Notes under the pieces: model-generated | What the model was told of the DNA's origin: nothing | Database searches by the model: none | What the model saw: only the letters and a program-made list of their open reading frames with translations | Shown: positions 1 through 33,584 of the stretch, one piece after another | Layout of the letters: each line of letters starts with the position of its first letter | Numbering within the stretch: the stretch's first letter is position 1 | Position numbers and translations under genes: made by a program | Assembly (NCBI GenBank): GCA_005798445.1 | Contig: SYJG01000526.1 | Coordinates: forward strand, 1-33,584 | Source of the DNA: Planctomyces sp. | GTDB lineage: Bacteria; Planctomycetota; Planctomycetia; Planctomycetales; Planctomycetaceae | DNA: 33,584 bases | Direction of reading: 5' to 3'

Positions 1-280
1 CACCACTTGGGGTCTCGTCGGCAAAGACGGTCACGTTGTTCGTCCCCGCGCCTTCCCAGGGGCGATCGAAAGTCATGACCGGCCCCTGACGCTCTGGAGA
101 ATGCAACTCGCGGGTTACGCCCTGCATGGTGTCAATCAGGTACTGATCGACGAACAGCTCGCGCCGCGAGCCGATGTCAATTGGCTGCGATCCGGCAGGT
201 TCGTCGGCGCGAGCCGCCGTGATTGCCAAGAGCAAGACGGTGAAGGCCATGAGTCGGGGTGGGAATTGCACAGTTCTCAT
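1..280 (-). CDS. Secreted glycosidase-like beta-propeller protein, N-terminal part (runs off the window)
   Basis: Only the first 93 codons are present. They begin with a clear Sec signal peptide (hydrophobic core around residues 11-22, cleavage after ITAARA), followed by DEPAGSQPIDIGSRRELFVD and QYLIDTMQGVTRELHSPER. This is nearly the same as residues 78-140 of the protein at 8142-9941, so the two are paralogs. The family is found in planctomycete sugar-degradation loci and looks like a five-bladed propeller glycosidase (GH32/GH43-like fold). The substrate cannot be told. The start codon overlaps the stop of the sialidase gene upstream as ATGA, so the two are probably translated from one message by coupling. 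The exact enzyme class is uncertain; the paralogy and export are clear. Confidence 0.8.
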   Translation of the reverse strand, partial: MRTVQFPPRLMAFTVLLLAITAARADEPAGSQPIDIGSRRELFVDQYLIDTMQGVTRELHSPERQGPVMTFDRPWEGAGTNNVTVFADETPSG

Positions 281-3200
281 TTTCGTCTTTCGAGTGTCAG
301 CGGTGGTAAATCATTGGGCGACAGAAACGTCCCACGGATCCAGGGGAGGCCGGTCGGCCAGTTCGGTGTGGCGAGGCAGGCGGGGGCCGTGTCGTCGGTG
401 TAATTGACGACGAAGATTCGGCCGTCGTCGGTTTCGGTCCAGCCGGAATATCCCTGGTCGCCGCCGCCGATCGACGCATCGACCTCCAGAACGCGGTCCA
501 GCATATATTGATCCGGGAAACCATCTCGCGCGGCGTGCCAGGACTGCTCTCGCACGCCGGTGATGGGATCGTCGAAACGCGTCTCGACGCGCTTCCAGAC
601 GCTGTAACCGGTGGCCCTGGGCGTGATTTGATCCTGGGCCACCATGGTATTCAGCATGATGATGGGCGGAATGGCCTGGACCTGCTGCAGGTCAAGGATG
701 CCCTGTTTGTAACGTTTCTCCCATTCATCGACGCTCGTCTCGCCGCGTCCTGGCGAGAATTCAAAGGACGAGAGAAATGTCGGCTCGTTGCCGAACGCCA
801 ACAGATACGGACTGAGCTTGAGCGGCGTCCAGTCGCTGCGGATCACGCGTTGGTCGGCTTTGTCCGAGACGATGGCCTCCACGCCGTCGATCGACAGGGT
901 CATCTTGCCGCCTTGCGCCAACACACGATAGACATGGAACACACCGGGAGTGATTTTCGCGGTGAGTGTGGAATCGTGGGCCATAACGACCTGGTTTTCG
1001 AGGATGCGCAGCTTGCCGACGTACGGAATGCTGAGCGTCGCCGCATAGCCCTGGTTCGACACCACTTTGACTTCGGCGGTAATATCGAGCTTGCTATCGG
1101 GGCTGTCGGGAGCGCGCAGGTAATACTGGGTGAACTGGCCGCGGAGTCCGTCGTTGTCGAGATGCAATTCGCCCTCTTTGAGTCCCACGGACGTGGCATC
1201 GTTGAAATGGGCCGCCACGATGCCGGCTTGTGTTTTCTCGGCCACGTCGCCGACCCAAGCCCAAAGACCTGCCCTGCCGGTTTGGTAGCGCGCCGTCAGC
1301 AGGATGCGGCCATCCTTCAACGGGGCGGCGCACGTCCGTCCTACGATCGGAAACGGCAATTCTTCGCAGCGCGCCCAGGTCTTCCCGCCGTCGTCGGACC
1401 ACGTCTTGACACCCGGCAGAATGCGGCAGGCCTCGCGGATGTACATCCAGAGTTTTCCACCCGGCCCCTGCACGAAACTCGCTTCGCTCAGGCTGCGTGG
1501 ATATTCCTTGACTATGGAATGCAGCGCCCACGTCGCTCCCCGATCCGCCGAACGATACAACTCAAGCTGTTCGCCGTCCTTCAGTTCAAACGGATTCCCC
1601 GCGACCCAGGAGCCCGCGATCAGCCAGGAACCATCGGGCATCTCGGCCACGCGGCTCGGAACGCAGGCGCCGTGGCCGCCGACCTTCGGCGGATCGAGGT
1701 AACTGATTTTCTCCCAGGTCCGGCCGCCATCGGTACTGCGATAGAACACTACGCAGTAGGTTCCAGCGGAGACATCGGCGAGCACCAGAATCGACCCGTC
1801 GTTCAGTTTCTGAATCCGAGAGCAGTTGACGCCGCTCGGATGAATGGCGACTGGAGGACTCCACGTCTGGCCCAGATCTTCACTGCGGCTGACCAGAATC
1901 GGCCCGCCGCCACCATGGGCTGCGCCGCCCGTGAAGGTGCATACAAACTCTTTCGGCCCGACCTGCAGCACATCGGGAAAACCCAGCCAGGCCGTGGCTG
2001 TCGGCGTGTTCTTCGGGTTGTTCCTTGCGATCGTGACTTGCTTCCCCGGCTGTCGCCATGTCGACCGCATCGATTGAAACGTGAACCCGTTATCTTTCAT
2101 GACGTGAATACGATCTTTCGGCTGCGGATGCGGCCGGACTTGTTCGGCCTCGGGCCAGGGATCAGACTGCACGGCGACACGGACGCCGGGAGCACCGACA
2201 TTCTGCTCGACGCGGATCGCATCGATCGACTCCAGCGGATGCTCCAGCGGGAAATTTTCCGCCAGCAGGAACCAGTCGTCATCGCCACGCCCACTGACCC
2301 AGACAGTCATGCGTTGGGCTGCCAGATCGAGCTTCAACTTGAAGTCATACGGAGTCTGAGGACGCGCAAACATGCCAAAGTAGTCGTGCTTGCCGTCCGA
2401 CAGCCACGGCAGCAGCAGCGCCCGATTGCCCAGCCCGGAGTGCGTGTCCTTGACCACGCCGAACGAAACGCACGGCGAGAAATCGCTGTCTTTACCGTGA
2501 CCGATGGCGACGGTCTGCATGCCCTGTGGTTCGTCATGAGTCAATTCCGCCGGATTGGTCCGCAGAGCGTCGAATGACGCGTACACGAACACCTCGCCTT
2601 TGAAGGGCGGAACGGATCGCTCCTGCACGCGCACCGCCGTCTCTTTGCCGGCTCGTGTCCTCTGTTCGGTTCCTTCGTCGTACCGAAACGAGACCGGTTC
2701 AGCGGCGAGTGGAGCGGCCAACGTGTCCTTTCCAGCCGACAGCCATTCGACGTTGAACTTCGCGAGCACGAGGTTTGTCCGATTCTTTCCAAACTCCTCG
2801 TACGATGGCCACGTCTCATACAAACAAAGGACTTCCCGGTCGCCGGTGACGGCCAGATCGGAATAGCCACCGAGATGCGCCAGGGGCTCGGAAGCAATCG
2901 GCCAGGTCTGGCACTCGTCATAGCTCATCCGGACTTTGATGTGGGCCCGCGTGTCCGGATTCGTGGGGCAGGCGACCAGGACCCGATTCTTGTCATGTCG
3001 AAGGCTTTCGCTCAGCCGGATCAACGCCCCATCACAGCAGGGTTCGGGCTGCAGGGGATCGTATTGAACTGCCGACCAGCTCCGTCCACCGTCTTTGCTG
3101 AAGGCGTAAGCGCGCAGCTTCTGACCATGGGAGCGCGCGTTGAGATAGACGGTTCCGTCCTGCAATTCCACGATGTCACACTCATCGCAGGCGTTGCGCG

Positions 3201-3954
3201 TCAGGGGCTCGCCACGCTGCCAGGTCTCGCCGTGATCGTCGCTGTAGATGCAAAACGACGATTGGACCTCGCCGCAGTTGGGCGTCAAATCAAACCAGCA
3301 GGGGATCAGCAATCGTCCACTCTTCAACTGAATGCCGTGACCCGGTCCCGTCCCGACGAACGTCCACGAAGGATCGGCCGCCGACTGATGAATGCTGACC
3401 GGCCGGGACCAGGTCCGGCCATCGTCGGTGCTCTTCATCAGGAGTATTTCGGCATTTCCGAGCCCCGGCTTGCTGCCTCGGCACAGCGGCAGCCAGATCG
3501 TTCCTGTCTGGTGATCGACAACCGGGCACGGCTGATTGATGGTCAACTCGCCTTCGTCGGCGATGATCTGCATTTTGCTCCAGGTGCGACCGTGATCGGT
3601 ACTGCGTCTCAAAGCCAGGTCAACGTCGTCCCAGTCATGGCCCGTCTTTTTTCGCGCTTCGCAAAGCGCCAGCACGGTCCCGCGTGACGTCACCACCAGG
3701 CTGGGAATGCGGTAGTTGAAGTAACCGTCCTCACCGGCCTGAAACAACGGTTTCTGTTCAATGCTCGGCGCCACCGGTTCGTCACTACGGACAACCCCGC
3801 CGACCGGCGACAAAACGAGCACCATCGCCATTGTGGCCATCAGAGGCCAGCCGAACGTCTTTGTTGGTCTCAACCGATTCATGTGAGTCGCTTTCTGGGT
3901 TAGTCGCTCTCTAGACATCACCGCCGGGCAGACGCCAGTCACGATCCTGATCAT
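277..3954 (-). CDS. Large secreted multi-domain sialidase (BNR/Asp-box repeats)
   Basis: About 1,225 residues, far longer than a single sialidase (about 350-400). After an N-terminal hydrophobic segment (MATMAMVLVLSPVGGV) come a FNYRIPSLV motif (about residue 80, the arginine-triad RIP of exo-sialidases) and many Asp boxes: STDHGRTW, STDDGRTW, SDDHGETW, SKDGGRSW, then SEDLGQTW, STDGGRTW, SADRGATW and SDDGGKTW. These fall into two sialidase-like propellers, about 75-420 and 660-930. A jelly-roll-like linker lies between them, and a C-terminal part ends in a third partial propeller (GGGDQGYSGWTETDDG). The likely role is removal of sialic acid or related sugars from glycoconjugates outside the cytoplasm. 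The start at 3954 is chosen because AAGGA lies six bases before it; ATG 3882 gives a tidier signal peptide but has no ribosome site. It lies 35 bases after the DUF4838 gene and overlaps the next gene by ATGA, suggesting one operon. Confidence 0.85.
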   Translation of the reverse strand: MIRIVTGVCPAVMSRERLTQKATHMNRLRPTKTFGWPLMATMAMVLVLSPVGGVVRSDEPVAPSIEQKPLFQAGEDGYFNYRIPSLVVTSRGTVLALCEARKKTGHDWDDVDLALRRSTDHGRTWSKMQIIADEGELTINQPCPVVDHQTGTIWLPLCRGSKPGLGNAEILLMKSTDDGRTWSRPVSIHQSAADPSWTFVGTGPGHGIQLKSGRLLIPCWFDLTPNCGEVQSSFCIYSDDHGETWQRGEPLTRNACDECDIVELQDGTVYLNARSHGQKLRAYAFSKDGGRSWSAVQYDPLQPEPCCDGALIRLSESLRHDKNRVLVACPTNPDTRAHIKVRMSYDECQTWPIASEPLAHLGGYSDLAVTGDREVLCLYETWPSYEEFGKNRTNLVLAKFNVEWLSAGKDTLAAPLAAEPVSFRYDEGTEQRTRAGKETAVRVQERSVPPFKGEVFVYASFDALRTNPAELTHDEPQGMQTVAIGHGKDSDFSPCVSFGVVKDTHSGLGNRALLLPWLSDGKHDYFGMFARPQTPYDFKLKLDLAAQRMTVWVSGRGDDDWFLLAENFPLEHPLESIDAIRVEQNVGAPGVRVAVQSDPWPEAEQVRPHPQPKDRIHVMKDNGFTFQSMRSTWRQPGKQVTIARNNPKNTPTATAWLGFPDVLQVGPKEFVCTFTGGAAHGGGGPILVSRSEDLGQTWSPPVAIHPSGVNCSRIQKLNDGSILVLADVSAGTYCVVFYRSTDGGRTWEKISYLDPPKVGGHGACVPSRVAEMPDGSWLIAGSWVAGNPFELKDGEQLELYRSADRGATWALHSIVKEYPRSLSEASFVQGPGGKLWMYIREACRILPGVKTWSDDGGKTWARCEELPFPIVGRTCAAPLKDGRILLTARYQTGRAGLWAWVGDVAEKTQAGIVAAHFNDATSVGLKEGELHLDNDGLRGQFTQYYLRAPDSPDSKLDITAEVKVVSNQGYAATLSIPYVGKLRILENQVVMAHDSTLTAKITPGVFHVYRVLAQGGKMTLSIDGVEAIVSDKADQRVIRSDWTPLKLSPYLLAFGNEPTFLSSFEFSPGRGETSVDEWEKRYKQGILDLQQVQAIPPIIMLNTMVAQDQITPRATGYSVWKRVETRFDDPITGVREQSWHAARDGFPDQYMLDRVLEVDASIGGGDQGYSGWTETDDGRIFVVNYTDDTAPACLATPNWPTGLPWIRGTFLSPNDLPPLTLERRK

Positions 3955-3989
3955 TTTCAGTCCTTCAACATTTGTTTTCGTCATGGATG

Positions 3990-5876
3990 TCAAAACGGCT
4001 CATCCAAAGGGATATCCAACGCACGGCGCACCGCCGCCTGGGCGTCCTTGATCCGGCGCGCCTCGTGGACCAATTCAATCTTGAGTCTTGCGCAGAGTTC
4101 AAACAGCGTCCGCGCACTCTGGCGGAGGCGTGCGCGCTGAGGCTCGGTCAGGTCTTTGGGCTTCTCACCCAGCCACGTCTTGCCAAGGGATAAACGATAG
4201 GCGCTCAGGGAGGCCTTTTCCACGCGTGCCTTCAACTCTGGTGTCCGAGCGCGTTCGAGGGCCTGGTGGAACAACTCAATTCCCTTCCACCCGAGGTCCT
4301 CTGTGTATCCATAGGCGGCGAAAATGTCCGGAGCATTGCAATTGGGATGCGTCGCGGCCTGGCGGACCTCGCGATCCGCCAATCGAAGAAACTCAGCAAC
4401 GGGCCCGGCCGACTCGCCGTAGTACAGATCGACGAATTCCTCGATGACCTCATGGCTGTCCAGCCGCGGATTCCAAAGCAAACGTGCGTAGACATACTGC
4501 AGCAGTTCGCTGAAGACAACCGGATCCCCCTGCACGAAAATGCTGCTGGCTTTGCTTTCAATCAATGTGCGCATGTGGGGACCGGCCATGCGCAGGGTCA
4601 CCGGTGGCGCGAAAAAATCGGTATAGCTGCCCATGCCGTAGTACCAGTACATCATCCCCGTGGAAATCCGGTTCCATTCCTGGATGTCGCGCTGGTAGCC
4701 CAGGTTGGTCAACGAGGCGGGCGACCCGAACGGATGAAGCTGGTCCGCATTGTACGTGGCATACTGAATGCGGACGCTCGGTTCCATCTTCAGGTTCTTG
4801 GGAGGACGTGCCGACGGCGCATACGCGTAGGTGGCGATGGTCACATCCGGACGCACTTTCGCCGCTTCCCGCGCCACATGGTTGACCATCAGAAACATTG
4901 GCGTGCCCCAGTTCTCGCCCCCGTTGCCGAAGGGGTCTACTTCGTGTTTCCGAATCAATTCCTGGCAACGGTCGCACTGGCAGAGGCTCGTGTCCTCCTG
5001 TGCCATGGGAATCATGGCGCCGTCTGCGAAGTCTTTCAGGCTATCCAATACGTTCTGGGTGATTCGGCGGACCACTTCCGGATGCGAAAAGCAGGGCTGA
5101 TGACTGACCGGCCTTTTCCCCTTTTCATCGGCGGCGTAGAAGTCGGGATTGTCTTTGGGTGACGATCGCAGCCATTCGTTCACATTGTGCAGAATCAATC
5201 CATTGCGATTGAAGTCGCCAACTTTCTTGATCCATTCCGTTTGCACGCTCGGATCGTTTCGGTAGCGGCCATTCATTCGCAGGCGGGCTGCAAATTGTGC
5301 GGTGGAATCCTGCAACTCCGGGAACGAAACGAATCGGCATGCCAGAACTGGATCGTAGGAATAGTCCGCTGGCGCGAGGATTCCTCGTCGGGGCAGCGGA
5401 TCCGTCGGCGCGAATTGCAGCACATGCGTGAAGTCACGACTGAGAAAGCGCACGCCGAGAAGATCTTCGAGAAACTGGTACACGCCGTACAGGACGCCTC
5501 GAGGCCGACCACCCACGATGGCGATATTCTCCGCTGCGATGACAATCCGAAGCTGCTCCGGCTTGTACGTCGCGTCGAGGACATGGCCAAGCTCGCTCTG
5601 CTTGAGAGCATCGCTGGCGCCGATGAAGATGTTGTGTCTGGCAGCGGTACTCCCGTCGCCGATCAGGAGTCGGTACCCGGTCGCCAGAGCAAAGAAGTCG
5701 CGAAACTCCTCGGCAGCGTATCGTTCGCTCTCCAGGGCGTCCTTTGACACGACGATCGCCCAGTTTTCCATGTTGCGTACATCCACGCGCTGGGGCTCCA
5801 GCGCGGATACCTGCGTGTGGCCGACGAACAGCGCCAATACGAGCGAAACAACAGTCTTCATCGCGTGCTTCCACAT
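3990..5876 (-). CDS. Secreted DUF4838 family protein (glycoside hydrolase-like)
   Basis: 628 residues with a signal peptide (MWKHAMKTVVSLVLALFVGH, cleavage near VSA-LEP). An N-terminal alpha-glucuronidase-like domain follows (about 30-155, with GGRPRGVLYGVYQFLEDLLG). The DUF4838 core (about 200-470) has the family's cysteine cluster CQCDRC at 299-304. Members of this family are exported proteins of polysaccharide-using Planctomycetes and Bacteroidetes, thought to be glycosidases related to GH67, but the catalytic activity is not established. The start is decided by AAGGAG at plus-strand 5887-5892, ten bases before ATG 5876; the inner Met at residue 6 lacks a site. It is the first intact gene of the minus-strand operon that continues with the sialidase and the glycosidase-like gene at the left edge. 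Confidence 0.85.
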   Translation of the reverse strand: MWKHAMKTVVSLVLALFVGHTQVSALEPQRVDVRNMENWAIVVSKDALESERYAAEEFRDFFALATGYRLLIGDGSTAARHNIFIGASDALKQSELGHVLDATYKPEQLRIVIAAENIAIVGGRPRGVLYGVYQFLEDLLGVRFLSRDFTHVLQFAPTDPLPRRGILAPADYSYDPVLACRFVSFPELQDSTAQFAARLRMNGRYRNDPSVQTEWIKKVGDFNRNGLILHNVNEWLRSSPKDNPDFYAADEKGKRPVSHQPCFSHPEVVRRITQNVLDSLKDFADGAMIPMAQEDTSLCQCDRCQELIRKHEVDPFGNGGENWGTPMFLMVNHVAREAAKVRPDVTIATYAYAPSARPPKNLKMEPSVRIQYATYNADQLHPFGSPASLTNLGYQRDIQEWNRISTGMMYWYYGMGSYTDFFAPPVTLRMAGPHMRTLIESKASSIFVQGDPVVFSELLQYVYARLLWNPRLDSHEVIEEFVDLYYGESAGPVAEFLRLADREVRQAATHPNCNAPDIFAAYGYTEDLGWKGIELFHQALERARTPELKARVEKASLSAYRLSLGKTWLGEKPKDLTEPQRARLRQSARTLFELCARLKIELVHEARRIKDAQAAVRRALDIPLDEPF

Positions 5877-5906
5877 GTTGAGCGGTCTCCTTGTCCAGAG
5901 TTCAAT

Positions 5907-6030
5907 TCAGTCGCGAAAACGGATCGAATGCAAGTCGGCGTCGATCATCACGAATCGCAGCCGGATGGGTTTCCCCGCCAGCGCTGACATCTGAGCCGGA
6001 GTTCCATTTCACGACTTCGACATCATCCTT
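5907..6030 (-). pseudogene. C-terminal remnant of a third glycosidase-like paralog, with a 2-base deletion
   Basis: Read on the minus strand, this piece encodes VEVVKWNSGSDVS in one frame and then SALAGKPIRLRFV followed by DADLHSIRFRD-stop in another. The intact paralog at 8142-9941 has EEVVKWNTGSDVSALAGKPV in one frame at the matching place. Comparing the DNA, the paralog has GTCAGCGCGCTGGCG and the remnant GTCAGCGCTGGCG, so two bases were lost from a GC repeat. Nothing upstream of about 6030 resembles the rest of the gene. It is therefore the decayed tail of a gene that once preceded the DUF4838 operon. Confidence 0.75.
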
Positions 6031-6355
6031 GTGTGCCGCAACAGGTCGCGCCAAAACACTCGCCGCTGGAACGGTGAACTTTCGGTGGCCGTAGCGCGGC
6101 CGGCGCTGGCACAGTCCGAGCGGTTGCGGGCATCGGGGCGTAGGCTCAGTCGCAACGATGTGCGCATCATCGTTGATGACGCAGCTCCTGCGGACGGCCA
6201 ACGATCCATTAATTTTGTCGCGATTGACTTTGATTGGAACCGCCTGGCTGGTAAAGTCAATGGAGTTTCCCGCATTCTGGTTCAAAGAATTATTGCTTTG
6301 ATGGCACTCCCTGCATGTTCGGCATCTGGAAGGGCGTTCAAGAAGGAGACGAGAG
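6031..6355. other. Spacer without a recognisable gene
   Basis: No convincing coding region is visible on either strand between the glycosidase remnant and the short secreted-protein start at 6356. Open frames here have atypical, arginine- and cysteine-rich translations. It probably holds the promoter for the plus-strand DUF1501 region and eroded sequence. Confidence 0.4.
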
Positions 6356-6520
6356 ATGTGTCGCACTTTCTTCGCCGCGGGAGTTGTGTGTTTACTTTCA
6401 CTCGGCAATTCATGCGTCCACGCAGCCGGCGAAGAAGTTGCCGTCACGACGTCGCGTCGGGATTCGCAACGACGCCGGCTCCTTGCTGCAAATCGTCGTG
6501 GATGTGCAACGCGGCAATGA
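6356..6520 (+). pseudogene. Decayed secreted-protein gene start upstream of the DUF1501 gene
   Basis: AAGGAG lies seven bases before ATG 6356, and the first 25 codons make a textbook signal peptide (MCRTFFAAGVVCLLSLGNSC, then VHAAGEE). After about residue 32 the frame turns arginine-rich (SRRDSQRRRLLAANRRG) and stops at 6520. In planctomycetes a DUF1501 gene usually follows a large secreted DUF1549/DUF1553 cytochrome-like gene. This short frame sits exactly where that partner should be, so I read it as the surviving 5' end of a largely deleted partner. A genuine 54-residue secreted peptide is the alternative. Confidence 0.4.
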
Positions 6521-6608
6521 CCTTTTCCGTCCCCCGGTTTATCTTGCCATCCGCCCCTGCACCCTCGCTCCTGCCGCAATGAGTGCTAAGTGATATGAGG
6601 AGAACGCC

Positions 6609-7985
6609 GTGATCTCATTCGAAACCAACAATGCCAATCAGGATTGCTCGAGACAGGCCCGGCGCGAGTTTCTGCGTGTTGGCGGGTTGGGCGCTCTTGG
6701 ACTTTCGCTGGCCGACTGGGTGCGCGCCGAATCAGCCGGAGCGGTCGGCGGCAAGCGCAAGGCCCAATCGGTCATTCTGATTTACAACTGCGGCGCGCCC
6801 AGCCACATCGACCTGTGGGACATGAAGCCGCAAGCGCCCGACGAAGTTCGCGGGCAGTTCAAGCCGGTCGCTACCAACGTACCGGGGATCCAGATTTCCG
6901 AGCTGATGCCGTCGCTGACGCGCCACGCCGACAAATTGTCGATCATTCGCTCGGTGCATCACGAGCACGGGGCGCATAACAGCGGCATGTACTGGACGAT
7001 CGTGGGCCGGCCGTATCCCGTCGACAGCACGAATATCAATCCGAACAGCACCGACTATCCAAGTTTCGGCACCCTGGTCGGTTGGTTGGCGCAGCGCGAA
7101 AATCCCAACCAGTTGGTGCCGCCGTATGTCATCACGCCCGTGCCGACTTGCGACACCTTCGCGTTCATCACGCCGGGCCAGTTTGGCGGCATGTTGGGCC
7201 TTCGCTCCGACCCGTTAGTGCTCAACGGCGATCCCAACGCCACCAGCTTCAAGGTTCCCAATCTCGACCTGTCCGACGGCATTACCATTGAGCGAATGAA
7301 CGCCCGCCGATCGCTGCTGCAACTGCTCGATGACCGGCTGCCGCGACTAGGCGATGCGTCGGTCGCAGCGATGGACGTGGCCCAAGAGCGGGCCTTCAAT
7401 GTGCTGGCGTCGCCAAAGGTGCGCCAGGCGTTCGATCTAACGCAAGAGCCGGCGAAGTTGCGCGACCAGTACGGCCGGCATACATGGGGGCAATCCCATC
7501 TGCTGGCCCGACGGCTCGTCGAGGCGGGCGCGAAGTTCGTCACCACCGTCAACGGCCAGGGCATTGTCTGGGATTCGCATATAAACAACTTCGGGCGCCT
7601 TAAGAACGACCTTGTGCCGCCGATGCAGCAGTCGTTTGCCGCGCTGCTTGACGACCTTTCGCAGCGCGGCTTGCTCGACAGCACGCTGGTGATTTGGATG
7701 GGCGATTTCGGACGCACCCCGCTGATTAACAAAGACGCCGGCCGCGACCATTGGCCGCAATGCTACACGGTCGTCATGGCGGGCGGCGGGGTTCCCGGCG
7801 GGCAATACGTCGGCCAATCCGACCGCATCGGCGCGCTGCCGCTCGTTCGACCCGTCTCTCCCGCCGACATTCACGCCACGGTCTTTTCGCTGCTCGGCTA
7901 CGATCCGCAGCGCAATTTCTACCGCTCGCCCGATGGCCGGCCCAACCCGCTTTCGGAAGGCACGCCGATCGCGGAATTGCTATAG
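6609..7985 (+). CDS. DUF1501 domain-containing protein, Tat-exported
   Basis: 458 residues, the usual length for the family. A twin-arginine signal is present (RREFLRVGGLGALGLSLADW, residues 19-38). The DUF1501 domain (alkaline-phosphatase/sulfatase-like fold) fills the rest, with family-typical IYNCGAPSHIDLWDMKP, VHHEHGAHNSG, WVIWMGDFGRTP-type (here LVIWMGDFGRTP) and GRDHWPQCY motifs. The function is unknown; it is massively expanded in Planctomycetes, normally paired with DUF1549/DUF1553 proteins. The start is GTG, supported by GAGGAG six bases upstream; there is no better ATG. Its usual partner is decayed (see 6356-6520). Confidence 0.92.
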   Translation: MISFETNNANQDCSRQARREFLRVGGLGALGLSLADWVRAESAGAVGGKRKAQSVILIYNCGAPSHIDLWDMKPQAPDEVRGQFKPVATNVPGIQISELMPSLTRHADKLSIIRSVHHEHGAHNSGMYWTIVGRPYPVDSTNINPNSTDYPSFGTLVGWLAQRENPNQLVPPYVITPVPTCDTFAFITPGQFGGMLGLRSDPLVLNGDPNATSFKVPNLDLSDGITIERMNARRSLLQLLDDRLPRLGDASVAAMDVAQERAFNVLASPKVRQAFDLTQEPAKLRDQYGRHTWGQSHLLARRLVEAGAKFVTTVNGQGIVWDSHINNFGRLKNDLVPPMQQSFAALLDDLSQRGLLDSTLVIWMGDFGRTPLINKDAGRDHWPQCYTVVMAGGGVPGGQYVGQSDRIGALPLVRPVSPADIHATVFSLLGYDPQRNFYRSPDGRPNPLSEGTPIAELL

Positions 7986-8109
7986 ACCGCGACGGCGGCA
8001 GGTGGCCAACCTACAACGACCCCGTTAAAGCCTGAAGCGCAAGTTTTGAAGATGCGCACTTTGCATGAAGTGCATCCATTTCTGCCATTCAGAGCAACGG
8101 AGCGAAGAG

Positions 8110-8150
8110 AGTTTGAATTTAACCGCGCAGACAGTTTGAATTTAACCGCG
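8110..8150. repeat. Two direct copies of an 18-base repeat
   Basis: AGTTTGAATTTAACCGCG occurs at 8110-8127 and 8133-8150, five bases apart. The second copy runs into the 3' end of the gene at 8142-9941 and supplies its TAA stop (minus strand). The ACCGCGGAG part resembles the palindrome at 27450-27492. The spacer 7986-8109 holds nothing else I recognise. Confidence 0.7.
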
Positions 8151-9941
8151 GAGCGATGCCGAGCAAACGGAGACCGACGAGTGCCGGCCCATGGAGAGCG
8201 TCTCACCAGGATCGTGGAATCGGATCGAATACAAGTCCGCGTCGGTCATCACAAATCGCAGACGTACCGGTTTCCCCGCCAGCGCGCTGACATCCGAGCC
8301 GGTGTTCCATTTCACGACTTCTTCGACTGAATCGCCGTAGATTGGCGGACAATCGGCCAGTGTGAATCCGGGAATCGCGGTTCCCGCTTCGTCCTGGAGT
8401 TCAACCCGCACACTGCCGACGGCCGAGGTTGAGAAATTCATCGTCAATTCACGGCCCTTGAATATCAGCGGCCTGGTCGTGAACTCGCCGCCGGCGTACT
8501 TGGCATGCACCGAGACGAAGCCGTCCGTGCGGAGCGAGCCGCGCTGAAGCTGCGGCATCGACTTCAGTTGGCCGCTGTGGTCCTGCCAATAGACAGAGAT
8601 TTCTTCAGGCGTGGTCTGCAGCATGCCCCAGGCGGGCGCCGTGTTGCCATGAATCCACGACTTCCGGTCGGGGTCGAGTCCCGGACGAATCCAGCCTTCC
8701 AGGAAGCTGCGGTCGAAATGCACGCCATCGCGCGAGGACATGAACACCGCGTCGGAGACTTCATGTTCGGGATGTTCCTTGACCCAGACTCGTCCGGGAA
8801 CGAGCCGCATGATCATGCCGAATTGAATGTGCGGCGCGCGAAAGTAAGGCAGGATCGCAGGATTGTACAAGTGCTCTCGGGGCGCGCCGCTTGTTTCGAT
8901 CATTTTCGGCGGGTCCGACCAGTTCAGAAAGTCCTTCGAGGAGGTCGTCTGGATGGCCCGCATTCTTCCCGGACCCCAGACACGGTTGTAGCACACATAC
9001 TCGCCCCGCACTGGATCCCAGAAGGCCACGTTTTGGGCGTCGGTCTCGGTCTTCTTGATGATCCGCTCCTCCTGCATCAGCGACCAATGAATTCCGTCAG
9101 GCGACTGCAAGGCGACGAGTCCGGCTCCCGGCGGCCAGGGGTAACCCGTGGCATCGGGTTCCGGGGGAGCCGGGTCCGGCAGGTTCAGCCAGCGTCCGAT
9201 CGCTTTGTAGCGGGCTTCCGGCTTGCAATCGGGGTTGCTGTCCTTGAACGGAACAAAGTTGTCGTTGGAATGAATTTGCTGCCCCTGCCCCAGCCACACA
9301 ATGTTATTCGGCGATGGAACCGTGAACGGCCGTTTGTAACGGTCGATGAACTCGCCCTTGAAAAGCTCCAGACTGGGCCGAGTCCAGCGGATCCCATCCC
9401 GGCTTTCCGCCGTGCAGACCACCGCCGGCCCGTAGATGTTGGGGAAATCCTTGTATTCGCCCCGCATCGGCACACCGACATAGTACATGCGGTAATGCGG
9501 AACACCGCCGGGGATTCCATCGTCGAACACGGTCACACAGCCCGTCGCCCCGCCCTCCCACGGTCGATCAAACGTAAAGACGGCTCCCTTCCGCTCCGGG
9601 GAATGCAGCTCGCGGGTCACGCCCTGCAGGGAGTCAATCAGGTACTGATCGACGAACAATTCGAGTCGCGAACCGATATCAATCGGCTTCGTTCCCCCCG
9701 GTTCGTCGGCGCGAACCAGCGACAACGCGGCGGCCGATTGGCTTGTAAATGCGTAGCGTGCCGTCGCGATTTCAGTCGGCCCCAGCGTCCAAATGAGCCT
9801 CCCACCATCACCATGCCGAAACACCGCAGACCGTCGCAAGACAGCCGCGTCGATTCGGAGGCACTCCTCAACAAACCCGACCCGCGTCCGCTTCGGACGA
9901 TTTTCGAGACGATTTCCTATACCAATAGGGGCTTGCTTCAC
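8142..9941 (-). CDS. Glycosidase-like beta-propeller protein with a foreign N-terminus (chimeric, probably not exported)
   Basis: 599 codons. Residues 77 to about 575 are a full copy of the family whose start is seen at the left edge of the window: DEPGGTKPIDIGSRLELFVD, propeller repeats such as SRDGIRWTRPS, SPDGIHWSLMQ and SSRDGVHFDRS, and the C-terminal VKWNTGSDVSALAGKPVRLR. Residues 1-76 do not fit: instead of a signal peptide there is a soluble stretch (RPKRTRVGFVEECLRIDAAV, LRRSAVFRHGDGGRLIW) that reads like the start of an unrelated planctomycete hypothetical protein. Only ALSLVRA is left of the signal peptide. No in-frame start closer to residue 77 was found. The C-terminus is also extended by about 20 residues into repeat sequence. 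The protein may be non-functional or cytoplasmic. Confidence 0.7.
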   Translation of the reverse strand: MKQAPIGIGNRLENRPKRTRVGFVEECLRIDAAVLRRSAVFRHGDGGRLIWTLGPTEIATARYAFTSQSAAALSLVRADEPGGTKPIDIGSRLELFVDQYLIDSLQGVTRELHSPERKGAVFTFDRPWEGGATGCVTVFDDGIPGGVPHYRMYYVGVPMRGEYKDFPNIYGPAVVCTAESRDGIRWTRPSLELFKGEFIDRYKRPFTVPSPNNIVWLGQGQQIHSNDNFVPFKDSNPDCKPEARYKAIGRWLNLPDPAPPEPDATGYPWPPGAGLVALQSPDGIHWSLMQEERIIKKTETDAQNVAFWDPVRGEYVCYNRVWGPGRMRAIQTTSSKDFLNWSDPPKMIETSGAPREHLYNPAILPYFRAPHIQFGMIMRLVPGRVWVKEHPEHEVSDAVFMSSRDGVHFDRSFLEGWIRPGLDPDRKSWIHGNTAPAWGMLQTTPEEISVYWQDHSGQLKSMPQLQRGSLRTDGFVSVHAKYAGGEFTTRPLIFKGRELTMNFSTSAVGSVRVELQDEAGTAIPGFTLADCPPIYGDSVEEVVKWNTGSDVSALAGKPVRLRFVMTDADLYSIRFHDPGETLSMGRHSSVSVCSASLRG

Positions 9942-10205
9942 GATCGCGCCCTCAGGTTGATTTTTACGCGAACTCGTTCAACATCGAGAAGATTCTGATT
10001 GATGCTGACAGACCTTGAAAATTTGCCGGCCGATTGCATTCGTTATTGTCGCAATGGTGCTCTCTTCAAAAAAGATCAACCAAATTGCCATGACTTCCGC
10101 CGACCAATGCTCCCGCCGAGCCAGTCGAACACAAAGATTGCCGCCACCCTCCTCCCCCCGACTCAGGCTCAGCATCCGGCAAAAGAATCCGTCGAGGCAG
10201 ATCGC

Positions 10206-10463
10206 CTACTTCGATTCAGCGGGCACAGCATCTCGCTCGGCCATCAACCGCCGCACCGCGTCCGCCTTCTCAGCATCCGACAACGGCAGCGAAGCAATCA
10301 TCGCCAGCGCGGCAGAGAACGAATCCCCCTTGATCGGCAGCGACTCCGGCTTGCTCGAAATCACCCCATCGACCACTTTGCCAGTTCTCATTTTCTGAGA
10401 ACGACTGCCACCAGAACTGCCACGGCGAGAACGCCGTTTCGCAACTCGTTTAGTTTCAACACT
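10206..10463 (-). pseudogene. Small conserved-looking protein, 5' end cut by the insertion sequence
   Basis: An open frame reads leftwards from the edge of the insertion element: a basic start (SVETKRVAKRRSRRGSSGG) leading to MRTGKVVDGVISSKPESLPI and then KGDSFSAALAMIASLPLSDA plus EKADAVRRLMAE. The ATG at 10391 would give 61 residues but has no ribosome site. The basic stretch upstream is in frame and protein-like, so the real start probably lay on the other side of the element. Composition suggests a DNA-associated or adaptor protein with an amphipathic C-terminal helix. The function is unknown. Confidence 0.45.
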
Positions 10464-10464
10464 T

Positions 10465-11501
10465 AGGGGGCTTGGAAAAATATCTTCGTGAAATTGTCTG
10501 TTGATGTTACAGATCGCTTGTCTCCAGGGAAGAAGGGATTGCGATGTTCGAGTTGGAAGTTCATGAGTGTGAGTGCGAGGTGTGTCGCGGGGCCGAGGAG
10601 CATCCCGATCGCAAGCGTCATCGACATTTGAATGCGGTACTCAGCCGGTTGGATGAGCAACAACGGCGGTGGGTGGTCGCACTCGAGTCGGAGCAGTGGG
10701 GGCATGGCGGGGACACGCGGATGGCGGTCATCACTGGCCTGCATCCAGAGACCGTTCGTCGCGGGCGTCAGGAGTTGGCCGAGGATTTGGCGGGACGTCC
10801 GGTGGGTCGCACGCGATTGCCGGGAGCAGGTCGGCCGGTCGTCGAAAAAAAGAGCCACAACTCGAACAGACTTTGACCAAATTGGTTGAACCGGTGAAGT
10901 GAACGCTCACGACTTCCCCCACGACGCGGTCTGCAAGTCGGTGCCTTATGGCGTGTACGACTTGACGCACAACGCGGCACGCATCACGGTCGGCACGTCG
11001 GGCGACACCGGCGCATTCGCGGTCGCCGCGATTCGCTCGTGGTGGCAAGCGTCGGGACGACACGGCTTCCCCAAGAGCCAACGTCTCCTGATCGAAGCCG
11101 ACGCCGGTGGCAGCAATGGTTGTCGTCCACGCCTGTGGAAACGCGCGCTCCAAGAATTCGCCGACGAGACCGAATTGGAAATCACCGTCAGCCATGATCC
11201 CACCGGAGCTTCCAAGTGGAATCCGATCGAGCACCGCGTGTTCGGCCCGATCACCATCCACTGGTCCGGCGAGCCACTGACCAGTTTGAGTTCGATGCTC
11301 TCGTTCATGCGTGGGACGACAACCCAAACAGGTTTGACCGTCACCGCCGCGGTGAACACCAAGACGTATCCCCTCCCTGTCAAAGTCTCAAACGCCGAAT
11401 TCCACTCGCTCAATCTGCACCGCCATGAGGTCTGCCCACGATGGAACTACACCATCAAACCTCGCTCCGCGAAAAACACGGAGTCATTCTTCCTCGCCCC
11501 T
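10465..11501 (+). mobile_element. ISAzo13-family insertion sequence, internally deleted
   Basis: About 1.04 kb bounded by imperfect terminal inverted repeats: left 10465-10490 (AGGGGGCTTGGAAAAAT...CGTG), right 11477-11501, whose complement reads AGGGGCGAGGAAGAAT...CGTG. About 20 of 25 positions match. The element carries the two ends of an ISAzo13-type transposase but not the middle. A full element of this family is roughly 1.5-1.7 kb, so about 0.5-0.6 kb is missing. I could not see a clear target-site duplication. Confidence 0.75.
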
Positions 11502-11561
11502 TTGGTAATTCAAGAGACATTGGTGACTCCTCCGAAACGAGATTGGTCTGACGCGGCGTGA
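10544..11561 (+). pseudogene. ISAzo13-family transposase remnant (N and C parts, middle deleted)
   Basis: The first frame (10544-10876) carries the N-terminal domain: LDEQQRRWVVALESEQWGHG, ITGLHPETVRRGRQEL, PGAGRPVVEKK. A shift of one base at the A7G run (10846-10852) joins it to EPQLEQTLTKLVEPV, which ends at 10902. The next frame starts with GTG at about 10899: VNAHDFPHDA, VPYGVYDL, LLIEADAGGSNG, HDPTGASKWNPIEHRVFG and WNYTIKPRS, all from the C-terminal half of the catalytic domain. Roughly 170-200 residues between LVEP and VNAHDF are absent. The C-terminus has lost its stop and reads through the right inverted repeat to 11561. It cannot be an active transposase. Confidence 0.85.
10846..10852 (+). 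promoter_or_regulatory. Slippery heptamer A_AAA_AAG in the transposase gene
   Basis: The seven bases are in the exact phase of a canonical -1 ribosomal frameshift site (codons GAA AAA AAG). Slipping back one base continues into the frame encoding EPQLEQTLTKLVEPV, which is what the family has at this place. It is either a programmed frameshift signal or an A-tract deletion; no stimulatory stem was verified. Confidence 0.45.
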
Positions 11562-11715
11562 TCGCTGCGTCTCAGACTTCTGGGGCGTGACTTGCACATC
11601 GAATGCCAATCCAGAATTCGTGCGACGAAACCGGAAAGCCTTCCTCCATGACCGGCTCGCCTAGGCGATCGTAGCGCGCATCGCGCGCGGGTGAGCGGTT
11701 TCGCGCAGACTCAAA

Positions 11716-12615
11716 TCATGGCCTCTTGCTGATCAAGGCCACGACCTCAGTCGTGGTGTCTGCGAGCATGCGTTCGATCGGATACGCTTGCCACCAGCGC
11801 CAAAACTTTCGGTGCAACCGCGTTGCTGTCTCTTGAGCTTTCCGCGCGAGCGGCTGGGCGGCGCGGGTCAATCGATTGGGCAATCGTTTGCACAGGCGAC
11901 GTGCCCCCACGACTTTATCGTGAATGGAGCCCAACCGGTCTTGCAGCAAATGCAGATGCTCGTTGAGTTCCGTGAGAGCGACGTCCGGCCAAATGCTTGT
12001 CACGAGTTCGCTGGCGTAGCGCAATCGCTTGCCAACAATCCGCAGCCGATGCAGAGCCGAAATCTCTTCGCGGTTGGCGGGTAGCGACTTCACAAAGCAA
12101 GACACCTCATCAAACAGCCGCTGACCAAACACCTGAGCAATTGGACTCTGGAGCTGACAGGCCTGCAATTGCTTGACCACTTTCTGAGATCGTCGCCGGA
12201 AGCGGTGCTTATCGCTCAGCCATCGAGCCAGCTCCGTAATCCGTGGCTGAACTTCCTCCCGATGATCGCGGATCGCCTGACACAGAGACGGACTGGCCGA
12301 AGTGCCGGAGCGCTGGACCCACTTGCACAGGACATCGTCATCGCGCGCCTCATTGCAAGCACCGCGAAACGTCATCAGCCGCTGCTTCAGCCAGCGTAAA
12401 GCTCGACCATCGGCCGCATCCTGGCAGAGCCGCAATGCCGACTCGGCACGGCGGCAGGCGATGCGCAACTCATGCAGAGATTTTGTCGAGAGTTTCCCGT
12501 CAGCCGCCGCGTGCAGCCGCTTCGCCGCATGTTGCAGAATGCTGCGAACCGCAGCGCTGGCCGGTACGCGGGGGCGGGTTCGAGACTGACGTTCTGATCG
12601 TGAAGTGGTCGTCAT
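11716..12615 (-). CDS. CHAD domain-containing protein
   Basis: 299 residues, entirely helical and very basic. The two repeats of the CHAD fold carry the conserved motifs LHELRIACRRAESALRL (about 48-64) and LHRLRIVGKRLRYASELV (about 187-204). CHAD domains bind inorganic polyphosphate through their basic helices and locate to polyphosphate granules; they often accompany CYTH triphosphatases, but no CYTH domain is encoded here. No signal peptide, so cytoplasmic. ATG 12615 is preceded by AGGTGAT. It lies downstream of a frameshifted gene on the same strand with a 97-base gap. Confidence 0.85.
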   Translation of the reverse strand: MTTTSRSERQSRTRPRVPASAAVRSILQHAAKRLHAAADGKLSTKSLHELRIACRRAESALRLCQDAADGRALRWLKQRLMTFRGACNEARDDDVLCKWVQRSGTSASPSLCQAIRDHREEVQPRITELARWLSDKHRFRRRSQKVVKQLQACQLQSPIAQVFGQRLFDEVSCFVKSLPANREEISALHRLRIVGKRLRYASELVTSIWPDVALTELNEHLHLLQDRLGSIHDKVVGARRLCKRLPNRLTRAAQPLARKAQETATRLHRKFWRWWQAYPIERMLADTTTEVVALISKRP

Positions 12616-12711
12616 AGATCACCTGCCTGCAACGACGTTGTATCCGCCCTACGGAGTTGCGGAACTGAGGCGATGAGCCATGAGCAGATGCAACTGCGTG
12701 ACGTTCAGAAG

Positions 12712-13406
12712 CTATTCGGCCGACGTGAAGCGGGTGAGTGTGTTGTGGTCGAGGAAGTCGCGAGCCGCGGGAGTCAGGTGCGCGTACGGCGCGTGTCGGA
12801 CGATGTCTTGCAACAGCCGATGCAGATTGACGTGCATCGAGTTTGTCTTGTGCTCGGCGAGCGACTCGAAATTGATTTTGCTGGCGTCAAGCCGATAGAC
12901 CCGCTCTGGGTGTCGGCAGACGATCCACAGTTCGAGCGTGTGCGTTGGGCGTCGGTGAAGGCGTCTTCGATGTGCCGAACCAACGAGATCACGGTGGATT
13001 GTCGATGGTGCGCGAAGTCTGCAGGCGTCTCGCCAACACTGAGCACTTCCAAGTCGTCCCAAGGAATCAATTCGGCCGGCAGTCCCAACTGGTCGAAAAG
13101 TTCCAATCCCGACAGCCGACAGGCGACATGATGAGCCGTGCGAAGATCATTGAACGCTTGCAACTCTTCCGAAGGAATCGGCTCCGAACGCAGGCCCAAC
13201 TGTTCGATGACTGCGGCGATCCGTTCCGCGTTGGCGGACGTCAATCGTGGCGTGAGCACACATGGCACCGAGTGCGCCTCGTGCATCGCGTCGGTCGGAT
13301 GCCAGCCGAGCTCCTCCGTCAAGACGTCCGCCAATTCATGAACGTCGTCGGGCTTCGAGAACACAGCCACGCGTGTCGCCAGTTCCGTCGTTTCGGTCGT
13401 CAGCAT
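12712..13406 (-). pseudogene. Unknown cytoplasmic protein, frameshifted near 12945
   Basis: The first frame (from ATG 13406) is protein-like to about codon 153: VAVFSKPDDVHELADVLTEE, CVLTPRLTSANAERIAAVIE, then HIEDAFTDAQ. It then degenerates into serine/arginine-rich sequence. The neighbouring frame takes over at once with HTLELWIVCRHPERVYRLDA, HVNLHRLLQDIVRHAPYAHL and ends FLDHNTLTRFTSAE at 12712. Restoring one base around 12945 gives a single protein of about 230 residues. Family not recognised. The frameshift may be a real inactivation or a sequencing error. A weak sigma-54-like site (13448-13462, minus) lies 42 bases before the start. Confidence 0.6.
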
Positions 13407-13626
13407 GATTGAGACTCACTCAGCTTGGAAAGTTACCCCACCTCAAAGCAGTTCGTATGCCGCGAGCCATTTCTGCGGCAACAACCTCGCAGTGCAACTT
13501 CAACCGTGCTCATCGGGCAGGTTTTGCACCACAGGGCGAGGAGCGTGCTGAAATATTGGGCGGCACGGCGCGCCCCAACGGTTCATCTTCGAGCGACTCT
13601 GCACGCTCGATATGCTCATGAGGAGA

Positions 13627-15231
13627 TCACTTGGCATCCGCCAGCGGTTTCTTACCGGAGTCCTGCCACTGGTGTTCTGGTTTCGCGAGGATTTCTTCGA
13701 TGACCGCATTGACGGCAGTGGCTTGATCGAGCTTGCCGGATTCGGCGGCGTGCTTCGTGAGTTCGCGGGCTTGCGGGATCAGCTCTTTGTAGAACCGCTC
13801 GGCCACTTCAAACATGCCGTGCCAGTGGGCGTAGTCGGGGGCCATCATCGAGGCTCCGTGGCGGGCGCGGCGGCCTTCGTGGTGCCAGAGGTAGAACCAG
13901 GTCCATTCGATCTCTTCGTCGAAGTCGGTCTTCGTCAGCAGTTCGTTCTTCTTCAGAGCGGCCATGATTGCCGTACCGGGCTTCGCGAACTTCTCGTTGT
14001 AGTTGATCACGAAGTCGTCGTACTGCTTGTAGAACGCGTTGACGTAATCGGGCGTGTGGCAGTGATGGCAGACTTGTTTCATGTTCGTCCGCTTTTCTTC
14101 GGCCGAGAACGCAACGAGCGAACGCCGCTTGACCGGGTCGGCTTCGGTGACGAGTTTCCCATCGGCGTCGGTGTCGAGCACCGCGCTGACGGGCGGCCGG
14201 TTCGTCCACGAGATGCGTTGTCCCGCGTCATGCGTGATCTTGCCGCCGTTCTTCGAGTGGCCTGACATGTGACACGTCGCGCACGTCGGAGCCTGCGAGT
14301 AATCCTGGCCGAGCACCCAGTCCTTAGCGTCGAGGTTCATGTGATCCTTGAGATCGCGGAACGCCACACCGTGCTTCGATTCTTCGTAAACTTCCTTCTG
14401 CGGGTGATCGGGGCCGAGGTGACACTTGCCGCAGTTCTCCGGTTGTCTCGCGCGGCGAGGTGAAAAGTCATGTCGGCTGTGACACGCCGAGCACGAGCCG
14501 AGCGACCCGTCGAGATTCAGCCGCCCGATGCCGGTGTTCGGCCAAGTGTCGGCGTGAAACTTCGGCCGCCCGTCCTCGGACTTCGCGATCCGGTCGAGCA
14601 CTTCTAGATTCGTCGGCTGCCCTTTGTCATCGGGCTTGAGGTCATCGAGCGTGATCTTCCCGCCGTCCTTCGCCAGCAACGCGACCTTGCTCCCGTGACA
14701 CTGCACGCAACCGGTCGCGGCACTCGCCATCCCGTTGACTTGATGAATGTCCGGCTTCCCCGGCGTCGGCGAATGCGGATTGAACGGAGCTCGCGAACCC
14801 TCAACCGTCTCGGCCAGAAAATTATCCAGCGACGCGAGAATGTTCCCCGCCTTCGCATGATGACTGTGCATGAACTCCTTCGTCTCCTGCTCGTGACACC
14901 GCCCACAATCCTTCGGCGTCACGACCGTCGCGATGAGGTGCCCGTAATGCGTGAAGCCATCCACGTCCCCCTTCTGGGCCTGATGGCACTCCACGCAGCC
15001 GACCCCCTTCTTCGCGTGCGTGCTGAACTTCCAATGATCAATGATCCCGGGCGACGACTTCCCGTGACACTCGACACAACTCTTCGACTTCGCCGGGACA
15101 ACGACATGCCCCCGCGCAGCCCCAACCTCCTCCCGCTTCCGAGCAATCTCCATCGCCTGCACCAGTACCAGCGACGCAAGAAACAGAAGGCCGAGGAAAC
15201 CGATCAAGTAACGTTTGCTTTGAAGAGTCAT
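13627..15231 (-). CDS. Octaheme c-type cytochrome, hydroxylamine oxidoreductase-like
   Basis: 534 residues with one N-terminal membrane segment (residues 8-26) and then a periplasmic domain. Eight CXXCH heme sites are visible at residues 52, 79, 109, 175, 247, 267, 317 and 388 (CVECH, CVECH, CGRCH, CVQCH, CSACH, CGKCH, CATCH, CHHCH), the number and spacing of octaheme HAO proteins. Family signatures include CATCHMSGHS with THDAGQRISW, and WFYLWHHEGRRARHGASMM followed by PDYAHWHG. The tyrosine at 467 is a candidate for the residue that cross-links the P460 heme in oxidative members, which would favour hydroxylamine/NO oxidation over nitrite reduction, but this needs an alignment. It lies downstream of, and on the same strand as, Rieske and cytochrome b genes, suggesting electron exchange with the quinone pool. 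Confidence 0.85.
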   Translation of the reverse strand: MTLQSKRYLIGFLGLLFLASLVLVQAMEIARKREEVGAARGHVVVPAKSKSCVECHGKSSPGIIDHWKFSTHAKKGVGCVECHQAQKGDVDGFTHYGHLIATVVTPKDCGRCHEQETKEFMHSHHAKAGNILASLDNFLAETVEGSRAPFNPHSPTPGKPDIHQVNGMASAATGCVQCHGSKVALLAKDGGKITLDDLKPDDKGQPTNLEVLDRIAKSEDGRPKFHADTWPNTGIGRLNLDGSLGSCSACHSRHDFSPRRARQPENCGKCHLGPDHPQKEVYEESKHGVAFRDLKDHMNLDAKDWVLGQDYSQAPTCATCHMSGHSKNGGKITHDAGQRISWTNRPPVSAVLDTDADGKLVTEADPVKRRSLVAFSAEEKRTNMKQVCHHCHTPDYVNAFYKQYDDFVINYNEKFAKPGTAIMAALKKNELLTKTDFDEEIEWTWFYLWHHEGRRARHGASMMAPDYAHWHGMFEVAERFYKELIPQARELTKHAAESGKLDQATAVNAVIEEILAKPEHQWQDSGKKPLADAK

Positions 15232-15312
15232 GTTTCAGCCAGTCAGATTGAACTAGGTACGATTTATTTTCAGAGTTAGGATGGCGTCGTCTCAGGAACC
15301 AGGAGCAGTGCC

Positions 15313-15564
15313 ATGCAGACCGCATCCGTCACCGTTGTCGGCGATCACCAATCCGTGCATCTTCCGCCCGACATCCGCCTCGATTCGGACCAAGTTTTCG
15401 TCAAAAAGGTCGGCAGCATTGTGATGTTGGCTCCCAAACGTCCGGCCTCGGATGCCGCTGACCCGTGGAAGCACTTTCGAGAATCAATCGGCCACGTCAG
15501 CGACGACTTCATGGTCGAGCGAATCCAGCATCCACAGGCTCCGCGTGAATCGGCCTTCGAATGA
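15313..15564 (+). CDS. vapB: VapB-type antitoxin (AbrB/MazE-like)
   Basis: 83 residues. The N-terminal half (VTVVGDHQSVHLPPDIRLDS, then VFVKKVGSIVMLAP) has the swapped-hairpin AbrB/MazE pattern that binds DNA. The C-terminal tail (DPWKHFRESIGHVSDDFMVE) is the usual disordered part that wraps the toxin. Its stop overlaps the vapC start as ATGA, so both are made from one message. Such antitoxins normally repress their own promoter together with VapC; the 80 bases upstream are shared with the divergent octaheme cytochrome gene. Confidence 0.88.
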   Translation: MQTASVTVVGDHQSVHLPPDIRLDSDQVFVKKVGSIVMLAPKRPASDAADPWKHFRESIGHVSDDFMVERIQHPQAPRESAFE

Positions 15565-15962
15565 AGTACCTGCTCGACTCCAACATGTGCATCTTTGCGT
15601 TGCGGAACAAACCGCGCGCGGTGGCTGACCGCATTCAGCAGCACAAGCCCGACGACATCGTGATCTCGACGGTTACGGTCGCGGAACTTCGAGTCGGTGC
15701 CGAAAAGAGCAAAAGCCCCGAGGAAAACCATCGGCAGATCAGCGACTTTCTGCTGACGTTCGATATCTTGATGTTCGACTCCGGCGCGGCCGATGCCTAC
15801 GGCGTGATTCGCGCCGACTTGGAGCGTCGAGGCCAACCAATTGGTGAACTCGACATGCTCCTGGCCGCTCAAGCCGTCAGCCAAAATTTGGTTTTCGTCA
15901 CGCATAACACTTCCGAATTTCAACGAGTCAAAGGGCTGCAGTTGGAAGATTGGTTCGAGTAA
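15561..15962 (+). CDS. vapC: VapC toxin, PIN-domain ribonuclease
   Basis: 133 residues, typical length. PIN-domain metal-binding acids are in place: D6 (KYLLDSN), E42 (VTVAELRVG) and D98 (IGELDMLLAAQA); the fourth position reads THNTSEF (N116), as in many VapC proteins. VapC toxins cut tRNA or rRNA when freed from VapB. The pair stands on the opposite strand inside a run of respiratory genes and is followed directly by a palindromic repeat, consistent with a late insertion. Confidence 0.92.
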   Translation: MKYLLDSNMCIFALRNKPRAVADRIQQHKPDDIVISTVTVAELRVGAEKSKSPEENHRQISDFLLTFDILMFDSGAADAYGVIRADLERRGQPIGELDMLLAAQAVSQNLVFVTHNTSEFQRVKGLQLEDWFE

Positions 15963-15969
15963 TCGCGGG

Positions 15970-16140
15970 AAATCCCAAGGCTCAAGTCCCAATTTCCAAG
16001 GAATGCCCAAGCTCAAAGGTCCAAAACCCAAAGGGTGATGTCGGGGATTCGTTGTGTTGATACTGCTGGAACGACGGTATTGAACTTTGGGTTTTGGTCA
16101 TTGGGATTTCCTTGGACCTTGGTTTGTGGACCTTGGATTT
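15970..16140. repeat. Palindromic repeat element between vapC and cytochrome b
   Basis: Two arms of 55-65 bases, 15970-16034 and 16085-16140, are imperfect inverted copies rich in AAATCCCAAG, TTTCCAAGGAA and GTCCAAAACCCAAAG motifs. The arms also repeat these motifs within themselves. The element fills the space between the convergent vapC and cytochrome b stops and could serve as a two-way terminator. Confidence 0.6.
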
Positions 16141-16147
16141 CAGAGCC

Positions 16148-17197
16148 TTAGTGCTCCACCACAGCCTCCCACACGGTGAGACCGACGAGCAAAAACACGC
16201 CGACGATGCCGATCCAGACGCTGGCTTCGGTGAAGCGGAGTCGCTTGCGAATCCAGGTGTCGATGAACGGCCAGGCGAACATCACGAAGACGATGAAGCC
16301 GGTACTCAGCACGGCGAACGTGCCGGAGAACAGCTTCAGCCAGCGGAATGAAACGTAGAACCACCACTCCGGCTTGATGACTTCTGGCGTCGTCAGCGGG
16401 TCGGCCTGCGGGCCGAGCGTCACGGGCAGCACCGTCGCCAGCACGCTGAGCACGATCATCAGGATCAACCCGATGATGAGTTCCGTGTAGAAGTGGTCGG
16501 GGAAGAAATCGAAGTGCTGCGGCGTTTCGGGAGGCTCATTCTCGAAGCGGAACTCGGTCACCCCTTGCAGTCGCAGGATCGCGACGTGAATCCCGATCAG
16601 CAGAATCATCAGCCCCGGCAACACGGCCGCGTGCAGGATGAAGAACCGCGACAGCGTGTTGTCGTTGTACGACTCACCCGCCAGCAGCATCTTCTTCGCC
16701 AGCCCACCGACGAACGGAACCGTGTCGCAGATGTTCGCCGCTACGGTCGCTCCCCAAAAGCTGAGCTGCTCGAACACGAGGCTGCACCCCGTGAAGCCGA
16801 CGATCAGCGTACACATCAGCAAGCACATGCCGATCATCCAATTGATCTCGCGCGGCTGCCGATACGCGCCGGTGAAGTAAACACGCATCTGATGCAAGAT
16901 CACGGCCGCGATCATCAACGTCGCCGCCCACTTGTGCATCCCGCGGATGTACCAACCGAACGCCACCTGATTCGTGATCGCGTCGATCGACTGATACGCC
17001 GTCTGCGGAGACGGCTGGTAATAAAACGCGAGCAAGATCCCGGTCACGATCTGCACGACAAACAGATACGCTGGCGTCCCGCCCAGACAAAACCACCAAT
17101 GCCGCAAGTGCGACGGCACCGGCTCGTTGGTCAGTTCTTCCAACTGCACACCGCTGATGGGAAGCCGCTCAGCAAACCAGCGTTTGATCGCGTTCAT
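16148..17197 (-). CDS. Cytochrome b (b6 plus subunit IV fused) of a Rieske/cytochrome b complex
   Basis: 349 residues, about eight membrane helices. The four heme-b histidines are H88 and H102 (RGMHKWAATLMIAAVILHQM) and H189 and H204 (FFILHAAVLPGLMILLIGIH). C37 in HWWFCLGGTPAYLF is at the place of the cytochrome b6 cysteine that holds the extra heme c(i). The quinol-site PEWY motif appears as PEWWFY (276-281), in the part matching subunit IV. The protein takes electrons from quinol and passes them to the Rieske protein. It starts inside the Rieske stop (ATGA overlap), so the two form an operon; no cytochrome c1/f gene follows, but the octaheme cytochrome comes next on this strand. Confidence 0.93.
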   Translation of the reverse strand: MNAIKRWFAERLPISGVQLEELTNEPVPSHLRHWWFCLGGTPAYLFVVQIVTGILLAFYYQPSPQTAYQSIDAITNQVAFGWYIRGMHKWAATLMIAAVILHQMRVYFTGAYRQPREINWMIGMCLLMCTLIVGFTGCSLVFEQLSFWGATVAANICDTVPFVGGLAKKMLLAGESYNDNTLSRFFILHAAVLPGLMILLIGIHVAILRLQGVTEFRFENEPPETPQHFDFFPDHFYTELIIGLILMIVLSVLATVLPVTLGPQADPLTTPEVIKPEWWFYVSFRWLKLFSGTFAVLSTGFIVFVMFAWPFIDTWIRKRLRFTEASVWIGIVGVFLLVGLTVWEAVVEH

Positions 17198-17709
17198 ACC
17201 AGCGCCTCCATCGGCACTTCGATGAACAGCAGGCCGTTCTCAACCTTGAGCGGATACCTCGGCAGCGGCTTGTTGGAATCCTTCGGCGGCCCCGACGTCG
17301 GCTGCCCCTGTTTGTCGAACGCTCCGTTGTGGCACGGGCAAAAGAAGCGATCGTTGTTCGCCTCCCAATGCACCGCACATCCGAGGTGCGGGCACACGCT
17401 CGACAACGCAACAAAGTCCTCCGGCGTCCCTTTGTCCGCCAGCCGAGTCACCACAATCTTCTGCCCGGCCGGAGCCTCATAGGTCACGGACTCACCCACG
17501 GCGAAGCTGCCGAGGTCCGCCAGAAACTGCCACGTCCGCGACGCAGCCTTCGCCGGATAAAGAAAAAAACCAATCACCGTCCCGAACATGCCGTAGCCGA
17601 GTGTCAGTCCGAAGGCCATCGCAGCGGACGACAACTTTGCGACGAATGATCGCCGAGTTGGTTCAGCGAACGGAGAGTCGCAACCAGATTGGTTTCCGTG
17701 GGTGGTCAT
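17194..17709 (-). CDS. Rieske iron-sulfur protein
   Basis: 171 residues. A twin-arginine motif (TRRSFVAKLSSAAMAFGLTL, from residue 18) precedes one membrane segment (32-50). The [2Fe-2S] ligands are C106/H108 in CPHLGC and C124/H127 in CPCHNG; C111 and C126 form the usual disulfide. It carries electrons from quinol to a periplasmic acceptor, working with the cytochrome b encoded directly downstream. The start has no strong ribosome site. The 220-base gap to the divergent hydrolase gene contains the promoters for both. Confidence 0.93.
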   Translation of the reverse strand: MTTHGNQSGCDSPFAEPTRRSFVAKLSSAAMAFGLTLGYGMFGTVIGFFLYPAKAASRTWQFLADLGSFAVGESVTYEAPAGQKIVVTRLADKGTPEDFVALSSVCPHLGCAVHWEANNDRFFCPCHNGAFDKQGQPTSGPPKDSNKPLPRYPLKVENGLLFIEVPMEALV

Positions 17710-17930
17710 GTCTCACGCAAAGGCAGATCGTGTGCCGATCGACTCGTGATCCGACTCGGTCGCTTGCGCCGCAGAGAATGATCGAGCGTGGCCGAAGGAG
17801 ACGTCGAATTCGCGCGCCGACTTGTGTGCCGAATCGCTCATCTGTGCCGCGATCGCCCAGCGGGTGAGCCAACGACAGGCGATGAGCCATCTTGACATGA
17901 CCACGAAAAACAGCGCACAACCCGCTCACG

Positions 17931-18761
17931 ATGAGCCGATGCCCGCTGTTCGTGGTCGCACTGAGTTTGATCGCAATCGGTGGATGTGCGGCGAGTGGGC
18001 GGTTGTCGCCGCTCAAGCCCATCGAGCAGCGGTTGATCTATCCGCGTGGCGGTACTTCGGAATCGGAAGCCCCCGATGACGAAGCCCTCGATGCTCGCTT
18101 CACAGCGACAGACGGCGTGCGATTGCACGGCCGGTTCTACGACCACCCGGATCGCCGTGCCGTTGTGTTGTTTTGCCACGGCAACGCGGGCAACGTGGTG
18201 AATTGGTCCCGTGCGGCGAAAGAGTTGCGAGACCGACATGGTGTCGCCGTGTTGGTCTTTGATTATCGAGGCTACGGCCAAAGCGAAGGGACTCCCGACG
18301 AGCCTGGCATCCTGCGTGACGCTCGCGCCGCACGTCGGTGGCTGGCCGATGAAACCGAGGTCGCCGAGCAGGACATCCTCTTGATTGGCCGTTCGCTGGG
18401 CGGAGGAGTCGCGGTTGATCTCGCCGCGAATGACGGTGCTCGTGGGCTTGTCTTGATGAGCACGTTTTCGTCACTTCCCGACGTCGCGACTCATCACATG
18501 TCTTGGATGCTGCCCCACTGGAATATGACGCAGCGACTGGACTCGGCCGGAAAGATCGTCCGCTACAAAGGCCCGCTGCTTCAATCGCACGGCGATGCCG
18601 ACAACGTCGTTCCGATCGAGTCCGCTCGCAAGTTGTTCGACGCCGCGAACAAACCAAAACAGTTTTTCGTGATCCCACGAGGTGGCCACAACGATCCGAT
18701 AACGGACAACTTCCACGAGCAACTGGCGCAATTCCTCGACGACGTGCTGTCGCCAATCTGA
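17931..18761 (+). CDS. Alpha/beta hydrolase lipoprotein
   Basis: 276 residues. The lipoprotein signal is LSLIAIGGC with C19 as the lipidated residue, so the enzyme is tethered to a membrane outside the cytoplasm. The fold is of the Bem46-like serine hydrolase type: oxyanion stretch FCHGNAGN (81-88), DYRGYGQSEG, nucleophile S155 in GRSLGG, acid D224 in HGDADNVVP and H253 in PRGGHND. The substrate is unknown; esters or thioesters are likely. Transcribed away from the Rieske operon. Confidence 0.85.
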   Translation: MSRCPLFVVALSLIAIGGCAASGRLSPLKPIEQRLIYPRGGTSESEAPDDEALDARFTATDGVRLHGRFYDHPDRRAVVLFCHGNAGNVVNWSRAAKELRDRHGVAVLVFDYRGYGQSEGTPDEPGILRDARAARRWLADETEVAEQDILLIGRSLGGGVAVDLAANDGARGLVLMSTFSSLPDVATHHMSWMLPHWNMTQRLDSAGKIVRYKGPLLQSHGDADNVVPIESARKLFDAANKPKQFFVIPRGGHNDPITDNFHEQLAQFLDDVLSPI

Positions 18762-18794
18762 CCGCATGATGGTTGAGATCGTGGCTGCATCGGC

Positions 18795-18911
18795 ATGATC
18801 AAGTCCTGGTTCGTCGGCCACTCGTGGTGGCGTTCTGGCTTGGAAACGCTGACGCTCGGCGGCGGAGCGGCGCTGCTGGCCTATGCGACGGGTGTGTTGC
18901 TCAAGTCCTAG
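18795..18911 (+). pseudogene. VIT/CCC1 metal-transporter C-terminal remnant
   Basis: A 38-codon frame reads MIKSWFVGHSWWRSGLETLT followed by LGGGAALLAYATGVLLKS. This closely resembles the last helix of vacuolar-iron-transporter (VIT1/CCC1) family proteins, which are normally over 220 residues long. An in-frame stop lies six codons before the ATG and the hydrolase gene ends 33 bases upstream, so the rest of the transporter has been lost. It directly precedes a paired hairpin repeat. Confidence 0.6.
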
Positions 18912-18930
18912 TCGCTGTTTCAAGACCGTC

Positions 18931-19012
18931 GTAGGTCAGCCTTTCCAGGCTGACTCGATCAACAATCGGCGTGGTCTTGCCAATTCGCGTCAGGCTGGAA
19001 AGCCTGACCTAC
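18931..19012. repeat. Paired hairpins forming an inverted repeat
   Basis: Arm one (18931-18954) contains GTCAGCCT-TTCC-AGGCTGAC and arm two (18989-19012) GTCAGGCT-GGAA-AGCCTGAC. Each is a perfect 8-base-pair hairpin with a four-base loop, and the arms are also inverted copies of each other (22 of 24 positions). The two differences are paired changes that keep both stems intact. It lies between a plus-strand remnant and the end of a minus-strand gene, so it may also end transcription from both sides. Confidence 0.8.
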
Positions 19013-19035
19013 TGATGCGTCGTGGCGCGTGACGG

Positions 19036-20322
19036 CTACGTTTGCCACGACGCCGGCAAATCCCGTTTCGTGTCGAGCAGGATGTCGAGAATCGTCTGAC
19101 GATCCTCGGCCGACAAATGTCGGTACGTCGGCGATTGGTCTTTGCCGGTGAGTACGTCGTGCAGTTTGCGATAGGTGATCTGCTTCAACTCGGCTGGTAA
19201 GCCCTCGAACGCGGCGGAATAGATCAGATAGCTGCACGGGTATTGGAAGATTCGCGTTTGCAGGTTGAAGTCGCGCAGCGAGCGGCCACGTTTGTCTCGC
19301 GGGCCGCGAGCAGCGAATTGCTCGGCGAACCCGGACGTCCCTTGGACGCGATCCGTCAGCGGGGCTTCGTCGACGAATAGCAAGTGCTTGAGCACGAGGT
19401 CGGCGGAATGATCGAGTCGTCGCTGAATGCCTTCCGTACGCAGCGAGTTCGGGTCTTTATCGATCTTTCGCAGAATGTCTTCATCGCGGAGTGCGAGCTT
19501 GGCTTGGTAGCTGGCCAGCGTCAGTGCGTTGTGCGCAGGGGCCTGATGTTCGAAAACCAGAAACGCGACGATGTCGCTGTGCGGCGTGAGATATGGCTCG
19601 ACGTTGATGAGCTTTGAGAGATCGGTCACGTTGGCACCGGCGTCGGGATCGAAGGCTTCCGGATCGCGCGAATTCTTGGCAATCATGTTGCCCATGTGCC
19701 GCTGTTGGCCATGAGTACCGCTGACGTACCAGCCGCCCCAACGCTCCTTGAACGGGCTTTGCCACGTCGTGCGGTAGGTGCTGGTGCTCAGAATCGGATT
19801 GCCGCTGGAGTCGGGAAACACCGACCGGACCAAGTGCCCGGGGACTCCTTGAGTCACCGACGACGCATGACACAACGTGCAAGTGTCAGTGTGCCGGGTG
19901 AACTTTGGATGGTCGCTAACTTCTTGTTCCAGCGAATAGAAGACGGCTCCGAGTTGCGGATCGACGCCCGTGACTTCCACGACATCGCCGTTGACGCACC
20001 AGCCGATGTAAACGTCATCGTTGAAATAGATCGCTCGCGGCGTGCGCGGGTTGATGCGGCTGCGTTGAAAGCTCGTCTTTGAGAAGACGAGCATCTGCGA
20101 GGTCTCGGAAACATTCAGGGCCTTGAGCACCGACGCCAGATAGCCGCTCTTGTCGTCAAACGTCAGTTGGACTTCGTCGGCGTTGATTTGCTTTTGCAGC
20201 GCGCTGATCGGGTCGGCCAAGGGGGCTTTGAGATAATTGATCGGCTCATGTTCGATGTCGAACTGTGCGAAAGCGGACAGCGGAAGCACGGCGATGGCCA
20301 AAAACAGTGCGAATCGGAACAT
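19036..20322 (-). CDS. Secreted monoheme c-type cytochrome-like protein, unknown role
   Basis: 428 residues with a clean signal peptide (MFRFALFLAIAVLPLSAFAQ). One heme site, CTLCH (148-152), lies in HTDTCTLCHASSVTQGVPGH. The rest is not repetitive and I recognise no catalytic domain; the stretch RAIYFNDDVYIGWCVNGDVV suggests a compact beta structure before the heme site. Similar proteins occur in planctomycetes as uncharacterised cytochromes. It probably transfers electrons in the periplasm. It is alone, with a hairpin repeat after its stop and no visible ribosome site. Confidence 0.75.
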   Translation of the reverse strand: MFRFALFLAIAVLPLSAFAQFDIEHEPINYLKAPLADPISALQKQINADEVQLTFDDKSGYLASVLKALNVSETSQMLVFSKTSFQRSRINPRTPRAIYFNDDVYIGWCVNGDVVEVTGVDPQLGAVFYSLEQEVSDHPKFTRHTDTCTLCHASSVTQGVPGHLVRSVFPDSSGNPILSTSTYRTTWQSPFKERWGGWYVSGTHGQQRHMGNMIAKNSRDPEAFDPDAGANVTDLSKLINVEPYLTPHSDIVAFLVFEHQAPAHNALTLASYQAKLALRDEDILRKIDKDPNSLRTEGIQRRLDHSADLVLKHLLFVDEAPLTDRVQGTSGFAEQFAARGPRDKRGRSLRDFNLQTRIFQYPCSYLIYSAAFEGLPAELKQITYRKLHDVLTGKDQSPTYRHLSAEDRQTILDILLDTKRDLPASWQT

Positions 20323-20408
20323 GTCGGTGGGCTTTCGATGGCGGGAAATTGTTTCGCAGCCTGAAAAGCAAACTGCATGCCGCCAAACATTGAGGATTCG
20401 GAGAACGG

Positions 20409-20825
20409 TTAGGAACTCACCGTCTCAGCGCGCGGGGTCAATTCCAGCCAATGTTCGTGGGCGTCGAAGGTGAGCCGGAAGAATTCAAACAGGCCGCGAG
20501 TTCCAAGTACGGCGTAGGACATCGGGTGATCCACGAAGCCAACTTTTGTGTTCCATCGAAAAGTTTCTGGAAACCGACGCAATTCGAGAGTCACCTCGCA
20601 CGGCCAGTACTGACATTGGCCGCCGACGGCAGTCGTGACAGTTCGCGTGGGCTGGCCGATCAAATCAAGCCCCAACCTGATCGCTGTTGAGTTTGGGAAG
20701 AGGCTGACATCCGATCCTGTATCCACGAGCGCGTCGAACAAGACCGACCGGCCACTCGAAATCACAACATTGACAGAAACAATTGGCCGAAGCTTGCCGT
20801 CACGAAGTGAGGTCGGGAAACGCAT
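20409..20825 (-). CDS. Retropepsin-like aspartic protease
   Basis: 138 residues, one retropepsin-sized domain. The active-site motif is LVDTGSDVSLFP (residues 33-44) and the second conserved patch near the end is YAVLGTRGLFEFFRLTF, the usual GxxGL-type element. Active enzymes of this fold are dimers. It follows the small gene at 20829-21053 with a three-base gap and has GGGAGG ten bases before ATG 20825, so the two are co-transcribed. No signal peptide; the target is unknown. Confidence 0.8.
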   Translation of the reverse strand: MRFPTSLRDGKLRPIVSVNVVISSGRSVLFDALVDTGSDVSLFPNSTAIRLGLDLIGQPTRTVTTAVGGQCQYWPCEVTLELRRFPETFRWNTKVGFVDHPMSYAVLGTRGLFEFFRLTFDAHEHWLELTPRAETVSS

Positions 20826-20828
20826 GAA

Positions 20829-21053
20829 TCATAAGCCTCCCACGATCTCGATGTCGGCCGGTAAAATGTGGTGGAAGTAAATTAAGCGTCCTGCTTCATA
20901 CGCCGCATCCGTGGCCGGCATGAGCTTGTCGAGATCAGCATCGTGAGCCAGCACCACTCGGGCTTCACAATCCCAGGCAATCCATTCGCCTTCGTACTGG
21001 TCGTCGATCTCTGGAGGAATGTCGCTGGGCTGAGTGTCGCGCGGATCAAACAT
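20829..21053 (-). CDS. Small DUF5678-like protein paired with the protease
   Basis: 74 residues: MFDPRDTQPSDIPPEIDDQY and then EGEWIAWDCEARVVLAHDAD, with a typical ending HHILPADIEIVGG. The pattern W(I/V)AW followed by V(L/I)AHDADL and a C-terminal IP-type strand is that of DUF5678-like proteins, which are often encoded next to retropepsin-like proteases. AAGGA eight bases before ATG 21053 decides this start over the longer frame to 21128. The function is unknown. Confidence 0.75.
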   Translation of the reverse strand: MFDPRDTQPSDIPPEIDDQYEGEWIAWDCEARVVLAHDADLDKLMPATDAAYEAGRLIYFHHILPADIEIVGGL

Positions 21054-21124
21054 GACAGATTTCCTTTGAGAGGCCAGTTCGGTTTCAGTATATCCCAGTA
21101 CCAATTCGAAATTGAATCGCGATT

Positions 21125-22249
21125 TCAATGCCTCTCTGGCAGCGTGATGACGATTTCTGTTCCCCCTGTTCCTGAGTCGCTCACTGTGATCTGTCCGCCG
21201 TGTTCGTCGATGATCCGTTTGCTGATCGCCATACCGAGGCCGGTGCCGGTTGGTTTCGTCGTGAAGAACGGCTCGAAGATTTTCGCACGCTGTTCAGGAG
21301 TCATGCCGGGGCCGTTGTCGGCGAGGGAAAGTTGCAAGGCCGGGTGGCCATCGAGATTGATCGGTTTCCAAGTGACCTCGATTCGCACTGGATCAGCGCA
21401 CGCGGCCAGCGAGTTCTCGAAGATGTTGCGGAAGACCTGTTCGAGGCGACTGGCATCGACCGAACAACGCGGTGATGTCTCGGACTTCGGCAGATTGAAC
21501 GAGACGTGACGACCTTGTCGGGACCAAACCAGGTTATCCCAAGTCTCTTCGAGCACATCGCGGAGGTTATGTTCGGCTCGTTGCAGTTTGATCGGAGCGG
21601 CGTAGTTGCGGACTTCCTCAAACAGTTCATGCAGTTTCTTCTGGGCCTTCTGCACGCGCGCGACCAAGTCCAGCGAGTCCTGCTGACCTTGCAGATTGAG
21701 ACTGAGCATCTCCAAGCAGGCTTCGCCGCGCTGCAGCGCGTTACGGCTTTCGTGAACCAGTCCGGTCATCATCTGGCCGATGGCCGCGAGCCGTTCGGCT
21801 TGCAGCATGCGCGCGTTCGCGGCCTTCAGCGCGAGTTCCGCCTGCCGCTTCTCGGCCAGTTGCCGCAGGCGATTGCGGAGTGTGTCGGCATCGACCGGCT
21901 TGATGAGATAATCGGAAGCTCCATTGCGAAGCGCGGCAATCGCTCCGGTCAAATCCTCGTAACCAGTGACGACCACGATGGCCGCCTGCGGAGCGAGTTG
22001 TCGCAGTTGCGGCAGAAAAGTTTCCGAGTTGCCGTCCGGAAGTTTGCGGTCAAGCACAATCGCGAAGTACTCATCCCACCGTGCTTCTCGTTGTGCTTGG
22101 CTGAAAGTCTCGGCGGCCTGCACGCGGTAGCCGTCCATTTCGAGGATGTCGGTCAAGTTGCTGCGCGTGTCGGGGTCATCTTCCACGACGAGCAGCGACA
22201 GCGACCCCAAGACGTCGCGATCAGGAGTCTCGACCGTGTGTTGAGGCAT
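21125..22249 (-). CDS. REC-histidine kinase hybrid
   Basis: 374 residues. An N-terminal receiver domain (about 17-130, phospho-acceptor D67 in IVLDRKLPDG, K117 in LIKPVD) is followed by a coiled region, a HisKA domain with H166 in LVHESRNALQ, and a HATPase domain (NIFENSLAACA, DNGPGM, GTGLGMAISKRIIDEHGG). There is no membrane segment or classic sensor domain; phosphorylation of its receiver probably controls the kinase. It lies downstream of the double-receiver gene, separated by the repeat element 22291-22603, and belongs with the signalling cluster that includes the globin kinase and the NtrC-type activator. Confidence 0.9.
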   Translation of the reverse strand: MPQHTVETPDRDVLGSLSLLVVEDDPDTRSNLTDILEMDGYRVQAAETFSQAQREARWDEYFAIVLDRKLPDGNSETFLPQLRQLAPQAAIVVVTGYEDLTGAIAALRNGASDYLIKPVDADTLRNRLRQLAEKRQAELALKAANARMLQAERLAAIGQMMTGLVHESRNALQRGEACLEMLSLNLQGQQDSLDLVARVQKAQKKLHELFEEVRNYAAPIKLQRAEHNLRDVLEETWDNLVWSRQGRHVSFNLPKSETSPRCSVDASRLEQVFRNIFENSLAACADPVRIEVTWKPINLDGHPALQLSLADNGPGMTPEQRAKIFEPFFTTKPTGTGLGMAISKRIIDEHGGQITVSDSGTGGTEIVITLPERH

Positions 22250-22290
22250 GAAACAAATCCGGGGTGAGGGAGTTGCCGCGAGACAATTTC

Positions 22291-22603
22291 AAAAGTAACC
22301 CGAAGCGTGAGTTTTGAAGTTACGCTGTTTTCAGCCCCGAAGGGGGCGGAACTCGAAAGCCCAGGGCGAAACCCTGGGTTTCGAGCATTTGAGATTCGAA
22401 AAGCCCTGAAGGGGCGAGACTCATTTTGTCGCGCCCCTTCGGGGCTTATGGTCTTGAAACTGCCCGTTTCCCAGGGCTGCGCCCTGGGCTTTCGAGTCTC
22501 GCCCCCTTCGGGGCTAAGACCTGCGCAACTTCAAGAAGCGCGAGCGAGGGCGAATTCCACGCTGGATTGTCCGACGCCCTCGCTCACGCTTCGGGTTACT
22601 TTT
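22291..22603. repeat. 313-base palindromic element with perfect 21-base terminal inverted repeats
   Basis: The ends AAAAGTAACC...GCGTGAG (22291-22311) and its exact complement (22583-22603) match over 21 of 21 bases. Inside, further pairs match, including a near-perfect stretch of over 45 bases built from AGCCCCGAAGGGGGCG, ACTCGAAAGCCCAGGG and CCCTGGG, so the whole element can fold on itself. It fills the gap between two signalling genes, and its right end supplies the TAA stop (22596-22598) of the double-receiver gene. It looks like a non-autonomous mobile or REP-type element. Confidence 0.85.
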
Positions 22604-23351
22604 GTGGTCTCGTCCAGCGTTGCAGCGTATCCAGAAATTCGGCCATTTCGAGCGGCTTGTAGAAAAAGACGTCCACGCCGTGAAGCGAGTTGTGCTCCAG
22701 TCGGTCGGTCAATTCGTGGCGATATCCGGTCAGCAGCATGGTCCTCGAATGCGGGTGTCGGTTGTGAATGTCTTCCAAGAGTTTCAGGCCGTCGGCATCC
22801 GGGAGCCGCCAATCGACGAGCACGATGGGAAACTCCTGGCGATTCATTTGCTGAGCCGCTTCCTGGGCCGACTCCGCGATGGCGACTCGGAACGATCGCT
22901 CACGCAGGACATCGTACAGACTGGCACAGAAGTCGTGATCGTCATCCACGATCAGCAACAGCGGTTGCTCGGCCGCTTCGGAGATCAAGGGCAATAGCGC
23001 CGGGACATCCACCGGTTTGGGCAGGATGCGCCACACGCCGAGTTGTTCTGCTCGCTCGCGCGTCTCGGCGTCCGCGAAGCCGGTGATCAAGATCGCGACC
23101 GTGGACGGCGAGCGGCGTTTCAGCTCGCGATAGAGCTGCAGGCCATCCATGCCGGGCATTTTCAAATCGAGCAACACGATGTCGAACGCCTGTTCGTCCA
23201 GAGTGCGCAGCGCGGTCGAGGCATCGGGAGCGGTTCGCACGTCGTAGCCGATGTCGGACAAGATGTCCGCCAAATTGGCGCAGGTGTCGAGGTCATCGTC
23301 CACAACCAACAATCGAGCCGACCGTTGAGTCGTCGCAGGTGAGTTGTTCAT
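22596..23351 (-). CDS. Double-receiver (REC-REC) response regulator
   Basis: 251 residues with two complete receiver domains and no output domain. Domain one is about 12-125 (acid pair VVDDD, phospho-acceptor D62 in LLDLKMPGMDG, K112 in PKPVD). Domain two is about 131-247 (VDDDHD, D180 in LVDWRLPDADG, K in FYKPLE). Such proteins relay or sink phosphate between kinases. It sits between the REC-histidine kinase and the globin kinase/NtrC genes. The stop codon lies inside the repeat element's right end, so the C-terminus may have been trimmed, although the second domain is complete. A sigma-54-like site is at 23535-23549, about 185 bases before the start. Confidence 0.9.
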   Translation of the reverse strand: MNNSPATTQRSARLLVVDDDLDTCANLADILSDIGYDVRTAPDASTALRTLDEQAFDIVLLDLKMPGMDGLQLYRELKRRSPSTVAILITGFADAETRERAEQLGVWRILPKPVDVPALLPLISEAAEQPLLLIVDDDHDFCASLYDVLRERSFRVAIAESAQEAAQQMNRQEFPIVLVDWRLPDADGLKLLEDIHNRHPHSRTMLLTGYRHELTDRLEHNSLHGVDVFFYKPLEMAEFLDTLQRWTRPQK

Positions 23352-23815
23352 GGGAGGTCAATCCGGTTGGGCGAGCCGTCGGGGTGAGCATTGTGAACAC
23401 TCACAGACGTGATGATGACTCGCGAGGTGGGAGTAGAACTGAAGAGGGAGTGTCGAAGCAACGAACGCGGATGAGAGTCGGAGACAGGCAGGTCTGCCAG
23501 ATTTGGCAGTCGTAAGGAGGGTGGTCGCAACATCGCGAAGTCCGTGCCAATTCCAAATTGATGTTGAGCGAGACGTGTGCATGTCCGCTCGCAACGAGCG
23601 ATGTTGGCACAGAAATCACGGCAACGACATCCTCCTCAGACCAGAACGGCGTCATCTCGCGAGTCAGCTGGAGGTTCTTGGGGGATGGTGGCCGGTTTCA
23701 CGCGGTCATTTTTGTTGGCCAACAGTCAGCATACATCCCGCGCCGTTTGGCACATCAATGGTTTCTGAGTACCTTGCCCTTCCCTCATTGAAATGTTTGC
23801 ACGGCCAATATCTCC
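23352..23815. other. Non-coding spacer between divergent signalling genes
   Basis: About 460 bases with no convincing gene. It must hold the promoters for the double-receiver gene (minus) and for the small membrane protein/globin kinase pair (plus). Apart from the sigma-54-like site listed separately, I see no strong palindrome. TGGCCAACAGTCAGC at about 23716-23730 has the right GG/GC spacing on the plus strand but matches the consensus poorly. Confidence 0.5.
23535..23549 (-). promoter_or_regulatory. Possible sigma-54 promoter upstream of the double-receiver gene
   Basis: Minus-strand TGGCACGGACTTCGC differs from the consensus TGGCACG-N4-TTGC at one base and has GG and GC ten bases apart. 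The long distance (about 185 bases) to ATG 23351 lowers confidence. Confidence 0.35.
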
Positions 23816-24037
23816 ATGAAACAGCTCATTGATTTCACCATCCCCGGCGGCTTCACTTCTCCGTTGGCTCGAAAGAGCATGGCGATTGCTCCGCTAGCGT
23901 TTCTGTGCTTGCTCGGATTGATTCCGGGCTGGGAACGGCTGCTGGGCTTCTCAGGCTTTTCCGGGTTTTTCGGCCTCGCGTACATCATCGAGTTCTTTTC
24001 TCGGCGGGGAAACGGGATTCCACTCGTCAAGCGCTGA
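23816..24037 (+). CDS. Small membrane protein
   Basis: 73 residues. There is one long hydrophobic stretch, or two short helices (MAIAPLAFLCLLGLIPGWER and FSGFSGFFGLAYIIEFF), with a basic C-terminus, suggesting a small inner-membrane protein with GF-rich helices. It is just upstream of the globin kinase on the same strand, so a membrane partner or an unrelated small gene are both possible. No known family recognised. Confidence 0.55.
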   Translation: MKQLIDFTIPGGFTSPLARKSMAIAPLAFLCLLGLIPGWERLLGFSGFSGFFGLAYIIEFFSRRGNGIPLVKR

Positions 24038-24088
24038 GACATTCAGTGAATTCATCGCGAATTTGGCGAGCCAATGAAAGGGTGAGTT

Positions 24089-25285
24089 GTGGCGTTCGAC
24101 CTGCGAGTGGATGAGCTTTTTGAACGGTATCAAGACCTTCAACGCTACGTTGGCTGGACGCCAGCCGACGCGGAGCGTGTGCGTCGAGCGGCACCACTGG
24201 TCGAGTCGTCGTTTCCAGAGTTGGTGGACGACTTCTACCGCGAGATCGCCGAGCATGACGCGACGCGCAAAGTGATTACCGGCGGTGATGCACAGGTCGA
24301 ACGGCTGAAGGGAACATTGCGAGCGTGGCTCCAGGAACTCGTCACTGGCCCGTATGACATTCAGTTCGTTGAACGTCGCTTTCGTGTCGGCTATCGGCAC
24401 GTCGAGATCGGTCTGAAGCAGATCTACGTTGAAGCCGCCGTCTCCCGGTTGCGAAATGGGTTGCAGCGTGTGCTCCGGCTCAATTGGCCTGCCGGGGGTG
24501 ATCTCACGGAACTGGCTGAGACGACGCGGTCCATGAATGCGCTGCTGGATCTCGACTTGGCGATCATCCAGGACGCCTATGAGACGGCCACGAATGACCG
24601 CTTGATGCGTGTGGAGCGGCTGGCGGCCATCGGCCGCGTCGCGGGCGGGGTCGCTCACGAGTTACGGAATCCGCTCAACGTGATGCGTACTTCGATCTAT
24701 TTTCTGCGAAACGCGAAGAGCGCGACTCCGGAGAAAATTGCCGAACACTTGCAGCGAATCGAACGGCAAGTCGGAGTGTCGGACTCGGTGATCTCGGCCT
24801 TGTCCGAATTCGCAAAGTTGCCGTCGGCGAATCTACAACCGCTGTCTATTCTCGACTGCCTCAAGAGATCGGTGCCAATCGACTCCTGGCCGGAGAGCGT
24901 GGAACTGGTGTGGGACATCCCAGCGAACTTGCCGCACGCTCTGGCCGATGAAAAGCAAATGCTCATCGTCTTCGGCAATTTGATCCGCAATGCGTGCGAC
25001 GCGATGCCCAACGGCGGACGATTGACGTTCTCGGCACGGCACCTGCAAGACCACATCGAGGTTGCAGTGACCGACACTGGCTGTGGCATCAAGGCAGAAG
25101 ACTTGCCTCGTATCCACGAGCCATTTCGTTCGACCAAAGCGCGCGGCATCGGATTGGGCTTGGCGATCTCTTTCGCCATTCTCGAAAAGAATAGCGGCAC
25201 GCTGAACGCCGTCAGCGAAGCCGGTCACGGCAGCACATTCACGGTAGTGCTGATGGCCGAAGAACGTCGTCGGGCCACTCCGTGA
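24089..25285 (+). CDS. Globin-coupled sensor histidine kinase
   Basis: 398 residues. Residues about 15-165 are a protoglobin (globin-coupled sensor) domain: YVGWTPADAERV, SFPELVDDFYREIAEHD and RRFRVGYRHVEIGLKQIYVE. H104 in VGYRHVEIGL matches the family's proximal heme histidine. A coiled linker leads to HisKA (H190 in GGVAHELRNPLNVM) and HATPase (NLIRNACDAMPNGG, DTGCGIK, GIGLGLAIS). Such kinases bind heme and respond to O2, CO or NO, and no membrane segment is present, so it should sense dissolved gas in the cytoplasm. The start is GTG 24089 with AAAGGGTG upstream. It is convergent with the NtrC-type activator gene, its most likely partner. Confidence 0.88.
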   Translation: MAFDLRVDELFERYQDLQRYVGWTPADAERVRRAAPLVESSFPELVDDFYREIAEHDATRKVITGGDAQVERLKGTLRAWLQELVTGPYDIQFVERRFRVGYRHVEIGLKQIYVEAAVSRLRNGLQRVLRLNWPAGGDLTELAETTRSMNALLDLDLAIIQDAYETATNDRLMRVERLAAIGRVAGGVAHELRNPLNVMRTSIYFLRNAKSATPEKIAEHLQRIERQVGVSDSVISALSEFAKLPSANLQPLSILDCLKRSVPIDSWPESVELVWDIPANLPHALADEKQMLIVFGNLIRNACDAMPNGGRLTFSARHLQDHIEVAVTDTGCGIKAEDLPRIHEPFRSTKARGIGLGLAISFAILEKNSGTLNAVSEAGHGSTFTVVLMAEERRRATP

Positions 25286-25339
25286 CTCGCGACGAGTGAT
25301 GCGATCTTCGTCCCCACGCCGGCCTCATACGACGGCCGG

Positions 25340-26746
25340 CTAACCAGTCTGCGAGGGTGCGCCGTCGAGGTCGTATTTCTCAAGCAACCGGTAGAGCGAC
25401 CGGCGTGAGATGCCCAGCACTTGAGCCGCGCGGCTTTTGTTGTATTTTTGTTTCTGCATGACCTCGACGACGCGAGCTTTCTCGATTGCGGACAGCGTTC
25501 CGTCGTCGGCTAATGCGGCCAGGATTGTTGTCACAGCGACCGCTGCTCCGGCCGTTGTCGTTGGATGCAGCACGATGGCCGGCAGTTCGTCGGTTGTGAT
25601 GAAGTGGTCTTCCGCGAGGATCTTCGCCCGCTCGATGACATTGATGAGCTGCCGAATATTGCCCGGCCAGTTGTACGCTTCCAAGGCTCGCAGCGCGTCG
25701 GGAGCAATCTGCCAATCACTTCCCAGGAAGTGATTCACGAGAAGAGCAATATCGCCTGCTCGAACTCGCAGCGGCGGCAGGTCGAGCGACATGACGTTGA
25801 TGCGGTAGTACAAGTCTTCGCGGAAACGATGATCGGCGACTTCGGTGGCGAGGTCGCGGTTCGTCGCAGTGATGACTCGCACGTTGACGCGACGCTCTTG
25901 CAGCGAGCCGACGCGGCGCATCGAACCGTCTTGCAGCACTCGCAACAGTTTCGCCTGCATGACACCGGGCATCTCGCCGATTTCGTCGATGAACAGCGTG
26001 CCGCCATTGGCGATTTCAAACAGACCGGGCTTGGCGGCGACGGCACCCGTGAACGCGCCCTTTTCGTGGCCGAAGAGTTCACTTTCGAGCAGCGTCTCGG
26101 TCAGTGCGGTGCAGTTGATTGAGATCAGCGGCTTAGCGGCTCGCGAGCTGTGCTCGTGCAATGAGCGGGCGACTAACTCTTTGCCGGTGCCGCTTTCGCC
26201 TTGGATCAAGATCGCTTTGTCGCTGGGGCCGGCTTTCGCAATCAGCTTGAAAACCTCCTGCATCGCGGGCGATTCGCCAATCATCCGCACCTTCGGCTGA
26301 TTTCGTTCGAGCACCGCCTTGAGCTGCACATTTTCTTGGCTGATCTGCCGTCGCTCGTATGCCTTTTGGATCAGCGTTTCGAGTTCCGCGAGCGAGAACG
26401 GTTTCGAGAGGAAGTCATACGCCCCGAGTTTCATGGCTTGCACGGCCGTCTCGACCGTCCCTTGGCCAGTCAGCAGGATGACTTCGCATTCCGGCGACAG
26501 TTCTTTGACACGTTGCAGCAAGTCAATGCCCGTTAGTCCCGGCATCGACATGTCGGACACGACGACATCGAACTGGCGATCTTGCAACAGCCGCAGCGCA
26601 TCATTGACTCCGGGAGCTTGTTGCACTTGAAACCCACGGCGAACGAAGCGCCGCGCGGCGGTGTCACGAAACTCATCGTCGTCATCGACGAACAGGAGTT
26701 CGACTTGGCTGGGATCGAAGGCGCTTTTCAAAGAGTCATCACTCAT
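25340..26746 (-). CDS. NtrC-family sigma-54-dependent response regulator
   Basis: 468 residues in the standard order: receiver (about 15-130, D65 in VVVSDMSMPG, K115 in LSKPFS), central AAA+ domain (about 155-385) and a Fis-type helix-turn-helix (about 425-462, NKSRAAQVLGISRRSLYRLL). The ATPase has Walker A GESGTGKE (183-190), the sigma-54 contact loop GAFTGA intact (230-235) and Walker B LFIDEIGE. When phosphorylated it should form a ring and open promoters bound by sigma-54 RNA polymerase. Four candidate promoters of that type lie in the next 6 kb, each before a stress gene. Its gene converges with the globin kinase. Confidence 0.95.
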   Translation of the reverse strand: MSDDSLKSAFDPSQVELLFVDDDDEFRDTAARRFVRRGFQVQQAPGVNDALRLLQDRQFDVVVSDMSMPGLTGIDLLQRVKELSPECEVILLTGQGTVETAVQAMKLGAYDFLSKPFSLAELETLIQKAYERRQISQENVQLKAVLERNQPKVRMIGESPAMQEVFKLIAKAGPSDKAILIQGESGTGKELVARSLHEHSSRAAKPLISINCTALTETLLESELFGHEKGAFTGAVAAKPGLFEIANGGTLFIDEIGEMPGVMQAKLLRVLQDGSMRRVGSLQERRVNVRVITATNRDLATEVADHRFREDLYYRINVMSLDLPPLRVRAGDIALLVNHFLGSDWQIAPDALRALEAYNWPGNIRQLINVIERAKILAEDHFITTDELPAIVLHPTTTAGAAVAVTTILAALADDGTLSAIEKARVVEVMQKQKYNKSRAAQVLGISRRSLYRLLEKYDLDGAPSQTG

Positions 26747-26763
26747 GACGGGTCTTTCCCAAT

Positions 26764-26878
26764 TTGGAGTGCGGCGACCGGAGTCGCCGCTTTTCTATTC
26801 GCGTCGTTCGCTCAAATCGTCACCGAGAATGTCTTCAACACGTTTTGAAAAGCGACGGCTTGGGCCGTCGCACTCCAA
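26764..26878. repeat. Paired hairpins forming an inverted repeat
   Basis: Left arm 26764-26795 carries GCGGCGAC-CGGA-GTCGCCGC and right arm 26847-26878 carries GCGACGGC-TTGG-GCCGTCGC. Both are perfect 8-base-pair stems with four-base loops, flanked by matching TTGGAGT and GAAAAG in inverted order. Stem differences between the arms are paired changes. Same design as 18931-19012. It lies between the universal stress protein gene and the NtrC gene and may end transcription of the former. Confidence 0.8.
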
Positions 26879-26886
26879 GACTTCGA

Positions 26887-27327
26887 TTAGTCTGATCGTT
26901 TCAGAACCAGAACTTCGCACGGCGAGTGTCGCAAAACCGATTCAGTGACGGAACCTAGCAGAAAACGTTTAACGCCGTGGTAGCCATGCGAGGGCATGAC
27001 AATCAAGTCTGCATGAGCCTCGGCCGCGAATTCGGCAATACGAGCCCCAGCATTCCCTTCCAAGACTTTTGAGCACACACCCGCGAACTGCGGACGTGAA
27101 TTCAGGTAATCAGCCAGATGCGTATTGGCGAGTTGCAGCCAACGCTCCGGCTCGACCGCGGCAATCACTTCTCCCGCGTAGGGGACGAAGTTGGGAACCA
27201 GAGCCACATGAACCACATGGACCTCTCCCGGTTGTCGAGTCATTTCCAAGGCCGTCTGAATGGCTTCGTCCGATGCGGAGGAGAAGTCGATCGGCACGAT
27301 CACTCGTTTCTTGGGGAACCAAGACAT
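26887..27327 (-). CDS. Universal stress protein (UspA family)
   Basis: 146 residues, one Usp domain. N-terminal VIVPIDFSSASDEAIQTALE and the ATP-binding signature near the end (MPSHGYHGVKRFLLGSVTES, then SPCEVLVLK) match the G-2x-G-9x-G(S) pattern of ATP-binding Usp proteins. These are dimeric cytoplasmic proteins induced by starvation, hypoxia and other stress. AGGAG eight bases before ATG 27327 supports the start. A strong sigma-54 promoter candidate lies at 27386-27400. It is divergent from a second usp gene at 27905. Confidence 0.92.
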   Translation of the reverse strand: MSWFPKKRVIVPIDFSSASDEAIQTALEMTRQPGEVHVVHVALVPNFVPYAGEVIAAVEPERWLQLANTHLADYLNSRPQFAGVCSKVLEGNAGARIAEFAAEAHADLIVMPSHGYHGVKRFLLGSVTESVLRHSPCEVLVLKRSD

Positions 27328-27385
27328 GATGATTGCTCCTATTTTTTTTGATGCGACGAAATGGATGAGCCGCCCACCGTCTTAG

Positions 27386-27400
27386 GCAAAGGCCGTGCCG
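27386..27400 (-). promoter_or_regulatory. Sigma-54 promoter of the leftward usp gene
   Basis: Minus-strand CGGCACGGCCTTTGC matches TGGCACG-N4-TTGC at all fixed positions but the first, with GG-N10-GC spacing. The GC is 59 bases before ATG 27327. Confidence 0.65.
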
Positions 27401-27449
27401 ACGTTTATTGGGGCGCAGAGTGATGTTTGCGCCTTCTCTGCGCTCTTTG

Positions 27450-27492
27450 CTTCTCCGCGGTGAAAGAAAACACACGATTCACCGCGGAGAAG
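27450..27492. repeat. Palindrome with 15-base arms
   Basis: CTTCTCCGCGGTGAA (27450-27464) and its exact complement (27478-27492) are separated by 13 bases, and similarity extends outward with mismatches (CTCTTTG/TGAAGAG). It is probably a dispersed repeat, though it lies 50-100 bases upstream of the leftward sigma-54 site, where an activator could bind. Confidence 0.7.
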
Positions 27493-27721
27493 TGAAGAGC
27501 ACAGAGAACACTGTGTCTCCATCAGCGCAAAGATCAATCTGTGCGCCAATAACCGCCTCGCCATCGGCGTGCGCGCCCACGCGGGTGGCGTTGGGGTCAA
27601 GCAATTCACGCGACCTTCGCGCGATGAGTGTGCGGCTGAGTGGGTCAATGTGCGGAGCTGTCACAAATAGTGCGTGCGAATCCGCTCAAAGCGGCCGTGG
27701 TTCTGCGACTGGAGCGCACGT

Positions 27722-27823
27722 GGCTCGCGTGCGATGGCTTGTCGTTTGTGCGTTCGCGAACCGCACTCGGCCGCACTCGGCCGCACTCGGCCGCACTCGG
27801 CCGCACTCGGCCGCACGCGAGCC
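27722..27823. repeat. 10-base tandem array inside 12-base inverted repeats
   Basis: CCGCACTCGG is repeated five times without change from 27761 to 27810, followed by a partial sixth copy. GGCTCGCGTGCG (27722-27733) and its complement (27812-27823) bracket the array. The unit length is close to one turn of DNA. The array ends about 30 bases before the sigma-54 site at 27840. Confidence 0.85.
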
Positions 27824-27839
27824 GCGTGCACCGCGCCTT

Positions 27840-27854
27840 TGGCATCGCGCTTGC
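27840..27854 (+). promoter_or_regulatory. Sigma-54 promoter of the rightward usp gene
   Basis: TGGCATCGCGCTTGC, followed by A, keeps TGGCA and TTGCA with exact GG-N10-GC spacing. The GC is 51 bases before ATG 27905. Confidence 0.7.
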
Positions 27855-27904
27855 AAGGTCATTGGCCAAGACCCACTCACTTCGTTTAGGAAAGGACGGC
27901 TATC

Positions 27905-28360
27905 ATGCTCACGCTCAAGAGGATTCTGTGCCCGGTCGATTTCAGCGAACTCAGCTTGAACGCACTGACGTTCGCGGTCGATCTGGCATCCAAGTTTCAA
28001 GCGGAACTGCATCTGCTGCATGTCTTCGAGGGCTACGATGCGATCTCGTTGAACCCAGAGACGGCGATGATTCCGATGCCGCAGTGGCTCACTGAACTGC
28101 GGAAGGTTTGTCACGAAAAGCTCGCGGCTCTGCCGAATGCAGACCTCGCCGCACGTTGTCCCTCGATCGTGCGAGCACATCGCGAAGGCCCGGCCATCCA
28201 CGAAATTCTCGAATACGCGGCGCACCAAAAGATCGACCTGATCGTGTTGGCGACTCACGGCCGCACCGGGATCAAGCATCTCTTGATGGGCAGCGTCGCA
28301 GAGAACGTCGTCCGCAGCGCCAGTTGTCCGGTCCTCACCATTCGAGGGACCGGCTCGTAG
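27905..28360 (+). CDS. Universal stress protein (UspA family)
   Basis: 151 residues. ILCPVDFSELSLNALTFAVD opens the fold and the ATP-binding signature THGRTGIKHLLMGSVAENVV plus SCPVLTIR closes it. AGGAAAGGA lies shortly before ATG 27905. The acyl-CoA synthetase starts 38 bases after the stop, so the two are probably one transcript driven by the sigma-54 site at 27840. It resembles the mini-Usp at 30537-30737 more than the Usp at 26887-27327. Confidence 0.93.
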   Translation: MLTLKRILCPVDFSELSLNALTFAVDLASKFQAELHLLHVFEGYDAISLNPETAMIPMPQWLTELRKVCHEKLAALPNADLAARCPSIVRAHREGPAIHEILEYAAHQKIDLIVLATHGRTGIKHLLMGSVAENVVRSASCPVLTIRGTGS

Positions 28361-28398
28361 CGCTGTCCCCTGACCGTTTGGTGAATTGGAACCAGAAC

Positions 28399-30531
28399 AT
28401 GGGCGTGCGGAACCTCGACGCAATCTTCCGACCAAGCAGCGTGGCCGTGATCGGCGCGAGCAACTCCGTTGGTTCCGTCGGAGCTACGCTCTGGCAAAAC
28501 TTGGCGAGCAGCGGATTCACCGGCGACGTCTTTCCGATCAATCCCAAACATGACTGTGTGCAAGGCACACGAGCGTTCGCTTCCACCAAGCAGGTTCCGC
28601 AAGCGATCGACTTGGCGGTGATCTGTGTGCCGGCTCCGGCGGTTCCGAGTGTCGTGCGCGAATGCGGCGAAGCGGGCGTGCGTGGCGTGATCATCATCTC
28701 CGCCGGGTTTCGTGAAGTGGGCACGGCCGGTCGCGAGTTGGAAGAGGCCGTGCAGCGTGAAGCCGTTCGGTTTGACGGACTGCGCATCGTCGGACCAAAT
28801 TGCTTGGGAGTGATCGTCCCCGAACTGCGGCTCAGCGCCAGTTTCGCGGCGGGAATGCCGCAGCCGGGGCGAGTCGCGCTGCTGTCGCAATCGGGAGCGT
28901 TGTGTACCGCGATCCTCGATTGGGCCATTGAGCAACAGATCGGGTTCTCGGCGTTCGTGTCGGCAGGCAACATGCTGGACGTCAGCATGGCCGACCTCAT
29001 CGACTACTTCGCGGCCGACCCGCAGACCGAGTCGCTGATTCTCTACATCGAATCGCTCAATCACTCGCGAGATTTTCTGTCCGCCGCGCGAGCCTTCGCT
29101 CGGCACAAGCCGATCGTGGCCTACAAGGCGGGGCGGTTCGCCGAGTCCGCTCAGGCTGCGGCCTCGCACACCGGAGCGCTCGCGGGCGTCGATGCTGTTT
29201 ACGAAGCGGCCTTCCGTCGAGCAGGCATCGAGCGCGTGTTTTCCGTGGACGACCTGTTCGACTGCGCCGAACTGCTGGCTCGACAAAGTCCGCCGCGAGG
29301 GCCACGGCTGGCCATCGTCACGAACGCCGGCGGCCCCGGCGTGATGGCGATCGATGTGCTCATGGAGCAACGCGGGCAACTCGCAAAGTTGTCTGCTGTG
29401 ACGATGGAACGGCTCAATCGGGCACTGCCGCCGCACTGGTCGCACAACAATCCGGTCGATGTGCTCGGCGACGCGACGCCGGAACGATACGCGACCGCGC
29501 TTGAGGCGGTCCTCGCCGACGAGGGAGTGGATGCCGCGCTAATTGTCCTCACCCCGCAGGCGATGACCGAACCGACACGCATCGCTCAGCTCGTCGCTGC
29601 CACTGCGAACCGGCATCGCAAACCGCTGCTCGCGGCTTGGATGGGCGGGGCGATGGTCCGTGAAGGCCATCAAGTCCTGCACGAGTCCGCGATCCCGACT
29701 TACACCTCGCCCGAACAGGCCGTGCGAGCCTTCATGCACTTGGTCTCGTATGCGGCCCGGCGCGAGCTACTGCATGAGATGCCTCGCGATATGCGGATCA
29801 CCTGGCCTCGCGATCGAACGGCGATTCGGCAGGAGTTCCTGACGCGGTTCAAAGGGCAGGCTCCGTCAACATTCTTTTCGGAAGACGACTCGAAAGCACT
29901 GCTCGCGGAATACGGTATTCCCGTCAGCCAGCCGATCGCTGCCACGACAGCCGATGAAGCGGTTGAGGTCGCGCGGCGAATCGGCTTCCCGGTCGTGATG
30001 AAGATTCGTTCGCCCGACATCACGCACAAGACGGACGTCGGCGGTGTGGCATTGAACCTGACAATCGAATCCGAAGTGCGAAGCGCCTTCAACCAGATGC
30101 TCGCTTCGGTGAAATCCAAACGCCCTGACGCGGTGATCGACGGCGTGACGTTGCAGCCGATGATCACCGCCGCTCGTGGTGTCGAGTTGCTTGTCGGAGC
30201 CAAGCGCGATCCGGTGTTCGGTTCCGTGCTGCTCGTCGGAGCGGGCGGCGTCATGGCTGAACTGCTGCAAGACCGAACATTGGAACTGCCACCACTCGAT
30301 GAGCGGTTAGCTCGGCGGATGTTGGAGAGCCTGCGCGTGTGGCCGCTGCTGCAAGGCTATCGCGGCCGGCCGGGCGTGGACGTCGAGCGGCTGATCGAGG
30401 TCTTGATTCGATTCTCGTTTCTCGTGACCGATTGGCCGGAACTCAGCGAGATCGACATCAACCCGCTACTGGTCACCGCCGATCGGCTGATCGCGTTGGA
30501 CGCGCGCATGCGCTGGCTTTCGGTGCCGTAG
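28399..30531 (+). CDS. ADP-forming acetyl/acyl-CoA synthetase, alpha-beta fusion
   Basis: 710 residues, the usual length of the fused form. Order: CoA-binding domain (about 5-100, PSSVAVIGASNSVGSVGATL), succinyl-CoA-synthetase-like domains (about 130-450) with the phospho-histidine motif AASHTGALAG, and a C-terminal ATP-grasp domain (about 490-705, GFPVVMKIRSPDITHKTDVG). It makes ATP from acyl-CoA and ADP plus phosphate, a substrate-level step useful when respiration is limited. The start is ATG 28399, where similarity begins; the open frame extends further left inside the usp gene but is not protein-like there. Same operon as the upstream usp gene. Confidence 0.9.
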   Translation: MGVRNLDAIFRPSSVAVIGASNSVGSVGATLWQNLASSGFTGDVFPINPKHDCVQGTRAFASTKQVPQAIDLAVICVPAPAVPSVVRECGEAGVRGVIIISAGFREVGTAGRELEEAVQREAVRFDGLRIVGPNCLGVIVPELRLSASFAAGMPQPGRVALLSQSGALCTAILDWAIEQQIGFSAFVSAGNMLDVSMADLIDYFAADPQTESLILYIESLNHSRDFLSAARAFARHKPIVAYKAGRFAESAQAAASHTGALAGVDAVYEAAFRRAGIERVFSVDDLFDCAELLARQSPPRGPRLAIVTNAGGPGVMAIDVLMEQRGQLAKLSAVTMERLNRALPPHWSHNNPVDVLGDATPERYATALEAVLADEGVDAALIVLTPQAMTEPTRIAQLVAATANRHRKPLLAAWMGGAMVREGHQVLHESAIPTYTSPEQAVRAFMHLVSYAARRELLHEMPRDMRITWPRDRTAIRQEFLTRFKGQAPSTFFSEDDSKALLAEYGIPVSQPIAATTADEAVEVARRIGFPVVMKIRSPDITHKTDVGGVALNLTIESEVRSAFNQMLASVKSKRPDAVIDGVTLQPMITAARGVELLVGAKRDPVFGSVLLVGAGGVMAELLQDRTLELPPLDERLARRMLESLRVWPLLQGYRGRPGVDVERLIEVLIRFSFLVTDWPELSEIDINPLLVTADRLIALDARMRWLSVP

Positions 30532-30536
30532 CCGAG

Positions 30537-30737
30537 TCATTGGTTTCGCACGGTGAGCACCGGACATGTGGCATAGCGGACGATGTTCTCGGCCACGCTT
30601 CCAAGCAACATGTGCTTGACGCCCCGTCGGCCGTAAGTCCCTTGGACAATGAGGTCGATGTTGCTGGCATAGCGAATCGCGTTCTCGCTGAATTCACAGA
30701 AATCAGTCGGACAGAGAATGCTGTGCAGTTTGACCAT
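30537..30737 (-). CDS. Mini universal stress protein with a large internal in-frame deletion
   Basis: 66 residues instead of about 145. The first 20 (MVKLHSILCPTDFCEFSENA) are a normal Usp start. From residue 28 the sequence jumps to the normal Usp end: IDLIVQGTYGRRGVKHMLLG, then SVAENIVRYATCPVLTVRNQ. About 80 middle residues (beta 2 to beta 3 and their helices) are absent, yet the frame is open and AAAGGA lies seven bases before ATG 30737. It could be a decayed copy or a small protein that pairs with full Usp proteins. It ends six bases after the synthetase gene, convergent with it. Confidence 0.75.
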   Translation of the reverse strand: MVKLHSILCPTDFCEFSENAIRYASNIDLIVQGTYGRRGVKHMLLGSVAENIVRYATCPVLTVRNQ

Positions 30738-30775
30738 GATGGGTTCCTTTCAACAAATGGAATCCGAATTCGCGC

Positions 30776-30847
30776 AGGCGAGCCGGGCGGCGTTCGCCCC
30801 CGGACAGCGATGGTGTGGTCCGGGGGCTAACGCCGCCCGGCTCGCCT
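30776..30847. repeat. Long hairpin with 30-base arms
   Basis: The arms 30776-30805 and 30818-30847 match over 29 of 30 bases (AGGCGAGCCGGGCGGCGTT, then GCCCCCGGAC) around a 12-base loop. It lies between the stop of the cytochrome c' gene and the start of the mini-Usp gene, both on the minus strand, so it could terminate or weaken transcription between them. GC-rich planctomycete-style repeat. Confidence 0.85.
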
Positions 30848-30869
30848 CGGTCACACACGCACCGGACCA

Positions 30870-31379
30870 CTAACGACCCGGACGATCGGCGATTAAGTTG
30901 GCTCTGGTCCATTTGTGACACTCGATGCACTGCATGGTCGCCTCCAACCACGTCAGTGCGGACGCTTCGAGCTTTCCGTCCTTGGCGTTCTTGGAGAGCC
31001 GCTTGGTGATTTTCAGGAAGTCATTGCTGTGCTCACGAAAGAAAGGATCGTTTGTGACGCGCCACTTCTCAGCAGCGCTCATGTCTTCCAGCCTGGCGGC
31101 TCCCTCTTGGATCAACTCGAAGTCCTCCAGAGCCAACCCCGCCAGGATTTTCTGCGAGGCATCCAGCTTCCTCCGCATGAAGATTGAGATTCCCTTTCGA
31201 ACGGGAGTGGCCTTCTCGTCGTCCTTCTGCGGAGCCTTCGCGGCATCCTTCTTCTGAATCGGCTCGGCCTTCTTTGGCGGCTGAGTCTCCTGCGTTGCGG
31301 CGAACTGTGTCATTGTCAGACCCCCAGCGCCAATCAACGCGACGGCCAATGCGCTCCAACCCCATCGAGCCGCCTTCAT
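30870..31379 (-). CDS. Cytochrome c'-like secreted heme protein
   Basis: 169 residues. A signal peptide/anchor (WGWSALAVALIGAGGLTMTQ) is followed by a charged linker rich in K, P and E (30-60) and a helical domain ending in CIECH (151-155). A single heme site at the C-terminal end of a four-helix-size domain is the plan of cytochrome c', which binds NO and CO and protects against NO. The start at ATG 31379 has AAAGGAG seven bases before it; the open frame extends to 31538 but that part is not protein-like. A sigma-54 site is at 31430-31444. Confidence 0.8.
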   Translation of the reverse strand: MKAARWGWSALAVALIGAGGLTMTQFAATQETQPPKKAEPIQKKDAAKAPQKDDEKATPVRKGISIFMRRKLDASQKILAGLALEDFELIQEGAARLEDMSAAEKWRVTNDPFFREHSNDFLKITKRLSKNAKDGKLEASALTWLEATMQCIECHKWTRANLIADRPGR

Positions 31380-31429
31380 CACAAGTCTCCTTTGGAAGAG
31401 TGAGACACCGAACACGCTGAGTCTGTTTG

Positions 31430-31444
31430 GCAAACGGTGTTCCA
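31430..31444 (-). promoter_or_regulatory. Sigma-54 promoter of the cytochrome c'-like gene
   Basis: Minus-strand TGGAACACCGTTTGC keeps TGG, AC and TTGC with GG-N10-GC spacing. The GC is 51 bases before ATG 31379. Confidence 0.65.
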
Positions 31445-31510
31445 TGCGCGGCCAAGTCACAAATTCGCCCGTGGAAGATCCGCGTTGTTGAATTCGCCCG
31501 ACCTGTCTGA

Positions 31511-31541
31511 GCGGTGCCGCACAATTCAGACGCGGCACCGC
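31511..31541. promoter_or_regulatory. Inverted repeat, candidate activator-binding site
   Basis: GCGGTGCCGC (31511-31520) and its exact complement (31532-31541) are 11 bases apart, centred about 107 bases upstream of the expected transcription start of the cytochrome c'-like gene, a usual distance for NtrC-type enhancer sites. Confidence 0.4.
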
Positions 31542-31567
31542 ACAGTGCGCGGTCGCTCACGGGTGAG

Positions 31568-32863
31568 TCAGCCGATCAGACTGTGAGTCCGCAAGGCAGC
31601 GCAGGCGGCTTCGATCATCGCAGCGCCGGGATCGCCGGTTTCGATGGTGAAATGAAACCGCCCGCTGAATTCCGAGGCGGGTTCCCAGTGGTCTCGCACA
31701 AGCTGGTAGACCGACCAATCGGCATCGGAAGGATCGCCATGACGCGACAGCAATCGCTGCTGCACGACGTCGTCGGGAGCGATGCATTCCAGCCAGATGG
31801 CTCGCACGCCGCAGTCGAGCGCCAGTTGCAAGAATCTGTGACGGAGCGATTCTCGCTGAAATGTGGCATCGACGATGACTCGGCCGCCGGCCAGCAATCG
31901 CTTGCGAGCGCGGCACCAGCATTCGTCGTAGGTTCGCTCGGTACGGTCGGCTGAGTACAAGTCCGCGGAACTGCCAGACGCTGCGGATTTGGCACCGAGG
32001 TCTTTGCGGACGACATCGGTGCGCAGCACCTCGTCGAAGTGAACCGCATTGCCCAATGCCCGCGACAGTGTTGATTTGCCGGTGCCGGGCAGACCGCTGA
32101 CCAGGACCAAGGCCGGGCAGCGGCTGGGTTCATCCAACTCCGACAAACACCACAGCCAGTGTGCTCGCGAACGTGCCAGCGCTTCGTCGCGATCGGGATG
32201 CGGGATCTCCGATTCGCCGCCGAGAATGGCCGCCACTTTGGCTCGCACTGCCGAGCGATACGCGGCGAACAACGGCAACAAACTGCGGCCGGTGTCGTCA
32301 TTCGTTTCCGAGAAGTAAACCTCGGCGACGATTCGCGCCAGATCGTGGCGGCCGGCGAAGGACAGCTCCATCACCAGAAAGGCGATGTCGGCGACCACGT
32401 CGATGCGCCGCAAGCCGGGATCGAATTCAATGCCGTCGAGGATCACGACGTCATTGGGCGGTGCTCGGTCGGGAAATAGAAAGACGTGCTCCAGCCTTAA
32501 GTCGCCGTGCAGATCGCGAACTCGCCCGTCGTTTGCTCGCCGCCGCAACGTGTCGTCGTGACGTTGCAGCCACTCGTCCGACAATGTCTCCAATCGTCGC
32601 AGCACCTGCGGTTCGATGACGTGCGGCTTCAGGCCGCGAGCGAGCTCCCAGTTCTCTCGCAGCTTGCGACGGAACTCTGCTTCAGCCTCGGTTGCTTGCT
32701 CGCCGACGCAACAACATGCCTGCCGATGAATCGCCGCGATCCGCTGAGCCGCTCGCACCAGATCGCGCGGTTCAAGCAATCCATGCTGCAACCGCGATCG
32801 CATGACCTCTTCCGTTGAGAGTTCCGGCGACGAATACAGAGAGACCGCTTGCGGAGAGTCCAT
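31568..32863 (-). CDS. Aminoglycoside-phosphotransferase-like / AAA kinase fusion protein
   Basis: 431 residues. The first half is APH-like: catalytic loop HGDLRLEHVFLF (about 119-130) and metal site LDGIEFDPGLRRIDVVADIA (about 142-161). The second half is a P-loop kinase domain with Walker A SGLPGTGKSTLS (about 255-266) and VIVDATFQRESLRHRF. Proteins of this type (COG2187 plus COG0645) are usually about 510-520 residues; here the first 80-100, including the small lobe, are missing. AAGAGG seven bases before ATG 32863 supports the short start. One such protein, Rv2004c, is in the mycobacterial DosR regulon. The substrate is unknown. Confidence 0.85.
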   Translation of the reverse strand: MDSPQAVSLYSSPELSTEEVMRSRLQHGLLEPRDLVRAAQRIAAIHRQACCCVGEQATEAEAEFRRKLRENWELARGLKPHVIEPQVLRRLETLSDEWLQRHDDTLRRRANDGRVRDLHGDLRLEHVFLFPDRAPPNDVVILDGIEFDPGLRRIDVVADIAFLVMELSFAGRHDLARIVAEVYFSETNDDTGRSLLPLFAAYRSAVRAKVAAILGGESEIPHPDRDEALARSRAHWLWCLSELDEPSRCPALVLVSGLPGTGKSTLSRALGNAVHFDEVLRTDVVRKDLGAKSAASGSSADLYSADRTERTYDECWCRARKRLLAGGRVIVDATFQRESLRHRFLQLALDCGVRAIWLECIAPDDVVQQRLLSRHGDPSDADWSVYQLVRDHWEPASEFSGRFHFTIETGDPGAAMIEAACAALRTHSLIG

Positions 32864-32913
32864 GACACAGCCTCTTGAAAGACGATCGAGAGCACAGTCC
32901 TCGAAGTCTGATC

Positions 32914-32928
32914 GCAAACACCGGTCCA
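32914..32928 (-). promoter_or_regulatory. Sigma-54 promoter of the APH/AAA gene
   Basis: Minus-strand TGGACCGGTGTTTGC keeps TGG, CG and TTGC with GG-N10-GC spacing. The GC is 51 bases before ATG 32863, the same distance as at the usp (27905) and cytochrome c' genes. Confidence 0.6.
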
Positions 32929-33090
32929 CGAACAATGGTTTTCTCTGAATGCCACCGGCACGCCGTTCGCAAACCGTCATCCTTCACGCGTTATGCGTCA
33001 AAGCTCCATGAATGAGGAACTTGCCAAAAGAACGTCTGGCTCTCCGGGTGGTGACGCCCCTGCTTGGCATGCATTGAAAAGAGGGACACC

Positions 33091-33477
33091 ATGACTCCTC
33101 CCGTCGATCATCAGTCCGTTGAACAACTGAGATCGCAGGTTCAACAACTCCAAGGAGAGTTGAACCACGTCGCCGAGGAACTTCGATGGCCGCCCAGTCG
33201 TTTGTCCTGGACGGAGCACGCGATCTACGGAGCGGCGCTCGGTGCCTGCGGAGCGGCAGTCGCCTTGCTCGCCAACGTTTTGCTCGCGCCGCTGGCGGGC
33301 ACGCATCCGCTGGAATTGATTCGCGCGTATCTGACGTTTCCGTTGGGGTCCGAAGCTCTCGCACTGACTGAGGCCGCGCCGCACGTTGTCGTGGGACACG
33401 GTGGCCGAGATGGACCAGCGACGGCTGAAGCGGCTCGGCAAGCCGGAGCTTCAGAACTTGAAGCGGCTGGCGATTGA
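33091..33477 (+). pseudogene. Small coiled-coil/membrane protein truncated by an ISL3 fragment
   Basis: From ATG 33091 (AGAGGGA upstream) the protein has a coiled coil (VEQLRSQVQQLQGELNHVAE), a membrane helix (AIYGAALGACGAAVALLANV) and the planctomycete-type motif HPLELIRAYLTFPLGSEALA. At about 33380 this family-like sequence ends and the frame runs across a transposase fragment, adding a nonsense tail to 33477. The usual second membrane segment is missing. It is the first gene to the right of the sigma-54-linked cluster. Confidence 0.6.
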
Positions 33478-33584
33478 TGAAGTGCCTGTCGGCAAGCTCC
33501 ATCGGTTTCTCACGTTGGTCTATGATTTGGACCGCGGCACGATCGTGTCGGTCTCGAAGGGCCGCGGCCAAAAGGCGTTGACGG
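33386..33584 (+). mobile_element. ISL3-family transposase fragment (5' truncated, runs off the window)
   Basis: One frame reads LSWDTVAEMDQRRLKRLGKP, then LKRLAIDEVPVGKLHRFLTL and VYDLDRGTIVSVSKGRG up to the window edge. LAIDE followed by HRFLT and VYDLD is the first DDE block of ISL3 transposases, normally preceded by more than 150 residues that are absent here. The upstream boundary coincides with the break in the membrane-protein gene. Confidence 0.75.

Follow-up and report, generated by a model that had tools for sequence, protein, structure and literature searches.

Genes at the locus

The window, the whole 33,584-nucleotide stretch of DNA that we analysed (contig SYJG01000526.1 of Planctomyces sp.), contains genes for four putative relay proteins and, beside them, candidate members of a regulon. 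The genes are as follows.

19036..20322, minus strand: candidate member of the regulon, a protein of 428 aa with CxxCH (sequence; site kept in 4/4 rows)
21125..22249, minus strand: receiver-kinase (NmpS-like) with a receiver, an H-box (VHESRNALQ) and HATPase_c; predicted to phosphorylate the activator directly
22596..23351, minus strand: double-receiver protein (NmpT-like) with two Response_reg stretches; predicted phosphate sink
24089..25285, plus strand: protoglobin histidine kinase (NmpU/AfGcHK-like; Pfam, PDB 5ohe match, haem residues)
25340..26746, minus strand: NtrC-type sigma-54 activator (NmpR-like; Pfam, sequence, tree)
26887..27327, minus strand: usp1 (Pfam Usp)
27905..28360, plus strand: usp2 (Pfam Usp)
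28399..30531, plus strand: ADP-forming acyl-CoA synthetase, ACD (Pfam; site scan)
30870..31379, minus strand: cytochrome c'-like protein (CxxCH motif; four-helix bundle model)
31568..32863, minus strand: APH/AAA-type kinase gene (Pfam AAA_33; alignment)

The globin kinase matched Protoglobin (E 7e-33), HisKA, and HATPase_c in Pfam, which bears out the protoglobin kinase recognized in an earlier note on this DNA. It also matched AfGcHK (PDB 5ohe, E 6.6e-28), and its Tyr50 and His104 align with Tyr45 and His99 of that protein; it is a globin-coupled histidine kinase, that is, a sensor globin with a proximal His and a distal Tyr joined to a kinase. The Tyr and His of the haem pocket were kept in 34/34 kinases of the window type, 7/7 fused kinases, and 4/4 myxococcal kinases. 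The activator consists of Response_reg, Sigma54_activat, and HTH_8, and the intact GAFTGA loop that the same note had reported was confirmed in the sequence. In the receiver-kinase, Response_reg and HATPase_c were found by Pfam and the H-box was picked by eye.

In the NmpRSTU system of Myxococcus xanthus, the O2-bound globin kinase keeps NmpS, and hence NmpR, off, and low O2 turns the pathway on (PMC6211767, PMC11841059). All four relay proteins match neighbouring M. xanthus genes, which lie in the order U-T-S with the nmpR place nearby, over most of their length: the globin kinase with 33% identity (over 97% of the query), the double-receiver protein with 31%, the receiver-kinase with 33%, and the activator with 45% (45-47% to NmpR), the Nmp names in M. 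xanthus being assigned by gene order and homology. Since the four proteins match NmpRSTU, an experimentally studied hypoxia relay, this kind of system is already known. The earlier note knew of no description; NmpRSTU is published, homologues of nmpSTU in Planctomycetes were already mentioned in 2018 (PMC6211767), and the link between Usp and sigma-54 is also in print. The activator and NmpR are not reciprocal best hits, as a second M. xanthus activator ties (376.6 vs 376.5 bits), and M. xanthus NmpR matches another activator of the window's genome better (386 vs 375 bits). The window-type and NmpR clades were not joined in the activator tree, and the kinase tree was made without the myxococcal NmpU kinases, which the H-box pattern missed.

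The genes for the receiver-kinase and the double-receiver protein lie just outside the interval that the earlier note covered. That note proposed that O2, NO, or CO bound by the globin kinase switches the activator. A sigma-54 regulon tied to the globin kinase is well supported, as judged from cis-elements and gene neighbourhoods, and the NmpRSTU precedent favours O2 as the signal. Direct signalling from the globin kinase to the activator was dropped given the adjoining NmpS- and NmpT-like genes and that precedent; the two are probably not direct partners. NO and CO as physiological signals were also dropped, as we found no evidence for them.

The acyl-CoA synthetase gene starts 38 nt after usp2 and has no strong site of its own; it likely belongs to the usp2 operon. 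The label of cytochrome c', also taken from the earlier note, stood in part: weak backing comes from the CxxCH motif and from a structure prediction, a four-helix bundle like that of cytochromes c' (Foldseek E no better than 0.018; TM to target about 0.6-0.8), and the gene had no match to a Pfam family. Similarly, the AAA half of the APH/AAA protein was found by Pfam and the APH half was not; the gene is 109 residues shorter than a same-genus relative with 82% identity. The 428-aa protein had no Pfam match.

Promoter elements

We located GG-N10-GC (-24/-12) elements upstream of six genes.

20368-20382, minus strand: 428-aa gene, 45 nt 5' of the start (site scan and alignment)
23535-23549, minus strand: double-receiver gene, TGGCACGGACTTCGC, 183 nt 5' of the start
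27386-27400, minus strand: usp1, CGGCACGGCCTTTGC (sequence, same-genus alignment)
27840-27854, plus strand: usp2, TGGCATCGCGCTTGC (sequence, same-genus conservation); serves ACD too if co-transcribed
31430-31444, minus strand: cytochrome c'-like gene, TGGAACACCGTTTGC (sequence, same-genus alignment)
32914-32928, minus strand: APH/AAA gene, TGGACCGGTGTTTGC (sequence, same-genus alignment)

Four of these, before the two usp genes, the cytochrome c'-like gene, and the APH/AAA gene, are those of the earlier note. Their GC lies 58, 50, 50, and 50 nt, respectively, from the start codon, and the 59, 51, 51, and 51 of the earlier note denote identical positions, with the count taken up to the codon's first base. 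The fifth precedes the 428-aa gene with its haem motif and the sixth precedes the receiver genes. The sites at these genes are real: in same-genus alignments they stand as conserved islands within diverged DNA, and GG-N10-GC was kept in 8/9 rows for usp1, 6/8 for cytochrome c', 2/2 for APH/AAA, and 4/4 for the 428-aa gene. The double-receiver element has the form TGGCACG-NN-CTTCGC (CGG in one row) in 5/7 aligned rows; the remaining two either lacked coverage or could not be aligned.

The position relative to the start, rather than the bare consensus count, is the informative feature. When the score threshold was set by the lowest-scoring site of the window itself, 5/32 window genes had a strong site at 40-65 nt from the start, a figure that is post hoc because of that threshold; the strand asymmetry in the other fetched loci, 33/948 genes on the correct strand vs 5/948 on the opposite strand of the same DNA, is not post hoc. 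The loose consensus (up to three mismatches) gave a slight excess in the window (156 matches vs a shuffle mean of 134; 3/100 shuffles as high). With one mismatch, no enrichment was seen genome-wide (124 matches vs 210 in the reversed control), and such counting was dropped as uninformative. The cytochrome b/Rieske operon (16148-17709) was left out of the regulon because its candidate element was unconserved in two aligned relatives. The rpoN gene was not found in this draft genome (90% complete); it was present in 28/30 genomes searched, including 10/11 congeners.

A candidate operator

A palindrome, TGTGCGRNNYCGCACA, emerged de novo from the DNA before cbb3-oxidase operons in relatives and was afterwards met again before the usp and cytochrome c' promoters. 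It is likely to be an operator, new here, to judge from its distribution, and its binding by the window-type activator is a prediction. The predicted operators in the window are as follows.

27628..27687, plus strand: operator (enhancer) region separating usp1 from usp2, with RTGTGCGR units recurring every 22 bp or so; position conserved in same-genus species
27674-27687, plus strand: palindrome GTGCGAATCCGCTC at the end of that region
31509..31560, minus strand: operator region of the cytochrome gene, units 21-23 bp apart, at least 65 bp upstream of -24
31509-31522, minus strand: predicted operator GTGCGGCACCGCTC, upstream of the cytochrome c'-like gene
31530-31543, minus strand: predicted operator GTGCGGTGCCGCGT, upstream of the same gene
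31553-31560, minus strand: operator half-site GTGAGCGA, upstream of the same gene

Palindromic EM on eight ccoNO upstream regions gave GTGCG-N4-CGCAC with a log-likelihood of 49, vs 18-22 for three shuffled sets. The unaltered cco matrix, whose background is 0.06 matches above 10 bits per 300 bp, scored at least 11.0 bits in 8/8 usp1/usp2 intergenic regions of the genus and at least 10.4 bits in 6/8 cytochrome c' upstream regions. At loci that belong neither to the genus nor to the training set, after dropping genes with short upstream DNA or element scores of 15-17.8, a match above 11 bits lay upstream of 20/68 genes with a strong promoter element (divergent pairs with one common operator included) vs 15/394 genes without (nominal p 1e-9). 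None of about 200 column-permuted palindromes did as well. Among close operator pairs, 12/39 were spaced 19-22 bp apart.

In the draft genome, GTGCGRNNYCGCWC occurs at 19 places, three of them outside called ORFs, and two of those three precede usp2 and the cytochrome gene. When three mismatches were allowed, the plain pattern was at chance in the window (30 vs 29.9), and genome-wide the strict pattern had fewer matches than its reversed control (21 vs 42). No operator was found within 450 bp of the APH/AAA promoter (0/2) or upstream of the window's 428-aa gene. The M. xanthus operator GCGCA-N5-TGCGC was not above chance in the window (29 matches vs 53 in shuffles); outside the genus it gave a weak signal (one mismatch, 6/68 vs 4/394, p 0.001; two mismatches, 20/68 vs 75/394, p 0.07).

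A non-palindromic motif search of the cco upstream regions returned the 3' end of the activator coding sequence and was discarded; upstream sampling can trap a motif search when the DNA includes a gene end. Counts of 7-mers (AGTGTGC, CGCACAC) gave a lead, not proof.

Relatives and the wider predicted regulon

The globin kinase, the activator, and the cytochrome gene co-occur in 7/11 same-genus relatives; the remaining 4/11 lack close orthologues of all three. The relay proteins, the promoter elements, and the palindrome are associated across genera. Outside the genus, a globin kinase or NmpS-like kinase lay within three genes of the activator in 7/8 cco-type loci and within ten genes in 20/28 other activator loci, both counts being conditional on loci fetched for a matching kinase or activator. 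Genes with both site and operator elsewhere include those for CBS, hemerythrin, Usp, and cytochromes as well as the cbb3 operon. Some starts were mis-called (e.g., L171, L174, L175, and L317), and the per-gene misses in these loci may therefore be false. The regulon of Usp, CBS, hemerythrin, cytochromes, and cbb3 oxidase that is predicted from these sites is new, and overlaps the measured NmpR regulon.

In some relatives, the protoglobin is fused via GAF to an NmpS-type kinase, beside the activator and a cbb3 operon. This rewired form, also new, would likely have inverted O2 logic.

Proposed mechanism and alternatives

The locus probably encodes a planctomycete counterpart of NmpRSTU, predicted to respond to falling oxygen by switching on universal stress, cytochrome, and energy genes nearby through their sigma-54-type promoters. 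The phosphate flow, polarity, and signal would be those of NmpRSTU. While the protoglobin carries O2 (or oxidised haem), its kinase would autophosphorylate and phosphorylate the receiver of the NmpS-like kinase, so keeping the latter inactive; the double-receiver protein would serve as a phosphate sink. As O2 falls, the block would lift and the NmpS-like kinase would phosphorylate the activator. The activator would then bind tandem TGTGCGRNNYCGCACA-type palindromes, with centres about 21 bp apart and some 65-300 bp upstream of the GG-N10-GC promoters, and open sigma-54 polymerase there.

It is unlikely that the elements are sigma-54 promoters driven by another activator while the nearby globin relay controls something else. 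In favour of this reading, Sigma54_activat has 15 matches, some of them partial, in the draft genome, and one of these resembles M. xanthus NmpR more closely than the activator in the window does; the APH/AAA and 428-aa genes have the element with no upstream palindrome, as does a second usp cluster in the genus with a similar element, CGGAACGGCGTTCGC. However, the palindrome accompanies strong elements (20/68 vs 15/394) in loci retrieved solely through their kinase or activator, and the kinases outside the genus lie near the activator in the proportions given above (7/8 and 20/28). Usp genes outside the window-type cluster, and the assessable ones in activator-less genomes, lack the palindrome save for one weak match of 11.3 bits.

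Somewhat less probable still is that the palindrome is the site of a CRP/FNR-type regulator (TGTG-N8-CACA, in the same frame) acting beside sigma-54 or on other promoters. TGTGCG-N4-CGCACA does fit the half-site spacing of the CRP family, but TGTGA-N6-TCACA was hardly enriched before strong elements (one mismatch, 2/68 vs 3/394; two mismatches, 14/68 vs 35/394, p 0.009), whereas TGTGCG-N4-CGCACA was strongly enriched (two mismatches, 18/68 vs 10/394), and an arrangement of copies in tandem, spaced by about 20-22 bp and lying upstream of -24, is the usual one for NtrC-type activators. That the elements are chance matches in GC-rich DNA is very improbable: the bare consensus is unenriched in the genome and slightly enriched in the window, but the elements are conserved islands across species, are strand-asymmetric at a fixed distance (33 vs 5 of 948), and are linked to the palindrome.

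Comparison with known systems

FixLJ controls cbb3 oxidase. In the DosR regulon of Mycobacterium, usp genes are under haem kinases in hypoxia, and DosR/DosS pairs a haem-GAF kinase with a NarL-type regulator. The window has instead a protoglobin kinase and an NtrC-type regulator; the regulator and promoter type are unrelated and the sensor domain differs, and the comparison with DosR holds for gene content at most. FixLJ (also named in PMC11841059) is similar in that a haem kinase adjoins, and is here predicted to control, a high-affinity oxidase (cbb3), and the fused planctomycete form would work similarly, with O2 turning the kinase off; it differs in having a PAS haem domain and FixJ in place of protoglobin and NtrC/sigma-54.

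The system shares with NmpRSTU the protoglobin kinase, double-receiver protein, receiver-kinase, NtrC-type activator, and sigma-54 promoters (PMC6211767, PMC11841059), and has usp, CBS, hemerythrin, and cbb3 genes among its targets, which were measured there and are predicted here. In contrast to NmpRSTU, the operator is TGTGCGRNNYCGCACA and not the published GCGCA-N5-TGCGC, genes for cytochrome c', APH/AAA, and acyl-CoA synthetase adjoin the relay, and no pil link was seen. The window's kinase gene (plus strand) is divergent from T-S (minus strand), unlike U-T-S, an order present in other planctomycete loci; a fused variant exists in other planctomycetes. AfGcHK of Anaeromyxobacter (PDB 5ohe, PMC8697598) likewise joins HisKA and HATPase to a globin that has the proximal His and the distal Tyr, and has a two-receiver partner; its Fe(II)-CO form was reported to be active in vitro; its targets are stated as unknown (PMC11841059), whereas candidate targets adjoin the window kinase.

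An in silico sigma-54 regulon of Planctomycetia showed, in the part of the publication available, enrichment of Usp (COG0589) and NtrC-type regulator genes among predicted sigma-54 promoters (PMC12316311), and Usp genes stand behind such predicted promoters in the window too. That part contained no sensor, operator, or oxygen link, and no occurrence of 'globin', 'hypox', or 'cytochrome'. The present relay is a candidate for what triggers the universal stress genes that are linked to sigma-54 in planctomycetes; the available part of that survey (PMC12316311) reported no trigger.

We tentatively suggest, as a possibility slightly less likely than not, that planctomycetes have two wirings of one oxygen circuit, both of which would read the same operator. 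In one, an upstream globin kinase that is on with O2 would hold the second kinase off; in the other, the fused globin-GAF-kinase would be turned off by O2, the inverter being lost and the sensor flipped. As both wirings must fire in low O2, a single type of haem domain would activate one kinase and silence the other. In vitro work on globin-coupled kinases dates back to 2011; targets followed only in 2025, when they were reported from one myxobacterium. A second phylum now gains a predicted target list for these kinases and a candidate operator, together with a natural experiment in signal polarity, in which one sensor domain sits on two kinases that must answer oxygen oppositely.

Proteins of the predicted relay

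The earlier note inferred that a globin-type histidine kinase switches an NtrC-type activator. Both proteins are present (24089-25285, + strand, and 25340-26746, - strand), but the predicted relay also includes two further proteins that adjoin the interval considered in that note:

21125-22249, receiver-kinase
22596-23351, double-receiver protein

At planctomycete loci elsewhere, the double-receiver and receiver-kinase genes come directly after that of the globin kinase. An equivalent set of four proteins is present in Myxococcus xanthus strain AM003 (L272), with identities to the window proteins of 33% (globin kinase), 31% (double receiver), 33% (receiver-kinase), and 45% (activator). Judged by sequence, the window set is of the NmpRSTU type, and the NtrC-type window activator and NmpR were not reciprocal best hits. 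As described in two papers [PMC6211767, PMC11841059], M. xanthus NmpU is active with oxygen and phosphorylates NmpS, which turns NmpS off; at low oxygen, NmpR is phosphorylated by NmpS and acts on sigma-54 promoters. The earlier note knew of no description of the planctomycete form; NmpRSTU is published, and planctomycete homologs of nmpSTU were mentioned as early as 2018 [PMC6211767].

The closest PDB structure to the window globin was AfGcHK (5ohe; E = 6.6e-28), in which His99 is reported as the heme ligand and Tyr45 as the oxygen contact [PMC8697598]. These residues correspond to His104 and Tyr50 in the window globin, and both were kept in all 34 window-type, all 7 fused, and all 4 myxococcal globins; among three outlying globins, two kept them and one had a gap.

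For the activator loci outside the genus, either kinase was at most 10 genes away in 20 of 28, a count that is conditional because it was a match to one of these proteins, kinase or activator, that led to each locus. In most congeners the kinase and the activator were on separate contigs.

Promoter elements

The positions of the four GG-N10-GC elements reported before usp1, usp2, the cytochrome c'-like gene, and the APH/AAA gene were verified. The loose consensus gave 156 matches in the window versus 134 in shuffles (3 of 100 shuffles were equally high), and the bare consensus was not enriched across the draft genome. The bare consensus is thus no proof, and the case rests on fixed position, strand, and conservation. 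A strong element was found 40-65 nt before the start in 5 of 32 window genes, namely the above four and the following:

19036-20322, gene for a 428-aa CxxCH protein

Of 948 genes in other loci, 33 had a strong element at this distance on the coding strand, and 5 had one on the opposite strand. In same-genus alignments, the elements stood as islands within diverged DNA: they were kept in 8/9 rows for usp1, 6/8 for cytochrome c', 2/2 for APH/AAA, and 4/4 for the 428-aa gene, and in the Rieske genes of three relatives (3/3). A further element precedes the double-receiver gene:

23535-23549, TGGCACG-GACTTCGC

Five of 7 rows retain it; of the remaining two, one was outside the stretch taken and the other was unalignable. 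The rpoN gene was not found in the draft genome of the window, and it was present in 28 of 30 genomes searched. We conclude that a sigma-54 regulon at this locus is well supported, and its driver is predicted to be low oxygen acting via an Nmp-type relay.

Three same-genus loci (L076, L077, and L080) have genes for Rieske protein, cytochrome b, and cytochrome c' near the globin kinase; the Rieske gene there is preceded, at 41-42 nt, by a conserved element, and operator-like sites lie upstream. Upstream of the window Rieske/cytochrome b genes, the element-like (17723-17737) and operator-like (17826-17839) sequences were not conserved in two relatives.

Predicted operator

All eight cco operons have a GG-N10-GC element upstream, and palindromic EM on the DNA upstream of these elements gave GTGCG-N4-CGCAC; in 3 of the 8 loci, which belong to a single family, the highest-scoring palindrome lies right against the activator stop codon. 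With the cco-derived matrix, operators were predicted in 8/8 same-genus usp1-usp2 regions (at least 11.0 bits), before cytochrome c' in 6/8 (at least 10.4 bits), before the 428-aa gene in 1/4, and before APH/AAA in 0/2. In the window, two weaker palindromes with a spacing of 42 bp lie within the coding sequence of the 428-aa gene, close to its start. Outside the genus and the training set, an operator above 11 bits occurred in 20 of 68 strong-element genes versus 15 of 394 without the element (nominal p = 1e-9, with fewer independent events, as divergent pairs share operators); about 200 column-permuted palindromes all performed less well. Within the genus, the counts were 22/47 versus 10/104. 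Operators were often in tandem: among 39 close pairs, 12 had a spacing of 19-22 bp.

Across the draft genome, there were 19 places with GTGCGRNNYCGCWC (21 matches, rarer than the reversed control with 42). Outside the window, 16 of 17 places were inside ORFs; the two places in the window lie between genes, one before usp2 and the other before the cytochrome gene. The published NmpR operator was not above chance in the window. Apart from one weak match of 11.3 bits, no operator was found at usp genes in other places or at those that could be assessed in activator-less congeners. By eye, tandem GGCCGCACTC units lie at about 27768-27820, between a predicted operator and the usp2 promoter.

Predicted regulon

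Genes elsewhere with both element and operator encode Usp, cytochrome c'-like proteins, two CBS proteins, hemerythrin, cytochrome c, an ATP-synthase beta-type subunit, an ANTAR regulator, and a cytidylate kinase-like protein. The Usp, CBS, hemerythrin, and cbb3 oxidase classes are common to the predicted planctomycete regulon and the regulon measured for M. xanthus NmpR [PMC11841059]. Among the congeners searched, the four with the activator had 8, 10, 6, and 5 usp matches, whereas the four without it, whose genomes are also smaller, had 1, 1, 2, and 1. In Planctomycetia, Usp genes are reported to be enriched among predicted sigma-54 promoters [PMC12316311]; PMC6194562 concerns aerotaxis.

Of the elements listed, that of the ATP-synthase beta-type gene (L188:5563-7014) scores highest (20.9), and this gene also has a strong palindrome (17.0 bits); control of an alternative ATPase in this way, if true, would be unusual. 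The genus also has another usp cluster, which carries a similar element (CGGAACGGCGTTCGC or close to it) and no palindrome and is perhaps under another sigma-54 activator:

G000 C307 (L329)
G001 C188 (L326)
G002 C112 (L334)
G010 C14 (L333)

Fused wiring

In eight loci (L202-L209), a ccoNO-type operon is preceded by the activator, a short receiver, and a kinase that is about 700 aa long and has protoglobin as its N-terminal domain. This arrangement was labeled in seven; in the eighth, L202, the globin lies within a 691-aa open frame. Pfam confirmed L205 (protoglobin-GAF-HATPase, COX1-FixO fusion, FixP, FixG, FixH, and copper-type ATPase), and the other loci were assigned by position and length. 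In the kinase tree, which has long deep branches and leaves out the myxococcal NmpU kinases, the fused-protein cores group with NmpS-like kinases (100/99), with the window-type globin kinases on the other side (100/99). A single clade (38 rows, 100/100) holds the planctomycete activators of the two wirings.

In the open-licence literature searched, no description of the fused form was found, nor any paper on planctomycetes with both sigma-54 and protoglobin; the papers found on GcHK with cbb3 concerned Myxococcus genes. The new features are the predicted operator and this rewired relative with its predicted polarity. In L273, a MAG of Myxococcota, the nmpR-like and nmpU-T-S-like genes adjoin an operon whose genes have cco-like lengths, as judged by lengths only.

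Other observations in the window

Two genes are shortened, perhaps genuinely, perhaps as a product of the assembly:

30537-30737, - strand, 66-aa Usp with intact start and end and the middle missing (Pfam detects just the final third of the domain)
31568-32863, - strand, APH/AAA gene, in frame and 109 residues shorter than an 82%-identical relative, apparently by an N-terminal internal deletion as judged from the alignment

A Rhodopirellula-type transposase (10899-11561) matches the last 187 of 308 profile positions.
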